Below, piece after piece: positions 1 to 64,000 of a stretch of DNA of 64,000 bases (position 1 is its first letter; every line of letters starts with the position of its first letter). Under the pieces are notes generated by a model that saw only the letters and a program-made list of their open reading frames with translations, did no database searches and was not told where the DNA came from. The translations under genes and the position numbers were made by a program. The DNA comes from Phyllobacterium chamaecytisi (GTDB taxonomy: Bacteria; Pseudomonadota; Alphaproteobacteria; Rhizobiales; Rhizobiaceae), in assembly GCF_020164455.1 (NCBI RefSeq), contig NZ_JAIQWW010000002.1:124001-188000 (forward strand). Direction: 5' to 3'.

Positions 1-1797
1 TTCCAGCATGTGCTGCGCAATCCGCTCGCTTCACCTTCGACCTTGGGCGTAGAGGCAGGGGCCCAACTCGCGCTCGGCGCCGCGATGCTTTGGTTTCCGG
101 CACTTCTCGGCTGGAGCCGCGACACTGCAACGGCTTTCGGTGGCTTCGCCGCGATGGCCGTCGTCTTTGCCGTCGCATGGCGATTCAAGTTCCAACCGAT
201 TGCCGTCATCCTGACAGGCCTGGTTACTGGCCTCTACTGTACGGCAATCGTTACGCTGCTGACGTTGATGAACGACCACTATCTGTCAGGTCTGTTCGTC
301 TGGGGTGGCGGATCGTTGAACCAGAACGACTGGCGCTCGGTTGCTGGACTTTTCCCGAAAGTAATTGGCTGTACCGTACTAGCGCTGCTGCTGGTCCGGC
401 AGCTGAGTGTCCTGACGCTTGGTGAGGCAGCGCAAGGGCTTGGAGTCAAACTGCAATTTGTCCGGGCCGCTGCGCTGTTTGTCGCCGTGGCCCTGACGAC
501 GTTCACGGTCAGCGCTGTAGGTGTGATCGGCTTTCTCGGCCTCGCTGCACCCGCGATCGCGAGGGCTATTGGCGCCCGGCGGATCAATACCCGGCTCATT
601 GTTGCTCCGCTCATCGGCGCTGCATTGCTGATCATCGTTGATCAGATCATGCAAATCTATACCGCAAAAACAGGAAGCTATATTCCGACCGGTGCGGCGA
701 CTGCGCTGATCGGGGTGCCAGTGCTTCTGTTCGTCATGTTGAAGCGTGGCGGTTCGCTGCAAACGGCGGTTCAAAGCGGATCGTCCCCCGCCGCAAGCAG
801 CCGGCCCCTGATCCTGATAGCGACGCTTGCCGGTCTCGTCCTGGCCGTAGCAATGGTCGCGATATTTGTCGGCAAGGGCGTCGACGGATCGTGGATAAGC
901 AGCACCGGCGCGACACTGAAATCCCTGCTGCCATGGCGGCTTCCCCGGCTCCTAGCCGCAACTTCCGCGGGTATCATGCTGGCGCTTGCGGGCAGCCTGC
1001 TGCAGCGTCTGACCGGCAACGCCATGGCAAGTCCTGAGGTTCTGGGTGTCAGTGCCGGAACAGCGTTCGGATTGCTTTGCATCTTGTTCGTTGTACCGGA
1101 ACCGACCATTAGCCATCGACTTATCGGCGGTTTTTTGGGCGCCGGGACAGTTCTCGCTATCCTCTTCGCGATGAGCCGCGCGGCGCACTCCGGTAACCAG
1201 TTTCTGATGTTCGGTGTATCGCTGGGAGCATTTCTGACGGCGTTGATCTCCGTCGTCCTCGCCTCAGGTGACCCGCGAGCCCTGTCACTGATCAGCTGGA
1301 TGGCGGGCTCGACCTATGGGGTCAGTAGTGCCATGTCCTTGATAATAGCGGCATTGGCCATAGTCGGTGCCATCACGGCTATGCTCCTCGTTCGCCCGCT
1401 ACAGCAATTCGCTTTGGGTGATCTATCGGCGCATTCACACGGCGTTGATGTGAAGAAGCTGCAGATCCTGATCCTCGCAGTAGCCGCGCTGCTGACAGCC
1501 ATGGCCACGCTGATCGTGGGTCCGTTGAGCTTCGTCGGCCTGATGGCTCCGCATCTCGCGCAGCGGCTTGGGCTGACGCGGGGCCTGCCGCACCTGATGG
1601 GTTCGGCACTGTACGGAGCGCTGCTCATGGCAACAGCCGACTTCATCGGCCGCACCGCCTATTTCCCGTGGCAATTGCCGACAGGGCTTGTCGCTACACT
1701 GCTGGGCGGACCGGTGTTCGCATTGCTACTTATCCGCGGCCGCCGCTTGTCTAAGCTGCACGAAGGGTTTGCTGGCAGGCCCGGTGCCCATCTCTGA
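1..1797 (+). CDS. fhuB: Fe3+-siderophore ABC transporter permease, FhuB type (5' end outside window)
   Basis: Inner-membrane permease of a ferric hydroxamate-type siderophore importer. The frame is open from base 1, so the true start lies upstream; 598 codons are present, and FhuB is usually about 660 residues. Two FecCD halves are fused: the first covers roughly residues 1-245 and the second 275-595, separated by a polar linker. Each half carries the cytoplasmic loop that contacts the ATPase (FLGLAAPAIAR and FVGLMAPHLAQR). The segment at the left edge (VLRNPLASPSTLGVEAGA) is the conserved FecCD N-terminal region, so only about 60-70 residues are missing. The 3' end overlaps the convergent sigma factor gene by 47 bases. 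Family identity is secure; the siderophore is not known. Confidence 0.93.
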   Translation, partial: FQHVLRNPLASPSTLGVEAGAQLALGAAMLWFPALLGWSRDTATAFGGFAAMAVVFAVAWRFKFQPIAVILTGLVTGLYCTAIVTLLTLMNDHYLSGLFVWGGGSLNQNDWRSVAGLFPKVIGCTVLALLLVRQLSVLTLGEAAQGLGVKLQFVRAAALFVAVALTTFTVSAVGVIGFLGLAAPAIARAIGARRINTRLIVAPLIGAALLIIVDQIMQIYTAKTGSYIPTGAATALIGVPVLLFVMLKRGGSLQTAVQSGSSPAASSRPLILIATLAGLVLAVAMVAIFVGKGVDGSWISSTGATLKSLLPWRLPRLLAATSAGIMLALAGSLLQRLTGNAMASPEVLGVSAGTAFGLLCILFVVPEPTISHRLIGGFLGAGTVLAILFAMSRAAHSGNQFLMFGVSLGAFLTALISVVLASGDPRALSLISWMAGSTYGVSSAMSLIIAALAIVGAITAMLLVRPLQQFALGDLSAHSHGVDVKKLQILILAVAALLTAMATLIVGPLSFVGLMAPHLAQRLGLTRGLPHLMGSALYGALLMATADFIGRTAYFPWQLPTGLVATLLGGPVFALLLIRGRRLSKLHEGFAGRPGAHL

Positions 1798-2269
1798 TCA
1801 TGAAATTGACGAGGGTTCTGGATACCCCCAGTTCTTCGGCAATATCCTTTTGTGGGATACCATCGATGCGATGGCGGACAAATGCGTCCTGAGTGCGCTT
1901 CGGCAGATTGTTCAATGAGTTCAGTACTTCCCACAAGGTTTCTGTGCTCACCAGACAGTCGAGCGCGCTGACGCTCGGGGCGGGGATGGATTCCATACCG
2001 TCGACGGGTGTCATGTTGAGCTTTTCATAGGACCGTTTGCGGGCCTCATCCAAAGCCAGATTGTAGACCATGCGGCAAGCATAGCCGACCGGACAACGGA
2101 CGCAGCTTGACTGCATGGTGCATGCCTTAAGGACAGCATCATGAAATATATCTTCCGATTGCGTGCGGGAATGCAGAACGCCTTCGGCAATTTTCAGGAG
2201 CTTTGGCTTATATCGTATCAATACATCGACAAGGATATTGCCGTCATATAGATTTATTTCTTTTCTCAT
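1751..2269 (-). CDS. FecI-like ECF RNA polymerase sigma factor with Cys cluster
   Basis: ECF sigma factor of 172 aa. Region 2 runs from about residue 15 to 78 (IFHDAVLKAC, then NLALDEARKR) and region 4 from about 115 to 170 (LPKRTQDAFVRHRIDG, DIAEELGVSRTLVNFMI). The match to the FecI group and the convergent overlap with the siderophore permease point to iron-starvation control of siderophore uptake. No FecR-like anti-sigma gene is seen in the window. Between the two halves of region 2 lie four cysteines (C50, C56, C59, C65; spacing CX5CX2CX5C), which are not a feature of E. coli FecI and could bind a metal. An iron-box-like sequence lies about 120 bp upstream. Whether it directs fhuB is inference. 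Confidence 0.85.
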   Translation of the reverse strand: MRKEINLYDGNILVDVLIRYKPKLLKIAEGVLHSRTQSEDIFHDAVLKACTMQSSCVRCPVGYACRMVYNLALDEARKRSYEKLNMTPVDGMESIPAPSVSALDCLVSTETLWEVLNSLNNLPKRTQDAFVRHRIDGIPQKDIAEELGVSRTLVNFMIRDGHRACQQTLRAA

Positions 2270-2390
2270 TATAGTATCTTCTTGGTAGACGATTGCAATG
2301 AGGAATAAAATGGCTTTTGTCCGCGCATTTTTATTTAAAATGCCCGAGTAAAATTGCCAGCGATGTTGCGGGGATAGCTATAAAATAATA

Positions 2391-2405
2391 TGATAAAAAG
2401 AGTCA
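2391..2405. promoter_or_regulatory. candidate IRO box (TGA-N9-TCA)
   Basis: TGA, nine A-rich bases, then TCA matches the short consensus of the RirA iron-responsive operator known in rhizobia. It sits in the AT-rich region between the sigma gene and the methyltransferase, about 120 bp upstream of the sigma start. The consensus has only six fixed bases, so a chance match is quite possible. Confidence 0.3.
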
Positions 2406-2553
2406 AGTTATTAAATCAAAATAGTTAGATGCTGCTCTCGCACATCTTTTCGACGACCTCCAACAACCGGGGGCTCGCACTAAGCAAGAATCGGGTTGAA
2501 TTCGCGCGCCGATTGCACGATTTCTAAGGCAGTTGAAACGCGAGGGCCGTGCG

Positions 2554-3117
2554 ATGGGCCAGACAGTGCATCATTATCTTATCTTCGAAACCGCGGGTGG
2601 CTTCTGCGGTATCGCCTGGAGCGATATCGGGATCACACGCTTTCAGTTACCGACAAAAAGTGCTGAGGCGGCAGAACGGTTGCTGCTCCGCAGGCTACCT
2701 GGCGCTGAACCTGGCCAACCCTCTGAGCAAGTGCTTCAAGCCGTGGCCGCAGCAAAGCGCTATTTCGAGGGCGAAGAGATTGATTTTTTCGGCTTCAAGC
2801 TCGATTTGGGCGAACAGGACGGATTTTTCGAGCAGATATATGCTGCGGCACGGCAGTTGGGTTGGGGCCATACGACGACCTATGGTGCCTTGGCCAAGCA
2901 ACTTGGCGCAGGACCGGAAGCCGCGCGCGATGTTGGCCAGGCCATGGCCAGAAACCCGGTGCCATTGATTATTCCCTGCCATCGCGTATTGGCGGCCGGT
3001 GGCAAAGTCGGTGGTTTTTCCGCGCCCGGAGGCTCCGTCGCCAAGGCCCGCATGCTCGAGCTTGAGGGTGTTCATTTCCAATCACCGCAACCGGCGCAGA
3101 AATCGTTTGGGTTCTAA
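2554..3117 (+). CDS. ogt: methylated-DNA--[protein]-cysteine S-methyltransferase
   Basis: O6-alkylguanine-DNA repair protein of 187 aa that transfers the alkyl group to its own cysteine. The PCHR active-site motif is at residues 141-144, with acceptor Cys142. The preceding wing helix RDVGQAMARNP supplies the arginine finger and recognition helix. The N-terminal 80 residues form the usual variable ribonuclease-like domain, and there is no fused AdaA regulatory domain. The ATG at 2554 follows GAGGG at a suitable distance; the frame also opens at a TTG 21 bases upstream, which has no clear ribosome site. It stands alone, with no Ada or AlkB neighbour. Confidence 0.9.
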   Translation: MGQTVHHYLIFETAGGFCGIAWSDIGITRFQLPTKSAEAAERLLLRRLPGAEPGQPSEQVLQAVAAAKRYFEGEEIDFFGFKLDLGEQDGFFEQIYAAARQLGWGHTTTYGALAKQLGAGPEAARDVGQAMARNPVPLIIPCHRVLAAGGKVGGFSAPGGSVAKARMLELEGVHFQSPQPAQKSFGF

Positions 3118-3501
3118 ATACCGGAGCCGAACAGTCGGGCCCGACAGGGCGCCTGCCGTAGACAAACATCCGAGCTGCGAGAACATTCGTTCCAAAGTAC
3201 AACCAAAAGTATTAAAACTGCGCAAAATATTGAGCCAGCAATGTTGACCCGTTTCATCAGTTTTTTGATATATTAGTCTGATATGGAACAGTATCATATG
3301 TTGTGCACCGCCAGTTTTTCCGACCACACTCTGGCTAAGTAATTGAAAAAACTGGCATATTGGCGTGAACGGCAAGCTCGCGGTTGCCTAGTAACTAGAA
3401 AGGTGTACTACTTTAGGATTATAATAGAGGACCATAATACTGATTCGTTTGTAATGGACTGGAGGCGGTTGCTACCGGCGCCGACATCCTGAGGAGGATA
3501 A
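3118..3501. other. intergenic region upstream of the pilus operon
   Basis: 384 bases without a convincing gene. It contains a 10-bp perfect inverted repeat (see separate entry) and a TATAAT at 3420-3425, about 75 bases upstream of the first pilin gene, with no recognisable -35 element at normal spacing. AT content is higher than in neighbouring genes, as expected for a regulated promoter. Confidence 0.5.
3310..3356. repeat. 10-bp inverted repeat upstream of the chaperone/usher operon
   Basis: GCCAGTTTTT at 3310-3319 and its exact reverse complement at 3347-3356 are separated by 27 bases, about 60 bp before the TATAAT noted in this gap. It may be a regulator-binding site or an RNA stem; there is no evidence to decide. 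Confidence 0.4.
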
Positions 3502-4008
3502 ATGAATTTTGGCATTTTGGAACGAGGTACTATTGCAGCATGTTTTGCTGTTTTGACCTGCCTCACAAGCCCTGCCTTGGCAGCCACAGCAACGGGGAGC
3601 TTTGCTGTCAGGATCACGATAACGACCGAGTGCAAGCTGGTGTCTGCTTCCGATCTGGATTTTGGATCGCATGGTGTCATTGATGCCAACCTCGACTCGA
3701 CCAGCACCATCAGTGTGCAGTGCACGACGGGCACCCCCTATAATGTGGGCATTGGCCTCGGTACAGGATCCGGAGCTTCGCTTACCGCCCGCTTGATGAC
3801 CGGACCAGGCGCTGCCACGGTCAGCTACAATCTCTACCGCGATGTCAACCATACGAATGTCTGGGGGACTACGGTGTTGACGGACACGGTATCCGGTACG
3901 GGGAATGGTGCCGTGCAGCCGATTACGGTGTTTGGGCGCGTTGCCCCCCAATCTACACCCGGTGCGGGCGCCTATAGCGACACAGTTGCAGTAACCGTTA
4001 CTTACTGA
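3502..4008 (+). CDS. spore coat U (SCPU) domain pilin-like protein
   Basis: Exported structural subunit of 168 aa. A signal peptide ends near residue 27 (CLTSPALA), followed by one SCPU/fimbrial-adhesin-like domain with conserved pieces such as LDFGSHGVIDANLD, ARLMTGPG, YNLYRD and the C-terminal SDTVAVTVTY donor-strand-like tail. GAGGAGGATAA precedes the ATG. It is the first gene of a four-gene chaperone/usher operon. SCPU proteins of this layout are known subunits of archaic (Csu-type) pili in Gram-negative bacteria, which help attachment and biofilm formation. The specific surface target cannot be told from sequence. Confidence 0.88.
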   Translation: MNFGILERGTIAACFAVLTCLTSPALAATATGSFAVRITITTECKLVSASDLDFGSHGVIDANLDSTSTISVQCTTGTPYNVGIGLGTGSGASLTARLMTGPGAATVSYNLYRDVNHTNVWGTTVLTDTVSGTGNGAVQPITVFGRVAPQSTPGAGAYSDTVAVTVTY

Positions 4009-4029
4009 CCATCTTCCAAGGAGAACCGA

Positions 4030-4749
4030 ATGCGGACCATGCTATATAGCATCGGCGCGATGAGCCTCTTCATGCTCTTTTCCGATGTGGCCCAAAGTGC
4101 TTCCTTACGTGTTTCGCCGACCAATCTTGAGATGGTCGCGCCAGGCAGTGCCGGTGTCCTCACATTGACGAACGAGGCCAAGCGGCCGATCAATGTGCAG
4201 ATCCGTGTGTTCCGCTGGACGCAGGTAAATGGCGTGGAACAGCTCGAGCCGACGAACGACGTCATTGTCAGCCCTCCATCCACGACCCTGCCCAGCGCCA
4301 AAGAGTATGCGGTTCGTGTCGTGCGGGTTACGAAAAAGCCGGTTGCAGGCGAGGAAGGCTACCGCGTCATTGTTGATGAACTACCCGATCCGTCGCGCAA
4401 ACGAGCAGGGACTGTTGCGCTTGTCGTTCGCTATTCGATCCCTGTCTTCTTCAAGGATGAGGACGCCTCGCCGCCGAAGGTGGCTTGGGGGCTCGTGAAG
4501 TCGAAGGGCGCGCTGATGCTGAGAGCACGCAACACAGGTGATACACGGTTGAGGCTTGCCGACGTGCAGTTGAGCCAAGGTGGCCGCGTACTCGGCAATC
4601 GCAAGGGATTGGTCGGCTATGTTCTTGGCGAATCGAGCATGGAGTGGCCCATTGCTTCGGGCAAATCGGTCTCTTCCGGGTCGGCCGACCTGAAGGCGCA
4701 AAGCGATTTCGGACCGCTCAATGCCGATGTTTCTATCAGCGGCCGGTAG
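4030..4749 (+). CDS. periplasmic pilus assembly chaperone (PapD-like)
   Basis: Fimbrial chaperone of 239 aa with a signal peptide ending near residue 23 (DVAQSA) and two immunoglobulin-like domains. Typical chaperone pieces are visible: SLRVSPTNLEMVAPG at the start of the mature protein, LTLTNEAKRPINVQIRVF, then VRYSIPVFF in the subunit-binding strand region. It should cap SCPU subunits in the periplasm and hand them to the usher. AAGGAG lies 8 bases before the ATG. It begins 21 bases after the first pilin gene and overlaps the usher start by 29 bases, so the genes are probably translationally coupled. Confidence 0.9.
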   Translation: MRTMLYSIGAMSLFMLFSDVAQSASLRVSPTNLEMVAPGSAGVLTLTNEAKRPINVQIRVFRWTQVNGVEQLEPTNDVIVSPPSTTLPSAKEYAVRVVRVTKKPVAGEEGYRVIVDELPDPSRKRAGTVALVVRYSIPVFFKDEDASPPKVAWGLVKSKGALMLRARNTGDTRLRLADVQLSQGGRVLGNRKGLVGYVLGESSMEWPIASGKSVSSGSADLKAQSDFGPLNADVSISGR

Positions 4750-7150
4750 AGCGCTGGCGATTTTCTGCATGGGCATCTGCACGTTCTCGTCTGGTCGAGC
4801 CCAGAACCAAGGTCCACCGACACCTGATCAGAACATATCTCCGGGCGTCGAGGCGAGAGATCTTTATCTTGAGGTTTTTATCAATGATACCTCGACTGAA
4901 ATGATTGGCGCCTTCAGGCAACTTGCCGATGGCGGCCTGTCGGCGACGCCGGAGGAGTTGGGGGAAGTCGGATTGAAAGCCAACACCAAGCTTCGCGAAC
5001 CCAACGGCTCCGTAAGGCTCAAGGATCTCCCTGGTCTCGTCTACCGGGTAGACGCCGCCACCCAACGGCTCTACGTCACAATTGATGACAGTGGTCGAGC
5101 AGCTAAGATCATTGATATAAACCCCAAGGCAACGGATGAGGAGACGCAAAAGCCTCAGTCGAGTTATGGCACTGTGCTGAATTATTCGCTCTTCGCGGGC
5201 ACCAATGACCTTATGGATGGTAATGTCAAACCATTCCAGGGAATCTCCGGCGGGTTCGATGCGCGGTTCTTCAGCCCCTATGGAACGCTGAATCAATCCT
5301 TTACGGCAAATATGTCGGATGGCAAGCTCGAGGGAGTGAAAAGGCTTAACACCACGTGGAGTTATTCCGATGCCGAACGGCTGATCACCTACCGCGCGGG
5401 AGATTTCATCTCGGGAGGCCTGCCGTGGACGCGGCCGGTCTTTCTGGGCGGCATGCAGGTGCAACGCAATTTCTCCCTGCGCCCAGATCTCATAACGCTG
5501 CCGGTGCCGGTGCTTTCGGGCACTGCGGCGGTACCCTCGACACTTGAGGTCTTCACGCAAAATGTCAGGACGTATAGCGGGGCGGTGCCTTCCGGGCCAT
5601 TCGAGGTGACAAATTTTCCGGTTTTCTCCGGGCAGGGCGAGGCACAGATCGTCCTGCGGGATACGTTGGGCCGCGAGACGCGAACGACACTACCATTTTA
5701 TTCGTCGAGCCTGTTGCTGCAAAAAGGCCTGATCGATTTTTCCGCTGATCTCGGCTTCCCGCGCCGCAACTACGGTACCGAGTCCAACGACTATGACGGT
5801 GATCTGATGGGCGTCGCCACCTTCCGTTATGGTCTCACCAATTGGCTGACGCTGGAGGGGCACTTCGAAGGCGGGGTGGATCTGCTAAATGGCGGGGTTG
5901 GGGCGGCGTTTCCATTCGGCGCCTATGGAGTAGCCTCGGTCGCTGCCGCTGGAAGTAGTCATGATGGCGACACCGGCATGATCCTCAACGGGTCTGTGGA
6001 GGTGACGCATGGCAACTACACCTTGTTCGCGCGCTTGCAACACGCTTTCGGTGGCTACGATGACATCGCCTCGGTCTCTGCCGATGATGAGCTTGATCCG
6101 ATTTTTGATCCGAGCGGCGTCACCGTCTTCAGCCCACGCGTGCCGCGGTCGCTGGCGCAGGTCACCCTGTCAACACCGGGGCCATTCGATCGCAGCAACC
6201 TGAACTTCTCCTATACGCAGCTCGACCTCGACAGAGGCGATGACAGCAAGATCATAGGGGCGTCCTTCAGCCAGTCATTGTTCAAGAGCAGTTCATTCTA
6301 TGCCACTGCCTTCGCAGACCTGGAAGACAGCGAGAGTTTCGGTGTCTTTGCCGGGCTGACCATCCCGTTCGACAATGACATCAATGTTTCGACCGGTTAC
6401 GAGCAGACCGCCGATGGACCAGCGGGATTTATCGATGTGGCGAAATCGGAAAGGCAGGAGGAGGGCAGCTATGGATGGCGCCTGAGAACCAGCGAAGGTA
6501 GCAACCCGGACCGTTCTGCGTCTGCGAGTTACCGGGCGCGCTATGCGAGGATCGAAGGCAGCGCGCAGCAGTTCGACGATACGGTTCGCGCCAATGCGCA
6601 GATTGACGGCGCGATTGCCGTCGCTTCAGGAGGCGTCTTTGCCACCAACCGCATAGACGATGCCTTCGCGGTCGTGGATGTCGGGGCGCCGGATATCGAC
6701 GTTTCATTCGAGAACCGTCCGGTTGGGCGAACAAACCGAAGCGGACGGATACTGGTGCCAAATCTCAGATCGTATGAGCCGAACATCGTGGCCATCGATC
6801 CGAAAAATCTGCCCGTCGACGCAAGCATAGGCTCGACGCGCAACGTGGTCGTGCCCGCAGATCGCAGTGGCGTCGTCATCAACTTCGACGTTGAAGAAAC
6901 AACCGCATCTGCGCTTGTTACGTTTCTTGATGCGAGCGGTAAGGCCTTGGAAGCGGGCCTGCGTGGCCATGTGGAGAGGACAGGAAAGGAATTTGTGATC
7001 GGATATGACGGCGAAGCCTATATATCCGCGCTTGGTGCACAGAACGACATTGTAGTCGACCTACAGGATGGCAAGAGTTGCCGGGCGCGTTTTCCGTATC
7101 AGGCAAAGCAGGGGACGCAGGTCAAAATCAAGAGTGTGGTTTGCTCGTGA
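4721..7150 (+). CDS. outer-membrane usher for the SCPU-type pilus
   Basis: Outer-membrane pore of 809 aa through which pilus subunits are secreted and polymerised. A signal peptide is at residues 1-27 (FSSGRAQ), followed by the usher N-terminal domain (DLYLEVFINDTSTEMI), a long beta-barrel, the plug-region signature around VPSGPFEVTNFPVF, and C-terminal domains. The length is normal for Csu-like ushers. The start at 4721 lies inside the chaperone gene; a second Met two codons on is equally possible. The gene overlaps the following adhesin by 4 bases. Order and overlaps show one operon: pilin, chaperone, usher, tip subunit. Confidence 0.92.
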   Translation: MPMFLSAAGRALAIFCMGICTFSSGRAQNQGPPTPDQNISPGVEARDLYLEVFINDTSTEMIGAFRQLADGGLSATPEELGEVGLKANTKLREPNGSVRLKDLPGLVYRVDAATQRLYVTIDDSGRAAKIIDINPKATDEETQKPQSSYGTVLNYSLFAGTNDLMDGNVKPFQGISGGFDARFFSPYGTLNQSFTANMSDGKLEGVKRLNTTWSYSDAERLITYRAGDFISGGLPWTRPVFLGGMQVQRNFSLRPDLITLPVPVLSGTAAVPSTLEVFTQNVRTYSGAVPSGPFEVTNFPVFSGQGEAQIVLRDTLGRETRTTLPFYSSSLLLQKGLIDFSADLGFPRRNYGTESNDYDGDLMGVATFRYGLTNWLTLEGHFEGGVDLLNGGVGAAFPFGAYGVASVAAAGSSHDGDTGMILNGSVEVTHGNYTLFARLQHAFGGYDDIASVSADDELDPIFDPSGVTVFSPRVPRSLAQVTLSTPGPFDRSNLNFSYTQLDLDRGDDSKIIGASFSQSLFKSSSFYATAFADLEDSESFGVFAGLTIPFDNDINVSTGYEQTADGPAGFIDVAKSERQEEGSYGWRLRTSEGSNPDRSASASYRARYARIEGSAQQFDDTVRANAQIDGAIAVASGGVFATNRIDDAFAVVDVGAPDIDVSFENRPVGRTNRSGRILVPNLRSYEPNIVAIDPKNLPVDASIGSTRNVVVPADRSGVVINFDVEETTASALVTFLDASGKALEAGLRGHVERTGKEFVIGYDGEAYISALGAQNDIVVDLQDGKSCRARFPYQAKQGTQVKIKSVVCS

Positions 7151-8097
7151 AACGTTTGCTGACCGGTCTCCTGCTGTTCATCTGCCTGCAAATGCTGCCA
7201 ACGCAAATACAGGCTCAGTCCTGCACGTTCAGTACATCCAACATGGTATTTTCCGGAAGCCCATTATCCGGCGCCGCGATCAACGGGACGACGAGCCTCA
7301 CGGCAAACTGTTCGGCGGCACTCGGTTTATTCCGCCGTGTCCTGATCTGTCCCAACCTCAATGCCGGCACTGGCGGCGCAACCTCAGCCACGCGATTGAT
7401 GACCGGCCCGATAGCGCTCAACTACCAACTCTATCAGGATTCGGCCCGGCAAACCGTCTGGGGATCTTGGACGTGGGCGTTTTCCGCCAGACCCCCACAA
7501 TTTTTTGTCGATATACCCGCGCTGCTGGGATCTGGTTCGACAACCGTTACAATGTATGGGCAGATCTTCCCCAATCAGACGACAGCACCGGTCGGGAGTT
7601 ATTCATCGAATTTTTCCGGAGCCCAGACGACGTTCCGCTATCGTTTCGACGACGGGGCAGGGTGCGCCAATCTCTCGGGAGCATCAGGAACCACCAACTT
7701 TACCGTCAGTCTGCAGACCGTAAAAGATTGCCTGGTGTCGGCGCAGAATATCGATTTCGGCAATCGCGGCGTATTGAGCGCCAATATCGACCAGAATGGT
7801 CAGGTGTCGGTCAACTGTTCACCGAACACACCGTATGTCGTGGCGCTTGGTCCGGGCGGTGCGAATGCTGGACCGACCGCCAGACGCATGACCAAAGGCG
7901 CAGAATTCATCACCTATGGTCTTTACCGGGACGTAGCACGCACCTTGCCATGGGGAAATACGTCCGGCACCGATACGCTTGGCGGCACCGGGACTGGTGT
8001 GACGCAAAACCTGCCTGTTTATGCACGTATTCCGCCTCAGACTACACCAACGCCTGGCCTCTACAGCGATACAATCGTCGTGACGGTGACCTATTGA
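7147..8097 (+). CDS. two-domain SCPU tip-adhesin-like protein
   Basis: Exported protein of 316 aa with two tandem SCPU domains, about residues 25-175 and 180-316. The second is close to the single-domain pilin at the start of the operon (IDFGNRGVLSANID, ARRMTKG, YGLYRD, SDTIVVTVTY). The start is a GTG overlapping the usher stop in GTGA, followed at once by a good signal peptide (LLTGLLLFICLQML...IQAQS); an in-frame extension further upstream lies within the usher and is unlikely. In Csu systems the last gene encodes a two-domain tip adhesin, so that role is inferred here. Confidence 0.87.
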   Translation: MKRLLTGLLLFICLQMLPTQIQAQSCTFSTSNMVFSGSPLSGAAINGTTSLTANCSAALGLFRRVLICPNLNAGTGGATSATRLMTGPIALNYQLYQDSARQTVWGSWTWAFSARPPQFFVDIPALLGSGSTTVTMYGQIFPNQTTAPVGSYSSNFSGAQTTFRYRFDDGAGCANLSGASGTTNFTVSLQTVKDCLVSAQNIDFGNRGVLSANIDQNGQVSVNCSPNTPYVVALGPGGANAGPTARRMTKGAEFITYGLYRDVARTLPWGNTSGTDTLGGTGTGVTQNLPVYARIPPQTTPTPGLYSDTIVVTVTY

Positions 8098-8145
8098 CGG
8101 AACCGTTCGGAATTTACCGCATGCAGGCGGCCTCAGCCCTGCCGA

Positions 8146-8685
8146 TCAATAATCGATGATGCCTTCCAGCGCGTAATGTTTGACGGTCTTGCGGTTGGCG
8201 ATGAGTTCTTCGACCGTGGGTCTGCCGGTCATTGCCCGGGAAATCGCGAGCTTCGTCGCTTCGTAGTTGGTACGGTAAAGATCCTTGTGGTCGAGATTCT
8301 CGTCGTCGACGCAGCGGGGATCGAGCCAGACGGTAATGATCATGCAGAGTTCATCGGCTTGATCGCGGGGGAGAATATCTTCGATGAGACAGTCGACGAT
8401 CGCATCGCCCATCGCCGCCTGTACGACCCCGCCGAGCAGTTCCGCATATGCCATGTTCTTGATTGTGACCTTGGTGGTCATCATCGTGGCCGGCCGTACC
8501 GCTTGATTGAGATCCCGCACCACGAACATACGGGTGTGACCCTTGACCTGTCCCATCATCGACGCAAATGCCTGCCCGACCGGACCCCTGACCGAGCCGA
8601 TGACCACCTCGGGCATGGCGTCGGTCACCTGACCCTCCGCAGCCAAAACCGTTGCTTCACCCGTACGAAACCAAATATCAGTCAT
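8146..8685 (-). CDS. formaldehyde-activating enzyme (Fae)-like protein lacking the catalytic His
   Basis: 179-aa protein of the Fae family, whose classical member condenses formaldehyde with tetrahydromethanopterin in methylotrophs. Recognisable Fae features are GEATV near residue 9, the VVIGSVRGPVGQAF stretch around 27-40, and TTKVTIKNMAYAELLGG. In classical Fae the conserved AHID carries the catalytic His; here the aligned residues are AMPE (Met24), so canonical activity is doubtful. No methanopterin pathway genes are in the window. The start at 8685 is supported by GAGAGGG 6 bases upstream; a longer frame upstream has no support. It converges on the pilus operon. The function of such divergent members is not established. 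Confidence 0.75.
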   Translation of the reverse strand: MTDIWFRTGEATVLAAEGQVTDAMPEVVIGSVRGPVGQAFASMMGQVKGHTRMFVVRDLNQAVRPATMMTTKVTIKNMAYAELLGGVVQAAMGDAIVDCLIEDILPRDQADELCMIITVWLDPRCVDDENLDHKDLYRTNYEATKLAISRAMTGRPTVEELIANRKTVKHYALEGIIDY

Positions 8686-9071
8686 GTGCTTCCCTCTCGA
8701 TTGCAGGCAGAACCTATCGACATCCTTAGTACCGGTCCAGCGGACGAAAAGTCGCTCATTGCACCAAGGCAATACTGCGTGTGCGTCAGATCAAACCGCA
8801 GCCACATTTCGAATCCGGATATTGCCCCCTTGAGTTCGCGGCGCGATTCGAATAGGAATGGCACATCAGGCCGGGCCCCTCTGGCAGTTCTTGGAGCTGC
8901 GATGTCGGACTGAGTGTTCAACTGGATGGCCTGGTTTCCTGGAATACAATCGACCGTAATTTTTTCACAGTTCAGTCCGCATTCCAAACGAAAGTGCAGA
9001 TTGCCGTTGCTTTGTGATTTCGGATATTTCATGGAATTTGGGCGCCCCCAATTATGGAAAACGGGTACCAC
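8686..9071. other. divergent intergenic region between fae-like and terC-like genes
   Basis: 386 bases with no gene I can support. It must hold the promoters of both flanking genes. I looked for a yybP-ykoY manganese riboswitch, which often precedes TerC-family genes, and could not recognise its conserved core. A GGGCGCCC palindrome lies just before the downstream gene. Confidence 0.4.
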
Positions 9072-9725
9072 ATGAGCGAACTTCTCAGTGCCAGCGCACT
9101 TTCAGCCCTACTCCAGGTCATCATGATGGATCTGGTCCTGGCTGGCGACAATGCAATCGTCATCGGCCTGGCCGCCGCTGGCCTGCCAAAGGATCAGCGT
9201 GCCAAAGCCATTCTCCTCGGTATTATCGCAGCCACGGTGCTTCGTATCATTTTTGCGATCGCTACCACCCAGCTGCTGCAGATCATAGGTCTTCTACTAG
9301 CCGGCGGTATCCTGCTGCTTTGGGTTTGCTGGAAAATGTGGCGGGAGCTTCGCACCACCCATGCTGAAGAGACCGAAGCCAATGAGGCACTGCTACGGGG
9401 GGATATTGATGGTGACGGGAAAATTGCTGCGGGGGCTCCGCGCAAGACTTTCGCGCAAGCTGCATGGCAGATCGTCATCGCGGATGTTTCGATGTCGCTC
9501 GACAATGTGCTGGCTGTAGCCGGCGCTGCGCGTGATCATATTGAAATACTTGTCTTTGGTTTGATCTTGTCGATCGCCCTTATGGGTATTGCCGCAAGCT
9601 TCATTGCGCGCTTGCTTCAGCGTCACCGCTGGATCGCCTATGTTGGTCTTCTGATCATTCTCTACGTGTCGCTGGAAATGATTTATCGCGGAGCCAATGA
9701 GGTCTTCGCATACGCGAGCGTCTGA
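9072..9725 (+). CDS. TerC/YjbE family integral membrane protein
   Basis: 217-aa membrane protein with about seven hydrophobic segments. It has the TerC signature DLVLAGDNAIVIGLAAAGLP near residues 18-37 and a second acidic transmembrane motif SMSLDNVLAVAGAA near residue 143. The paired membrane aspartates are typical of the family, several members of which export manganese or load metals onto exported enzymes. A soluble loop (ETEANEALLRGDIDGDG) lies between the halves. I chose the Met at 9072 because the family normally begins just before this helix; a Met six codons upstream is possible. Metal specificity cannot be read from the sequence. Confidence 0.85.
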   Translation: MSELLSASALSALLQVIMMDLVLAGDNAIVIGLAAAGLPKDQRAKAILLGIIAATVLRIIFAIATTQLLQIIGLLLAGGILLLWVCWKMWRELRTTHAEETEANEALLRGDIDGDGKIAAGAPRKTFAQAAWQIVIADVSMSLDNVLAVAGAARDHIEILVFGLILSIALMGIAASFIARLLQRHRWIAYVGLLIILYVSLEMIYRGANEVFAYASV

Positions 9726-9730
9726 TTGAT

Positions 9731-9759
9731 TTGCCGGCGGGGCATTGCGCCGCCGGCAA
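9731..9759. terminator. GC-rich hairpin downstream of the TerC-family gene
   Basis: TTGCCGGCGG pairs perfectly with CCGCCGGCAA across a 9-base loop, starting 5 bases after the stop codon. The stem ends in only two T residues, so it is a weak intrinsic terminator or an mRNA-stabilising stem. Confidence 0.5.
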
Positions 9760-9842
9760 TTCGACTATCGGATTGCGGCCCCTTGTTGCCGACCCTGCTA
9801 AAGCCTAGGTTTGAAGGATGCGGGTCCGGTATCGTCTGAGCA

Positions 9843-10790
9843 ATGCAACACTATAAGAAGCCGTGGAGGGGATGGGGCGCACTAGCGTCTGTCGCCCTGC
9901 ATCTGTCAGTGGCATTTCTGTTGCTGTTCCGGCTGGCCGAGGCGCTGCCAAAACCACCGGAAGAAGCTATCAAGGTAGAGGTCGTGCCTCCGGCGCCGCC
10001 CAAGCCGCCGGAGAAGACGCAAAACAAGCCAGCCGAGAGCAAGCCACAACCGGCGGCACCACTATCTCCGCCGCCGCCACAGGCGTTCGAGTCCGCTCTC
10101 GCCAAAACCGACGAGAAGGTGATCGAATCGCAGCTGCCTCCCGAAGAGCAAGAGGCGCCTCAAAGTGCCGATTCAACACCGCAGGATGCTGCTCCGGCAA
10201 AGCCAGAGACGGAGAAGGAACCGCCCGCAGAAAAGGCGCCGTCCGCCACCAAGCCTGACTTGCCAAAGCTTGATCTTCCCGTGACGGACAGAGGCGACGT
10301 ACCGCGCAAGGACGAAGCTCCGACGGCGCAACAGGTAGCGGATGCAAAAGCACTCGCGCAAAGTCAGAAGGCACCTGCACAGAAGAAGCCGGCGGAGCCG
10401 AAAAGCGGCAAGCAGAAGCCGCTCAAACTTGCCCGAGCGAAGAAACTGTTTTCACCCAATGCCTTGTCGGACTCGAGGGTGAGACAGGCGATAGGCAATC
10501 TCCCGATAAACCGGAGGATCACGCAGTTGTGCGGTATTGAAGCAATGGAACAGGTTCGCAACGAAAGGCCTGATGCCGACTTGCTGGCATACAGCCCGTC
10601 CGGCCGAACCATCGCGAGCGGTACATTGAGTTCCCGGGAGGGAGCATTTCGAAACAGGTCCAATTGGTACAATCTGGACTTCAAATGCCAGGTCGATGCG
10701 GCAGCGATGGAAGTCGTTTCCTTCAGTTTCGGAATTGGCAACCCGGTACCAAGAAACGATTGGCCCGCACGCAAGCTGCCAGTAGACTAG
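9843..10790 (+). CDS. DUF930 domain protein with TonB-like proline-rich linker
   Basis: 315-aa envelope protein. One N-terminal transmembrane helix (residues about 12-33) is followed by a long Pro/Lys/Glu/Ala-rich stretch (about 35-200) that resembles the periplasm-spanning arm of TonB. The C-terminal globular DUF930 domain (about 215-315) contains the conserved pieces TQLCGIEAMEQV and YNLDFKCQVD, with one cysteine in each that could form a disulfide. The domain is widespread in Hyphomicrobiales and has no assigned function. It stands alone, with a hairpin beyond its 3' end. Confidence 0.8.
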   Translation: MQHYKKPWRGWGALASVALHLSVAFLLLFRLAEALPKPPEEAIKVEVVPPAPPKPPEKTQNKPAESKPQPAAPLSPPPPQAFESALAKTDEKVIESQLPPEEQEAPQSADSTPQDAAPAKPETEKEPPAEKAPSATKPDLPKLDLPVTDRGDVPRKDEAPTAQQVADAKALAQSQKAPAQKKPAEPKSGKQKPLKLARAKKLFSPNALSDSRVRQAIGNLPINRRITQLCGIEAMEQVRNERPDADLLAYSPSGRTIASGTLSSREGAFRNRSNWYNLDFKCQVDAAAMEVVSFSFGIGNPVPRNDWPARKLPVD

Positions 10791-10805
10791 TTCCCGGCGA
10801 CTGTG

Positions 10806-10831
10806 GCGTGAGGCGACTTGGGGCCTCACGC
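10806..10831. terminator. hairpin between convergent genes
   Basis: GCGTGAGGC at 10806-10814 pairs with GCCTCACGC at 10823-10831, between the convergent DUF930 and cyclase genes and touching the cyclase stop. There is no T tract on either side, so a terminator role is only suggested by position. Confidence 0.4.
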
Positions 10832-11467
10832 AGAGATGCGGATTGAAAGCAATCCAGCCCGATCACGGACCTTTGCGGTTATCGCTGAATGAAGCCGACT
10901 GGCTCCACTTTCCGCTGGTGTGATTGCGGATGCCATCCGCACCAGTTCGTCGGAGGCGATCAGATCAGTTGAATAGGCTCTCGTCATCTGTTCGAGGCGG
11001 CTTGCAGTATTTACCGTATCGCCGAACACGCTCATTCGACTTTCAGACAAACCCGGGATCTGACCCAGAACAACTGGTCCGGCATGAAGGCCCACACCAA
11101 TATTCAAACTCGGTCTATGGGAGCGATCTTCGCGGTTCCAGGCCTCCACTGACTCAAGCATAGCAAACCCGCATCGGAGCGCTTTCGACGATACAGCGGA
11201 CGGTGTGCCACACCACGCTGCCATGACCTCGTCGCCGGTGTTCGTGATTACAGTCGCAGAAAATCGTGAGACTACCTGTGCCATCCGCCGATGAAATGCT
11301 GAAAGAGCGTGGAATGCCGAGGATAGATCGACGGCCTGGCAAAAACGTGTGAAGCCTTTGATATCTGCAAAAAGCACAGAAGCGAAAACCAATTTCGCAT
11401 CGCGGTTATCCATTTCGAAAGGGATAGGAAAATTGCTGCGGCCAACGTGATTTTCAACGCGTAACAT
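10826..11467 (-). CDS. stand-alone class III adenylate/guanylate cyclase domain
   Basis: 213-aa protein that is essentially one class III cyclase catalytic domain with no sensor or membrane region. Both metal-binding aspartates are present (LFADIKGFTRF and TGDEVMAAW), and the VNTASRLEQ motif supplies the transition-state Asn and Arg. The base-recognising Lys usually found in the KxxGD motif is replaced (ITNTGD), so substrate choice may differ or activity may need a partner. The ATG at 11467 follows GAGG at 8 bases; an ATG 13 codons upstream is less likely. The gene lies just downstream of the histidine kinase on the same strand, about 155 bases away. Confidence 0.82.
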   Translation of the reverse strand: MLRVENHVGRSNFPIPFEMDNRDAKLVFASVLFADIKGFTRFCQAVDLSSAFHALSAFHRRMAQVVSRFSATVITNTGDEVMAAWCGTPSAVSSKALRCGFAMLESVEAWNREDRSHRPSLNIGVGLHAGPVVLGQIPGLSESRMSVFGDTVNTASRLEQMTRAYSTDLIASDELVRMASAITPAESGASRLHSAITAKVRDRAGLLSIRISA

Positions 11468-11622
11468 TTTGACATCCTCATTTGTGAATGTGCAAGAGAC
11501 CTGCATATTCAGTTATGAGGCGTATATTGCGCGCGAGATGTCGCAGAGGTTTGTCGGAAGGCACGCGTTTTTGACCCCACCCGTAACGATTGGGTACCTT
11601 GCTACATTTCGATACATATATT

Positions 11623-13065
11623 TCAGGAAATTCGTTGAGCTGCAGGAAGCGCAACCACCACCCTCAGGCCGCTACCGCTATTGTGAAGAGCGATCTCCCC
11701 CCCGTGATGATGAATGATTGCCCGAGCAATCGACAAACCGAGACCGACCCCGCCCGTTTCCCGGTTGCGGGATTGCTCCAGCCGGAAAAACGGAGCGAAT
11801 ACATCCTCGAATGCGGTTTCCGGTATGCCTGGTCCATCATCTTCGACAATGATGTCGATGCCCTCGTGCCGCTTCCCGACGCTGACGCGCGCCCTTTCGC
11901 CATAGCGGACAGCATTTTCGATTAAATTGCGGAAGGCACGTCGCAAAGCATCGGGTCGGCATCGGTAGACTATCTTTTCGCCTTCAAGAAACTTGACGTC
12001 CTGACCGAGCTCCGCCATGTCGTCGCAAATGCTCTCGACCAGCGCAGAGATATTCATGGCACGTGTGTTCTCAACCGTGCCTTCCTCTCGCGCAAACGCC
12101 AAGGCCGCTTCCGTCATCGTTTGTATCTCGTCTATAGTCGCAAGCATTCGCTGTTGCACGTCCGGTTCTGTGACAAATTCCGCCCTCAGGCGGAGCGATG
12201 TAAGTGGCGTTCGCAGATCATGGCCAATGGCGGCCAGCATCCGGGTTCGGTCCTCGACAAAACGATGCAAACGGCATTGCATGCGATTGAATGCTTCGGC
12301 AGTCTGGCGGATATCGTCAGGTCCTGCTTCCGGAAGCGGTTGTACACTTTCACCTCGCCCCAAGGCTTCAGCTGCCATGGCAAGGCGACGCATCGGACTT
12401 GCGATCTGCCTGGCCACGATGACACCGATCAGCGAAAGAATTGCAGCTGTTATACCAAGGGACGATAGAGACTGGACGTTCCAGATGGAATTTGGAACCG
12501 ATTTGGCATAGGCCGTGTTCAACCAGGTACCATCGCTTAATTCAACGGCTAGCCCCATTCCGTTTGAATGGCCGAGATAGAGGAATTTTGCTGGCTGCGG
12601 TATCGTCCAGACATGCGAACCAAGTGTAGTCCATGAATCAGATTGTGCAGCCAGCGCCTGGAAGGGCGAAGGTTCAGGCCGGGCAGTTTCTGCGGCGGTT
12701 GATGTAGCTGCTCCAGGCATTTTGAACTTCAGGGCTTTTAGATTTGGCATGGGTTTTGACAATTGCACCCATGCCTCGCGACGCCACGCGTCCGCGTCCG
12801 CCGGCGCTTGAGAGGATAGCCAGAACCGGCTGTAGGCGGTGCCGGTTGCATCCAGGACATCGTTGCGAAACCCCGTTGGTATGGTTTCGAGCAGCGTTGC
12901 AAGGGAAGCCGTTCGGCTGAAAAACTCTGCCTTTGCGGCCGCCTGCAGTGCTTTACCCCGCTCGTCCCACGAAACGAAAAAACTGAGTGCCTGGGAGAGC
13001 GCGAGCGCCAGCAGCATCAAGCCTATGAATTGTGCGGCCAGACTGCGCTTCCACCACCGTTTCAT
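11623..13065 (-). CDS. two-component sensor histidine kinase (OmpR partner)
   Basis: 480-aa membrane kinase. TM1 is at about residues 10-30 and TM2 at about 200-220, enclosing a periplasmic sensor of about 165 residues. A HAMP linker follows (about 219-270), then the H-box GHDLRTPLTS with phospho-acceptor His282, the N-box RNLIENAVRYGE near 379, the G1 motif EDDGPGIP near 408 and the G2 motif GVGLGLSIA. The start ATG overlaps the response regulator stop (ATGA), so the two genes are co-translated; an in-frame extension of seven codons is unlikely. The stimulus is unknown. No obvious target sits next to it except the divergent Pao-type operon. Confidence 0.92.
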   Translation of the reverse strand: MKRWWKRSLAAQFIGLMLLALALSQALSFFVSWDERGKALQAAAKAEFFSRTASLATLLETIPTGFRNDVLDATGTAYSRFWLSSQAPADADAWRREAWVQLSKPMPNLKALKFKMPGAATSTAAETARPEPSPFQALAAQSDSWTTLGSHVWTIPQPAKFLYLGHSNGMGLAVELSDGTWLNTAYAKSVPNSIWNVQSLSSLGITAAILSLIGVIVARQIASPMRRLAMAAEALGRGESVQPLPEAGPDDIRQTAEAFNRMQCRLHRFVEDRTRMLAAIGHDLRTPLTSLRLRAEFVTEPDVQQRMLATIDEIQTMTEAALAFAREEGTVENTRAMNISALVESICDDMAELGQDVKFLEGEKIVYRCRPDALRRAFRNLIENAVRYGERARVSVGKRHEGIDIIVEDDGPGIPETAFEDVFAPFFRLEQSRNRETGGVGLGLSIARAIIHHHGGEIALHNSGSGLRVVVALPAAQRIS

Positions 13066-13781
13066 GCCCGCTCCACCTCTGCGCAAAGACTGTAGCCACC
13101 GCCCCAGTGTGTCTTGATAATCGAAGGATTCTTGGGATCGACCTCGACTTTCTTGCGTAACCGGCTGACCTGGTTGTCTATGCTCCGGTCGAATGAATCG
13201 GCGCTGCGACCGACGGTCAGGTCCATAAGCTGATCGCGGCTGAGCACCATTCCGGGATGTTCGAGAAAGGCCTTGAGTAGCCGAAATTCTGCCGTACTGA
13301 GCGGGACGCCAACGCCGTCGCCCCCCAGTAATTCCCGGCGTCCGACATCCAGACTCCAGCGCTCGAAACTGATCGTCTTTGCCTTGGGCATTTCGCGCTG
13401 TGGCGGCAGGCTATTGACCCTCCGTAAGACTGCCCTGATCCGCGCGAGCAGCTCACGTGGATTAAAGGGCTTGATGAGATAGTCGTCGGCTCCAAGCTCC
13501 AGACCAATAATGCGGTCCGTATCATCGGCCATGGCAGTCAGGAAAATGATCGGCAGCTCGGTCGAACGGCGTAGCTGCCGGCAAACGGACAAGCCGTCTT
13601 CCCCGGGCATCATGATATCAAGAATGATAAGGTCCGGAGCGTTGCGTTCGAGCAGTCGTCTCAGTGCCGACCCGCTTTCAGCGACGCTGATGCGATATCC
13701 TTGCTGAGTGAGATATTTGCCAACAAGGTCGCGGATATCCCGGTGATCGTCGACTACTGCGATATGGGGTACGGATTCCAT
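13062..13781 (-). CDS. OmpR-family response regulator
   Basis: 239-aa DNA-binding response regulator. The receiver domain spans residues 1-120, with acidic pocket VVDDHRD (Asp11/12), phospho-acceptor Asp55 in LIILDIMMPG, the switch Thr in FLTAMA and Lys in YLIKPF. The C-terminal winged helix (about 135-235) includes LLKAFLEHPGMVLSRDQL and DNQVSRLRKKVE. The ATG at 13781 has AGGGACG upstream; an in-frame ATG 14 codons earlier has none. It is the first gene of the regulator-kinase operon. Confidence 0.93.
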   Translation of the reverse strand: MESVPHIAVVDDHRDIRDLVGKYLTQQGYRISVAESGSALRRLLERNAPDLIILDIMMPGEDGLSVCRQLRRSTELPIIFLTAMADDTDRIIGLELGADDYLIKPFNPRELLARIRAVLRRVNSLPPQREMPKAKTISFERWSLDVGRRELLGGDGVGVPLSTAEFRLLKAFLEHPGMVLSRDQLMDLTVGRSADSFDRSIDNQVSRLRKKVEVDPKNPSIIKTHWGGGYSLCAEVERA

Positions 13782-14059
13782 CGGGCACGTCCCTAACTTT
13801 AATGCACACGCGTGAAATATCACTCGAAGTAGTTTTCCGGTATCCGGAAAATTGTATCAAAGTTTGTCAAGCAATATCGGGTTGGCTACCTGGCCGTCGC
13901 GTTGATGCTGGTAATTTGTAGCGAAATGTCCCGTCATGCAATCCTGCGATACTTTGCGACAACTCTGCCCTGGGTACGGCACAACTCTGCGACAAACCGC
14001 AAATACGCTGTCTGATGTCAATGAAACAGTCCATCGACTAATCAGAAAGCGAGATCGTC

Positions 14060-14215
14060 ATGAACAAATATCTGATCGCCGCCATCGCAACAGCGAGTAT
14101 TGCGTTCTCAGCCGGAACTGCGCTTGCGTGCCAGAAGCTCAACTCCGCCAATACGCAGACAGAGCAGGCTCCGCAAACGCCATCAAGCTCCGATACGAAG
14201 CAGCAGCCAGGCTGA
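14060..14215 (+). CDS. 51-aa exported small protein
   Basis: Small gene: an N-terminal hydrophobic signal (residues 5-23, ending GTALA) followed by a polar Gln/Thr/Ser/Pro-rich tail of 28 residues beginning with Cys24. The sequence before Cys24 (ALAC) could be read either by signal peptidase I or as an imperfect lipobox. GAAAGCGAGATCGTC lies before the ATG. It ends about 100 bases before the Pao-type operon and runs the same way, so it may share its promoter. I do not recognise a family. Codon use and the clear signal sequence argue that it is real; alternatively it is a leader region. Confidence 0.55.
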   Translation: MNKYLIAAIATASIAFSAGTALACQKLNSANTQTEQAPQTPSSSDTKQQPG

Positions 14216-14311
14216 TGATTTAGTCCTGAACGCTCAGAAGCTCGTGCCGGCGGGCCATCGGTCTGCCGGTACGTTTCCCTTGACCGTTGTCGTCTCCAAG
14301 GAGTGGAAGCA

Positions 14312-14974
14312 ATGAATGAAGAGTCTCAAAAAACGGGTCCGACACGCCGAGCCGTTCTGGAATCCGGTGCAGCGGCTGGATTCTTCCTCGCAACTGGATT
14401 GCCAGCGACGGGCCAACAAATGCCTACCACTGGGGATGATGATGCAGGCATAAGGGTCGTTGATCCGGTGGAATTGACCTTGAACATCAACTTGCGCAAC
14501 TATTCTGTTGGCGTCGATCCCCGTACTACATTACTCGATGTGTTGCGCAATCATCTTGGTCTGACCGGTTCCAAGAAAGGTTGCGATCATGGTCAGTGTG
14601 GAGCATGCACCGTGCTGGTCAACGGCCAACGGATCAATTCCTGCCTCACGCTGGCAGTAATGCATGACGGTGACGCCATCACGACCATCGAGGGCCTTGC
14701 GAAAGGCGCCGATCTCCATCCCATGCAGGCTGCATTCATTGCACATGACGGATTTCAGTGCGGATACTGCACACCCGGCCAGATTTGCTCGGCCGTCGGC
14801 ATGCTGCAAGAAGCGGCAGTCGGCTGGCCAAGCCATGTCAGCGAAACGCTTTCTAGCCCTAGCGTCTCCTTGACTGATGCGGAGATACGCGAGCGCATGA
14901 GCGGAAATATCTGTCGCTGCTCTGCATACCCCAATATTGTCGCTGCTATTCGCGACGTAGCCGGAGAGGTTTGA
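14312..14974 (+). CDS. paoA: aldehyde oxidoreductase [2Fe-2S] subunit, PaoA/YagT type
   Basis: 220-aa iron-sulfur subunit of a periplasmic molybdenum aldehyde oxidoreductase. A Tat-type twin-arginine leader is present (TRRAVLESGAAAGFF, residues 11-25). The plant-ferredoxin-like first cluster uses Cys91, Cys96, Cys99 and Cys111; the second cluster uses the CGYC pair at 150/153 and CRC near 208. AAGGAG lies 8 bases before this ATG, while a GTG three codons earlier falls inside the ribosome site and is rejected. It carries electrons from the molybdenum centre to FAD. It is first in the order A-B-C, as in E. coli paoABC. Confidence 0.92.
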   Translation: MNEESQKTGPTRRAVLESGAAAGFFLATGLPATGQQMPTTGDDDAGIRVVDPVELTLNINLRNYSVGVDPRTTLLDVLRNHLGLTGSKKGCDHGQCGACTVLVNGQRINSCLTLAVMHDGDAITTIEGLAKGADLHPMQAAFIAHDGFQCGYCTPGQICSAVGMLQEAAVGWPSHVSETLSSPSVSLTDAEIRERMSGNICRCSAYPNIVAAIRDVAGEV

Positions 14975-14977
14975 AAC

Positions 14978-15964
14978 ATGAAACCTTTCACCTATCAAAG
15001 GGCAGGCGAACTGCGCGAAGCATTGGCAGGTGCCGCTGGTACACCAAGCGCCAAATTCATCAGTGGCGGCACGAATTTGCTCGACCTCATGAAGCTGGAA
15101 ATCGAACGGCCAGCCCATTTGGTCGACATTAACCATCTGCCCTTTAGTGGAATTGAAGAAACAGCAGAAGGCGGCCTGCGTATCGGTGCACAGGTGCGTA
15201 ACAGCACGCTCGCTGCTGATCCACGAATAAGATCGGATTATCCGGTCCTGGCACAAGCACTGCTTGCGGGCGCTTCCGCGCAAATCCGCAACAAAGCGTC
15301 GACAGGTGGCAACCTGCTGCAGAGGACGCGTTGTTACTACTTCTATGATCGCAATATGCCTTGCAACAAGCGCAAGCCCGGTTCCGGGTGTGCAGCGCTC
15401 CATGGCTTCAACCGTATGCACGCTGTGCTTGGATCAAGTGAAGCCTGTATTGCCGTACATCCGTCGGATATGGCGGTCGCCATGACGGTGCTCGACGCAT
15501 CCGTCGAGACGATTGATACCGAAAGGGTAACAAGACAAATCCCTATCGGCGATCTGCACCGACTGCCTGGCACAACGCCCGATATCGAAACACCGCTCAA
15601 GCTTGGGGAAATGATCACGGCGGTTATCCTGCCGCCGGTCCAGCCCGGGAGGCATATCTACCGCAAGGTTCGTGACCGGGCATCCTATGCCTTCGCACTC
15701 GTATCGGTCGCAGCAATTGTCGACGTTGCAGGTGAGACAATTACAGGCGCGCGGTTTGCACTGGGCGGCGTCGCCGCCAAACCATGGCGCACTCCCGAAG
15801 CCGAGGCAATCCTGCTTGGCGAGAAGGTTTCGACGGAAGTTTTTCAACGGGCGGCGGAGATCGCTTTGGCAAATGCCATCGGTCGTGGCGGCAACGACTT
15901 CAAAATCCCCTTGGCAAAGCGGACGATACAACACGCGCTTGCTGTTGCTTCACAACGCGGATGA
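14978..15964 (+). CDS. paoB: aldehyde oxidoreductase FAD subunit, PaoB/YagS type
   Basis: 328-aa FAD-binding subunit of the xanthine dehydrogenase superfamily. The FAD-binding motif [13 protein letters not shown] is near residue 28, and [15 protein letters not shown] near 107. The [14 protein letters not shown]...SGC segment (about residues 121-142) matches the insertion that in E. coli PaoB holds an additional [4Fe-4S] cluster, which separates this type from ordinary CoxM-like subunits. It begins 3 bases after paoA stops and ends 8 bases before paoC starts. There is no leader peptide, as expected for a subunit exported by hitch-hiking on PaoA. Confidence 0.92.
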
Positions 15965-15972
15965 GGAAGACC

Positions 15973-18261
15973 ATGTCCAATTCAACACCAATGGCGAACA
16001 CCGGAAAAACCTGGATTGGCCAGCCGGTCGATCGCGTCGATGGCGCGCTGAAGGTGACGGGACAGGCCGTCTACGCTTATGAGCATAGGGCAGATGATCC
16101 GGTTGCCTATGGTTATATTCTTGGGGCCGGCATCGCGCGCGGCCGCATCTCTGCGATCGATACCGCGCAGGCCGAGGCAATGCCGGGTGTCCTCCGTGTG
16201 ATGACGCATAAGAATGCACCGGCACAACCTGCATTTGGTCCGGCTGTCACGCCCGCGGTGCGTGAAGTCTTTACCCGTCCGCGACCCGTCCTCTCGACTG
16301 ATCGCGTTCGCTACTATGACGAGCCTGTTGCCTTGGTCGTGGCAGAAACGTTTGAGGCGGCACGAGGTGCCGCCGGACTTATTGCGATCGAATACGAAGA
16401 CGAGCGCGGTGCGTATGATCTAAGCAGGCACCTTGCGGATGCCTATGCGCCGCAGCGCACCAATGCAGGTTTTCAAACGGATTCACTTGTCGGCGACTTT
16501 GAGGCAGCGTTTGCTGATAGCGACGTCAAGGTCGATACAATCTATACGACACCCTACGAACATCACAATCCGATGGAACCGCATGCCACACTCGCAGCTT
16601 GGTCCGGCGATGAAGTGACAATTTACACGAGTGCCCAGACCCTTGCGAATTTCCAGGCCGGTATTGCCAATACGTTGCAAATCCCGCCTGACGAGGTGCA
16701 TCTCGTCAGTCGCTTTATCGGAGGCGGATTTGGCTCGAAATTGATCGTGCATGCCGATACCATTCTTGCCGCACTCGCCGCCAGGGAACTCCAGCGCCCG
16801 GTCAAGATTGCGCTGACGCGGCAACAGATGTTTGCAAATGCGGGCCACCGCGCAAAAATGATCCAGTCGGTCCGGCTGAGCGCCGACCGTGATGGCAAGC
16901 TCACCGGCATCGCCCATGACGTCTGTTCGGCAACCTCCCGGTTCGAAGAATTCTGCGAACAGACGGCCGTGTTTGCGCGATCCCTCTATGCGGCTCCAAA
17001 TCGGATCACGAGGCATCGTTTGGTTGGTCTGGACACAAACCGCGGTGAGTGGATGCGGTCGCCGGGCGAAGCGCCAGGCATGCTCGCATTTGAATGTGCC
17101 ATGGACGAGTTGGCTGATCAGATCGGTAATGATCCGATCGAATTGCGTATCCGCAATGAGCCCGAGGTAGATCCGGAGCGCAACGTTCCGTTTTCCACAC
17201 GCAACCTCGTCGCCTGTATGCAAGAGGGCGCGCGTCGCTTTGGATGGGAGCAAAGACAGGCGAAGCCGGGTACGGTGCGAGAAGGACGCAAGCTGATCGG
17301 CCTTGGCATGGCGGCTGCGATCCGGCCCAATTACCTTGGCGCGTCGGCAGCCCGGATAGGCATCGACGGGAACGGGCGGGTGAAAGTTGAGCTCGATATG
17401 ACCGATATCGGCACGGGCACCTATACCATCCTGGCACAGATCGCTGCCACCAGCCTCGGTCTCCCCCTTTCCGCAATTGATGTCCAACTCGGCGATAGCC
17501 ATTTTCCGCGCACGGCGGGATCCGGCGGGTCGTGGGGAGCGGCGAGCGCCGGCTCCGCCGTCCACAATGCTTGTGAAGCGTTGAAGCAAAAAATAGCGAA
17601 GGTTGCACAAGAGGTGCGAGGATCGCCCTTTTTTGGTTTGAATCTCGACGGAACCGAATTCAGGAACGGAGAAATCAGAATCGGGGATCGTTCGGAGAAT
17701 CTTGCGAACCTCATCAAACGTGTGGCGCCGCAAGGACTGGACGCTCGAGGGGCCGTAGAGGCAGCCGGTGAGAATTACCGAAATTATTCCCAGCACGCCT
17801 ACGGTGCACATTTCGTCGAGATAGAAGTCGATATGGATACCGCCGAGATACGGATCCGCCGCATGCTCAGTGTCATTGGTGCGGGTCGCATCCTCAATCC
17901 CAAAACAGCGCGCTCGCAAATTATCGGAGGCATGGTTTGGGGGATCGGCGCGGCGCTCATGGAAGAGAGTGTTCTTGATCCGAGATACGGTCACTTCGTC
18001 AATCACGATCTGGCGGAATACCATGTTCCGGTAAATGCGGATGTCCCGGACCTTGATGTGGTTTTTCTGGAGGAGCCCGATAGCAATGCAAATGTCTTTG
18101 GAAGCAAGGGAATAGGAGAATTAGGCGTTTGCGGCGCAGGCGCTGCTGTTGCCAACGCGATCTTCAATGCGACCGGAGTGCGCGTTCGCGAGTTTCCGAT
18201 CACCTTGGACAAAGTATTGCCCGGGCTGCCTATTCAGATATCCAGAGCAAACAGGAGTTGA
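15973..18261 (+). CDS. paoC: aldehyde oxidoreductase molybdenum-binding subunit, PaoC/YagR type
   Basis: 762-aa catalytic subunit that oxidises aldehydes to carboxylic acids at a molybdopterin-cytosine-dinucleotide centre. It contains the N-terminal Ald_Xan_dh hammerhead (about 25-130), the cofactor motif FIGGGFGSKL near residue 250, SGGSWGAASAGSAV near 517, and the C-terminal SKGIGELGVCG with the catalytic Glu. The ATG at 15973 begins the conserved N-terminus (WIGQPVDRVDG); the longer frame reading back into paoB is rejected. No paoD/xdhC-type maturation gene lies in this window, so cofactor insertion must rely on a gene elsewhere. Confidence 0.92.
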   Translation: MSNSTPMANTGKTWIGQPVDRVDGALKVTGQAVYAYEHRADDPVAYGYILGAGIARGRISAIDTAQAEAMPGVLRVMTHKNAPAQPAFGPAVTPAVREVFTRPRPVLSTDRVRYYDEPVALVVAETFEAARGAAGLIAIEYEDERGAYDLSRHLADAYAPQRTNAGFQTDSLVGDFEAAFADSDVKVDTIYTTPYEHHNPMEPHATLAAWSGDEVTIYTSAQTLANFQAGIANTLQIPPDEVHLVSRFIGGGFGSKLIVHADTILAALAARELQRPVKIALTRQQMFANAGHRAKMIQSVRLSADRDGKLTGIAHDVCSATSRFEEFCEQTAVFARSLYAAPNRITRHRLVGLDTNRGEWMRSPGEAPGMLAFECAMDELADQIGNDPIELRIRNEPEVDPERNVPFSTRNLVACMQEGARRFGWEQRQAKPGTVREGRKLIGLGMAAAIRPNYLGASAARIGIDGNGRVKVELDMTDIGTGTYTILAQIAATSLGLPLSAIDVQLGDSHFPRTAGSGGSWGAASAGSAVHNACEALKQKIAKVAQEVRGSPFFGLNLDGTEFRNGEIRIGDRSENLANLIKRVAPQGLDARGAVEAAGENYRNYSQHAYGAHFVEIEVDMDTAEIRIRRMLSVIGAGRILNPKTARSQIIGGMVWGIGAALMEESVLDPRYGHFVNHDLAEYHVPVNADVPDLDVVFLEEPDSNANVFGSKGIGELGVCGAGAAVANAIFNATGVRVREFPITLDKVLPGLPIQISRANRS

Positions 18262-18263
18262 CC

Positions 18264-18518
18264 ATGCGAGAGATTGATCGTGTTCCTGAATATGTCCACG
18301 ACCGAATTGAGAGGGCGAATAATCTCGGGCACAAATATATGGTCGGTGTCGGGCTTTGTGTCGTCCTGATTGCAACGATACAAGGAGGCTATGGGAATTC
18401 CGAATGGTTTGCAGGATCCTTGTCAGCTTCACGTCGTGCAGCCAGCGAAACATCACTGCAACAAACAACCGCCACGATGTGCAAGCGGCATCCGCTGAAC
18501 CATGAAATCGATGCATAA
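18264..18518 (+). CDS. 84-aa predicted single-pass membrane protein
   Basis: Begins 2 bases after the paoC stop with CAGGAG well placed, so it reads as the last gene of the operon. Residues 1-23 are charged, about 24-42 form one hydrophobic segment (YMVGVGLCVVLIATIQ), and the tail is Ser/Thr/Ala-rich with one Cys. I do not recognise a family. Position suggests a membrane anchor or electron acceptor partner for the Pao-type enzyme, but this is inference. Confidence 0.55.
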   Translation: MREIDRVPEYVHDRIERANNLGHKYMVGVGLCVVLIATIQGGYGNSEWFAGSLSASRRAASETSLQQTTATMCKRHPLNHEIDA

Positions 18519-18622
18519 AGCCATCAGCTGCTAGCGTAGAGCGGACCTTCATAGAATCGGTTACGATTAAAGACTTGCCCGATGCAGCTGCGTGTTTGAA
18601 AAAACCCTTTCCAACACGCGTC

Positions 18623-20065
18623 TTAAGTATGCCAGTCGGAAGTTTGCGAGGACAGCACGTCGGTGCCCGCGTCAACACCCAGGTCGTCGAGAGAATAGGC
18701 CCTGATGTAGTCGATTTTCATTTCAGAACCATCCCCCAGGCCGTCCGTTGGCGTGCCTGCTATGCCGCCGACGGCGAGGTTGACGAGCATGTACATCGGG
18801 TCATGCATGTCCGATGGGGTATCCGCATGCGCCACGGCAACGTCGTCAAAATACCAGACGACCTCATCTTCCTGCCATAACACGCCGTAGCTGTGAAATC
18901 CGTCGGTATCGCCGACGTGCACGGCGGCTGTCTCCGAGGTCTGTTGTCCAGTCTCGTTCGAATGGACTGTGACATCGATGGTGTTCGGATTCTGTCCGGT
19001 CATTTCCACGACGTCGAGTTCAGGAGGCCAGGAACCGTCTTCGGGAAGCAGCCAGAAAGCAGGCCACGCACCCGCATCGTCCGGCATGTCGGCGCGAATT
19101 TCGAAATAGCCGTAGGTCTGGGCAAAGGAGGGATGAGTCGTCAGCATGCCAGATGTATAGTCGTAATCTTCGACTTCGGATTTGATCGCGTCCGGCGTCT
19201 GTTCCGCGGTGATAGTCAAGACACCATCGTTCACGGAAAATGGATTGACCGAGGCTGTAGGCTGGTAGGCAGGGTTGACATACCATTGAAGCTCACCATT
19301 GCCTGACAGGGTCCCTCCCTTCTCGGGCGCCCACCAATATTTCGCCTCCCATGTACCGGTATCGCCGTCATGAAGCTGGAGCGAATTGAAATCGTCGGAA
19401 AATGTACGGGTCAAAGTGGAGCGGTCAAGGCTCAGTTCGAACTGATCCGCCCGGAGTTCGTCCGCGGTCGTATCGGTAAAGACCAGACTTTCGCCTGTTC
19501 CGAGAGAGAGCCTGAGATCGGTCCCTTCCTGGGTAAGATTACTGCGAACTTGCTCGAAAGAGGTCAGCCCGTAACCATCGAGGCGCACCACATCGTCGGA
19601 TCCGAAATCGGTGAGGAGTTCGCTACCGTTGCCCCTCGTCATGATGAAAGTATCGGCACCCCCGGCGCCGGTCAGAACGTCGTTTCCCTCGCCGCCATCG
19701 ATGGTTTGACTGCCGGTACCACCTATAATGATGTTATCGGCATTGTTGCCAAAGGCGTAACGCCCATCGCCTGTGACGGTCAGGTTTTCGAAATTTTCCC
19801 GCAGGGTGGAACTCATCCATGTATTTACGGTATCAACGCCTTGATCCGCTGCCTCATAGACGCGATTGATGCTTGAATAGCGATAGTAGATGTCGTCGCC
19901 CATCCCGCCGCGCATGGTGACGTCGACTGCGCTGTCTCCCCACAGGGAATCATTGCCATTCGTCCCATGAAGTTCGGAACCGGATCCGGTTGCGGAAAAC
20001 CATGCCGTCGAGCTCCCGCTATAGTACAACGGTACACCCACGGCGTTCAGGACAGTTCTGCTCAT
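18623..20065 (-). CDS. secreted GH16 beta-glycanase with RTX calcium repeats
   Basis: 480-aa enzyme resembling rhizobial ExsH/PlyA-type glycanases that cut acidic exopolysaccharide. The N-terminal third has RTX-type glycine/aspartate repeats (GTNGNDSLWGD, GGMGDDIYY, GGEGNDVLTGAGGADTF). From about residue 215 a GH16 jelly-roll follows, with catalytic motif ELDVVE (two Glu and the Asp) near residue 375. There is no Sec signal peptide; RTX repeats and lack of a leader suggest type I secretion, but no transporter genes are nearby. The ATG at 20065 follows GGAGAG; the in-frame upstream extension has no ribosome site. The likely substrate is a mixed beta-glucan or succinoglycan-like polymer. Confidence 0.88.
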   Translation of the reverse strand: MSRTVLNAVGVPLYYSGSSTAWFSATGSGSELHGTNGNDSLWGDSAVDVTMRGGMGDDIYYRYSSINRVYEAADQGVDTVNTWMSSTLRENFENLTVTGDGRYAFGNNADNIIIGGTGSQTIDGGEGNDVLTGAGGADTFIMTRGNGSELLTDFGSDDVVRLDGYGLTSFEQVRSNLTQEGTDLRLSLGTGESLVFTDTTADELRADQFELSLDRSTLTRTFSDDFNSLQLHDGDTGTWEAKYWWAPEKGGTLSGNGELQWYVNPAYQPTASVNPFSVNDGVLTITAEQTPDAIKSEVEDYDYTSGMLTTHPSFAQTYGYFEIRADMPDDAGAWPAFWLLPEDGSWPPELDVVEMTGQNPNTIDVTVHSNETGQQTSETAAVHVGDTDGFHSYGVLWQEDEVVWYFDDVAVAHADTPSDMHDPMYMLVNLAVGGIAGTPTDGLGDGSEMKIDYIRAYSLDDLGVDAGTDVLSSQTSDWHT

Positions 20066-20229
20066 CGAATTCTCTCCAACTTGCGTATCCGACCTCCTCA
20101 TCGGATACGGACTGTCCTCCCACGGCAAAACGTAACATTCAGATTTCTAACGGTCCACCGTCTTGCAGAGGAATAATATTCTAAAACGTCGTTGCTATAG
20201 TCTTGTTGGAAAAGTACTAAGTTGGCTAA

Positions 20230-21144
20230 TCAACGTTGAGAACCCAGCTTTTCGATAAGCTCCCCAAGGTCCTTCATGTCGCCGGCAGTGCAGTCGACCA
20301 ACGGCGCGCGGACTGGCCCGGCGGAACGACCCACGATCGTTGCGCCTGCCTTGACGATACCTACTGCATAACCGGGAACACGGTTGCGAATGGCGATATA
20401 AGGCAGGAAGAATTCGTTCAACAGTCTTGCCGTCGTGTCGTGGTCATTTTCGGAGACGGCTCTGTAAAAGGTGAGGGCGGTACGAGGAATGAAGTTAAAC
20501 ACGGCCGACGAGTAAACAGCGACGCCCATCGCCTTATAGGCCTCCGCATAGACTTCTGCCGTTGGCAAGCCACCAAGGTAAGCGAAGCGATCGCCGAGCC
20601 GGCGGCGAATTGAAACCATATTCTCGATTTCACCAACGCCGTCCTTAAACCCGATCAGGTTCGGACATTTATCGGCGAGGCGCTCCAGCGCATCGGCATT
20701 CAGTTTGCAGACATTTCGATTGTAAACGATAACGCCAAGGCTGGTTGCGGCGCAGACCGCTTCGACGTGACGGCAGATTCCTTCAATGCTTGTCTCCGTG
20801 AGATAGTGGGGGAGCAGAAGTAGACCGGCAGCACCATTCTTCTCGGCATTGCGCGCCATCTCCGCGGCAATACGCGTCCCATAGGCGGCTGCCGCCAGGA
20901 TCGGCACCTCCTTGCCGCAAGCCCCTACTGCGGTGCGCACGACATTGTCATGCTCGGCTGGTGTCAGTGAGAAACCTTCGCCAGTGCCCCCGCCGACAAA
21001 CAGCGCCGACGCGCCGTAGGGGGCAAGCCACTCCAGGCGTTTTGCATATTCCACCGGGGCGAAATCGCCGTTCTCGTTGAAATCTGTCACGGAGAAAGAC
21101 AGAAGACCGGAGCTTATCGTTTGTTTGAGTGTCTGTGGATGCAT
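20230..21144 (-). CDS. kdgD: 5-dehydro-4-deoxyglucarate dehydratase
   Basis: 304-aa class I aldolase-fold enzyme (DapA superfamily) that dehydrates and decarboxylates 5-dehydro-4-deoxy-D-glucarate to 2-oxoglutarate semialdehyde, the exit step of oxidative uronate and glucarate catabolism. Features: [13 protein letters not shown] at the N-terminus, [15 protein letters not shown] near residue 52, VIVYNRN with the catalytic Tyr near 142, and the Schiff-base Lys in IGFKDGVG near 170. GAGG precedes the ATG. It is next to a FadR-type regulator and a sugar-acid gene cluster, which agrees with the assignment. No semialdehyde dehydrogenase is present in the window. Confidence 0.88.
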
Positions 21145-21187
21145 GGGAGCCTCGTATGAAATCGAAATTCACCAACGACTAGCACCA

Positions 21188-21203
21188 TGTATGTCATCAT
21201 ACA
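21188..21203. promoter_or_regulatory. candidate FadR-type operator upstream of kdgD
   Basis: TGTATG-TCAT-CATACA is a perfect inverted repeat 44 bases before the kdgD start. GntR/FadR-family regulators bind short palindromes of this kind, and the adjacent gene encodes one. Part of it (ATGTCAT...ATACAA) resembles the site found upstream of the transporter operon. Confidence 0.5.
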
Positions 21204-21257
21204 ACTCAATTAATCACAGAACCGAATTTCTGTGCCAGACATGCGGCAAACGAGAGT

Positions 21258-21986
21258 TTAGTCCGAATTGTTATTCACCTGCAGCGTGTTGTTCCGCAAG
21301 CGATCACGGCTGCTCCCGAGATGAAGGCGCATGGCAGCGCGGGCACCTTCGACATCCTGCATTTTTATGGATTGGTAAATCTGGTTGTGCTCGCGGTTGA
21401 CTCGTTCCAGATATTCACGCTGCGGAAGGCCGCCGATCTTGTGGGTCTGCAAGCGTGTCCTGGGAATCAACACTTCACCCAAGTAGTTGAACATGCTGAG
21501 AAAATGGCGGTTCTTTGTCGCAGCGGCGATCGCGCGGTGAAACTCGAGATCTGCTTGAATAGAGTTTTCTCCGCGTTCGATCGCTTCATTCATCATGTCC
21601 AGTGCGTGCTTGATTCTGGCAAGTTCGCTCTCGTCCCGCCGCACCGCCGCGAGCGCTGCAGCTTCAAGTTCAATGCTGATTCGCAGCTCCATGACACTGA
21701 GGATTTCTTCGATGATTTCGAGATTGTCCTCCTCGATTCGGAAGGGAGCGGAGGGGATATCTTTTAGAACAAAGGCGCCGATACCCTGTTGCGTGTGGAC
21801 CAAGCCTTTTGCTTTCAGATTGGCAATTGCCTCTCGTACGACAGTGCGGCTCACATTGAACTCGCCGATCATATCCTGTTCCGTTGGCAGCCGCTCGCCC
21901 CGCTTGTATTGCCCAGACGTTATACGGTCTGCAACGGCCTTAACCAGTTGACCTGTAAGCGTTTCTCGTTTGCCAATGCTCGACAT
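21258..21986 (-). CDS. GntR/FadR-family transcriptional regulator
   Basis: 242-aa repressor-type protein. The N-terminal winged helix (about residues 10-75) has the GntR signature YKRGERLPTEQDMIGEFNVS and SRTVVREAIANLKAKGLV. The C-terminal all-helical FCD ligand domain (about 90-225) contains metal-ligand-like residues (DLEFHRAIAAATKN, EHNQIYQSI). It sits between kdgD and the ABC-UxuA operon and is divergent from the latter, so a uronate or glucarate derivative is the expected ligand. GGAAGGATACC precedes the ATG. Confidence 0.9.
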   Translation of the reverse strand: MSSIGKRETLTGQLVKAVADRITSGQYKRGERLPTEQDMIGEFNVSRTVVREAIANLKAKGLVHTQQGIGAFVLKDIPSAPFRIEEDNLEIIEEILSVMELRISIELEAAALAAVRRDESELARIKHALDMMNEAIERGENSIQADLEFHRAIAAATKNRHFLSMFNYLGEVLIPRTRLQTHKIGGLPQREYLERVNREHNQIYQSIKMQDVEGARAAMRLHLGSSRDRLRNNTLQVNNNSD

Positions 21987-22215
21987 GGTATCCTTCCGTA
22001 TTGAATTCAGGTCGCAATAGGCCCGCGTTTAAGGCGCAGAATGAAAAGTAGGATATCATATATTTCCATGTGGAAAACCATTATCGTCGGGAATTTGTTT
22101 TTTGGGTCGTTTCCTATTTAATTGGATCTATTGGACCCCGTTGACCGAGATTTCCTTTCAAAGCCTGGCGTCTCAAGCAAATTTGCTCTTGCTTGCAACA
22201 AAGATCAATACTACG

Positions 22216-22226
22216 ATGTCATACAA
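22216..22226. promoter_or_regulatory. candidate FadR-type half-palindrome upstream of the ABC operon
   Basis: ATGTCATACAA fits the FadR-subfamily pattern NNGTNNNACNA and lies 35 bases before the transporter's first gene, inside the divergent promoter region of the regulator. The same bases recur in the kdgD site. Confidence 0.4.
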
Positions 22227-22260
22227 CATAAGAATAAATTGGCTCGTAGGGAGGAAATCT

Positions 22261-23865
22261 ATGACGCATTTTCGTGCTTTTCTAGCGGGGACGACAGCCA
22301 TCGTTGCTGCCATGACAATGAATGTGGCCGAGGCAAAGACACCGCAGGACCAGCTGGTCATCGGCATGAATATGGTGAATCTCACCAGCCTTGATCCGCA
22401 CAACGTCAATTCCTACGAATCCTATCATGTTATCGCCAATCTCTATGACACGCTTGTTCGCACCGATCCGCAGACGCCTGGCAAGGTACTGCCCATGCTG
22501 GCAAAATCCTGGAACGTATTGCCGGACGGCACGATCGAATTCACCTTGGATGACAAGGCGACTTTCCAAAGCGGTCGCAAGATCACAGCTGCAGACGTTG
22601 CTTATTCCCTGCAACGTGCTGTCAAGCTTGGCCTGCTCGCCAAGGCCTACTATGCAAATTGGGGCTATACGGCGGACAATGTAGACCAGAAATTCCACGC
22701 GAAGGACGACAATACCTTTGTTATGGAAGTTGCTACCCCCGTTGCGCCATCGCTCAAGCTTAACGCGCTCACCCGCGCCTACGGTGTGGTTCTCGACAAG
22801 GAAGTCCTCGCCAAGCACGAGAAAGATGGCGATATGGGCAGAGGCTGGCTCGCATCGAATGCTGCGGGCTCCGGTCCGTTCACCCTCAATCGCTGGAATC
22901 CCAATGACATTGTCGTGCTTAATCGCTTCGACGACTACTGGGGCGGCGAACCGAAGATGAAACGCGTACTCGTGCGCCATCTTCCGGAATCGCAGACAGA
23001 GCGTCTACAGCTGGAGAAGGGCGATCTCGATGTCGGTTTCCAGCTCGTCTCTGCCGACATCGATGGCCTCGCCAAAAATCCCGATATCGTCATTGACCGG
23101 CTTGTCGGGTCCGGCTTTTATTACATGATCATGAGCACGAAGGATCCGGAATTTGCCAAGCCGGAAGTACGCAAAGCATTGCGCTACTGCATCAACTACA
23201 AGGACATCAATGACGTCGTGATGAAGAATTACGGCAAGAGCGCAACCACATTCATTCCGTCGGATATTCCCGGCTATATCCCTGACATCGGCAACCAGTA
23301 TGATCCGGAAAAGTGCAAACAGGATCTGGCCGCCGCCGGGTATCCCGAAGGCTTCAACAAACAGCTGCTCTCGCTCAACTCGACGCCCTATGCCGATCTT
23401 GCGACGGCCATTCAGCAAAATCTCGCTGTCGCCGGCGTCAAGGTCGACATCCAGACCGGTAATGGCGATCAGACCTATGGACCCATGCGTGACCGCAAAT
23501 TCGAACTTGGTGTAGGCCGCACGGCTTCTTCGGCACAGACCGACGCGGACGGCTGGATCCGCACTCACGCCTATAATCCCGACAACACTGACGGCGCCAA
23601 TCTCGCCAATCTGCAAGCATGGCGCGCATCGTTCCAATTGCCCGAGGTAAACAAACTGATCGACGAAGCTGCGGCCATCACCGACAATGAAGAAAAACGT
23701 GTCGAACTTTACAAGCAGGCGTTGAAGTTGTTTGAAGAGTCCGGTCCGCCCGTGATCCCGATTTCGCAGCGTGTCGATCCCTACGCAAAAAGCGCCCGGC
23801 TGAAAAATTATGTTGGTGATATCGGCTGGATGACCCGCTGGGATCAGGTCGAGAAGCAGGACTAG
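22261..23865 (+). CDS. oligopeptide-type ABC transporter substrate-binding protein (SBP family 5)
   Basis: 534-aa periplasmic binding protein with a signal peptide ending near residue 25 (TMNVAEA). Family-5 features include SLDPHNVNSYESY near residue 45, LYDTLVRTDP, LAKSWNVLPDGTIEFTL and ITAADVAYSLQRA. GGGAGGAAAT lies just before this ATG; the in-frame sequence upstream of it is the untranslated leader. Family 5 proteins bind peptides, but many rhizobial members carry oligosaccharides or sugar acids. The company of kdgD, uxuA and an IolB-like gene makes a uronate-containing oligosaccharide or glycoside the better guess. Confidence 0.9.
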   Translation: MTHFRAFLAGTTAIVAAMTMNVAEAKTPQDQLVIGMNMVNLTSLDPHNVNSYESYHVIANLYDTLVRTDPQTPGKVLPMLAKSWNVLPDGTIEFTLDDKATFQSGRKITAADVAYSLQRAVKLGLLAKAYYANWGYTADNVDQKFHAKDDNTFVMEVATPVAPSLKLNALTRAYGVVLDKEVLAKHEKDGDMGRGWLASNAAGSGPFTLNRWNPNDIVVLNRFDDYWGGEPKMKRVLVRHLPESQTERLQLEKGDLDVGFQLVSADIDGLAKNPDIVIDRLVGSGFYYMIMSTKDPEFAKPEVRKALRYCINYKDINDVVMKNYGKSATTFIPSDIPGYIPDIGNQYDPEKCKQDLAAAGYPEGFNKQLLSLNSTPYADLATAIQQNLAVAGVKVDIQTGNGDQTYGPMRDRKFELGVGRTASSAQTDADGWIRTHAYNPDNTDGANLANLQAWRASFQLPEVNKLIDEAAAITDNEEKRVELYKQALKLFEESGPPVIPISQRVDPYAKSARLKNYVGDIGWMTRWDQVEKQD

Positions 23866-23890
23866 AAAAGCAAAGTCAGGTCGCCAGCGC

Positions 23891-24952
23891 ATGGTCAATC
23901 AGGTTGAAACGGTGACCCGGACACCAAGGCGGCGTTCGGGTCTGCGAAAATATCGCCGTTTCGGCGGCTCTCTGCTCAGTGTCCTGACGACACTTTTCCT
24001 GTTGGTGCTCCTGACCTTCGTTATCGGGCGACTGATGCCGGTCGATCCCGTCATTGCTGTCGTCGGTCCCGATGCCGACCGCGCCACCTATCTTAAGGTC
24101 AAGCAGGAGCTCGGCCTTGACCTGCCTGTTCTGCAGCAGTTCTGGATATTCTTCAAGAATCTACTGCATGGTGATTTTGGTACCACGTTGTTGACCGGTC
24201 GTCCGGTGATGGAAGATATTGCTCGTGTCCTGCCAGCGACGGTGGAGCTTGCAACGGTAACGATCATTCTCGGCGCGGGCATCGGAATTCCCCTCGGCGT
24301 CTATGCGGCCGTCAATCGCGGCCGTTTCGCAGATCATGCGGTGCGGCTCATCGCGCTGCTGGGTCATTCAACCCCGATCTTCTGGATAGGCATGGTCGGC
24401 CTGATGCTGTTCTATGCCAAGCTCGGCTGGGTTGGCGGATCTGGCCGGATTGATCTCTTTTACGAGGACATTGTCCCGAACGTCACCGGTTTCCTGCTGG
24501 TCGATGCGCTGCTTGCCTGGGACATGGATGTTTTCTGGAGCGCGGTGTCGCACATCATCTTGCCGGCATCGGTGCTGGCTTATGCTTCGATTGCCTATAT
24601 CAGCCGCATCACACGCAGCTTTATGCTGGAACAACTGAGCCAGGAATATGTGATCACGGCGCGCGCCAAGGGCGTGCCCCGAAACGGCGTCATCTGGCAC
24701 CATGCCTTCAAGAATATTCGTGTTCAGCTGGTTACCGTTGTTGCGCTGTCCTATGGCGGCATGCTGGAAGGTGCAGTGCTGATCGAGACGGTGTTCGGCT
24801 GGCCGGGTTTCGGCCAGTACCTGACTAACGCCCTGGTCATCGGCGATATGAATGTGGTGGTTGCCTGCACGCTCATCATCGGCTGTGTCTTTATCGCGCT
24901 TAACGTGATCTCGGACCTGCTCTACAAGTTTTTCGACCCGAGGATTCAATGA
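23891..24952 (+). CDS. ABC transporter permease, DppB type
   Basis: 353-aa inner-membrane permease of the oligopeptide family with about six transmembrane helices, preceded by a basic N-terminal extension of roughly 20 residues. The ATPase-coupling EAA loop is visible near residue 240-270 (YVITARAKGVPRNGVIWHHAFKN). It starts 25 bases after the binding-protein gene and overlaps the second permease start by 4 bases, showing coupled translation. Substrate as for its binding protein. Confidence 0.93.
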   Translation: MVNQVETVTRTPRRRSGLRKYRRFGGSLLSVLTTLFLLVLLTFVIGRLMPVDPVIAVVGPDADRATYLKVKQELGLDLPVLQQFWIFFKNLLHGDFGTTLLTGRPVMEDIARVLPATVELATVTIILGAGIGIPLGVYAAVNRGRFADHAVRLIALLGHSTPIFWIGMVGLMLFYAKLGWVGGSGRIDLFYEDIVPNVTGFLLVDALLAWDMDVFWSAVSHIILPASVLAYASIAYISRITRSFMLEQLSQEYVITARAKGVPRNGVIWHHAFKNIRVQLVTVVALSYGGMLEGAVLIETVFGWPGFGQYLTNALVIGDMNVVVACTLIIGCVFIALNVISDLLYKFFDPRIQ

Positions 24953-25857
24953 ACAGCGATAGCAAGGGGCTGACAGCCTGGCTTACCACGCAAGAGCCGA
25001 CGAGTGCTACTCACGCAGCATTCCAGAATGTCTGGCATGTCTGGTGCCGGTTTGCTTCCAATCCGCTCGGTATTGCCGGTCTTGCGATCATCCTGGTGCT
25101 GGTTTTCGTCGCGATCTTCGTGCCATGGCTTGCTCCATATTCGCCCTTCGAACAGAATTTGCGCGAAACTTTGCTCGCGCCAAATGCCCAGCACCTCTTC
25201 GGGACCGACGAACTTGGCCGGGATATCCTGAGCCGCATCCTGTGGGGGAGCCGGATTACGCTCTCCATCGTCTTGATCGTCAGTGTCATCGTTGCGCCAA
25301 TCGGCCTCATCGTAGGCTGCCTCGCCGGTTATTTTGGCGGCTGGCTCGATACAATCCTGATGCGCGTTACGGAATTGTTCCTGTCCTTTCCGAGCCTTAT
25401 TCTGGCGTTGGCTTTCGTGGCGGCGCTTGGCCCGAGCTTGAACAACGCCATCATCGCGATTGCCCTGACGCAATGGCCGCCCATCGCCCGTCTGGCCCGA
25501 GCCGAATCGCTCAGCCTCCGTGGCAGGGACCATATTTCTGCGGTCCGGCTCATGGGCGCGTCCAGCTTGCGCATCGTGCTCGGTCACATCGCGCCCCTGT
25601 GCATTCCGTCGGTGATCGTGCGCATCACTCTCAACATGGCGGGCATCATCCTCACGGCAGCTGGTCTCGGTTTCCTCGGTCTCGGCGCACAGCCGCCTAG
25701 CCCTGAATGGGGGGCGATGGTTTCCACCGGACGGCGGTTCATGCTGGACAGCTGGTGGGTAGGGACCATGCCCGGCCTTTCAATTCTTGTCGTCAGCCTG
25801 GCTTTCAATCTGGTTGGCGACGCATTGCGCGATGCGCTTGATCCGAGGCAGGAATGA
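24949..25857 (+). CDS. ABC transporter permease, DppC type
   Basis: 302-aa permease, partner of the DppB-type protein. The N-terminal region carries FASNPLGIAGLAIIL before the first helix, the DppC hallmark FGTDELGRDILSRILWGSR near residue 85, and an EAA loop (ISAVRLMGASSLRIVLGHIAP) near 195. ATG overlaps the preceding stop (ATGA) and its own end overlaps the first ATPase gene in the same way. Confidence 0.93.
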   Translation: MNSDSKGLTAWLTTQEPTSATHAAFQNVWHVWCRFASNPLGIAGLAIILVLVFVAIFVPWLAPYSPFEQNLRETLLAPNAQHLFGTDELGRDILSRILWGSRITLSIVLIVSVIVAPIGLIVGCLAGYFGGWLDTILMRVTELFLSFPSLILALAFVAALGPSLNNAIIAIALTQWPPIARLARAESLSLRGRDHISAVRLMGASSLRIVLGHIAPLCIPSVIVRITLNMAGIILTAAGLGFLGLGAQPPSPEWGAMVSTGRRFMLDSWWVGTMPGLSILVVSLAFNLVGDALRDALDPRQE

Positions 25858-26693
25858 GCGAGATGGACAACCCTTTACTTTCTGTCCGCGATCTCCGGAT
25901 CAGCTTCCACGGCGCTTCGGGCATTTTTGATGCAGTACGTGGTGTGTCTTTCGATCTTGGGCGGGAAAAACTCGGTATAGTCGGCGAATCCGGCTCCGGC
26001 AAAAGCATGACTGGCCGCGCCATCATGCGGCTGACCCCGCCGGCAGCACTTGTGAAAGCCGAGCGTATACAGCTCGGCGAGATCGATCTTCTCCTTGCAT
26101 CGGAGAAAACCATGAACAGCATTCGTGGCCGACGGATCGGGCTGATCATGCAAGACCCGAAATATTCGCTCAATCCCGTCGTCACCGTTGGCGAGCAGGT
26201 CGCAGAGGCCTATCGCATCCATACGCGCTCTTCGTCATCGGAGGCGCGTCAGAAGGCTGTTGCAATGCTTGGTGCTGTGCAGATGCGTGATCCTGAGCGT
26301 GTCTACCGCATGTATCCACATGAGATGTCCGGGGGCATGGGACAGCGCATCATGATTGCCATGATGCTCGTTTCAGAACCGGAAATCCTCATCGCCGATG
26401 AAGCAACGTCGGCTCTGGACGTGACGGTGCGTCTGGAAATCCTCAACCTTCTCGACGACCTCGTACTGAAACGCGGGCTCGGACTGATTTTCATCAGCCA
26501 CGATCTCAATCTTGTCCGCCGCTTCTGCGACCGCGTGCTGATTATGTATCAAGGAAGGGTGGTCGAAGCCTTGAAGGCCAATGAACTGGACAAGGCCACA
26601 CATCCCTATACGAGAGGCTTGCTCGGTGCCATGCCGCGCATCCATGCGCCGCGCAAACGACTGCCGGTCCTCAAGCGTGACGCGGCATGGTAG
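25854..26693 (+). CDS. ABC transporter ATP-binding protein, DppD type
   Basis: 279-aa ATPase. Walker A is GESGSGKSM near residue 44, the signature is MSGGMGQRIMIA near 158, and Walker B is LIADEATSALDV near 178, followed by the H-loop FISHDLN. The signature MSGGM rather than LSGGQ is typical of the OppD/DppD group. The short C-terminus (VLKRDAAW) lacks the long OppD tail with conserved cysteines that often forms an iron-sulfur centre. It overlaps the next ATPase gene by 7 bases. Confidence 0.92.
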   Translation: MSEMDNPLLSVRDLRISFHGASGIFDAVRGVSFDLGREKLGIVGESGSGKSMTGRAIMRLTPPAALVKAERIQLGEIDLLLASEKTMNSIRGRRIGLIMQDPKYSLNPVVTVGEQVAEAYRIHTRSSSSEARQKAVAMLGAVQMRDPERVYRMYPHEMSGGMGQRIMIAMMLVSEPEILIADEATSALDVTVRLEILNLLDDLVLKRGLGLIFISHDLNLVRRFCDRVLIMYQGRVVEALKANELDKATHPYTRGLLGAMPRIHAPRKRLPVLKRDAAW

Positions 26694-27502
26694 GCATTAT
26701 GAGGAGTACAGCGCCGATCATCGAAGTAGAGAACCTTTCCGTCACGTTCGGTGAAGGTGCCGACGAACGGCGGGCCGTCGATGACGTTAGCTTCTCGGTC
26801 GATCGCGGCGAGACCTTTGGCCTCGTCGGCGAATCCGGTTCGGGCAAGTCGACAATCCTGCGGGCGATTACAGGTCTCGTAGGAAATGAGGCCACTGTCC
26901 TGCGCGTTGCCGGTGAAGACATACGCAACAAACGCGGCAGGGATTTTTATCGCAAGGTGCAGATGGTTTTTCAGGATCCCTATGAAGCGCTGCACCCGCG
27001 ACACACAGTTTGGCGCCAATTGATGGAACCCGCACGCATCCAGAATATTCCCGATGCGGAGGCTCGGGGTAATGCTGCGCTCGATTCCGTTGGACTTCCC
27101 CGGGCACTGCTGTGGCGTTATCCGCATCAGCTTTCGGGCGGGCAGAGGCAGCGCGTTGCCATCGCCCGGGCGTTGATGTCAAAGCCCGACATATTGCTGC
27201 TCGATGAGCCCACGTCAGCACTCGACGTTTCGGTGCAGGCCGAAATTCTCAATCTTCTGTCTGACTTGCAGGACGAGCGCGGCCTGACTTATCTCATGGT
27301 CAGCCATGATCTCGGGGTCGTGGCCCATATGTGCAAGCGTACCGCGGTTATGCAAGCCGGGATGATTGTCGAAACTCTGGACGTCCATGCGCTCGTGAAT
27401 GGTGGCGCAACCCAGACCTACACGAAAAAACTCATCGCTGCGAGCGAAGCCCATGGCGAAGATCCGCGCGAGGTCACTCAGGCGCGAGCTTCCAATACAT
27501 AA
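26687..27502 (+). CDS. ABC transporter ATP-binding protein, DppF type
   Basis: 271-aa second ATPase. Walker A GESGSGKSTILRAI near residue 48, the DppF-typical VQMVFQDPYEALHPRHTV near 86, signature [15 protein letters not shown] near 148 and Walker [13 protein letters not shown]. Start at 26687 overlaps the previous gene; an alternative Met four codons on is possible. With the four upstream genes it completes an SBP-permease-permease-ATPase-ATPase importer. Twelve bases later the mannonate dehydratase starts, so transport and catabolism share one transcript. Confidence 0.92.
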   Translation: MVGIMRSTAPIIEVENLSVTFGEGADERRAVDDVSFSVDRGETFGLVGESGSGKSTILRAITGLVGNEATVLRVAGEDIRNKRGRDFYRKVQMVFQDPYEALHPRHTVWRQLMEPARIQNIPDAEARGNAALDSVGLPRALLWRYPHQLSGGQRQRVAIARALMSKPDILLLDEPTSALDVSVQAEILNLLSDLQDERGLTYLMVSHDLGVVAHMCKRTAVMQAGMIVETLDVHALVNGGATQTYTKKLIAASEAHGEDPREVTQARASNT

Positions 27503-27514
27503 CAGGAGTATGGC

Positions 27515-28495
27515 ATGTTTCTTGGCACACAATTTCGTGCACGCGACGATGATGATTACCGAGTCATGGCACAACTTGGTATCGAACACGTCTGTGCCGA
27601 TCCCGCCGGCAATCCACACGACTGGACACTGGAAGTTCTCGAACGGCATCGCGACCATCTGGCAGATTTCGGACTATCTCTGGACATGATCCAGTTGCCC
27701 TTGAGTTCACGTGTCATTGAACAACAATACAGCCCTGATATTCTGTCCGCAGGTCCCGAGCGTGATCGCCAGATCGATTCCATCTGCCGCCTGATAGAGC
27801 GCGCCGCGGCGGCTGGCATTCCAGCAGTGAAATACAATCTCAACATTATCGGTATCCCGCGCACAGAACTCGAAACGGGCAGGGGCGGATCACGCAACGA
27901 TGCCTTCCGCTGGGACAAGGCCGACCATGAAGCACCGCTAACTATCGCCGGGGTCGTTGGGGAGGATGAAAACTGGGAGCGCATCGACTATTTTCTTGAA
28001 CGCGTGGTGCCGGTCGCCGAGGCCAACAAGGTGCGTCTCGCCTGTCATCCGCACGACCCCTATACGCCGCCCGGTTATCGCGGTGTGACGCGTGTTCTCG
28101 GCACAGTCGAGGGTCTGAAGAAATTCGTGCTCCTGCGCGAAAACCCCTACCATGGCCTGAACTTCTGCCAGGGAACAGTTGGTGAAATGCTCGACAAACC
28201 GGCCGAGGAAATCTTCGACGTTATCCGCTGGTTCGGTGAACGGGGCAAATTATTCAATGTGCATTTCCGCAATATTCGTGGCGGCAGGCTTTCCTTTATG
28301 GAGACATTTCCGGAGGAGGGCGACATGGACATGTGGCGCTCGCTGAAAACCTATGCGGAGGTCGGCTATCAATACATGATTATGCCGGATCATGTGCCGC
28401 AAATCTCCGGACGCGATCCGCAGAACACCGCTTTCGCCTTCAGTTACGGCTACATTGTCGCGTTGCTGCAGGTAATGAAAAGCGAGGCGAATTAG
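27515..28495 (+). CDS. uxuA: mannonate dehydratase-like enzyme
   Basis: 326-aa TIM-barrel protein of the UxuA family, which dehydrates D-mannonate to 2-keto-3-deoxygluconate. Metal and substrate residues are visible in LACHPHDPYTPPGYRG near residue 172, FCQGTVGEM near 215, NVHFRNIRGG near 248 and MIMPDHVPQ near 287. At 326 aa it is shorter than E. coli UxuA (394 aa), so a related acid may be the real substrate. AGGAG precedes the ATG. No mannonate oxidoreductase (uxuB) or KDG kinase/aldolase lies beside it, which makes the assignment of the complete pathway incomplete. Confidence 0.85.
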   Translation: MFLGTQFRARDDDDYRVMAQLGIEHVCADPAGNPHDWTLEVLERHRDHLADFGLSLDMIQLPLSSRVIEQQYSPDILSAGPERDRQIDSICRLIERAAAAGIPAVKYNLNIIGIPRTELETGRGGSRNDAFRWDKADHEAPLTIAGVVGEDENWERIDYFLERVVPVAEANKVRLACHPHDPYTPPGYRGVTRVLGTVEGLKKFVLLRENPYHGLNFCQGTVGEMLDKPAEEIFDVIRWFGERGKLFNVHFRNIRGGRLSFMETFPEEGDMDMWRSLKTYAEVGYQYMIMPDHVPQISGRDPQNTAFAFSYGYIVALLQVMKSEAN

Positions 28496-28497
28496 CA

Positions 28498-29331
28498 ATG
28501 TCCGCGAAGATGATCCGCAGGTTTGAGAATGGCAACAAGCCCATTCTCGATGGTAGCGAACCGACAAAGCTCATTCATTTCAATCTAGTGAAACTTGCCG
28601 CAGGTGAGGCGCACAGCTACCGTCTACCCGACTTTGAAACCGCCATTGTTCCGCTCTCCGGCATTTGCGATGTTTCTGTAGATGGCATCGAGTTCAACAA
28701 GGTCGGTGGACGCGCGAGCGTTTGGGCGGGACAAGCGGATTCCATCTATGCGGGTCCGGATGCGGCCGTTACGATCACAGCACTCGAGCGTTGTGAAATC
28801 GCTATTGCCGGAGGTCGTTGGGACGCACCGATGGATCCGTTTCGCATCACGCCGGAAGAAGTCGATATGGTCGATGTTGGTTCCAATGAAACGAAATCAC
28901 GCCGGCGCATCTTCCATATCCTCGGCAACAGACAGGCGGATCGCGTTGGACGTCTGCTCGTCAGCGAACTCTATGCTGATGAAGGTTGCTGGTCCGGCTA
29001 CCCGCCGCACAAGCACGATACGGATCAGCCGGGCGAAACCGCACATGAGGAATTATATCATTGGCGGTTCGATCCGCCGACCGGCTTTGGTACACAATTA
29101 TGGTATGAAGAGGGATGTGAGCCCCATGCTCACGCAACGCGCAATGGTGACACCTTCGCGTTCTCAACCGGTTATCATCCCACCGCGACGTCGCCCGGCC
29201 ATGCATCCTATATTTTCACCATTCTCGTCGGCAAAACGCAGCGTTCGCTCGTACAGAATTTCGAAGAAGTCCATCGTCCCCTGATGGCGAAAATACCGGG
29301 GATCGACGCCATGCGGGCGAAATTCCGGTGA
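28498..29331 (+). CDS. IolB/KduI-family sugar-acid isomerase
   Basis: 277-aa bicupin protein of the family that contains 5-deoxy-glucuronate isomerase (IolB) and the related uronate isomerase KduI. Metal-binding residues are in SGYPPHKHDTD near residue 163, then HEELYHWRFDP and DTFAFSTGYHPTATSPGH near 215-235. It begins 2 bases after uxuA and ends the operon. No other inositol (iol) genes are present, so the classical IolB role in inositol breakdown is unlikely. More probably it isomerises a deoxy- or unsaturated uronate delivered by the upstream importer. Confidence 0.83.
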   Translation: MSAKMIRRFENGNKPILDGSEPTKLIHFNLVKLAAGEAHSYRLPDFETAIVPLSGICDVSVDGIEFNKVGGRASVWAGQADSIYAGPDAAVTITALERCEIAIAGGRWDAPMDPFRITPEEVDMVDVGSNETKSRRRIFHILGNRQADRVGRLLVSELYADEGCWSGYPPHKHDTDQPGETAHEELYHWRFDPPTGFGTQLWYEEGCEPHAHATRNGDTFAFSTGYHPTATSPGHASYIFTILVGKTQRSLVQNFEEVHRPLMAKIPGIDAMRAKFR

Positions 29332-29441
29332 CAACTGCGTCTCCCCATGATCAGCTCAAAGGCTGATCGATCCAATCTATCGAAACATGAACTCCAGAAC
29401 GGTGACTATGTTGCTCTTGTGCGTCTCGAGCCCTGCAATCG

Positions 29442-31025
29442 CTAATGAGCGCCGGCTCCTCCTGCGCCCTTGGGTTTTTCGGCGAACAACAAAGCGATTG
29501 CTGCGATAGCAAGGAGAACGCCGATAACCGCAAAGGTATCACCGAATCCAAGGATGAGTGCCTGGCGCTTGACGAGCCGGCCAAGCGCGACGACGGCTTG
29601 CTGGGCGGCGAGGGCGTGATCGGGAACGCCATGGGCGATGAAATAACCGGTCAGCTGGTCGAGGCGCTGGTGAACCTCGTCGCGCGCCAGCGTGACAGAT
29701 TGGCCTATGATGTTCGAGTGGAACTGTTCGCGCTTGGTCAGAACTGTTCCAAGCGTTGCTGTGCCGACCGCACCGCCGAGATTGCGCAGCATATTCGTCA
29801 AACCCGATGCGGCAGCGGCGTCGGCGGCGGCGATGCCGGCCGTCGTAATGGCGGTGATCGGCGTCAATACGAGCGCTTGTCCGATCGCACGCACGATGTT
29901 CGGGATCCAGAACTGATCGCCGGCATTGTCGGGTGAAAGCATGACGTTCATGAAACAGCTCGCCGCGAAAATGCTGATGCCAAGGAAGCCGATATAGCGG
30001 GCGTCGAAACGCTTCATCAGCATCGGGACCAGCGGGATCAGGAGCAATTGCGGCAAGCCGGTCCAAGCCAGTACATTGCCGATCTGCTCGGCGTTGTAGC
30101 GCTGCACCTGCCCCAGATATTGCGGCAAGATATAGACGGTACCGAACAGCGCGACACCGACGAGAACGTTGACCACGACGCCAATAGCGAAGTTCCGCTG
30201 CTTCAAAAGGCTGAGCTTGACCAAGGGCTTTTCGACGGTCAGCTCGATCCAGATGAAGGTTGCGAGGAAGACGACGGCGACGGCGCTGAGCTTCAGGATG
30301 AACGGGGAGGAAAACCAATCGTCCTTGTTGCCCTCTTCGAGCACGGTCTGAAGAGCCGAGAGTCCGACTGCCATGGTGAATATGCCGGCCCAGTCGCCCT
30401 CTTTGAGGAGATGGAGTTGCATAGGCGCCTTATCCAGAGTTGCGGCCAGTGCTACAGCCATGACAGCGCTCGGGATGGCATTGATGAAGAAGATGGTCTG
30501 CCATCCATAATTCTCGGTGAGGTAGCCGCCGATCGTGGGGCCAATGGCCGGCGCGAAGGTGACCGAGAGGGCGAAGAGGGCAAGGCCAGCCGGCTGTTGC
30601 GATTTTGGCAGCTTCGTCAATACCATGGTGAAGGCCATGGGGATCAGCACGCCTCCGGCAAAGCCCTGCAGGCCACGCATGACAATCATCGAACCGAGAT
30701 CATGGGTGAAGGCACAGGCAATGGAGAACAGCGGGAAAAGGATCGTATTCACCAATATGTAACGGCGAAACGAGAACACGCTGCTGAAATAGGCGGTGAG
30801 GGGAATAACGACGATTTCACCTATGAGGTACGACGTTGAGATCCAGGCGCCGTTGTCGACGCCGGTACCGATGCCGCCTTCGATATCGAGTAGCGAAGCA
30901 TTGGTGATCTGGATGTTGAGGATCGCCATGAACGCGCCGATCATACCGGCGAGAACGGCAATCCATTCCTTCGTGCTGGCGCGTGGTTGTGGCACCGACG
31001 CGGCATTAAACGTGATGGCAGACAT
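29442..31025 (-). CDS. emrB: DHA2-family drug/H+ antiporter, EmrB type
   Basis: 527-aa inner-membrane transporter of the major facilitator superfamily, DHA2 branch, with 14 predicted helices. Visible motifs: NIQITNASLLDIEGGIG near residue 38, WISTSYLIGEIVVIPLTAY near 65, and LTPITAITTAGI in the second half. It exports hydrophobic toxic compounds together with EmrA and an outer-membrane channel, none of which is encoded here. GGAGC precedes the ATG. It lies 26 bases downstream of emrA and is converged on by the IolB-like gene. Confidence 0.93.
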   Translation of the reverse strand: MSAITFNAASVPQPRASTKEWIAVLAGMIGAFMAILNIQITNASLLDIEGGIGTGVDNGAWISTSYLIGEIVVIPLTAYFSSVFSFRRYILVNTILFPLFSIACAFTHDLGSMIVMRGLQGFAGGVLIPMAFTMVLTKLPKSQQPAGLALFALSVTFAPAIGPTIGGYLTENYGWQTIFFINAIPSAVMAVALAATLDKAPMQLHLLKEGDWAGIFTMAVGLSALQTVLEEGNKDDWFSSPFILKLSAVAVVFLATFIWIELTVEKPLVKLSLLKQRNFAIGVVVNVLVGVALFGTVYILPQYLGQVQRYNAEQIGNVLAWTGLPQLLLIPLVPMLMKRFDARYIGFLGISIFAASCFMNVMLSPDNAGDQFWIPNIVRAIGQALVLTPITAITTAGIAAADAAAASGLTNMLRNLGGAVGTATLGTVLTKREQFHSNIIGQSVTLARDEVHQRLDQLTGYFIAHGVPDHALAAQQAVVALGRLVKRQALILGFGDTFAVIGVLLAIAAIALLFAEKPKGAGGAGAH

Positions 31026-31051
31026 GGCACGCTGCTCCTTTTACCCGGCCG

Positions 31052-32233
31052 TCAATGGCTCTGGCGCTGGATAGCGTCGACCTTGGTATTGATGCTCGGT
31101 TGGACGGACATGCCGGGTCGCAGATCGCCTGCGGCGCTGTCGGCATCGAGGACGATCTTTACAGGAATGCGCTGGACGACTTTGGTGAAGTTGCCCGTCG
31201 CGTTGTCGGGCGGCAGCAGGGCAAATTCCTGGCCGCTCGCGGGAGCAAGGCTGTCGACGCGGCCGTGATAGACCCGGTCCGGAAACATATCGACGTCGAT
31301 ATCGACCGGCTGGCCGGCATGAACGTCCGTAAGCTGCGTTTCCTTATAGTTCGCAATTACATAGACCGAGGCGGTCGGCACGACAGTCATCAGCTGCGTC
31401 CCTGCCTGAACATACTGGCCGACGCGCAGCGTGCGGTTGCCGACGACGCCGTCGACGGGCGCCACGATCGTCGCATAGGACAGGTTGAGTTCGGCCTGGT
31501 CCTGGACGGCAAGATCATGCTCCAGAGCGGCCTTTGCCTGCGCAAGCTCGGCCTTCAATAGATCGACCTGCTTTATTGCAGCGTCCAGCGCAGCGTTGTC
31601 GCGCACGACGGTGGCTTTTGCCGCAGCGATCTGGGAGGCAGCCTGCTGGGCGTTCTGGATGTTGCCATAGCCGCTCGTGGCAAGCGTTGCGTAGCGTTTG
31701 TTATTCTGTTCGGCAAAGATCGCATTGGCCTGATCGACATCGACTGTGGCACGCGCTGCCGCGATAGTGGATTCCTGGATTGCGAGGGAGGCTTGCTTGG
31801 CTTCGATTGTTGCCTCTGCGGCCGCGACATCACTCTTCGCCTGCTCGAGCGCCGTCTTGAAATCCCGGTCGTCGATGCGGGCGAGGGGCTGCCCTGACTT
31901 CACCGTTTCATTGTCCTTCACGAGGACTTCGGCGATGTATCCCGAGATTTTTGGCGCGACCGAACTATTGTCCGCCTTTACATAGGCGTCGTCTGTCTCC
32001 ACGTGGAAACGACCTACCGTCCAGTAATCGTGGCCATAATAGGCACCGGCTGCGAGCAAGATGATCGCGGCTGTACCGAAAAGCAAGCGACGTCCACGCT
32101 TCCGGACCGGCTTCTCATCAGAGGCCGACGGCTGGGGCGCTTCCGCGATGCGGACAGGCGAACCCGCTTCGGCTGTCGGGACAATTTCTGCGGGTTGGGC
32201 AACGTTGTTGTTCAAGGCTTGCAGCTTGCTCAT
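31052..32233 (-). CDS. emrA: HlyD-family membrane fusion protein, EmrA type
   Basis: 393-aa periplasmic adaptor. A cytoplasmic N-terminus of about 45 residues and one transmembrane helix (LLFGTAAIILLAAGAYYG) come first, then two biotinyl-lipoyl half motifs (TDDAYVKADNSSVAPKISG near residue 75 and YATIVAPVDGVVGNRT near 235) around a long alpha-helical hairpin rich in Ala/Gln/Glu. The ATG at 32233 follows GGAGA at good spacing; the extra 37 codons upstream run through the promoter-operator region and are rejected. It forms an operon with emrB, divergent from a TetR gene. Confidence 0.92.
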   Translation of the reverse strand: MSKLQALNNNVAQPAEIVPTAEAGSPVRIAEAPQPSASDEKPVRKRGRRLLFGTAAIILLAAGAYYGHDYWTVGRFHVETDDAYVKADNSSVAPKISGYIAEVLVKDNETVKSGQPLARIDDRDFKTALEQAKSDVAAAEATIEAKQASLAIQESTIAAARATVDVDQANAIFAEQNNKRYATLATSGYGNIQNAQQAASQIAAAKATVVRDNAALDAAIKQVDLLKAELAQAKAALEHDLAVQDQAELNLSYATIVAPVDGVVGNRTLRVGQYVQAGTQLMTVVPTASVYVIANYKETQLTDVHAGQPVDIDVDMFPDRVYHGRVDSLAPASGQEFALLPPDNATGNFTKVVQRIPVKIVLDADSAAGDLRPGMSVQPSINTKVDAIQRQSH

Positions 32234-32310
32234 TGTGGTCTCCGAATTTCCGGGTCGCCGTCGCTTGGGCTGCGGCCTTTGGTTGATGACTCCATTTACG
32301 AAACTTGACG

Positions 32311-32360
32311 TTTTCCAAAATACGCCGTATAAACGGGCTGTCAATAATTATTTTGGAAAA
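32311..32360. promoter_or_regulatory. operator candidate between emrAB and its TetR regulator
   Basis: TTTTCCAAAATA at 32311-32322 and its exact reverse complement at 32349-32360 are 26 bases apart (38 bp centre to centre). The second arm runs up to the ribosome site of the TetR gene. Each 10-bp core (TTTTCCAAAA) may be one contact region. The position in the divergent promoter suits control of both directions by the adjacent TetR protein. Confidence 0.65.
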
Positions 32361-32365
32361 TGGAT

Positions 32366-33013
32366 ATGGTCGTAATTCACAAGATTGAGAAACGCCCGCG
32401 GGGCCGACCACAAGTTCGCTGCGACGACGATACGAGAAGCCTTATCGTCGAAGCCGCCAATGCGCAGTTTCACGAAAGCGGTTATGCTGCGGTGAGCATC
32501 AGCGCCATTGCGCAGAATGCCGGCGTTTCAACCAAAACCTTGTATCGGCTGTTTCCCACCAAGGCAGATCTGTTTGCCTGCATGATATCCGCTCGAATTG
32601 GCCGCTTTTTGCTGGCAGTCGATCCCGCCGGGCATATCAATGATGACTTAGGGGTCGGTCTTGAACACGTGCTGACTGCCTATGGCATGCTCACGCTCTC
32701 CGACGATACGATTGGGATCATGCGCCTCGTGATTGGTGAATCCGATCGGTTTCCGGAACTTGCAGCATCGTTCTATGAAAGAGCAATCGTAAGGACCAAT
32801 ACGTTGATGGAAGCGTGGCTTCGCGAACAGGTCGAGCGTGGACGTATCAAGCTAGACGATCCGCATGCGGCAAGCGGCATGCTGCGGGGAATGATGGTCA
32901 TGGAACCGCAGCGCGCAGCCATGTTGCGCCAAATGCCAGCGCCGAACGCCGAAGAAATTGTAGCTCGAGCGAAAATGTGCGCCGATTTGTTTCTGAAGGG
33001 ATGCGCAATTTAG
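32366..33013 (+). CDS. TetR/AcrR-family regulator of the EmrAB pump
   Basis: 215-aa repressor. The N-terminal DNA-binding domain (about residues 8-65) is clear: RGRPQ, LIVEAANAQFHESGYAAVSI and the recognition helix region AGVSTKTLYRLFPTKADLF. The C-terminal ligand domain (about 75-210) contains MRLVIGESDRFPELAASFYE, close to AcrR-type regulators of efflux pumps. The start is set at 32366 because GGA lies at suitable spacing; an ATG two codons earlier overlaps the operator arm. It is transcribed divergently from emrAB and probably represses it until a toxic ligand binds. Confidence 0.88.
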   Translation: MVVIHKIEKRPRGRPQVRCDDDTRSLIVEAANAQFHESGYAAVSISAIAQNAGVSTKTLYRLFPTKADLFACMISARIGRFLLAVDPAGHINDDLGVGLEHVLTAYGMLTLSDDTIGIMRLVIGESDRFPELAASFYERAIVRTNTLMEAWLREQVERGRIKLDDPHAASGMLRGMMVMEPQRAAMLRQMPAPNAEEIVARAKMCADLFLKGCAI

Positions 33014-33113
33014 TGGACTTTTCAAGGGCTGAGCCAACCTGCGAAAAGCCAATTTTAGCCCGCATGTGATGCTGAGCAAATCACGAAAGAGAACACATAT
33101 TTTTCTCGCATGA

Positions 33114-33872
33114 TCACGCAAGAAATCCGGAAACGCCATCCCACAACAGTTTCAACGCCGTCAAGACCAGCAATCCGTAACAGGCGCGATAAATCTGCCG
33201 TTGGTCGAGCCTTCCGTGAAGCCGCCAACCCAGCCAGACGCCGCTGGGGATGGCAAGAAGGCAAATAGCCATCAAGGTCCAGACACCGGAGGTCGGCTTC
33301 ACCAACAGCAGCCATGGCACCGCCTTGGTCGCGTTGCCGACGGTGAAAAACATGCTCGTCGTTCCCGCGTAGATTTCCTTGCTGAGACCGAGGGGCAACA
33401 GATACATCGCAAGTGGCGGCCCACCGGAATGCGCCACCATCGTGGTCACGCCTGAGGTAAGACCCGCAATGATCGCTTTCGGAGTCGAACGCGGTTGGGC
33501 CGTCACCTCCGCGCCTCTGAGAAACCAAAATCCGACAAAGATCAGAGTAATCACCGCCATCACGATCGCGATGGCCCGGTGGTCGAGGAAGCGGAAAAGC
33601 CCATAGCCGAGCCCGATGCCGATCACCAGTCCCGGCAGGAGCAGCACCAGGTCCGGCCTCGACCAGGTCGAGGGCTTCCAGTAGCGTAGGGCGACCAGAT
33701 CCATCGCGATGAACAGGGGCGCGAGCAGACCGCCGGCGGTGACCGGATCCATTACAATCGACAGAAGCGGAATGCCGACGATGGCAAATCCGCCACCGAA
33801 CGCCCCTCTCATGAAGCTGATCAGGAATACGCCGGCAAACGCGACAAGGATCGTGCCGATCGTCAGTTCCAT
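33114..33872 (-). CDS. TauE/SafE-family sulfite/organosulfonate exporter
   Basis: 252-aa membrane protein with seven to eight hydrophobic segments in two repeated halves, the pattern of PF01925 (TauE). The first repeat includes GAFGGGFAIVGIPLLSIVM near residue 25, and the second ITSGVTTMVAHSGGPPLAMYLLP-like sequence near 143. The family moves sulfite, sulfoacetate or similar anions out of the cell, though few members have been tested. GGAGG lies 6 bases before the ATG. No sulfur catabolic genes are adjacent, so the substrate is open. Confidence 0.87.
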   Translation of the reverse strand: MELTIGTILVAFAGVFLISFMRGAFGGGFAIVGIPLLSIVMDPVTAGGLLAPLFIAMDLVALRYWKPSTWSRPDLVLLLPGLVIGIGLGYGLFRFLDHRAIAIVMAVITLIFVGFWFLRGAEVTAQPRSTPKAIIAGLTSGVTTMVAHSGGPPLAMYLLPLGLSKEIYAGTTSMFFTVGNATKAVPWLLLVKPTSGVWTLMAICLLAIPSGVWLGWRLHGRLDQRQIYRACYGLLVLTALKLLWDGVSGFLA

Positions 33873-33922
33873 ACAGTTACCTCCTTAGCTGCCGCGCGAT
33901 CTATACACGATTGGAATTCACG

Positions 33923-34018
33923 TCAGCTACCCCGGTGCAGCGAATGGAAGGTCGCACGCAGTTCCTCGGTGAAGAACCGTGGCTGTTCCCAGGCAGCGAA
34001 ATGCCCACCCTTAGTGAC
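33923..34018 (-). pseudogene. 3' remnant of an epoxide hydrolase-type alpha/beta hydrolase
   Basis: Reading the minus strand from 34018 to the TGA at 33923 gives 31 residues that match the C-terminus of epoxide hydrolases: GGHFAAWEQPRFFTEEL, with the catalytic His in GGHF, then RATFHSL and a stop. Upstream of 34018 the frame no longer resembles the family, and the space is taken by the leader of the opposite-strand gene. So only the last tenth of the gene survives. The rest of the gap 33873-34134 holds the promoters of flanking genes and nothing else I recognise. Confidence 0.75.
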
Positions 34019-34134
34019 GCTTTGCGATCCGGAATTTGGTGACAACCGGAACAAATGCTGTTTCACGAGGTTAATTCAATTGCGAAAGCACCGCCATCGA
34101 CGAGGCCATGGGACGGATCAACGAGGAGGCAACC

Positions 34135-35007
34135 ATGCGCATTAACCGCCGCCAATTTGCGGCTCTTATGGTTGTGCTCTCCTTGCCGGAGATGTCACGA
34201 GCGGCAAATGGGAAGAGCTCCTTATTTTGGCGCGCCAAATTCCCGTCGCAAGATATTGTGCTCTTCGGTTATGTGCGCGTCCGCGGTGATTTCTTTCCGG
34301 ACATCATGGCCGAGGGAAAGCGTCTGATAGACCAATCCAAATTGGTTCTGATAGATATGAACCCGAGCCTCACTCTGTCTACCACAAAGTTCAAGAACAG
34401 CGATCTTGAGCCCGTCTTCCCCCGCCTGACGCAGCCCAATCAGGAGGAACTCAAGACCATCCTCTCAACGCCGCAAGCGGGAAATGCGATCGAGAGGCTT
34501 TCCGGTTTCGAGGTGGGCTTGCTTCTCATTGGTGAAGGACAGCATTCCTTCACTCCCGACGCGCCGAGTATCGGCCTCGAGCTCGCGAATTATGGCGTTT
34601 CTATCGGGCGTGCTGTCAAGACGCTCGCCTCCGACGGCGAGATGCAGTCGATGCAAAAGCCCCTGACTTTGGAGATCATCAATTCGGTCGGCCCAGCCTC
34701 GATCGCCTATCTTCTTGACCTGCGCCGTCGTATCGGGCCCATTGGTGAATACCTCGATGAACTCTACAAGGCCGGCAAGAGCGCAGAGATCGCCAGCCTT
34801 GGAGAGGAAATCGCCGCCAAGGGAATTTTTACGCCGACCGATTTCATGGATGCCGATCGCCTACGTGCGCTTTTCGTCGAGCGAATCGCAAACATGCCGG
34901 CCGGCACCAATGCCTTCGCCATACTGCCGATCGGGTTGCTGAGCGGCTCGTATAGTATCCTTCCAGAACTCCGGATCCGCGGTGCCGAGGTGACGGCAAT
35001 CGAGTAG
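34135..35007 (+). CDS. TraB/GumN-like protein with degenerate His motifs
   Basis: 290-aa exported protein. A short N-terminal signal with twin arginine (INRRQFAALMVVLSLP) comes first, then a domain with the outline of TraB/PrgY/GumN proteins: SLFWRAKF...IVLFGYVRV at the N-terminus (usual GxxH motif), a central helical region, and at the C-terminus NAFAILPIGLLSGSYSILPELRIRG (usual GxxHL motif). In both places the conserved His is absent (GYVRV; IGLLSG), so metal-dependent hydrolase activity is unlikely. GAGGAGG supports the ATG at 34135. Assignment to the family is from overall pattern and should be regarded as probable only. Confidence 0.6.
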   Translation: MRINRRQFAALMVVLSLPEMSRAANGKSSLFWRAKFPSQDIVLFGYVRVRGDFFPDIMAEGKRLIDQSKLVLIDMNPSLTLSTTKFKNSDLEPVFPRLTQPNQEELKTILSTPQAGNAIERLSGFEVGLLLIGEGQHSFTPDAPSIGLELANYGVSIGRAVKTLASDGEMQSMQKPLTLEIINSVGPASIAYLLDLRRRIGPIGEYLDELYKAGKSAEIASLGEEIAAKGIFTPTDFMDADRLRALFVERIANMPAGTNAFAILPIGLLSGSYSILPELRIRGAEVTAIE

Positions 35008-35069
35008 ACTTATCCGCTCCTTCAGACGCAGCGGCGGCTGCGAGTTTGCATGTCTGGAATTTGGTGAGG

Positions 35070-36254
35070 CTACAACGATAAAAATCGCTCGGTGAGCCGG
35101 GCCCACATGGCGGCGCCCGTGGTCAGGCTGTCGTCGTTGAAGTCGTACTTCGAGCTGTGCAGGATCGGCGAGTTCTCGCCATTGCCGAGGCGCAGGAAGC
35201 AGCCTGGCTTGTGTTCCAGGAAATAGGCGAAATCCTCGCTACCCGGAATCATGGGGCACACTCCCACTTTGGCGTCGCCCACCAGCTCGGTGACGACGTC
35301 GACAGCGAAGGCTGTTTCTTTGTCCGAGTTGATGACGACGGGGTACCCGCGCTCATAGTCGATGGAAACGCTGGCGCCATGCGCTTCGGCGATCGACGTT
35401 GCGATGCCACGCACGCGCCGCTCCAGCATGTCACGGACCTCCGGCGAGAAGGACCGAATGCTGGCTACGATCTCGGCCGTTTCGGGGATCACGTTCGACG
35501 CCGTGCCGCCATGGATGGTTCCGACCGTCACGACCGCAGTCTCGATCGGATTTACGTTGCGGGATACGACGGTCTGCAGCGCCATGACCATGTTGGCTGC
35601 GACCACGATCGGGTCGACCGTCAAATGCGGGCGCGAAGCATGGCCGCCGCGTCCCACAATGGTGATTGTCGCGGTGTCGGAGGCGGCCATCAACGGACCC
35701 GCCCGCATCAGGAAGGTGCCGGCAGGTGCGCCGGGATGATTATGCAAGCCGAAGATCGCGTCGCAGGGGAATCGATCGAAAAGCCCGTCTTTGATCATAG
35801 CCTGGGCGCCGCTACCCTTCCCGGCTTCCTCGGCAGGCTGGAAGATCAGATTGACCGTGCCGTTGAAATGGCGGGTACGCGCCAGATATTCGGCCGCGCC
35901 GAGCAACATTGTCGTGTGGCCGTCATGGCCGCATGCATGCATCTTGCCAGCGGTCGTGCTGGCATAGGACAGGCCCGTCGCTTCCATGATGGGCAAGGCA
36001 TCCATGTCCGCGCGAATGGCGATGCTGCGTCCGCCTGCACCCTGCCGCAGCCGACCGACGACGCCAAGACCTCCGACATTGCGGGTCACCTCGTAACCCC
36101 AGCGTTCCAGGCGATCGGCGACGTAGGAGGCCGTTTCATGCTCCTCGAACGAGAGTTCCGGGTGTGCGTGCAGATGCCTGCGCGTCTCGATGAGCTCGGC
36201 GGTCCGATCGTCGAAATCCGCAATGCGAGCGAACTCATTTGAAGTTTGTGGCAT
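35070..36254 (-). CDS. M20-family amidohydrolase (hippurate hydrolase-like)
   Basis: 394-aa dizinc amidohydrolase that removes acyl groups from N-acyl amino acids or related amides. Visible: RRHLHAHPELSFEEHETA near residue 24, AIRADMDALPI near 79, the metal motif MHACGHDGHTTML near 106, PAEEAGKGSGAQ near 143, GLHNHPGAPAG near 167 and SEDFAYFLEHKPG near 355. The ATG at 36254 has GGAAGA upstream; a GTG ten codons earlier has no ribosome site. It is the last gene of an operon with an amino-acid-type ABC importer, suggesting that an N-acylated amino acid is taken up and cleaved in the cytoplasm. Confidence 0.9.
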   Translation of the reverse strand: MPQTSNEFARIADFDDRTAELIETRRHLHAHPELSFEEHETASYVADRLERWGYEVTRNVGGLGVVGRLRQGAGGRSIAIRADMDALPIMEATGLSYASTTAGKMHACGHDGHTTMLLGAAEYLARTRHFNGTVNLIFQPAEEAGKGSGAQAMIKDGLFDRFPCDAIFGLHNHPGAPAGTFLMRAGPLMAASDTATITIVGRGGHASRPHLTVDPIVVAANMVMALQTVVSRNVNPIETAVVTVGTIHGGTASNVIPETAEIVASIRSFSPEVRDMLERRVRGIATSIAEAHGASVSIDYERGYPVVINSDKETAFAVDVVTELVGDAKVGVCPMIPGSEDFAYFLEHKPGCFLRLGNGENSPILHSSKYDFNDDSLTTGAAMWARLTERFLSL

Positions 36255-36287
36255 GAGACTGTCTTCCGTGTTTTGTTCGGCCACCGG

Positions 36288-37047
<760 letters not shown>

Positions 37048-37061
<14 letters not shown>

Positions 37062-37962
37062 GGGCGGCTCCTGCGATGGGCGTGGCGTTCGCCTTTGTCC
37101 TGTCCGCAGCCGTCGCCCCACGATCGCCGCGATTGTAATAGCGTTCGATGGCGCTCTGTCCGACGTTAAGGATCGACGTGATGAACAGATACCAAAGCAC
37201 GGCGACCAGCAGCATCGGGATGATCTCGAACGTCCTGTTATAGATCGACTGGACCGAGTAGAGGAGATCGGCCATGGCGATGACGCTGACAAGCGAGGTC
37301 GCCTTGATCATGCTGATAAGCTGGTTGCCGGTCGGCGGCACGATGGACTTCATCGCTTGCGGAATGATGATGCGCCACAAGGCGCGCGCCCTGTTCATGC
37401 CGAAGGCTTCCGCCGTCTCGGCCTGACCCTTATCCACCGAGAGCAAGCCGCCGCGAATGATCTCCGCCATATAAGCCGCTTCGTTCAGGGCCAGCCCGAC
37501 AATGGCTGCGGTCAACGGCGTAATGAGGTCGTTCGTATCCCAGCTCGCGATTCCGATGGAAATGCGTGGAAACAGCGTCGACATGTTGTACCAGAAGATA
37601 AGCTGCACGAGCAGCGGTGTTCCGCGGAAGAACCAGATGAACAGGTTGGCCAGGGATGACGCCAGCCTGTCGTTCGACATACGTGCAATAGCGAGAATGA
37701 GTCCGAGCACCACGCCGATGATCATTGCGACGACCGTCAGGCCGAGTGTCACCCACAGGCCCTGCATGACCGTCGGGTCGAAGAGATATTGGGCAACGAC
37801 CGGCCAGCCGAAATTCGGATTGATCGCTACGATGTAGGCGAAGCCAAAAGCGACGGCCAGGGTGAATATCCAAAGGGCAAGGCGTGTGATGGGGAACGGC
37901 ACATGCGCGAGTTTGACGTCGCGCAGCCTGTCATCGGGTTGGATCGACGCGGAACCGGACAT
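37048..37962 (-). CDS. polar amino-acid ABC transporter permease
   Basis: 304-aa inner-membrane permease of the HisM/GlnP type. It has an N-terminal extension with one additional helix (about residues 25-45), then the conserved permease core: [19 protein letters not shown] near 72, [17 protein letters not shown] near 117, and the EAA-like [22 protein letters not shown] region near 190. No second permease is present, so it is expected to act as a homodimer, as is common in this group. GAGG precedes the ATG and 6 bases separate it from the binding protein. Confidence 0.9.
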
Positions 37963-37968
37963 CGTCCT

Positions 37969-38841
37969 CTACTGCCCCTGATTGATGCCGGGAGTGTCGA
38001 TCAAATTTCTGTCGAGGCCCCACTTCTTCATGATCTGGGCGTAGGTGCCGTTCTTGATCAGGATCTTGAATGAGTCGAGCAGCACGCCGCCCAGTGGCGA
38101 GGCCTTCTTCACCACGGCTCCCTGATATATGTCTTTGAACCCGTTGGCCTGGCCTACGGCGGCCAGCTCGAGCTGGCCGTTGGCTTGCTGAACGAAATAG
38201 GTCAAGGGAGCCTGTGAAGAGAAGAACCCGTCGGAGCGTTTCGACCGAACGGCCAGGATCGAGCTCGGCTGGTCGGTGAAGGACTGAACCTCCACCGCCG
38301 GATTACCCGCCGCCACGCATTTTCCCGATTGTTCCTTGATGACCTTTTCCGCCGAGCCGCCGGCCATCACTGCGATGCGCTTGCCGCAAGACGCATCGAG
38401 CGACGTGATGCCCTTCGGATTGCCCTTCTCCACGGCGAAGACGACGTATTCGCGCGCCCAGTCGATGAAGTCATTGGCCTTCTGGCGGTCGGGATAGTCG
38501 CCCACCGGGCCCATGGCGAACTGGTAGCGGCCGGAATTGATGCCGCTGAGCAGGGCCGGAAGGCCGGCCACGGATGCATGATCGATGGTGATCCCGAGCA
38601 ATTCGCCGATGGCGATCGAGATATCGTTGGTCGCGCCGGTAAGTTCGGTTCCCGTGACGATTTCATAGGGAGGGAAGGAGCCGTTATTGACGGCGACCAT
38701 CTTGCCCGCGTCGCGGATGTCCTGTGGCAGGCGCGCGCGCAACTCTTCATTTTGAGTTTGTTTCTGAATGTCCTGAGCCCATGCAGCGGTTGCGGCCAGA
38801 GCCGCCACCAGTGAGGTGAGAATGCGGATCGATTTCTTCAC
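37969..38841 (-). CDS. family 3 amino-acid substrate-binding protein
   Basis: 290-aa periplasmic protein with a signal peptide (KKSIRILTSLVAALAATAAWA, cleaved near residue 22). The SBP-bac-3 domain follows, with PPYEIVTG, GATNDISIAIGELLGI and the hinge and C-lobe region KRIAVMAGGSAEKVI. A GTG start is used, supported by GAGGAG 6 bases upstream. Two cysteines (SLDASCGKR and QSGKCVAAG) may form a disulfide. The ligand is probably an amino acid derivative such as an acylated amino acid, judged only from the co-operonic M20 hydrolase. Confidence 0.88.
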   Translation of the reverse strand: MKKSIRILTSLVAALAATAAWAQDIQKQTQNEELRARLPQDIRDAGKMVAVNNGSFPPYEIVTGTELTGATNDISIAIGELLGITIDHASVAGLPALLSGINSGRYQFAMGPVGDYPDRQKANDFIDWAREYVVFAVEKGNPKGITSLDASCGKRIAVMAGGSAEKVIKEQSGKCVAAGNPAVEVQSFTDQPSSILAVRSKRSDGFFSSQAPLTYFVQQANGQLELAAVGQANGFKDIYQGAVVKKASPLGGVLLDSFKILIKNGTYAQIMKKWGLDRNLIDTPGINQGQ

Positions 38842-38865
38842 GGTACACTCCTCTGTAAAATTGTT

Positions 38866-39840
38866 TCAGGCGGCGCCTGCGCGGCGCGTAGATTCGAACG
38901 GAAAAAGCGAATGAGGCGTGAGCTCGGACTGCAGGATACCCTGTTCACGCAATTCGGTAACGAAATCCTCGATCATCCCGAAATTCGCGTCCAGTCCGCT
39001 TTCGTTCCACGTCGGCGGCAAGTCCCGCGCCGAGCGCAGCAGTTCGTCGAACATCCACGGCGTCGTCTCGGCATATTTGCGTCGCTTCGAGGTCCAGACT
39101 CGCTGACTTTCGTCGACAAGGCGGGTTAATTCGTCGGCTAGCCATGGATGATCATGGACCAGCTTTGTCTTGATCGCAATTATGTGCATGCCGGGCACAT
39201 ATCCAACTTCGTCGAAATAGGCTTTTTCGGCGGCTGCAAAGTCCGGCAACAATTGGCGAAGCCCCGCTCCGTTCTCGAAATAGCCGTCAGGCATGAAGGG
39301 AGTGAAGATCGCATCGAGCTCGCCCTTCGCCAACAGTTCCAGCATGGGACGTTCACCGGGAGCCGCCTCGATCCTGCCGGGCTGGCCAAAGCCGTCGAGC
39401 CGATCGACGATGGGGTGGTTGGCCGTCAGGCGACCGGCGAACCAGAATGCATCTTCGATACCGACGCCTTCCCTGCGCAGGGCAGCCCGCGTCCAGGTAT
39501 TGCCGGAGTCGCGCCAGCCGGTAACGCCGATCCGCTTCCCGGCAAGATCGGACAACCGGGTCATAGGGCTCGCTTCGGTGGTGATAATGCACCTGTGGCG
39601 GAAGCCGCGCATGATAAAGCAAGGAATGCCGACGATGGTTTCCGCGCCCTCGGCCATGGCGGAGGTGTAGCGGCTGAAGGAAACTTCCGCGGCGTCATAG
39701 ATCTCGCTCGAAGCAAGATCGGGGATCAATGTTCCGACGCGATCCACCTGCAGTTCGATCCGATCCGACGGGACGTCGCCGAAAATCAGTGGAGTCAGAT
39801 AGTCCCAATCGCGGGTGGCAATTTTGATGGGAACGCGCAT
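38866..39840 (-). CDS. 4,5-dihydroxyphthalate decarboxylase-like / NMT1-like binding-fold protein
   Basis: 324-aa cytoplasmic protein with a periplasmic-binding-protein fold and no signal peptide. It resembles 4,5-dihydroxyphthalate decarboxylase family members: IATRDWDYLTPLIFGDV at the N-terminus, DAAEVSFSRYTSAMAEG near residue 50, IPCFIMRGFRHRCI near 74, DLAGKRIGVTGWRDSGNTW near 101, and a C-terminal PPTWNESGLDANFGM. Related sequences are often annotated as ABC substrate-binding proteins. GAGGAAATCC supports the Met at 39840. It is first in the operon with the amino-acid importer and M20 hydrolase, so it could be a decarboxylase for the imported compound. Which of the two is unresolved. Confidence 0.7.
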   Translation of the reverse strand: MRVPIKIATRDWDYLTPLIFGDVPSDRIELQVDRVGTLIPDLASSEIYDAAEVSFSRYTSAMAEGAETIVGIPCFIMRGFRHRCIITTEASPMTRLSDLAGKRIGVTGWRDSGNTWTRAALRREGVGIEDAFWFAGRLTANHPIVDRLDGFGQPGRIEAAPGERPMLELLAKGELDAIFTPFMPDGYFENGAGLRQLLPDFAAAEKAYFDEVGYVPGMHIIAIKTKLVHDHPWLADELTRLVDESQRVWTSKRRKYAETTPWMFDELLRSARDLPPTWNESGLDANFGMIEDFVTELREQGILQSELTPHSLFPFESTRRAGAA

Positions 39841-39877
39841 GGATTTCCTCATACCGGCGGTTTGACTAGACCTCCGT

Positions 39878-39925
39878 AAATGTTTATGTTGATGCAATCA
39901 AATGTTATTATGACATTAAACATTT
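39878..39925. promoter_or_regulatory. candidate MocR operator array
   Basis: Three copies of an AAATGTT half-site lie between the divergent genes: AAATGTTT at 39878, AAATGTTA at 39900 (direct repeat, 22 bp apart) and AAACATTT at 39918 (inverted). MocR regulators are known to bind mixtures of direct and inverted half-sites about two helical turns apart. The last copy ends 9 bases before the MocR start, which would suit autorepression. Confidence 0.55.
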
Positions 39926-39934
39926 AAAGTTCAG

Positions 39935-41272
39935 ATGATGACGGATCAATTCGACGCCCAATGGTTTGCTCATCGTCTTGGCGATCGCACCTCGCGTGGC
40001 ATTGCGCTTGAAACCGGCGCGATGATCCGCTCGGGATCGCTGCCGGTCGGAACCAAACTGCCGTCCGTCCGCGATCTCGCCTTCACGCTGGGTATAAGTC
40101 CGGCGACGGTATCCATCGCCTGGGCCGATCTGCGCCGCCATAAGATCATTGGGGGGAGAGGTAGGAACGGCGCCTGGGTGATGGGCGACCGATTTGCGCC
40201 TCGTCCGACGCGCCTCGTGAACATAGGCAACTACGTGCCGGACACCCTGGAACTCGCGACGGCGTCGCCGGATAGGTCTTTGCTTCCGCCCCTGGAAGCT
40301 GCTCTGGTGCATGGAGCGAAGGCCGAAGCGCTCAACAGCTACGAAAGGGTTCGCATTCTGCCCGAATTGGAAGACGCGGTTCGTCCATCCTGGCCATATG
40401 ATCCGGGTGCATTCCTGGCAACCAATGGAGGGTATAACGCCGTATACACCTTGCTCCATGCACTGGTGCCTGCAGGTTCGCCAGTTGCAATAGAAGACCC
40501 GACGGCAATGCGGCTTCTGGATATTCTGGAGGATCTCGACGTCCCGATCATCCCGGTTGCATGCGACGTGCACGGACCACTTCCGGACGCGCTCAGGGAA
40601 GCGTTGAAAGAAAAACCCGTGGCGTTTCTTTTCCAGCCCAGGGTGCATTCCGTCACCGGCTCCTCCATGACGGCGGAAAGGCTTGAAGCGCTGGGCGACG
40701 TGCTCAAGGAGTCCGAAACGCTCATCATAGAAGACGATGGTGTCGGCGATATTTCAGAGGGGGCCCGGCAGTCACTGGGTCGGCGTTTTCCGGACCGCGT
40801 CATCCATATCCTTTCCCATTCGAAAACCCTCGGGCCCGATCTGAGGCTGGCCGTGTTGTCGAGTTCAGCGCGTATCGTCGAACAGATTCAATCGTATCGA
40901 AGCTTCAGCGCAGGCTGGACGAGCAGGATTTTGCAGGCTGCAGCATCCTGGCTTCTTCAGGACCCCTCGACGGATGAAATTATCCGTCGGGCCAGGACGA
41001 TATATCGGGAGCGCCGGCAAGCATTTGCCTCGGAATTGCTCCGGCGTGACATAAGAATTGATACCGGAGACGGGTTGAGCGTGCTCGTCCCGGTCATGTC
41101 GGAGAACTTTGCGCTGATAACCCTGGCGTCCCGCGGCATCGCCGTTCATCCAGGCTCAAAATTCTCCATGAAGCCGATCAATTTCATACGCGTCGCCACC
41201 AGTGTTCTTCAATTGCCCGACGTCGAAAGGGTCGCCGCTGCGATCGAGGTCGCGGCCGCTGTACCCAGATGA
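39935..41272 (+). CDS. MocR-type GntR/aminotransferase regulator
   Basis: 445-aa fusion of a GntR winged helix (about residues 10-80: MIRSGSLPVGTKLPSVRDLAFTLG, SPATVSIAWADL) to a fold-type I aminotransferase-like domain (about 110-440). The PLP-binding Lys lies in HILSHSKTLGPDLRLAV near residue 295, and the substrate-phosphate region includes FLFQPRVHSVTGSSM. Such proteins use PLP as effector or sense a PLP adduct with an amino compound. It is divergent from the amidohydrolase/amino-acid importer operon, which it probably controls. The Met start at 39935 lacks a strong ribosome site. Confidence 0.9.
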   Translation: MMTDQFDAQWFAHRLGDRTSRGIALETGAMIRSGSLPVGTKLPSVRDLAFTLGISPATVSIAWADLRRHKIIGGRGRNGAWVMGDRFAPRPTRLVNIGNYVPDTLELATASPDRSLLPPLEAALVHGAKAEALNSYERVRILPELEDAVRPSWPYDPGAFLATNGGYNAVYTLLHALVPAGSPVAIEDPTAMRLLDILEDLDVPIIPVACDVHGPLPDALREALKEKPVAFLFQPRVHSVTGSSMTAERLEALGDVLKESETLIIEDDGVGDISEGARQSLGRRFPDRVIHILSHSKTLGPDLRLAVLSSSARIVEQIQSYRSFSAGWTSRILQAAASWLLQDPSTDEIIRRARTIYRERRQAFASELLRRDIRIDTGDGLSVLVPVMSENFALITLASRGIAVHPGSKFSMKPINFIRVATSVLQLPDVERVAAAIEVAAAVPR

Positions 41273-41299
41273 GAGCATCCGGGGCGCTTTGCTTCATGC

Positions 41300-41324
41300 A
41301 AAAACGGCCTGAGAGATCAGGCCG
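41300..41324 (-). terminator. intrinsic terminator of the porin gene
   Basis: On the minus strand, CGGCCTGA pairs with TCAGGCCG around a four-base loop and is followed by five T residues, 35 bases after the porin stop. The stem may also end MocR transcription from the other side, where CTTT follows it. Confidence 0.8.
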
Positions 41325-41358
41325 CTTTCATGTCTTCAAAATGGGCGCCTGTGAGGGT

Positions 41359-42474
41359 TCAGAAATTCCTCTGGAAGCGGATGGTGCCGCCGAAAGCATC
41401 GTCATCGCCGCCATTGGCAACCGAGAACGCCTCGCGAGCGCCATCGAATTTGGTGTAGTTGAGCTCCGGTGTGATTACGAACCCGGGAACCAGTTCGTAT
41501 TCGACGTTGAGTGCAAAGGCGTAGGTGCCTTCGTCTTCCCATGCCGCCTGGCCATTGAGAGTTGCCTTTTCGGCGACCTTTGCGGTGAAGCCACCCCACG
41601 CAGCCCAATCGCCCTCCCATGTGCCAAACCAGTTGCGGTTGAATTGATCGACATCGCCTGTCGCAGGATCGAAGTCATTGTCATAGCCGGATTGATAGCC
41701 GCCCATGATGAAGACCGAGAATTTGTCGTTGATCGTAACGTCCAGCCGGAGCTTGCCGGCAAATTCCTCGACATTGGAGTCGTAGCCGACGACACCGGAA
41801 ACGCCGCCCCAATCCTTCTCGAGTTTCGCACCGGCGAGAACGTGAGGCATATAGTCCTCGATGACATATTGTCCGCCGAGACCGGTAACATCATCCTGGC
41901 CTTGTTCAGCGCCGATCATGGCCGAGAAGCCATTGCCGCCTGTAAAGGTATAGCTGACCTGATTGCTCTGGCCTGACTGATAGTTGATCACATCGTCGTT
42001 GAGGACATTGCCGGCGTAGCCGACGAATGATCCGAAAAGTTCATCGGCTGTACCAATGCGGAAGCCGCCGAGTTCGATCCAGGCTTGCGGGAGTGTACCG
42101 CCGGTGGAGACGCCATTCTCATACTCAAGGCGGGTCTCGGCATAGGAGCGTAATGTGCCCAGTTCGGTTTCGGAGCGGGCGTCGAAGCGAACCTCTGCAC
42201 GGGTGAGTTTGTACCAGGTCTCGTTGCCCTTGGCGCCGACATTGGTTCCATCATAGGGGTTGTCGCCGGCTGCAGCATCGTAACGCACATAGCCGTCGAT
42301 CTTCAGGCAGGTCTCAGTTCCCGGTATATAGAAGAAGCCGGTGCCGTATGCATCGCAAACACGCACATATTCGACGGGCTCCGGTTCAGCAACAACAACT
42401 GCATCTGCAGCTCGTGCGCCTGAAGCTACAACCAGAGTTGCAATCGATCCGAGTAAAAAGCTTCTGATATTCAT
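41359..42474 (-). CDS. Omp2/RopA-type outer-membrane porin
   Basis: 371-aa trimeric-type general porin of Hyphomicrobiales. Signal peptide at residues 1-23 (IATLVVASGARA), then the family hallmark near residues 35-65: YVRVCDAYGTGFFYIPG and ETCLKIDGYVRYD, with two cysteines that form the N-terminal disulfide. The remainder is a beta-barrel with a C-terminal aromatic residue (GTIRFQRNF), needed for assembly. Its strong AGGGG ribosome site, low-GC upstream region and good terminator suit a highly expressed gene. It is monocistronic. Close in length and motifs to Brucella Omp2b, which is the main support for the taxonomic placement. Confidence 0.93.
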   Translation of the reverse strand: MNIRSFLLGSIATLVVASGARAADAVVVAEPEPVEYVRVCDAYGTGFFYIPGTETCLKIDGYVRYDAAAGDNPYDGTNVGAKGNETWYKLTRAEVRFDARSETELGTLRSYAETRLEYENGVSTGGTLPQAWIELGGFRIGTADELFGSFVGYAGNVLNDDVINYQSGQSNQVSYTFTGGNGFSAMIGAEQGQDDVTGLGGQYVIEDYMPHVLAGAKLEKDWGGVSGVVGYDSNVEEFAGKLRLDVTINDKFSVFIMGGYQSGYDNDFDPATGDVDQFNRNWFGTWEGDWAAWGGFTAKVAEKATLNGQAAWEDEGTYAFALNVEYELVPGFVITPELNYTKFDGAREAFSVANGGDDDAFGGTIRFQRNF

Positions 42475-42598
42475 CGTTGTTCCCCTCATGTTTGTTATCA
42501 ATCTAGGCAAAATTTAGTTGAACCGTCAAAGAAAATGTTTGATATAGCGGTAGTTGCATGCGGGTTATTTAATATGTGTTGCCATTTTACCATTTAAA

Positions 42599-42844
42599 CT
42601 ACTTATCAATTCGCTCCAACCGTGCCAACCAGTCGCTTCCGATAGAATGAGATCTCAGGATCGCAAGAGGATCTTCCCAATCGAGACGCGAACAGATGCG
42701 ATAGATCTCCAATGTCTCCGCATCCATTTCGCCCCGCCGATTGAAGTACATGGCGGCGGCATAACGGGCGCGGCCTGACCACTCCTGCCCTAGCGGCGTG
42801 TTGATCAAGGCCCACTGTTCTCGCTCTACTTCGTCCGCAGACAT
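42599..42844 (-). CDS. 81-aa conserved-looking accessory protein of the methylated-amine locus
   Basis: Small acidic cytoplasmic protein of unknown function (81 aa), starting 1 base after the GcvT-like gene stops, so translation is coupled. It has no signal or membrane segment. Features: EWSGRARYAAAMYFNRRGEM near residue 20, EIYRICSRLDWEDPLAIL near 46, and a basic C-terminus. I do not recognise the family. As last gene of the operon with a THF-dependent demethylase and two flavoproteins, it may be a small subunit, but this is inference. Confidence 0.7.
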   Translation of the reverse strand: MSADEVEREQWALINTPLGQEWSGRARYAAAMYFNRRGEMDAETLEIYRICSRLDWEDPLAILRSHSIGSDWLARLERIDK

Positions 42845-42845
42845 G

Positions 42846-44093
42846 TCAGAAATCCCCAGGTGGGTTCGCAGTGCGTCGATCGAGCTTGATGAAGGGCCTC
42901 GGCACCACCTTGGCCCGCTTCATCAGTTTCTGATAACGCAACTCGCGCATGGCATAGATCTCGACCCACAGATCGCCGGTTATGGTGTCGCCGTAGGGCC
43001 GCTCCAGGCTGGCTAGCGCAATGTTGCGCTTGGCCATCGGCGACCATATCGCCGCGCTGACCAGTCCTATCTCGCGCTTGCCCTGATGGTACACAATGGC
43101 GTGTTCGGCAGGGATATTCCCCTCGATTTCAAGCCCCACAAGGACGTGCTGGAGGCCGCCACTAGCTCGAGCCTGCTGGATGGCACGCCGCCCGTTGAAG
43201 TGGGGCTTTTCCATATCGATCATGAATCCGAGGCCAATCTCATCCGGCATTCGCACCCGGTCCGCGCGGATGGCGTGCTCGGCGGTTATGAAATCCGAGT
43301 TGGCGACGATCAACCCTGCTTCGAGCCGCGCCCGGTTGAGTGCGGCATAGCCTATCGCGCGCAAGCCACGGGGTTCTCCTGCTTGCCACAACCTATCCCA
43401 AAGACTGAGAGCCATTTTCTGGTCTACGAACAGTTCATAGCCAAGATCGCCGGTAAAACCAGTTCGCGAGATCGTGACATTTTCGCCGTCGTGCTCAAAT
43501 TCAGCAAGGTCGAATATTTTCAGCGCGTCGACGCCGTTGAAGCCCGCGTCGCGCAGGACCGCAAATGACGCGGGGCCCTGCAGAGCCAAGCCCGCGACAG
43601 ACTTGGTCTCCTCGATAATGCTAACGTCAAACCCGATGCCGCTATCGAGCAGCCAGGGTAAATGCCGTTCCTGGCTGCAAAGACGAAACCGATCACTCGT
43701 CAGGCGGAAAAGCGTTCCGTCATCGAGCACGTGGCCCTCATCGTTGCACCAGGCCGTATAGTGAACTCTGCCGGGCTTCAACTTCCTGACATCGCGAAGG
43801 GTAACCCGGTTCAGGAATGCTTCGGCATCCGGTCCTTCAATGCGATATTTCACCATTGGCGAAATATCGAACAGCGCGGCCTGGCTGCGAATGGCGAAAT
43901 ACTCGAGTTCTTCGTCCCAAAGCGATAGAGGAGCCTTGTAGCCTGCCCAGTCGTACCACTCCTCCGTTCGCATCAATGCCTCGATGCGCGGCTGAAACGG
44001 CGAGGCGATGCGAGGCGTGCGGAAATGATCCTGTGAGGCGGCTCTCGCCATCAGCAGCTTTTTTGGGTCGCTGTGCTTCATGACGTTATCCAT
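42846..44093 (-). CDS. GcvT-like aminomethyltransferase / THF-dependent demethylase
   Basis: 415-aa protein of the glycine-cleavage T-protein family, which moves a methyl or methylene group from an amine (or, in relatives such as LigM and DmdA, an O- or S-methyl) to tetrahydrofolate. Landmarks: YDWAGYKAPLSLWDEELEYFA near residue 46, SQAALFDISPMVKYRI near 70, DDGTLFRLT near 124, RTGFTGDLGYELFV near 208, and RLEAGLIV near 255. No H-, P- or L-protein genes are nearby, so glycine cleavage is unlikely. It overlaps the flavoprotein gene by 8 bases. The exact start is uncertain: ATG at 44093 or 44081. Confidence 0.85.
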   Translation of the reverse strand: MDNVMKHSDPKKLLMARAASQDHFRTPRIASPFQPRIEALMRTEEWYDWAGYKAPLSLWDEELEYFAIRSQAALFDISPMVKYRIEGPDAEAFLNRVTLRDVRKLKPGRVHYTAWCNDEGHVLDDGTLFRLTSDRFRLCSQERHLPWLLDSGIGFDVSIIEETKSVAGLALQGPASFAVLRDAGFNGVDALKIFDLAEFEHDGENVTISRTGFTGDLGYELFVDQKMALSLWDRLWQAGEPRGLRAIGYAALNRARLEAGLIVANSDFITAEHAIRADRVRMPDEIGLGFMIDMEKPHFNGRRAIQQARASGGLQHVLVGLEIEGNIPAEHAIVYHQGKREIGLVSAAIWSPMAKRNIALASLERPYGDTITGDLWVEIYAMRELRYQKLMKRAKVVPRPFIKLDRRTANPPGDF

Positions 44094-45651
44094 TCCTCGC
44101 AATGATGCGTCGCGCCGCGTTCAATCCCGGGACGCCGGATACACCGCCGCCCGGATTGGAGCCGGAACTTGCAAGATAAAGTCCGTCAATAGGCGTGTCA
44201 TAGCCTTCAGCGCCGAAAACGGGACGGGACATCAACATCTGATCAGCCTGCAGTTCTCCGTGGTGCCAATGTCCACCCGGCATGCGGTAACGCTGTTCAA
44301 TATCCAGCGGCGTGAGGAGTTCGGCGTGGAGGATCGATTTGCCGATTCCTGGGGCATATGCCTCCAGCTGTGCAAGAATTGCCTTCAGGAACTTCGGTTT
44401 GCCCGCGGTCCAACCCTCCTTCAACACATAGGGAGCATACTGAACGATGGCGGAGAGGGTGCACGTCCCGTCGGGCGCCAGCGATGGGTCGAGCAAGCTT
44501 GGCAAGGTTATCTCCATGGCGGGCTCGGGCGAGAATTCTCCGTATTTGGAGGGATTGAATGCGCGCTCCACGTGATTGACGGAAGGCGCGATAACCAGCC
44601 GTCCATTCAACTCGGGTGCGCGCAGGCCTGAAAATTGCGGAATTCTGTCCAAGGCCAGATGCAGTTTCGCGGCATCGCCATTGACGCGGATATTATTGAT
44701 CCTTCGGACAAATCCTGTATCGATCTCGCGGGTCCCAACAAGATTGAGAAACGTCGTGCGAGGACTAATGGCGGATACAACCGTTTTCGCCCGGATTTCC
44801 TCACCGCTCTCCAGCAAGGCACCGACAGCCCGGCCATTCTCGATGATGATCCTGGCGACGGGAACATTCGAGCGGATGGCCACGCCAGCCTGCTCTGCGG
44901 CCAGTTCGATTGCCTTGACCACGGCGCCGGTACCGCCGACGGGATGCATCTGCGCGCCGGGCTTGCCACCAATTTCGCCCGCAAGCCGGTAATAGAGCCC
45001 GAGCAGGGAGGTCGGGGAGCGCGGTCCAAGATGGCTGCCAAGCGTGGCATCGAAAGCAAGAAGACCTTTCAACCGATCGTCTTCGAGATGTTCGTCCAGC
45101 ACATCGGCGACGTTCATCAGCAGCATGCGCAGAAAATCGCGCATGTCCTCCTTGCCGAGCCGGCGCAGGGAGATGCCGGTCATGGCCAGCGCCGACGTTT
45201 CTGCAAAGGACATGCCGCCCAAATCGGGAGGTCTGCGCGCGAGCAGGGGCTTCAGGATCCCGGCATAGCGGAAGAGCTGACTGCGCAGTCCGCTCCACGC
45301 CTCCTGTTCCGGCTTTGACGCGCCGACGAGAGTTTCACCATAAGCGCCGATCAGGGTAAGTGGTGCACCTTTTGCTGAAAGCACGGTGGTCGGCATCAAA
45401 GGGGACGTGTCCAGTTTCAGGCCGTGCTTCTGCAACTCCAGAGACTTGATTACCTCAGGATGCAACCTGTTAATCAGGTGGGCTACTGAAGACGTCCGAA
45501 AACCTGGTGCGAATTCCTCGGTGCGCGCAGCACCGCCGGTTTCACGCTCTGCTTCAAGTACGAGGACTTTTCTGCCGGTTTTCCCGAGGGTAGCGGCAGC
45601 AACGAGGCCGTTATGGCCGCCACCTATGACGATCGCATCAAATGACGTCAT
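44086..45651 (-). CDS. phytoene-desaturase-like FAD oxidoreductase (A)
   Basis: 521-aa flavoprotein. The N-terminal Rossmann motif IGGGHNGLVAAATLGKTG (residues 6-23) is followed by VLVLEAERETGGAARTEEF. A mid-protein HPVGGTGAVVKAIELAAEQ near 245 binds FAD, and the C-terminus has DGLYLASSGSNPGGGVSGV typical of CrtI-like amine and carotenoid oxidoreductases. There are no carotenoid genes here. It overlaps its upstream paralog by 14 bases and the GcvT-like gene by 8, so one transcript makes all three. I infer that it oxidises an N-methyl or amine intermediate. Confidence 0.85.
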   Translation of the reverse strand: MTSFDAIVIGGGHNGLVAAATLGKTGRKVLVLEAERETGGAARTEEFAPGFRTSSVAHLINRLHPEVIKSLELQKHGLKLDTSPLMPTTVLSAKGAPLTLIGAYGETLVGASKPEQEAWSGLRSQLFRYAGILKPLLARRPPDLGGMSFAETSALAMTGISLRRLGKEDMRDFLRMLLMNVADVLDEHLEDDRLKGLLAFDATLGSHLGPRSPTSLLGLYYRLAGEIGGKPGAQMHPVGGTGAVVKAIELAAEQAGVAIRSNVPVARIIIENGRAVGALLESGEEIRAKTVVSAISPRTTFLNLVGTREIDTGFVRRINNIRVNGDAAKLHLALDRIPQFSGLRAPELNGRLVIAPSVNHVERAFNPSKYGEFSPEPAMEITLPSLLDPSLAPDGTCTLSAIVQYAPYVLKEGWTAGKPKFLKAILAQLEAYAPGIGKSILHAELLTPLDIEQRYRMPGGHWHHGELQADQMLMSRPVFGAEGYDTPIDGLYLASSGSNPGGGVSGVPGLNAARRIIARNG

Positions 45652-47257
45652 GGGCGGGACTCATATGTTTTGTGCCGCGTGACAGATCACGCAGGATTTC
45701 AGCTGCAGCGTTGCGTCCGGGTGCTCCCATGACGCCGCCGCCTGGATGTGTGGAGGAACCGCACATGTAAAGGCTGTCGACCGGCGAGCGGTATTGCGCG
45801 TAGCCGGGGACAGGGCGGTTGAACAGCAACTGATCGAAGGTCAATTCGCCCTGGAAGATATTGCCCTCCGTCAGGCCGACTTCCGCTTCGAGTTCGCGCG
45901 GGGTGCGCACTTCCATATGTATGATGCGATCACGGAAACCCGGAGAATAGTCGGCGATCTGCGAAATCACCGTCTCGCCGAAAGCATCGCGGTCAGCGTC
46001 TGTCCACTCCTTGCCTTCCACCTTGGGTGGGCAATATTGGACGAAGCAGCTCATGAAGTGCTTGCCGGGCGGCGCCATCGTCGGATCGAGCGTTGTTGGA
46101 ATGACCATGTCCAGGAAAGGATCGGCCGACCAGCGCCCGGCCTTCCAGTCATCATATCCGCGCTCCATGCGTTCCACGCTGTCGGTGAAGTGCATGTCGC
46201 CGCGATAGACCGGCGAATCTTTTGGAAGTGCCGGAAACTCCGGCATGGAATCGAGCGCGATATTCACCTTTCCTGATGATCCGCGCATCTTGAAGTTCTT
46301 TACGCGGCGCAGGAAAATATCGGGGAGTTCCTTCTCCTCGACCAACTTGAGAAAAGTTCTTTTCACATCGGCGTTCGAAATGACCATCTTCCCGGGGATT
46401 TCTTCCCCGTCGACGAGCACAACACCCTTGGCGGAACCATTCTTGACGAGAACGTGATCGACTTCGACGCCGGTGCGGATCGTGCCGCCGGAGGCCTCGA
46501 ACGACGCGGCGAGCGCCTTTGTAACCGCACCCATGCCGCCGCGGGCATAACCCCAAGCACCGACAGATCCGTCAACCTCGCCCATGTAATGATGCAGCAG
46601 CACATAGGCCGTACCCGGTGACATTGGCCCCAGCGCCGTGCCGATGATTCCGGACAGCGCGAAATTCGCCTTGATCACGTCTGTCTCGAAATACTCATCG
46701 AGAAAATCCGAAATCGACATCGTCCAGAAGCGCAGTGTATCGGCCATCTCCGTGGCGCCGAGACCGGCAAACTTCTTGCCGAGATACATCAACTCCGAGA
46801 TATCGCGCGGCCGGAAGGTCGTTGGATCGGCAGCAGTGCGCATGAGCAACGGTTGTATGAACCGGCACTGTCTCGTCACGTCGCGCGCATATCGATCATA
46901 GGCTTCGGCATCGCGTGGCGAGAAACGCGCGAACTCTCGACGGTGCGCGTGATGGTCGCGATAGTTGGCCAGGTAATCGCCGTCCTGGGTGAACACTGCG
47001 CCGCCCTCATACGAGATGACCTGCAAACCAAAGCGCGGCAGTTCGAGGTCGCGCATGATTTCGGGCCGGAACAGCGAACAGACGTAAGAGCAGTTCGAAT
47101 ACAGGAAACCCGGGGTGAGAGACCGGCTGGTCGCGGCGCCGCCGATCCAGTCGTTCTTCTCCAGCACGAGCACATCGAGTCCAGCGCGCTGCAAATAGCA
47201 CGCATTGACCAAACCATTGTGTCCCGCGCCAATGACGATGGCGTCCCATTTTTTCAT
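45638..47257 (-). CDS. phytoene-desaturase-like FAD oxidoreductase (B)
   Basis: 539-aa paralog of the next gene downstream. Rossmann motif IGAGHNGLVNACYLQRAG at residues 8-25, then VLVLEKNDWIGGAATSRSL; YARGGMGAVTKALAASFE near 240; C-terminal DSLYMCGSSTHPGGGVMGAPG. The parallel organisation with paralog A indicates an old tandem duplication, now well diverged. It is the first gene of the leftward operon, and an 18-bp palindromic operator lies 67 bases upstream. It may form a heteromer with paralog A, but that is speculation. Confidence 0.85.
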   Translation of the reverse strand: MKKWDAIVIGAGHNGLVNACYLQRAGLDVLVLEKNDWIGGAATSRSLTPGFLYSNCSYVCSLFRPEIMRDLELPRFGLQVISYEGGAVFTQDGDYLANYRDHHAHRREFARFSPRDAEAYDRYARDVTRQCRFIQPLLMRTAADPTTFRPRDISELMYLGKKFAGLGATEMADTLRFWTMSISDFLDEYFETDVIKANFALSGIIGTALGPMSPGTAYVLLHHYMGEVDGSVGAWGYARGGMGAVTKALAASFEASGGTIRTGVEVDHVLVKNGSAKGVVLVDGEEIPGKMVISNADVKRTFLKLVEEKELPDIFLRRVKNFKMRGSSGKVNIALDSMPEFPALPKDSPVYRGDMHFTDSVERMERGYDDWKAGRWSADPFLDMVIPTTLDPTMAPPGKHFMSCFVQYCPPKVEGKEWTDADRDAFGETVISQIADYSPGFRDRIIHMEVRTPRELEAEVGLTEGNIFQGELTFDQLLFNRPVPGYAQYRSPVDSLYMCGSSTHPGGGVMGAPGRNAAAEILRDLSRGTKHMSPAHDVI

Positions 47258-47323
47258 TCGATACCCGTTCCCACTGTTCTTGCCCCATAATTCACACGAG
47301 AAATAATAGCTTGTCCAGCAGAT

Positions 47324-47341
47324 ATTGAATGAATGTTCAAC
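47324..47341. promoter_or_regulatory. operator 1 of the BetI-like regulon
   Basis: ATTGAATGAATGTTCAAC, a close match to two further copies at 53556 and 56351. It lies between the leftward flavoprotein operon and the rightward tetR-SBP-oxidase operon. Consensus of the three: ATTGAAYGAAYRTTCAAY. Confidence 0.75.
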
Positions 47342-47537
47342 AAATATGATTGCGTTATGGACGACTTTGGGTATTGTTGAGCTGGATTGTGGGCGGTACG
47401 CCGTTGACGGAGGCGGAGATCATCCGGGCTTGGAAACGATGCAGGGCGAGCTTGACAATGACGACTTTCACTTCACTCATCGGCATGAAGATGCCGGGCG
47501 TGAGTTGCAGACCGGCCAGATGCAAAAGAGGTCAAGC

Positions 47538-48209
47538 ATGAAAGTCACACCGATCAAGGAAAAGGACGCGGAGAAGCGCGGCAGAAAGGCTTCGAAGGAG
47601 ACCAGGCAGTTGCAGCTTATCGAGGCGACGATCGATTCGCTTGCCAAACGCGGCTATTCCGAGACGACTATGGCGGACGTGGCCGATGGTGCCGGTCTTT
47701 CGCGCGGCATCGTCAATTTCCATTTCGAGAGCAAGGAAAAGCTGCTCATCGCCACGCTGCAATTCATGTCGGAGGAGTATTCCGTTCACTGGCGCAACGC
47801 CCTGGCAAAGGGCGGCGATGATCCTGCCCGGCAACTTGCCAGCGTTGTCGCCTCGGATTTCGATCGTGCCATCTGCAACAAGAGAAAGCTTGCCGCCTGG
47901 TGTGCCTTTTGGGGGGAGGCGAAATCCCGGCCGACCTATCAGGCTCTGTGCGGCGCGCGGGACCAAGCCTATCAGAACGTGATCATCGACATTTGCAGAA
48001 AACTCAAGGCTGACGGCGATTATTCGTTCGATGCCACGGCAACAGCGCTTGGACTAAGCGCGATGCTTGAGGGCCTATGGCTGCGTCTCATGATGGGGAC
48101 CGAAGATGTGACGCGAGAATCGGCCCATTTTGCCGCCTGCGACTACCTGGCCTCCGTATTTCCAAAACACTTCTCAAGAGAAGCCCTACCGACAAAGAAA
48201 ACCGCATGA
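47538..48209 (+). CDS. BetI-like TetR-family repressor
   Basis: 223-aa regulator. The HTH domain (about residues 22-80) includes LIEATIDSLAKRGYSETTM, VADGAGLSRGIVNFHFESKEKLL. The C-terminal domain carries KLAAWCAFWGEAKSRPTYQALC (about 125-147), the region conserved in BetI, the choline-responsive repressor of glycine-betaine synthesis. AGAGG precedes the Met at 47538; an in-frame extension reaching 47325 runs through the operator and has no ribosome site. The leader of about 200 bases between operator and start is unusually long. It is likely to control all five transcription units of the surrounding locus. Confidence 0.88.
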   Translation: MKVTPIKEKDAEKRGRKASKETRQLQLIEATIDSLAKRGYSETTMADVADGAGLSRGIVNFHFESKEKLLIATLQFMSEEYSVHWRNALAKGGDDPARQLASVVASDFDRAICNKRKLAAWCAFWGEAKSRPTYQALCGARDQAYQNVIIDICRKLKADGDYSFDATATALGLSAMLEGLWLRLMMGTEDVTRESAHFAACDYLASVFPKHFSREALPTKKTA

Positions 48210-48234
48210 ACGGTTAACAATAAGGGGAATGAGC

Positions 48235-49317
48235 ATGAAGAAATCGGGCCGCCATCTTGGCATCATACTCGGAGTAGCCGCCGGGCTTTCGGCCGCGGTC
48301 GCGACGATCGCAATCGCCGCAGACAAGGATCTCATCGTTTTTGACTGGGCAGGATATGAGGAACCCTCGTTCCACCCCGGCTATGTCGCCAAGAATGGTG
48401 AGTCTCCAACATTCGCTTTTTTTGGCGACGAGGATGAAGCCTTCGAGAAGGTGCGTTCCGGCTTCAAGTCGGACCTAGGACATCCATGCTCGCAGAGTGT
48501 GAAGAAGTGGCGCGAAGCTGGCCTGCTACAACCATTGGATACGACGAAGATTACCGGTTGGAATGATCTTGCGCCGAACATCATGGCGATGAAGGAGCTC
48601 GCAACCACAGCGGACGGCAAGGCGTGGTTCATGCCCTGGGATTGGGGGAATACGTCGCTGACCTATAATACCGACAAGATCGACGCGAAGGACGTGCAAT
48701 CGCTGAAAGCCTTTGCCGATCCGAAGTTCAAGGACCGCGTGTCTATCGGCGACAATGTCGATGATGCTTATGCCCTGGCCAGTCTCGCGATCGGTTTGAA
48801 GGACTGGACGCAGATGACTGACGACCAATTCAAGCAGGCGTCGGATTTTCTTCGTGAGGTCCATAAAAACGTACGGCTCTATTGGACAGATACCACCGAG
48901 ATCGTGCAGGCGATGGGCGGCGGGGAAGTCGATCTGGCCTGGGCATGGAACGATGCAGCGACGCAACTCACGCTCGCGGGTACGCCGGCAGCCAGAAAGC
49001 CCGATACGGACGAAGGCAATTCAACCTGGGTTTGCGGTTATGTCCGCTTCAAGGATGCGCCCGGATCCGAAGCAAAAGCCTATGATTTTCTCAATGCGGT
49101 CAATGATCCGGCAATCGCGACCTATATGGTGAACGACTGGGGATATGGCATGGCGAACGCCAAGGGCATGGCATCGGTCGATCCGAAACTGCTGGAGGAA
49201 AAAGGCTATGCCAACAACGATAAATCCGCCGAGAATACCTTGTTCCAGTCGCCGCTTCCCAACGAGTTGAAGGCGAAGATGATCGCTGAATTCGAGAAGA
49301 TCAAGGCTGGGTATTGA
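48235..49317 (+). CDS. PotD-like polyamine/betaine substrate-binding protein
   Basis: 360-aa periplasmic binding protein with a signal peptide ending near residue 28 (AIAIA). PotD-type features: LIVFDWAGYEEPSFH near 33, SPTFAFFGDEDEAFEKV, PWDWGNTSLTYNTDKI near 132, and VDLAWAWNDAATQL near 235. Several tryptophans and tyrosines in these positions can form the aromatic box that holds cationic amines. AGGGGA supports the Met at 48235. It is separated from its permease and ATPase genes, which lie on the opposite strand, but operators show they are co-controlled. Confidence 0.88.
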   Translation: MKKSGRHLGIILGVAAGLSAAVATIAIAADKDLIVFDWAGYEEPSFHPGYVAKNGESPTFAFFGDEDEAFEKVRSGFKSDLGHPCSQSVKKWREAGLLQPLDTTKITGWNDLAPNIMAMKELATTADGKAWFMPWDWGNTSLTYNTDKIDAKDVQSLKAFADPKFKDRVSIGDNVDDAYALASLAIGLKDWTQMTDDQFKQASDFLREVHKNVRLYWTDTTEIVQAMGGGEVDLAWAWNDAATQLTLAGTPAARKPDTDEGNSTWVCGYVRFKDAPGSEAKAYDFLNAVNDPAIATYMVNDWGYGMANAKGMASVDPKLLEEKGYANNDKSAENTLFQSPLPNELKAKMIAEFEKIKAGY

Positions 49318-50624
49318 GCGCTGACATTCCCTCGCGCGTTGTCGTCGTCGGTGCAGGCTTTACCGGCCTGTCGGCGGCGACGGAGTTGGAACGCGCGGGC
49401 ATCGACTTTGTCCTGCTTGAGGCGCGAGACAGGGTTGGCGGCCGCGTCGAGGCAAAAATGAACGACCTCGATGACCTCTACGATACGGGAGGTCAGTTCA
49501 TCTGCGATGACATGCCCGAGATCATGGCCTTGGCGCGGACCCACGGCAAGACGTTGGTTGAGACATCTACACGCGGTGACACCGTCGCCCAACCGCCGCC
49601 GCACGGCAGGCATGATGCGGAAAAAGTTTCCGCAGGATCGATGGCTCTGCGTCGCCGCCTGCGGAAGCTGGATCCGACCGATCCAGCGCTGTCTGGTTTG
49701 ACCGTCCGCGCATGGGTCAACAGCCAACAGGCCGACCCCGCCGCAAAAATGCGATTTCTGTCGTTGATCGAAGGTCTATGGTGCGTACCGGCTGAGCTTG
49801 TTCCATTGTGGTTTATTGTCGATAACGACCGGCGTATCACCAACAAAGTCTCCGAACTTCAGTATTTCCTCAAGGAAACGATGCATTCGCTGGCAGCGGA
49901 TATGGCGCGGTCGCTGGGGAAATCGCTGCTATTGAGTGAGCCCGTCAACAGTGTCGAGACGACTGCATCCGGCTTCACGGTCCGCACTGTCTCCGGGGCT
50001 TATTCGGCCAACGAGGTCATCATTGCTGTGCCGCCTGTAATGGCGAGCAGGATCATCTTTCATCCCTCGTTGCCGGAGGCAATAAACAACGCGCTTGCCT
50101 CCTGGAAGAGCGGCACAGTCGTCAAGTTGCTCATACGATATTCCCAACCGTTCTGGCGGAGGACGGGCCTCAGCGGCAGTGTCATCTGGGTCGATCCGCG
50201 CGGGCTCTATGCTTGCGATGCAAGCCATGATGACCAGCACCCGGCGCTTGTGGTGTTCGTCGGAGGACCCATCGCTGTCGAGTGGTCAAGCCAGGGTGAA
50301 GCGGCGCTTAAACAGGAGGTGGTGTCGAGACTGGTGGTGGCGCTTGGACCAGAGGCTGGCGCGCCGCTGGACATCCTGCTTCGCAACTGGATCGACGACA
50401 CGTGGAGTGGTGGTGGCTATTCGGACATTGTCGAGGTCATGAACGCGACGGAATCCGAAAACACGCTGCGCCGCGGCGCCGCCGGCATCACCTTTGCCTC
50501 GTCGGAACTCTCGCCATCGTTTCCCGGCTATATCGAAGGAGCGATCATTGCTGGCCGCTTGGCGGCCCAGCCCATCATCGAGCGATTTCAGTCGGCGAGT
50601 GCCACCAACGCGTCGGGGTCGTAG
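49314..50624 (+). CDS. flavin-containing monoamine oxidase-like protein
   Basis: 436-aa flavoprotein oxidase. The FAD motif VVVVGAGFTGLSAATELERAG (residues 9-28), LLEARDRVGGRVEAK and a C-terminal TFASSELSPSFPGYIEGAI region are typical of the amine oxidase family (PF01593). The start is a TTG that overlaps the binding-protein stop (TTGA), implying coupled translation; there is no ATG at the right place. Its 3' end overlaps the convergent ATPase gene by 37 bases. It probably deaminates a primary or secondary amine; polyamine and putrescine are natural guesses. Confidence 0.85.
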   Translation: MSADIPSRVVVVGAGFTGLSAATELERAGIDFVLLEARDRVGGRVEAKMNDLDDLYDTGGQFICDDMPEIMALARTHGKTLVETSTRGDTVAQPPPHGRHDAEKVSAGSMALRRRLRKLDPTDPALSGLTVRAWVNSQQADPAAKMRFLSLIEGLWCVPAELVPLWFIVDNDRRITNKVSELQYFLKETMHSLAADMARSLGKSLLLSEPVNSVETTASGFTVRTVSGAYSANEVIIAVPPVMASRIIFHPSLPEAINNALASWKSGTVVKLLIRYSQPFWRRTGLSGSVIWVDPRGLYACDASHDDQHPALVVFVGGPIAVEWSSQGEAALKQEVVSRLVVALGPEAGAPLDILLRNWIDDTWSGGGYSDIVEVMNATESENTLRRGAAGITFASSELSPSFPGYIEGAIIAGRLAAQPIIERFQSASATNASGS

Positions 50625-51676
50625 GCAAGACGGATCGGGGCGCCCACAGGAATGTCGTCAGCGCCAAAATTATTGGTTTCCGTCACCGAGAGCGGTTTGT
50701 CAAAACCCGGTATCTCGATGACCAGATGCGTTATCTCGCCGAAGTAGTGCCGATCGACCACCTTGCCGGCCACCTCGTATTTGTCTGTCGCATCATCCCA
50801 CAGGACGCGCAGGCGCTCTGGCCTTATCCCTAGCGTCGCGCCTTTGCCGTTGCTGACAAAGGCAGCCGGCTTATCGGTTTTCACCCGCCCGAAGCCTGGC
50901 GTATCCAAGATCATCGAAGCGCCATTCTCCTCGACAATCTCAGCTTTGACGAAGTTCATGCCACCGAGAAAGTCGGCTACCTGGCAGTTGACCGGCCGCT
51001 GATAGATCTCTTTCGGCGATGCGACCTGCGCGATCTTCCCGCCGAACATGACCGCGATGCGATCGGACATCGCCAACGCTTCATATTGATCGTGTGTGAC
51101 GAGAATGAATGTGATGCCGACGGCCTGCTGCAGCCGCCGCAATTCGACCTGCATCTGCTCGCGCAACTTCTTGTCGAGGGCTGAAAGAGGCTCGTCAAGG
51201 AGGAGCACCTTCGGGCGCATGACGAGCGCGCGGGCGAGCGCAACACGCTGGCGCTGTCCACCGGACAGTTCGGTCGCACCGCGCTTCCCAAGCCCGGTCA
51301 GTGATACTTGCGACAGCGCTTCTTCGACACGGCGCTTTTCTTCGTCTGCTCCAAGGCGGAGCCGTTTCAGCCCGTAGCACACGTTCTGTTCGACATTGAG
51401 ATGCGGAAAGATGGCGTAGCTCTGAAACACCATATTGGTCGGCCGCCGATTGGCGGGAATGCCGTCCATCGGTTGGCCATCGACCGAGATTGATCCGCTT
51501 GTCGGCGTGTCGAAGCCCGCGATCATACGGAGCAGCGTGGTCTTGCCACACCCGGAAGGGCCGAGAAGCGAGAAGAACTCACCCTCGCGGATTGTCAGGG
51601 ACGTCTCATCGAGCGCCTTGAAGGCCCCGTAGCTGCGCGTCACACGCGAAATCTCGATCATAGAGCGTTCAGGCAA
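50588..51676 (-). CDS. PotA-type ABC transporter ATP-binding protein
   Basis: 362-aa ATPase. Walker A LGPSGCGKTTLLRMIAG near residue 38, signature LSGGQRQRVALARAL near 138, Walker B VLLLDEPLSALDKKL near 158, and a C-terminal TOBE regulatory domain (about 280-355, LGIRPERLRV). A TTG at 51676 has GGGAGG 5 bases ahead and overlaps the permease stop, so it is the likelier start; an ATG five codons later lacks such a site. It is last in the leftward permease-permease-ATPase operon. Confidence 0.9.
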   Translation of the reverse strand: MPERSMIEISRVTRSYGAFKALDETSLTIREGEFFSLLGPSGCGKTTLLRMIAGFDTPTSGSISVDGQPMDGIPANRRPTNMVFQSYAIFPHLNVEQNVCYGLKRLRLGADEEKRRVEEALSQVSLTGLGKRGATELSGGQRQRVALARALVMRPKVLLLDEPLSALDKKLREQMQVELRRLQQAVGITFILVTHDQYEALAMSDRIAVMFGGKIAQVASPKEIYQRPVNCQVADFLGGMNFVKAEIVEENGASMILDTPGFGRVKTDKPAAFVSNGKGATLGIRPERLRVLWDDATDKYEVAGKVVDRHYFGEITHLVIEIPGFDKPLSVTETNNFGADDIPVGAPIRLAYDPDALVALAD

Positions 51677-52490
51677 TCATGCCTCCCATATTCTGGGTGC
51701 GATTGCTTGCGCGGCGTCGCACGATTTCTGCGATGGTCAAAAGGATAATCGAACCAGCGAGGAGGAGTGTACCAAGCGCGAGGACGCCCGGCAGTTTGGC
51801 GGCAAATCGCAACTGACCCCAGATGTAGACTGGCAAAGTTGCTTCGGTTCCGGTCAGGAAGAATGCCATGATGAACTCGTCGAGCGAGATAGTGAAGGAG
51901 ACAAGCAGGCTCGAAATGATTGCAGGCGAAACCATAGGCAGCGTCACACGCCGGAACGTTCCGAAGGCGCTCTCGCCAAGGTCCGAGGAGGCTTCCTCAA
52001 GGCTCCTGTCGAAACCTTCGAAACCTGAAGTCAGCACACTCAGCGAATATGGGATGCAGATGAGGACATGACCGAATACGACTGTGATCAATGATAGGCT
52101 AAGACCGAGTTGAAGCATGACAAGCAGCATCGAGACTGCGACGATAATCTCTGGCAGGACCAGTGGTGCCATGAGCAGGCCATTGATCGTGCGCCTGCCG
52201 GGAAAGCGGTAGCGCGTAATGGCGCGCGCGGCGCATATGCCGAGTATGGTGCTCAACAGGGACGCAGAGACGCCGACGAGCAAGCTGTTCCATGCCGCAT
52301 CGGTTAGTGCCGGTGTGCGGGTGAGGTCGCCATACCATTTGAAGGTGAAACCGCTCAGGGGAAACTTCGGTGTCGCCGACGTGTTGATCGAAAAGATCGG
52401 CAGAAAAATCACCGGCAGATAAAGGAAGATGACATATAGAAAAGCATAAGTTTTCAGCCAGCTTGGTGCAAAGTTCCGCAATGTCTTCAT
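51669..52490 (-). CDS. PotC-type ABC transporter permease
   Basis: 273-aa inner-membrane permease with six helices. FLYLPVIFLPIFSINTS near residue 20, and the EAA loop EEASSDLGESAFGTFRRVTLP near 172-192. The ATG at 52490 overlaps the stop of the preceding permease (ATGA); in-frame sequence further upstream is that permease's DNA in another frame. It works with the PotB-type partner and the PotA-type ATPase to import the ligand of the PotD-like protein. Confidence 0.92.
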   Translation of the reverse strand: MKTLRNFAPSWLKTYAFLYVIFLYLPVIFLPIFSINTSATPKFPLSGFTFKWYGDLTRTPALTDAAWNSLLVGVSASLLSTILGICAARAITRYRFPGRRTINGLLMAPLVLPEIIVAVSMLLVMLQLGLSLSLITVVFGHVLICIPYSLSVLTSGFEGFDRSLEEASSDLGESAFGTFRRVTLPMVSPAIISSLLVSFTISLDEFIMAFFLTGTEATLPVYIWGQLRFAAKLPGVLALGTLLLAGSIILLTIAEIVRRRASNRTQNMGGMIA

Positions 52491-53479
52491 CGGATTCGCC
52501 TCGCTGCCATGCGGATCACGAGAACAACAGAGGCGGCCATGGCAGTCACCACCGCCATGGTGGTCACCGAGAGCGCTGCGCCGAGCGGCCAGTTTGCGGC
52601 TTTGCCGAACTGAGCCTGGATGGCATTGGCAATCATCACACCGTCTTTGCCGCCGACGAGACGCGGCGTCACGAAGTCGCCGACGGTCGGGATCATCACG
52701 ATGAGTGTTGCAGAGATGATCCCAGGCGCCGACAGGGGTAAGGTTATTCGCAGGAACCGCCGCAATGGCCCATCGCCGAGATCGGTCGCCGCCTCGACAA
52801 GCGAGCGGTCGATTTTTTCCAGCGAGACGAAGATCGGCAGCACCGCGAATGTTGCCCACGCGTGGGTCAACGTGATCACGACTGCACTGGTGTTGTAAAG
52901 GAATGCATCCGACGGGCCATTGGTGATTCCCAGACCCATCAACGTAGCATTGAGAACGCCGTTATAACCAAGGATGACCTTCCACGACATCACCCGCAGC
53001 AGATAGCTTGTCCAGAACGGAATGGTGATCAGGAACAGCCAGAGGCCCTTATGCTTGCCGCCATGGAACGAGATAAAGAAAGCGATGGGATAAGCTAGGA
53101 CGAATGTAAAGAAGCTGACCAGAAGGGAAATCCACAGCGATCGCATCAGAAGATCGCGGTAGATGGGATCGGTCAGCGCCACGCGATAATTTTCGAGGGT
53201 GAAGGTCCGGTCGATCGTCAGGTAGTTTTGTGTCCAGAAACTGTTGGCAATGACTAGAACAATTGGAATGACCAGGAAGATCACCGCATAAATAAACGTC
53301 GGGCTGATCAGCCCGAGACCACGCGCAGCTTCTGATTGCAGAACAGGATTTCTTTGTTTGCGCACAACAGGCAGTGCGGCGATCCCTTCCGCCGGTGCCG
53401 TCATTCGAACGGACCACGCGCGTGATATGCCATCAGGTACCGGAGCATATTGTTCCCATTCATTCGGTTCACGCGGCAC
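52487..53479 (-). CDS. PotB-type ABC transporter permease
   Basis: 330-aa permease with six helices and a hydrophilic N-terminal extension of about 55 residues. SPTFIYAVIFLVIPIVLVIANSF near residue 59 is the first helix; the EAA loop is EAATDLGDGPLRRFLRITLPL near 235. A GTG start is used (AAAGGGAAC ahead); a Met at codon 26 is the alternative and would remove half the extension. It is the first gene of the leftward transporter operon, 77 bases from operator 2. Confidence 0.9.
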   Translation of the reverse strand: MPREPNEWEQYAPVPDGISRAWSVRMTAPAEGIAALPVVRKQRNPVLQSEAARGLGLISPTFIYAVIFLVIPIVLVIANSFWTQNYLTIDRTFTLENYRVALTDPIYRDLLMRSLWISLLVSFFTFVLAYPIAFFISFHGGKHKGLWLFLITIPFWTSYLLRVMSWKVILGYNGVLNATLMGLGITNGPSDAFLYNTSAVVITLTHAWATFAVLPIFVSLEKIDRSLVEAATDLGDGPLRRFLRITLPLSAPGIISATLIVMIPTVGDFVTPRLVGGKDGVMIANAIQAQFGKAANWPLGAALSVTTMAVVTAMAASVVLVIRMAARRIR

Positions 53480-53555
53480 GTTCCCTTTGGTGCCATCTTT
53501 CTTGCATCATGCGCCTATCCGTGGATTGAAATCAAGTGCTATTTCTGACATATTG

Positions 53556-53573
53556 ATTGAACGAACATTCAAT
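53556..53573. promoter_or_regulatory. operator 2 of the BetI-like regulon
   Basis: ATTGAACGAACATTCAAT lies nearly midway between the divergent transporter operon (start 53479) and aminotransferase gene (start 53655). It is the best palindrome of the three copies (ATTGAA...TTCAAT). Confidence 0.78.
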
Positions 53574-53654
53574 ATGATGAGAGAAATCTTATTGATTTCC
53601 GATAATTGAATATGATTTTAAACCGGGAAACCCCGGCAATAGGGCGAGGGAACA

Positions 53655-55076
53655 ATGGCGGCGGTGAAACAGATACGGGCAGCCGGGGTGGCAGCGGCGC
53701 GGGCAAATCACGAGACGATCGATCTGGCCAAGCGGCATCTTGTTCAGCCATGGCCCTGGGCCGGAGAAATCGGCGCCGAGGCCAGATCGCTGATCAGCGG
53801 CGGCGAGGGAATTTACATCACCGACGGCGAGGGCAAGCGGCTTATCGACGGGCCTGCAGGCATGTGGTGTGTCAATATCGGACACCGCCGCGAGGAGCTG
53901 GCGCGCGTCATGTACGACCAGGCCATGCAGCTTTCCTACAACACGCCCTGGTATACGATGAACGAGCCTTCGGCGGTGCTCGCGGAGCGCATCGCTGCCT
54001 ATGCTCCCAGCGACCTCAATCACGTCTTCTTCACCACGGGCGGGTCAACAGCTGTCGAAAGCGCACTTCGCTTCATGCAGTTTTTCAACAATGCACGCGG
54101 CCGGCAGGAGAAAAAGCTGATCCTGTCGCGGGGCGGCGCCTATCATGGTTCTACCTATCTTTCGGCGTCGTTGAATGGGCGTCCGCGGGATCGCGACTGG
54201 ATGGATGGGGCAGACGAACTCGTCGTCAAATTGTCATCCCCGAATGCATTCCGCCGTCCCGAAGGCATGAGTATAGCTGCATTCTCGGACATGCTGGTCG
54301 CCGAGTTCGAGGAGACGGTCCGCCGCGTAGGTGCCGACAAGATCGGCGCTTTCATTGGCGAGCCGGTCCAGGCTTCAGGCGGCGTCATTCTACCGCCCGA
54401 AAACTATCTGCCGCGCATCCGCAAGATATGCCGGGACAATGAAATACTGTTTATCGCTGACGAAGTGGTCACGGCCTTTGGCAGACTTGGGCATGTCTTC
54501 GCTTCCGAGGATGTATTCGATATCGATCCGGACATCATCACCTTTGCAAAGGGTGTCACCTCCGGCTATTTTCCGCTCGGCGGCATGGTCATTTCAGAGC
54601 GTCTTCTTGAAGAACTGCGCCGTTCGAACCACCCGACAGCGATGTATGCGCATGGACTGACCTACACCAGCCATCCTGTGGGCTGCGCTGTGGCTCTCAC
54701 CAATCTCGATCTGCTCGAGGATGGCATCCTTGCGCACACGCAGTCCGTAGCGCCCTATTTTCAGCAGCAACTGAAGACGCTTGAGGAATTGCCCCTGGTT
54801 GGTGAGGTTCGCGGGATAGGTTTGATGGCCTGCGTCGAGTGTGTTGCCGACCGCGAGAGCAAGAATCCGCTCCAGCTTGATACGAATGTCGGAATGCGCA
54901 TCGACGCACATTGTCATGAACTCGGCCTTCTGGTGCGACCGCTCATTAATATGTGCGTGATGTCGCCGCCGCTGGTGATTACCCGCGAACAGATCGACGA
55001 TATGGTCGGTATTCTGCGCGAAGGGATTTCGCGCACGATGGACGATCTGCGGCATGAGGGCGTCTGGCAAGGATAA
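53655..55076 (+). CDS. class III omega-aminotransferase
   Basis: 473-aa PLP enzyme. Landmarks: GMWCVNIGHRREELARVM near residue 75, TTGGSTAVESALRFMQFF near 132, SRGGAYHGSTY near 158, FIADEVVTAFGRLGHVFA near 265 (Asp that holds the PLP ring), and the Schiff-base Lys in ITFAKGVTSGYFPLGGM near 297. The GxWCVNxG start is typical of putrescine, beta-alanine or taurine:pyruvate aminotransferases. GAGGGAAC precedes the ATG. The transcript ends at a strong terminator. It would transfer a terminal primary amine to a keto acid once methyl groups are removed, in keeping with a polyamine-like substrate. Confidence 0.9.
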   Translation: MAAVKQIRAAGVAAARANHETIDLAKRHLVQPWPWAGEIGAEARSLISGGEGIYITDGEGKRLIDGPAGMWCVNIGHRREELARVMYDQAMQLSYNTPWYTMNEPSAVLAERIAAYAPSDLNHVFFTTGGSTAVESALRFMQFFNNARGRQEKKLILSRGGAYHGSTYLSASLNGRPRDRDWMDGADELVVKLSSPNAFRRPEGMSIAAFSDMLVAEFEETVRRVGADKIGAFIGEPVQASGGVILPPENYLPRIRKICRDNEILFIADEVVTAFGRLGHVFASEDVFDIDPDIITFAKGVTSGYFPLGGMVISERLLEELRRSNHPTAMYAHGLTYTSHPVGCAVALTNLDLLEDGILAHTQSVAPYFQQQLKTLEELPLVGEVRGIGLMACVECVADRESKNPLQLDTNVGMRIDAHCHELGLLVRPLINMCVMSPPLVITREQIDDMVGILREGISRTMDDLRHEGVWQG

Positions 55077-55093
55077 TCCGGCTAACGACAAAT

Positions 55094-55119
55094 AACCCGG
55101 CAACTACGCCGGGTTTTTT
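55094..55119 (+). terminator. intrinsic terminator of the aminotransferase gene
   Basis: CCCGGC and GCCGGG (extended by two A-T pairs) enclose a six-base loop and are followed by six T residues, 20 bases after the stop. This separates the aminotransferase from the convergent Rieske gene. Confidence 0.9.
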
Positions 55120-55137
55120 ATTGCGCGTTGTCGGCAA

Positions 55138-56334
55138 TTAGCTCTGCGCAGCCAGTTGCGCATTGAGCAACGGCACGTCGGCCTCTGCCGGCGCCTTCTC
55201 GACCCTCAGTATGGGCAGCACATTGCGCAGGTGATCGTGATGCGAACGCACGCCATATTCGAGGTCCGAGAGATAGAATCCCGAGAACGATTTCGACAGC
55301 ATCGATTCATTTGACCATTTCGTCAGCTGAACATCTTCCGAACTCGTCTCGCGATCGATGCGCGAGGCGAGATAACGGGCGGCCCGCTGCTGCCGTGTCT
55401 CATCCTTGTGGCGGAATACAGCGCCGCGCAACAGGGTCTCGCCCGTCGACAACGGAAACTCCTGATAATACTGCGCTCCTTCAGGCGTAACCGAGATCAC
55501 AGAATTCGGGAAAATCCCGTAATAGATCCACGCGTTGCGCAGGTCCTCGGGCAGATGCGTCGCCTCCGGTGCCAGATTGATATAGTTGCGCACACTCCAG
55601 CGCCGTCCCGCATGGGGATTATAGCTGGCGAAAGATCGCGACACGCCATTGACGAATGGCTCGTCGTAATAGGTCGAGCCGTAGAGATCCTGGAGCGCCG
55701 GATGTGCCATTGCCACGTGGTAGCCTTCATTGTCGACATCGCGCACCGACTTCCAATTGACGGGCGATTTCTGCGTCCAGTAACCCGCGGAAACCATATC
55801 CGCGATCTTGTAGTTTGCAATTTCCGCTTCGAACGGCTTCATCAATGTCGCAACCGATGGCTGCGCGCTCTCGAGAAAACGGATGAAGATAAAACCCATC
55901 CAGATTTCAAGTTCGAGTGGCAACAGACCGAATTCGTTTTTGTCCATCTCCGGGAAAGAGCGCGGACGCGACGCGCCTCTGAGGGTGCCGTCGAGGTTAT
56001 AAACCCAGCCATGGAAGGGACAGACCAGCGCGTTGTTGCATGTTCCCTTGTTGTCGGTGACGACGCGAGATCCCCGGTGACGGCAGATATTGTGAAAGGC
56101 ACGGATTTCGCCGTCCTTGCCACGCACGATCAGAGCCCGCTCGCCCACGATATCAAGCGCGACGTAGTCGCCGACATTCGGCACATCGCAGACATGCCCG
56201 GCTATCTGCCAATGGCTTCGAAATACGTATTCCTTCTCGAGCTCGAGCAAGGCCGGACTGCTGTAGCTCCAGGCCGGCAATCCCCGGCGGTCCCAGTTGT
56301 TCGGAATCGTCAAATCGCGCTGATTAACCTGCAT
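55138..56334 (-). CDS. Rieske-type mononuclear iron oxygenase, CntA/GbcA-like group
   Basis: 398-aa oxygenase alpha subunit. The Rieske [2Fe-2S] site is CRHRGS (Cys84, His86) and CPFHGW (Cys105, His108). The catalytic iron site has NWKSVRDVDNEGYHVAMAH with His206 and His211. The bridging residue three positions before His206 is Glu203; in ring-hydroxylating dioxygenases it is usually Asp, whereas carnitine oxygenase CntA uses Glu. This points to N-demethylation or C-N cleavage of a quaternary or methylated amine. No reductase gene is in the locus. The ATG at 56334 lies just downstream of operator 3. Confidence 0.88.
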   Translation of the reverse strand: MQVNQRDLTIPNNWDRRGLPAWSYSSPALLELEKEYVFRSHWQIAGHVCDVPNVGDYVALDIVGERALIVRGKDGEIRAFHNICRHRGSRVVTDNKGTCNNALVCPFHGWVYNLDGTLRGASRPRSFPEMDKNEFGLLPLELEIWMGFIFIRFLESAQPSVATLMKPFEAEIANYKIADMVSAGYWTQKSPVNWKSVRDVDNEGYHVAMAHPALQDLYGSTYYDEPFVNGVSRSFASYNPHAGRRWSVRNYINLAPEATHLPEDLRNAWIYYGIFPNSVISVTPEGAQYYQEFPLSTGETLLRGAVFRHKDETRQQRAARYLASRIDRETSSEDVQLTKWSNESMLSKSFSGFYLSDLEYGVRSHHDHLRNVLPILRVEKAPAEADVPLLNAQLAAQS

Positions 56335-56350
56335 AAATTCGCTCTTACTT

Positions 56351-56368
56351 ATTGAATGTTCATTCAAT
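56351..56368. promoter_or_regulatory. operator 3 of the BetI-like regulon
   Basis: ATTGAATGTTCATTCAAT begins 17 bases before the Rieske oxygenase start codon, where a bound repressor would block transcription or initiation. Its reverse complement differs from operator 2 at one position. Confidence 0.78.
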
Positions 56369-56450
56369 ATAAGCACAAACATCGTTTGTTTGCAATCTGT
56401 TAGATTAGCAAGCCTCAAATTGCGTTAGCGGTTTGGATTCGTCAAGGCAA

Positions 56451-57641
56451 TCATACTATGTATCGGAGACGGCGGGCGCCAGACTCCGCATTTCGTTGCA
56501 GCGCCGCACCACATTCACTTGGCTGCCGAAGCCCGAGCATTGTCAAAGTGACATCGATTTCATCTCGGAGCATGGCAAGTAGATCCTCGGCTCCCGCCTC
56601 ACCATTTGTGGCGAGCCCCCATAGCGGCAGCCGACCAATCATTACTGACTTGGCGCCATTTGCGATATACTTCAGGACGTCGCTTCCGCGCTTCACGCCA
56701 CTATCCGCAAGAACGTCAAGATCGTGGCCAACAGCATCTGCGATTCCCGGAAGAACGTCGATCGGCGCGGGTGCAATATCAAGATTGCGGGCACCGTGAG
56801 CGGACACCACGATCCCGTCGGCTCCAGCAGCCTTTGCTAGATAGGCATCGTGAACGCCAAGAACACCCTTGATGACAAGTTTACCTTTCCACCAGCGTCG
56901 AAGCTGATGGATGTCGTCCCAGTTCAGAAGGTTCTCCAGGCGGACGGCTTCGGCGATGGAAAGTCGGGTGACTGCGCTACGGAATTCCTGCGGATAATGG
57001 CCATAGGTGGGCATACCAGTTGCGAGGAGATAGCGAAGCAGGACCCCACATAGCCAACGCGGATGGAGCGCCACATCCAGGCCAAGCCGCAGTGAATACT
57101 TTATCGGGATCGAAAAACCGTTCCGATGGTTGTATTCCCGCTTCGGACTTGCGGGGGTATCGGCCGTCACGACCAGTGTCGTCACACCTGCCTTTTCCAC
57201 ACGTTCGAGAAGCGCGCGCGACAGGTTTCTATCCTTCCACATGTAAAGTTGAAACCAAAGGCTGGCTCGAGGCGCTCCGGCGCGGATCTCTTCGATGGTC
57301 GTGATGGATTGTGTGGAGATGCAAACCGGGATGCCCATCCGCTCAGCCGCTCGGGCAAGTTTGATCTCGCCATTGTGTGAGACCAGTCCAGCCAGGGCCG
57401 TCGGCGCCACAACCAACGGCATCGCTGTCGTTTCACCGAGAATTTCGGTTCTCAGTTCGCGCTCAGGGTGGCCAGTCAGCACACTTGGAATGAGCTTGAT
57501 AGAATCGAGACTATTTCGAAGGCTTCGCAGGGCATTCTCATCTTCAGTTCCACGATCGATATATTCGAAGAGCGCCTTGGGAAGAGCTCTCCGGGCGGCG
57601 TCGCGAAAGTCCCCGGCGTTCAAAAGTCTCTGCATTTTCAT
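56451..57641 (-). CDS. FMN-dependent L-2-hydroxyacid oxidase/dehydrogenase
   Basis: 396-aa member of the lactate/glycolate/mandelate oxidase family. Features: FEYIDRGTEDENALRSLRN near residue 24, PLVVAPTALAGLVSHNGE near 74, WFQLYMWKDR near 128 (conserved Tyr), VIKGVLGVHDAYLAKAAGADG with the FMN Lys near 245, and the catalytic His/Arg in VVSAHGARNLD near 268 (normally SNHGGRQLD; here Ala replaces Asn and the second Gly). Membrane or soluble location is unclear. It begins 13 bases after the XRE-cupin gene, so the two are an operon. Confidence 0.9.
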   Translation of the reverse strand: MKMQRLLNAGDFRDAARRALPKALFEYIDRGTEDENALRSLRNSLDSIKLIPSVLTGHPERELRTEILGETTAMPLVVAPTALAGLVSHNGEIKLARAAERMGIPVCISTQSITTIEEIRAGAPRASLWFQLYMWKDRNLSRALLERVEKAGVTTLVVTADTPASPKREYNHRNGFSIPIKYSLRLGLDVALHPRWLCGVLLRYLLATGMPTYGHYPQEFRSAVTRLSIAEAVRLENLLNWDDIHQLRRWWKGKLVIKGVLGVHDAYLAKAAGADGIVVSAHGARNLDIAPAPIDVLPGIADAVGHDLDVLADSGVKRGSDVLKYIANGAKSVMIGRLPLWGLATNGEAGAEDLLAMLRDEIDVTLTMLGLRQPSECGAALQRNAESGARRLRYIV

Positions 57642-57654
57642 TTGCCTTCGCAGA

Positions 57655-58314
57655 TCATGAGACGGCGAGGACCCAAAGCACTTTAGCGTCGCGCTCGCCG
57701 GCGGATGTCCACACGTGCTCGGCATTGGCATCGTAGTAGATCGAATCTCCCTCGTTCAACACAAGCGGCTCATATAGCTTGCTGTGGACGACAAGAGTGC
57801 CTTCCAGGACGGTCAGGAAGATTTCGGCCCCCGATTTTGCCCAGATCTTATAGTCATCGGGTGAACGTGCCGAAACGCTCGTCATAATCGGTGTCATTTT
57901 TTTGTTGCGTAGATCCGAACATAGGAAGTTGTTGGCACACGTATCCGTGTCATGAGCTTTGCCGCTTCCAGCCCGAGTAACGCTGCGGCGGCCATAGCCG
58001 CTTGGCGATGTATTTTGCGCATTCAGCAATTCCATCAAATCAATTCCGAGGCCAACGGCGATTCGCTGCAGCGTTCCGATTGTCGGGGAAAGTTCATTGC
58101 GTTCGATTTTCGAAAATGCCGAGGCAGATACGCCCGTCGCTTTGCTAACACTCTGCAACGTCAGGTTTCTGTCCTTGCGAATCTGATGCAATCGCGCGCC
58201 GATGTTCATCTCGGATGGCGCGGCATCTGCAATGCTGCTGGCGTGTTCGTCGCTCTTGCGGCGAATGACATCATGGAGCAGTACGCCCTGATCGCTGATT
58301 GACTGGCTGGCCAT
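57655..58314 (-). CDS. XRE-family regulator with C-terminal cupin domain
   Basis: 219-aa regulator. The N-terminal helix-turn-helix (about residues 38-92) reads IGARLHQIRKDRNLTLQSVS and TGVSASAFSKIERNELSPT; a beta-rich cupin domain covers about 135-219 (GAEIFLTVLEGTLVVH, GDSIYYDANAEHVWTSAG). Such proteins sense small metabolites through the cupin and control adjacent catabolic genes. GGAG six bases ahead favours the Met at 58314; an in-frame ATG at 58368 is the alternative. It is divergent from the lyase-dehydrogenase-ABC operon. Confidence 0.88.
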   Translation of the reverse strand: MASQSISDQGVLLHDVIRRKSDEHASSIADAAPSEMNIGARLHQIRKDRNLTLQSVSKATGVSASAFSKIERNELSPTIGTLQRIAVGLGIDLMELLNAQNTSPSGYGRRSVTRAGSGKAHDTDTCANNFLCSDLRNKKMTPIMTSVSARSPDDYKIWAKSGAEIFLTVLEGTLVVHSKLYEPLVLNEGDSIYYDANAEHVWTSAGERDAKVLWVLAVS

Positions 58315-58452
58315 AACCTTCTCCATCAGTTGCTGTCCCAATCGCTTTGCTGTTGCGGACTTTCTCATCCGCTATCGCAAATCATTAACTCTGGAAAGAA
58401 AAATACGCTAAAGCCAAAATTTTTCCTATAGTGGATTTTTTTGATAAAAATA

Positions 58453-58481
58453 TTGACATGTGTTGAATGCTCATAAATTAT
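58453..58481 (+). promoter_or_regulatory. candidate sigma-70-type promoter of the lyase operon
   Basis: TTGACA, a 17-base spacer and AATTAT lie 110 bases before the DapA-like gene in an AT-rich divergent region. The -35 is perfect and the -10 is moderate. Confidence 0.45.
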
Positions 58482-58591
58482 CTCATCTGTGAGGCGATCA
58501 ACGCAACTAGAAAATAAAACGGGAACGGTCGCGATCACACTGGGAAACCGTGGACGATCGCGCCTGTCCTCCGACTATAGGACATGCATTC

Positions 58592-59491
58592 ATGACTCTT
58601 TCTGCCAATGAAATCAGTGGCCTTTACACGGCCATAGTCACTCCGATGAAGGAAGACCGGACCGTCGATCTCGACGGCCTGCGCAAGCTTACCCGCTTCC
58701 AGCTGGAAAGTGGCGCGGCCGGGGTCGTTCCGATCGGTGGCACTGGCGAATATACGGCTTTTTCGCGATCCGAGCGCAGGACGATTGTGGAAGCGTGTGT
58801 TGAAGCGTCGGACGGCAAGCCGGTCATCCCCGGTGTCCTGTCCACTGGTTTCAAGGATGCTGTCGAGGCTGGACAGGATTTCGCCGCCGCCGGCGCTTCT
58901 GCCGTAATGACGGTTACTCCTTATTACGCTTCGGGCACCCAGGAGGCGATGCGTGACTACTTCCGGGCCTATCGCCAAGAGGTTGATGTGCCTGTTATGC
59001 TTTACCAAATCCCGCGTCGCACGAATGTTGCCGTCACTGCTGAGTGCATACAGGGGATGGTCGAAGATCGTTCCATAATCGGCATGAAGTACTCGTCCTA
59101 TGACGTGCCGGAGTTTATCAAGACGATCAGGTTTGTCGGTAATCAAATTGCCATATTGAGCGGCGAAGAGCCTCTTTTCGCGACCCATGTCGCACTTGGC
59201 GCTCGCGGTGGCGTTCTGGCGTCCGCGTCGATATATCCTAAGGTCTGGCTTAAAATCTTCCAGCTTGCGCAGGAGGGTAAGCTCCATGAGGCCTTGCGAA
59301 TTCAGGCACCGATCGACTCCGTCGTCGAGGCAATTTTCCTGGAAACCAATCCCGGTCCTCTGAAAAAATATATGGCTCTGGCCGGTATGCCTGTTGGAAG
59401 CGTCAGGCTGCCGTTACAGGACCCGAGTGAGGCAACTCTGGCAAAACTGAAGGAAGTCGCCAATCAGGCCAAGCTCGTGAATCTCGCTTAA
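58592..59491 (+). CDS. DapA/NanA-superfamily lyase
   Basis: 299-aa TIM-barrel class I aldolase. SGLYTAIVTPMKEDRTVD near residue 8, GGTGEYTAFSRSERR near 49, catalytic Tyr in MLYQIPRRTNV near 137, and Schiff-base Lys in IIGMKYSSYD near 167. The YQIP motif in place of YNxP, and the neighbours, argue against lysine biosynthesis. It probably releases pyruvate from, or dehydrates, a keto or hydroxy acid. GGACATGC lies ahead of the ATG; a GTG 14 codons earlier is rejected. It is first in an operon with a D-2-hydroxyacid dehydrogenase and an amino-acid importer. Confidence 0.85.
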   Translation: MTLSANEISGLYTAIVTPMKEDRTVDLDGLRKLTRFQLESGAAGVVPIGGTGEYTAFSRSERRTIVEACVEASDGKPVIPGVLSTGFKDAVEAGQDFAAAGASAVMTVTPYYASGTQEAMRDYFRAYRQEVDVPVMLYQIPRRTNVAVTAECIQGMVEDRSIIGMKYSSYDVPEFIKTIRFVGNQIAILSGEEPLFATHVALGARGGVLASASIYPKVWLKIFQLAQEGKLHEALRIQAPIDSVVEAIFLETNPGPLKKYMALAGMPVGSVRLPLQDPSEATLAKLKEVANQAKLVNLA

Positions 59492-59507
59492 AGAAAGGCT
59501 TAAATCC

Positions 59508-60926
59508 GTGATTGATCGGCTGCGCGACATCGTTGGTTCCAAAGGAATAATTAGCGACCCTTCGGAGATGACGCCTTATCTCACGGATTGGCGTGGTCGA
59601 AAGCAGGGCAGGGCCGTTTGCGTGGTTTTGCCCGCCTCGACAGACGAGGTCGCAGCGGTAATGCGTGTGGCTGCGGAAGAAAGGCAGCCGGTTTTCCCCC
59701 TCGGCGGCAATACGGGGCTGTGTTATGGAGCGGTACCCGAAAGTGACGATGTCGAAAAGCTCGGTATCGTCCTCTCGCTTCGCCGCATGCACCGGATCCG
59801 GGACATCGATACCGTGTCAGATATTATCACTGTGGATGCCGGGGTCATACTTGCTGAAATCCATCAGGCGGCCGACAGAATCGGTCGCCAGTTCCCTCTG
59901 CGTCTTGGTAGTGAAGGCAGCGCACAGGTTGGCGGGCTCATCTCGACCAACGCAGGCGGCACCGCAGTCGTCCGATATGGGCCGATGCGCGACCTGGTTG
60001 CTGGGCTGGAATTGGTCCTGGCGGACGGCCGCATCGTCAACGACCTCGCGGCTCTGCGCAAAGACAACACCGGCTATATGCTACGGCAACTCTTCATCGG
60101 TGCGGAAGGAACGTTGGGTATCATTACAGGCGCGGCGCTGAGACTATTTCCAAAGCTCTCAAAGAGTGCACACGCTTGGATCGACGTGGCGTCGCCAGCG
60201 GATGCCGTTCAACTTCTCGCTCGGTTTCGCGCCACCGCAGGTTCATTCATCGAGGCCTTTGAGCTGGTATCCTCCTCTCAGTTCGAGCTCGTCCGCCGGC
60301 ACGTGGATCGGGTTCGCATACCATTCGCCGAGTTGCCTGCATGGTCACTGATGGTGGAACTCAGCACATCCGACAGTTACACGGACCTGGATGCCATGCT
60401 CGGCCGCCTGCTCGAGGAGGGTTTTGCGGCCGGTCTGATTCGCGATGCTGTGGTTGCTGCATCCAATCAACAGGCAGAAGAGATCTGGCATGTGCGCCAC
60501 TCGGTATCGGAAGCCAACAAGAAGGAAGGCATTGGTATCGTTCATGATATAGCGGTACGGACCTCTTTCGTTCCCGCGTTCATCGATGCGGCGGACAAAG
60601 TGGCCGCGGAACGATTTCCCGAGGCCACCACGCAGGTCGTGTGCCATCTCGGCGATGGCAACGTTCACTATATCCTGATGTTCTCGCACGACTATTGGAA
60701 CACTATTGACGACCAAGACGAGTTCGCACTCTGCGTCGAAAGGGCGATTCATGATGTCGGCGTTCAATACGGCGGCACATTCAGTGCGGAACACGGAGTG
60801 GGCCGCAAACTGCCCGCGGAACTGGAGCGGTTGTGTGACCCGATCCGCTACGAACTGATGCAGCAAATTAAACACGTTCTCGATCCGCATGGCAGGATAA
60901 ACCCGGGTGTTCTGCTCAAATCGTAG
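59508..60926 (+). CDS. FAD-linked D-2-hydroxyacid dehydrogenase
   Basis: 472-aa VAO-family flavoprotein related to D-lactate, D-2-hydroxyglutarate and glycolate dehydrogenases. FAD-binding FPLGGNTGLCYGAVP near residue 65, SEGSAQVGGLISTNAGGT near 138, GAEGTLGIITGAALRLFP near 197; C-terminal domain with metal-ligand VCHLGDGNVHYI near 380 and SAEHGVG near 425. The GTG start has AAAGG ahead and lies 16 bases after the lyase gene. The acid oxidised is not identifiable from sequence. It complements the L-specific FMN enzyme in the divergent operon. Confidence 0.88.
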   Translation: MIDRLRDIVGSKGIISDPSEMTPYLTDWRGRKQGRAVCVVLPASTDEVAAVMRVAAEERQPVFPLGGNTGLCYGAVPESDDVEKLGIVLSLRRMHRIRDIDTVSDIITVDAGVILAEIHQAADRIGRQFPLRLGSEGSAQVGGLISTNAGGTAVVRYGPMRDLVAGLELVLADGRIVNDLAALRKDNTGYMLRQLFIGAEGTLGIITGAALRLFPKLSKSAHAWIDVASPADAVQLLARFRATAGSFIEAFELVSSSQFELVRRHVDRVRIPFAELPAWSLMVELSTSDSYTDLDAMLGRLLEEGFAAGLIRDAVVAASNQQAEEIWHVRHSVSEANKKEGIGIVHDIAVRTSFVPAFIDAADKVAAERFPEATTQVVCHLGDGNVHYILMFSHDYWNTIDDQDEFALCVERAIHDVGVQYGGTFSAEHGVGRKLPAELERLCDPIRYELMQQIKHVLDPHGRINPGVLLKS

Positions 60927-60960
60927 TGAACTACTAACCGAAAGAAGAAAGGGGAATAAC

Positions 60961-61803
60961 ATGGTTTCCAGAAGAGAATTCGCAGGCCTCCTCGGAGGAG
61001 GTGCAATCGCAGCGACCTTAGCCGGCGCAAGCTCGGCTGCGGCGCAAGCCCCGTCACAGAACTCGTTTCAGCAGGTCATCAACTCGAAGAAGCTGCGTAT
61101 CGGCGGCGTGGCAAGCGGTGCGCCCTGGACAGTCAAGGACAAGGAGAGCGGCCAGTGGGGTGGTCAGTTCTATGACATCGGCAAGGCTCTTGCCACGGAC
61201 ATGGAAGTCGAACTTGAGGTCGTGGAGACGACTTGGGGCAACGCCATCCTCGACCTGCAGGCCAACAAGATCGATGTCATGTTCGGGATGAACCCAACAC
61301 CGAAACGCGCCCTGGCCGTGGACTTCACTGTCCCGGTCTATAACAGCGCTCTCGTTGTCATCGCGAAGACAGGTTTCGAACCGAAAACGTGGACAGACCT
61401 CAACAAGCCCGAAGTCAGGATCGCAGTCGACATGGGTTCCGCGCACGACCAGGGTGCTTCGCGCCTGTGTCCCAATGCGACGATCGTGCGGCTGAAATCG
61501 CTCGACGAGGCGACGCTGGCGCTCTCAACGGGCCGCGTCGATGCGCAGTGCATCTTCTGGATGGGAGGTGTTCGTGCCGTCAAGCGCGATCCGCGCCTGG
61601 GAAAGGTCGTCGCTCCGACGCCGATCTTCGGTTCGACGTCCAACGCGGCCGTGCGACGAGAGGAAGACAAGACCCTCCGCGATTTCCTGAATACCTGGAT
61701 CGTCTATGCGCAGGGCCTCGGCCTGGTCCGGGAGGCCGTCGTGTCCAGTCTCGCGAAGGTCGATATCACCCTCGACGACATTCCCGCCGGCGTTACCTTT
61801 TAA
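60961..61803 (+). CDS. family 3 substrate-binding protein with Tat-like leader
   Basis: 280-aa periplasmic binding protein. The leader VSRREFAGLLGGGAIAAT has twin arginine and ends near residue 29 (SSAAAQ), suggesting Tat export. The binding domain follows: KKLRIGGVASGAPWTVKD, GQFYDIGKALATDMEVELE and DVMFGMNPTPKRALAVDF with the amino-acid-binding Arg; one Cys in ASRLCPNATIV. AAAGGGG supports the ATG. It is followed by one permease and one ATPase gene. The ligand could be a hydroxy or modified amino acid, from the neighbours. Confidence 0.9.
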   Translation: MVSRREFAGLLGGGAIAATLAGASSAAAQAPSQNSFQQVINSKKLRIGGVASGAPWTVKDKESGQWGGQFYDIGKALATDMEVELEVVETTWGNAILDLQANKIDVMFGMNPTPKRALAVDFTVPVYNSALVVIAKTGFEPKTWTDLNKPEVRIAVDMGSAHDQGASRLCPNATIVRLKSLDEATLALSTGRVDAQCIFWMGGVRAVKRDPRLGKVVAPTPIFGSTSNAAVRREEDKTLRDFLNTWIVYAQGLGLVREAVVSSLAKVDITLDDIPAGVTF

Positions 61804-61860
61804 TGATGTTTCGGTGCCTGCCTTTGGTGGGCACCGAACCGGAACACAGGAAGTCGTGAT

Positions 61861-62523
61861 ATGTACAATTGGGATTTCAACATCCTTTGGAGCTACCGTT
61901 GGCTGCTATTTGAAGGAACGCTCGTCACTATTGCCCTCACGGCCAGTATCGTCGTTTTAGGGCTGCTGATGGGGCTGATTGCCGGTCTGGCGCAGATTTC
62001 CCGGTTCGCGTTTCTAAGATGGGTGTCCTGGGCGTATATCGAACTTTTTCGTTGCACGCCTCTCCTTGTCCAACTCCTGTGGTTTTACTATGCACTGCCA
62101 ATTTTGACGGGCATCGAGATGAGCGCCATCACAGCGGCTGTTCTCACCCTGTCGTTGTATGGCGGATCGTTCTATGCCGAGGTAATCCGCGGTGGCATCG
62201 TTACGATTGACGCCGGTCAACGTGAAGCCGGTCTGGCACTCGGCCTGACGCCAGCGCGGGTGATGCGTCGCATTATTCTGCCGCAGGCGATCAAACAAAT
62301 GATCCCTCCACTCATGAATCAGTCGATCATCCAGTTCAAGAATACATCGCTGGTTTCCGTTCTGGCTGTGCCTGATCTCCTTTACCAAGGGCAATCAGCC
62401 GCGACCGAAACATACCGTCCGCTCGAAGTCTATACGGTGATTGCGATCATCTATTTTGTCGTACTCGTGCCACTGACGGCCATCGTGAAGAAGAGCGAGA
62501 AGGCTCTTCGGGAAAGTGACTAA
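61861..62523 (+). CDS. polar amino-acid ABC transporter permease
   Basis: 220-aa permease of the HisQ/GlnP type with about five helices. [20 protein letters not shown] near residue 17, [20 protein letters not shown] near 61, and the coupling loop [22 protein letters not shown] near 120-142. As the only permease it presumably forms a homodimer. It starts 57 bases after the binding-protein stop. Confidence 0.92.
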
Positions 62524-62524
62524 A

Positions 62525-63295
62525 ATGATTGCCGAGAACTATAAGATCGAGATCAGTTCGCTCAAAAAGCAGTTCGGTGATCTGGTCGTTTTGCGCGACA
62601 TCAATTTGAAGATTGCTCCTGGCGCCGTCATTGCACTCATTGGGCCTTCAGGATCCGGTAAATCCACACTGCTCCGCTGCATGAACCTGCTGGTCATCCC
62701 GGACGACGGCAGTATCCGCATCGGTAACGACGCGTTCAAGTTCGGACATGGAACGAGTCTTCCTTCGGCGCGCGAGCAGGCCCGCTTCCGTCGCGGGGCA
62801 GGCATGGTGTTCCAGCATTTCAATCTGTTTCCTCACATGACGGTTTTGCAAAACGTCATGGAAGGACCGGTCTCCGCGAAGAATATGCCGAAAGCCGAGG
62901 CCGCAGTTCTGGCGCGCAAATTGCTTGCCAAAGTTGGACTGGTCGACAAGGCTGACGTTTATCCGCAAAGGCTCTCGGGTGGACAGAAGCAGCGTGTCGC
63001 GATTGCCCGGGCGTTGGCAATGGAACCCGAGGTGATGCTCTTCGATGAAGTCACGTCTGCGCTCGATCCGGAACTTGTTTCCGAGGTGCTGTCCGTAATG
63101 CGGGATCTTGCCGCGGAAGGTATGACAATGATCATTGTCACGCATGAAATTGCCTTTGCACGGGAAGTTGCGGACATAGTCGTCTTCATGCGCGATGGTG
63201 TTATCGTGGAAGAAGGGCCGGCACGCGAGGTCATCGACACACCGAAACAGGAGGGCACACGGTCTTTCCTGAGGCATTTTCATACCCGTAGCTAG
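62525..63295 (+). CDS. polar amino-acid ABC transporter ATP-binding protein
   Basis: 256-aa ATPase, GlnQ group. Walker [17 protein letters not shown] near residue 40, [16 protein letters not shown] near 96, signature [15 protein letters not shown] near 152, Walker [15 protein letters not shown] near 173 (DEV rather than the usual DEP), H-loop [14 protein letters not shown]. The ATG one base after the permease stop, with GGGAAAG upstream, is chosen over a GTG that overlaps the permease end. Last gene of the lyase operon. Confidence 0.92.
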
Positions 63296-63412
63296 GCACG
63301 TACGGATATCGGCCAAAGCACCGATACCCTGCCCCTAGTCAATGTAGTGGCGCGCCTAGTATGCTCAGATGCCTACCGAGAGGTTCCCTGCGCATGTTCT
63401 AAGGAGGTTGCA

Positions 63413-63943
63413 ATGACTGTATTCCGCTATTCGAATATCGGGTTCGCCTTGTCGGCAATGCTTCTCGGAATCCTTGCGATCTTCTATACGACTGGTGTTG
63501 CTGCTGCGGCGCCTGGCCCTGATCTTCACCAATTGTGCAGCGAGGTGCGCAACGACGACACGATACGCGAATACTCACATGCTCTCTATAATGGGACGGT
63601 GGAAGCCTTCAAGAAACTGTTCCCGGCGGCCACGGCCGCCCCGGACGAGGCAGAGCTGAAAACGCAGGCACAATATCGCTGTATGAACGGCAAGATCATG
63701 GTCTGCTTCGTCGGTGCGAACCTGCCTTGCGTGAAAATGAACAATGCCCGCAATAACCCGGGAGCAGATGAGTTCTGCCGGCAGCATCAGAACGAGGACA
63801 ATGTTCCAGCTTTTGCGATCGGCCATGACGCCGTCTTCTCATACAAATGCCGTAGTGGGCGGGCGGAGATCGTCAGCAGTGCGTGGAAACTCGATGAGCG
63901 CGGCTTCGCCAAGAAACTCTGGACAGAGCTTCCCGACCGCTAG
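63413..63943 (+). CDS. exported Cys-containing protein of unknown function
   Basis: 176-aa protein with a signal peptide (SAMLLGILAIFYTTGVAAAA, cleaved near residue 34) and a mature domain with seven cysteines that could form disulfides in the periplasm (LCSEVRN, YRCMNGK, VCFVGANLPCVKM, EFCRQHQ, YKCRSGR). I do not recognise the family; similar small periplasmic proteins are common in Hyphomicrobiales. AAGGAGG lies 5 bases before the ATG. It appears to be a separate transcription unit, 117 bases beyond the importer operon. The last 57 bases of the window hold no gene I can identify. Confidence 0.75.
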   Translation: MTVFRYSNIGFALSAMLLGILAIFYTTGVAAAAPGPDLHQLCSEVRNDDTIREYSHALYNGTVEAFKKLFPAATAAPDEAELKTQAQYRCMNGKIMVCFVGANLPCVKMNNARNNPGADEFCRQHQNEDNVPAFAIGHDAVFSYKCRSGRAEIVSSAWKLDERGFAKKLWTELPDR

Positions 63944-64000
63944 CGATCAGGAGTGGCCGCGAACGGAGGCTTTTAAGTGATCTCTTTTGCCACCGACTGT

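Follow-up and report, generated by a model that had tools for sequence, protein, structure and literature searches.

What compound do the genes between positions 42,599 and 56,368 of the window serve, and are they switched together by a single repressor? The window is the whole stretch of 64,000 nucleotides from Phyllobacterium chamaecytisi that was analysed. As the first-pass annotation had described, the locus comprises five transcription units with operators at all promoter regions, namely crtB-crtA-gcvT-81aa (minus strand), tetR-potD-mao (plus), potB-potC-potA (minus), the class III aminotransferase gene (plus) and the Rieske oxygenase gene (minus). The features, in window coordinates, are as follows.

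42599..42844, minus strand: all-helical protein of 81 aa and no known family, encoded by the final gene of the crt operon
42846..44102, minus strand: GcvT-like folate-binding protein (PF01571)
44086..45651, minus strand: CrtI/CrtO-like FAD protein A (CrtA; Pfam Amino_oxidase)
45638..47257, minus strand: CrtI/CrtO-like FAD protein B (CrtB), the most conserved member
47324..47341, no strand: operator 1, between crtB and tetR (pattern match)
47538..48209, plus strand: BetI-like TetR repressor (PF13977, PF00440), predicted start
48229..49317, plus strand: PotD-like solute-binding protein (family match), predicted start
49314..50624, plus strand: flavin amine oxidase (mao), optional member (family match)
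50588..51676, minus strand: PotA-like ATPase (family match)
51669..52490, minus strand: PotC-like permease (family match), predicted start
52487..53479, minus strand: PotB-like permease (family match)
53556..53573, no strand: operator 2, between potB and the aminotransferase gene (pattern match)
53655..55076, plus strand: class III aminotransferase, PRK07036 family (705 bits, cut-off 618)
55094..55115, no strand: terminator-like hairpin between the convergent aminotransferase and Rieske genes
55138..56334, minus strand: Rieske oxygenase, quaternary-amine type (PF00355/PF00848), predicted start
56351..56368, no strand: operator 3, 16 bp before the predicted Rieske start (pattern match)

The longest open reading frames of the TetR and Rieske proteins overlap operators 1 and 3. 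Since the BetI models align with the TetR frame only from residue 90 (at model position 5-6), and relatives of the Rieske protein align only from residue 28-29 (three same-family loci), both frames likely begin too early; if the genes instead start at 47538 (or 47520) and 56334, as is likely, operators 1 and 3 are intergenic. Terminator-like sites such as the hairpin are no commoner in the region than in shuffles, and the same holds for promoter-like pairs, one of which (53526-53554) stops 1 bp short of operator 2.

The three 18-bp palindromes, previously called near-identical, each match the consensus of the first-pass annotation with 0 mismatches, and the three intergenic regions that carry them together face all five units. 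When up to 3 mismatches are allowed, the window gives 5 strand-matches, where 0.53 are expected and 0 of 100 shuffles reached 5; all lie at the three operator places, so the claim that the window holds no further copies stands. A whole-genome motif scan, also proposed at first pass, was run over 6.36 Mb with the symmetric pattern ATTGAAYGWWCRTTCAAY and found the strict form to be rare: the locus itself holds two 0-mismatch sites and one 1-mismatch site, and elsewhere 1-mismatch sites occur only at C15:60494 and C34:150495. The former lies within an ORF listed for a glycosidase-like protein, the latter between the 3' ends of convergent RidA-like and dihydrolipoyl-dehydrogenase-like genes (names by sequence reading), neither being a promoter position. 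Since matches with up to 3 mismatches are abundant genome-wide (73 strand-matches, against 15 for the reversed control), only the strict form is specific.

In relatives, the operator was scored in 38 loci, skipping genes that had less than 55% identity or were missing from the locus and leaving cut windows unscored, which yielded 37 crtB, 33 aminotransferase and 11 Rieske windows. It stands upstream of crtB in 37 of 37 (up to 5 mismatches) and upstream of the aminotransferase gene in 33 of 33 (up to 4). In front of the Rieske gene, the wider search window shows it in all 11 uncut loci (up to 3), the narrower one in 6 of 11 at up to 3 mismatches. Five more Rieske loci are cut by the locus end in the wider window, and one of them shows the site. 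In window-type loci the same operator precedes the crt, aminotransferase and Rieske units alike. Of 7 genomes inspected for Rieske genes away from the core, 3 (G037, G038, G079) have the operator before such a gene, at 0-2 mismatches; the Rieske genes standing apart in G018 and G036 have no operator in front, and among loci L092-L133 a site with up to 4 mismatches is missing from 13 of the 27 regions beside a BetI-like match. With the same places kept in relatives and some remote Rieske genes included, the earlier view of a regulon unified by one operator is, as a prediction from sequence, strongly supported.

The genes themselves are also kept together. A survey of 199 genomes in the order found crtB and gcvT in an identical set of 14, and 13 of these have a Rieske match (E ≤ 1e-70) anywhere in the genome. 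Of 80 loci collected, 54 are CrtB loci flanked by 8 kb or more on either side (full loci), and the co-conservation that the first-pass annotation suggested checking across relatives proved strong in them: crtA and gcvT are each present in 54 of 54, and the BetI-like TetR and class III aminotransferase genes each in 50. The Rieske gene is present in 31 of 54, many loci stopping before its place, and the 81-aa gene in 38. Over all 80 loci, crtA directly follows crtB in 78 and gcvT comes next in 73, with every crtA or gcvT miss within 1.6 kb of a locus end. The block of CrtI pair and GcvT extends to Gammaproteobacteria, often without the 81-aa partner there. Rieske, aminotransferase and TetR genes are also found without the crt core; a strong aminotransferase match is present in 13 genomes, just 5 of which have the core.

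The regulator can be called BetI-like as a resemblance, BetI being its nearest named regulator, but the name should not be taken further, as its scores lie below both BetI cut-offs (118.4 bits for TIGR03384, cut-off 201.3; 115.4 bits for PRK00767, cut-off 118). A TIGR03384 search of its own genome gave no match over the cut-off. In comparison with the BetI regulons for choline and choline-O-sulfate (Ruegeria, E. coli, Sinorhizobium, Acinetobacter), the locus likewise has a TetR repressor with a BetI-type C-terminal domain, an operator half-site beginning ATTGA and a quaternary-amine theme, whereas its cluster carries demethylation-type genes and no bet gene was seen in it. The betI box, as given in PMC12442346, is a 14-bp ATTGACG-CGTCAAT palindrome, while the operator here is 18 bp long, with two extra bases per half.

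Which amine is concerned is suggested by the enzymes and the transporter. Residues were compared in alignments over the 80 loci, where limits on identity and coverage (85%) left 36 PotD, 72 GcvT and 18 Rieske sequences (for Rieske, at least 50% identity and at least 85% coverage). The nearest PDB sequences of the Rieske protein are CntA, then Stc2, and the ligands of its 2Cys-2His cluster, the two iron His and the bridging Glu are invariant in 18 of 18 relatives; this Glu aligns with Glu205 of CntA (PMC10952381). The protein thus resembles the group V Rieske oxygenases (CntA, GbcA, the stachydrine demethylase Stc2) in its nearest solved structures, ligands and bridging Glu, although it does not reach the GbcA cut-off, the CXXC pair by the iron site of some group V members is replaced by Gly232 and Val235 (18 of 18), and no reductase gene was seen in the cluster. 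In the PotD-like protein, N, D and C replace D168, E171 and D257, which we take to be the acidic positions of E. coli PotD that contact spermidine, while the aromatic contacts are kept, both in 36 of 36. Compared with polyamine uptake and Puu/Spu-type catabolism, the PotABCD transporter, class III aminotransferase and flavin amine oxidase are shared, but the acidic contacts are changed and demethylation-type genes are present. The quaternary-amine type of the Rieske protein, the folate-binding GcvT and the altered PotD contacts therefore argue for a methylated amine.

The genome of P. chamaecytisi has, outside the locus, a carnitine dehydrogenase over its cut-off and three Rieske genes nearer GbcA than that of the cluster, none over the GbcA cut-off. 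Because of these paralogues, neither glycine betaine nor carnitine is likely to be the sole substrate. In a minority of other loci, the neighbours include genes for carnitine dehydrogenase or BKACE-like proteins (3 of the 54 full loci and 5 of all 80 in either case), or genes similar to crotonobetainyl-CoA hydratase, acyl-CoA dehydrogenase, CoA ligase and PuuC/BADH, which points to a trimethylammonium compound of the carnitine kind; our best guess is one near gamma-butyrobetaine. Further candidates weighed were beta-alanine betaine, delta-valerobetaine, trimethyllysine and N-methylated diamines. Five aldehyde dehydrogenases of other loci are best matched by PuuC and betaine-aldehyde dehydrogenase, though none reaches the cut-offs, and that of L132 is over the aminobutyraldehyde-dehydrogenase cut-off; since these families are not known to be CoA-acylating, they provide a mild argument against beta-alanine betaine.

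Taken with the observed sites, gene set and conservation, we consider it probable that a BetI-like repressor controls the uptake, Rieske- and flavin/folate-dependent N-demethylation and transamination of a quaternary amine, the enzymatic steps being predicted from sequence. The TetR repressor would bind the three operators and keep the five units repressed; its binding of a quaternary or N-methylated amine would release them. The amine would be imported by the PotABCD-type ABC transporter and lose its first methyl group from the quaternary nitrogen to the group V-like Rieske oxygenase; the two CrtI-like FAD proteins may then oxidise the remaining N-methyl groups, with the GcvT-like protein handing the one-carbon unit to tetrahydrofolate and the 81-aa protein as a small partner. 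The freed primary amine would be deaminated by the class III aminotransferase, in some species also by the amine oxidase. The import, demethylation and deamination outlined at first pass thus fit the enzyme families and PotD contacts, each step being read from family; however, the amine oxidase does not appear to be a core step, as it is optional (20 of 54 full loci).

Could this still be no more than a BetI regulon of the usual kind, for choline, glycine betaine or carnitine, with its gene set rearranged? We regard this as quite unlikely: the nearest named regulator, a Rieske protein closest to CntA, Stc2 and GbcA, and the carnitine-type genes beside some relatives' loci would suit it, but the TetR protein falls under both BetI cut-offs, no bet gene is named among the cluster's proteins, and the genome has its separate carnitine dehydrogenase and three more GbcA-like Rieske genes. 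Glycine betaine degradation is not known to need a class III aminotransferase. The operator length is also unlike the 14-bp betI box (PMC12442346).

If the Rieske and GcvT-like proteins served something other than demethylation, the regulon might be one for breaking down a polyamine or diamine that carries no methyl groups. This reading would account for PotABCD, the class III aminotransferase, the flavin amine oxidase and the neighbours that resemble PuuA and PuuC at some other loci. It is unlikely, given that the three presumed spermidine contacts of PotD are changed throughout and that the Rieske protein carries the bridging Glu of CntA, and it gives no reason for a GcvT protein that, among NCBIfam models, matches a demethylase best. 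Lastly, the Rieske-transporter-aminotransferase regulon and the crt-gcvT core might be separate pathways sharing only the regulator, as L145 and L146 have two Rieske genes, the transporter and an 81-aa/cupin gene without crt-gcvT, and L152-L154 and L156 have the aminotransferase and BetI-like TetR without it. The tight crtB-crtA-gcvT order, the regulator and aminotransferase genes in 50 of 54 full loci each and the one operator before all units in window-type loci make this very unlikely.

Within the preferred reading of a quaternary-amine regulon, novelty is greatest in the CrtI pair with the GcvT-like and 81-aa proteins, a candidate N-demethylase. Searches of open-access papers found no title or abstract beginning that describes the gene set or this block, and we know of no action of CrtI-like proteins on amines. 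The two proteins score 237 and 309 bits with the CrtO model (cut-off 1000) and 114 and 139 bits with crtI_fam (cut-off 238.1), in each case below the cut-off. CrtB shares 63-91% identity with 13 relatives and 36% with CrtA; its structure model has poor confidence (pLDDT 65). The GcvT-like protein matches PF01571 at 1.2e-57, and the NCBIfam model closest to it is TMAO demethylase, of which it matches the GcvT part (256 bits, far below the cut-off of 1100); with the SoxA model it scores 142 bits (below the cut-off of 1164). Its Asp-Asp motif, kept in 72 of 72 relatives, is presumably functional in folate-coupled demethylases. The folate-binding part with the Asp pair is common to Tdm, dimethylglycine oxidase/dehydrogenase and heterotetrameric sarcosine oxidase, and one-carbon transfer to folate would be expected here too, but GcvT is a separate protein here, and its flavin partners are a CrtI-like pair instead of DAO-type flavoproteins or the Tdm N-terminal part. 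No CrtA-GcvT fusion was found among 88 neighbouring pairs; long open frames around gcvT in G085, G120 and G129 were considered as fusions and rejected.

We therefore propose only tentatively, at a little under an even chance, that the four proteins form a new folate-coupled N-demethylase built on a CrtI-type pair, which would act on a widespread quaternary amine from Rhizobiales to Gammaproteobacteria. If so, a protein family known from carotenoids would gain a role in amine degradation, and testable functions are offered for two widely conserved "oxidoreductase" proteins and an orphan small protein that lack specific annotation names. In soil and sea, methylated amines make up a large reservoir of one-carbon units and organic nitrogen, and many genes for their breakdown have yet to be assigned. 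The regulon is a compact, conserved and easily tested set whose operator can be used to find further members. The 81-aa protein has no significant Pfam or NCBIfam match, a fold search of the PDB gave none at E ≤ 0.001, and PDB sequences searched by profile yielded only three matches (E 0.34-1.9); its AlphaFold pLDDT is 94.6, and in some Rhodobacteraceae it makes up the N-terminal region of a cupin that resembles DMSP lyase.

The first-pass annotation had described three near-identical palindromes in the promoter regions of the locus, and all three were recovered, in three intergenic regions and with 0 mismatches to its 18-bp consensus:

47324-47341, operator 1, between crtB and tetR
53556-53573, operator 2, between potB and the class III aminotransferase gene
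56351-56368, operator 3, just before the Rieske oxygenase gene

The longest open reading frames of TetR and the Rieske protein overlap operators 1 and 3. Because BetI models align to the TetR frame only from residue 90 (model position 5-6), and same-family relatives to the Rieske frame only from residue 28-29, the TetR start is likely near 47538 and the Rieske start at 56334, which would leave both operators intergenic. How rare the motif is in the whole genome depends on the threshold. At up to 1 mismatch, only two further places were found, both with 1 mismatch: C15:60494, inside a glycosidase-like frame, and C34:150495, where a RidA-like and a dihydrolipoyl-dehydrogenase-like gene converge, in the gap separating their 3' ends. 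Allowing up to 3 mismatches gave 73 strand-matches, more than the 15 of the reversed control, so a loose genome scan would mislead.

Relatives were collected with CrtB, the most conserved protein, and the best 80 of at least 588 related stretches were kept (Phyllobacterium, Mesorhizobium, Rhizobium, Shinella, Rhodobacteraceae, Woeseiaceae, Comamonas-like bins and others). In 38 of these (L054-L091), the 300 bp upstream of a gene were searched for the best-matching site, which had at most 5 mismatches before crtB in 37/37 scorable loci and at most 4 before the aminotransferase gene in 33/33. For comparison, 760 random 310-bp windows were drawn from these loci. In 718 of them the best match had 6 or more mismatches; the 42 better-scoring ones were left unscreened, and true operators must fall within some of them. 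Before the Rieske gene, 6/11 loci had a site with at most 3 mismatches in the first window, and all 11 uncut loci in a wider one. The other 42 loci (L092-L133) gave 27 scorable regions beside a BetI-like match; 14, including that of the window-type locus L093, carried a site at 4 mismatches or fewer, one example being AATGAATGAGTATTCATT from Woeseiaceae whose TetR protein is approximately 40% identical. No such site was present in the remaining 13, several of them Rhodobacterales with a TTGAC...GTCA palindrome in its place; BetI-like matches of 23-37% identity may be non-orthologous.

In seven genomes a Rieske gene of the window's type (at least 53% identity) lies away from a crtB-crtA-gcvT core. 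The operator precedes it with 0-2 mismatches in G037, G038 and G079; in G068 and G135 a diverged palindrome (4-5 mismatches) next to a Rieske pair takes its place, and none was found in G018 and G036. Apart from these seven, G105 has its Rieske gene close to the end of a different contig, with a site at 3 mismatches. The loci of G135 (L145) and G068 (L146) combine two Rieske genes, a Pot-type transporter, a BetI-like TetR and an 81-aa/cupin protein without the core, and L145 has a different palindrome, ATTGACAGTTCAGTCAGT.

The genes are also conserved together. Within the order, 199 genomes were searched, and CrtB (E<=1e-170) and GcvT (E<=1e-60) matched the identical 14; matches to the Rieske protein (E<=1e-70) came from 22, including 13 of the 14, and those to the aminotransferase (E<=1e-150) from 13, including 5. 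Of the 80 loci, 54 extend for at least 8 kb to either side. CrtA and GcvT were present in all of these 54, followed by BetI-like TetR (50), class III aminotransferase (50; 40 window-type and 10 of GSA-aminotransferase type), PotA (47), PotD (46), the 81-aa protein (38), the Rieske protein (31, a low count that in part reflects the many loci cut short of its position) and amine oxidase (20), although these counts are not independent, since loci were picked by CrtB and include many close relatives. In the full set of 80, crtB has crtA immediately after it in 78 loci and gcvT is next in 73, the seven misses all lying within 1.6 kb of a locus end. In L048 (G129), at about 17282-17298, the crtA homologue occupies two overlapping frames, possibly through a frameshift or sequencing error. 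On Parasedimentitalea marina plasmid pW43C (L161), the core is plasmid-borne, near extra Rieske-like genes, a histone-deacetylase-family protein, a 3-keto-5-aminohexanoate cleavage (BKACE-family) protein, an amidohydrolase and an alanine racemase.

Sites, genes and conservation are direct observations; every reaction is inferred from protein family, and the most likely route is as follows. Release of the repressor from its operators would allow import of an amine, whose quaternary nitrogen would be demethylated by the Rieske oxygenase; the CrtI-like pair would then oxidise the remaining N-methyl groups, with the GcvT-like protein moving the one-carbon unit to folate, and the primary amine would be transaminated. 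Searches for the pathway and its parts in a collection of open-access papers found none that describes this gene set.

Among named families, the GcvT-like protein comes closest to the GcvT portion of TMAO demethylase, and its Asp-Asp motif is present in 72/72 aligned relatives. In T-proteins and dimethylglycine oxidase this Asp pair is important for the folate chemistry. Both flavoproteins retain the FAD-binding Gly motif (first and third Gly kept in 74/74 and 79/79) and score under every CrtI/CrtO cut-off shown. The PotD-like protein could be aligned with PotD of E. coli; of the spermidine contacts in the E. coli structure, Trp34, Tyr37, Trp229, Trp255, Tyr293 and Gln327 are kept in 36/36, while Tyr85, Asp168, Glu171 and Asp257 are Gln, Asn, Asp and Cys in 36/36, and these changes fit a ligand other than a polyamine. 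Among PDB sequences, the closest to the Rieske protein is carnitine monooxygenase CntA, followed by entries for stachydrine demethylase Stc2, and Glu occupies the CntA Glu205 position in 18/18 aligned relatives. However, the pair of Cys residues that PMC10952381 describes in CntA and Stc2 is Gly and Val here. The 81-aa protein has a confidently predicted helical fold (pLDDT 94.6) and no known relative in family profile, PDB sequence and fold searches; in some Rhodobacteraceae it forms the N-terminal part of a DMSP-lyase-family cupin.

It is unlikely that the substrate is just glycine betaine or carnitine, since the same genome carries a carnitine dehydrogenase above the family cut-off and three other Rieske genes that resemble GbcA more than the one in this locus does, none above the GbcA cut-off. 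Beyond the core, other loci contain acyl-CoA dehydrogenase, NDP-forming CoA ligase and PuuC/BADH-like aldehyde dehydrogenases (the latter below cut-offs). A few have carnitine 3-dehydrogenase (above cut-off in G013) and crotonobetainyl-CoA-hydratase-like and BKACE-like proteins (both below cut-offs), and genes of this kind lie next to one locus of the window's type, L078 (Peteryoungia). These carnitine-type neighbours suggest a trimethylammonium substrate close to gamma-butyrobetaine or the corresponding aldehyde, a minority signal, as carnitine dehydrogenase and BKACE-like genes each occur in 3/54 full loci and 5/80 overall.

Beside the locus, 56451-61803 encodes an FMN-dependent dehydrogenase, a cupin-HTH regulator, DapA-like and GlcD-like proteins and a family-3 solute-binding protein; the window scan gave no operator copy inside it, and this catabolic set is probably a separate pathway. 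Beside the crt operon, 39935-41976 encodes a GntR regulator with an aminotransferase domain and a Brucella OMP2-like protein. In L155, a related aminotransferase (54%) lies in an apparent operon with pyrroline/piperideine-2-carboxylate reductase-like and NADH:flavin oxidoreductase-like proteins, a hint of what the aminotransferase family of the window might serve.
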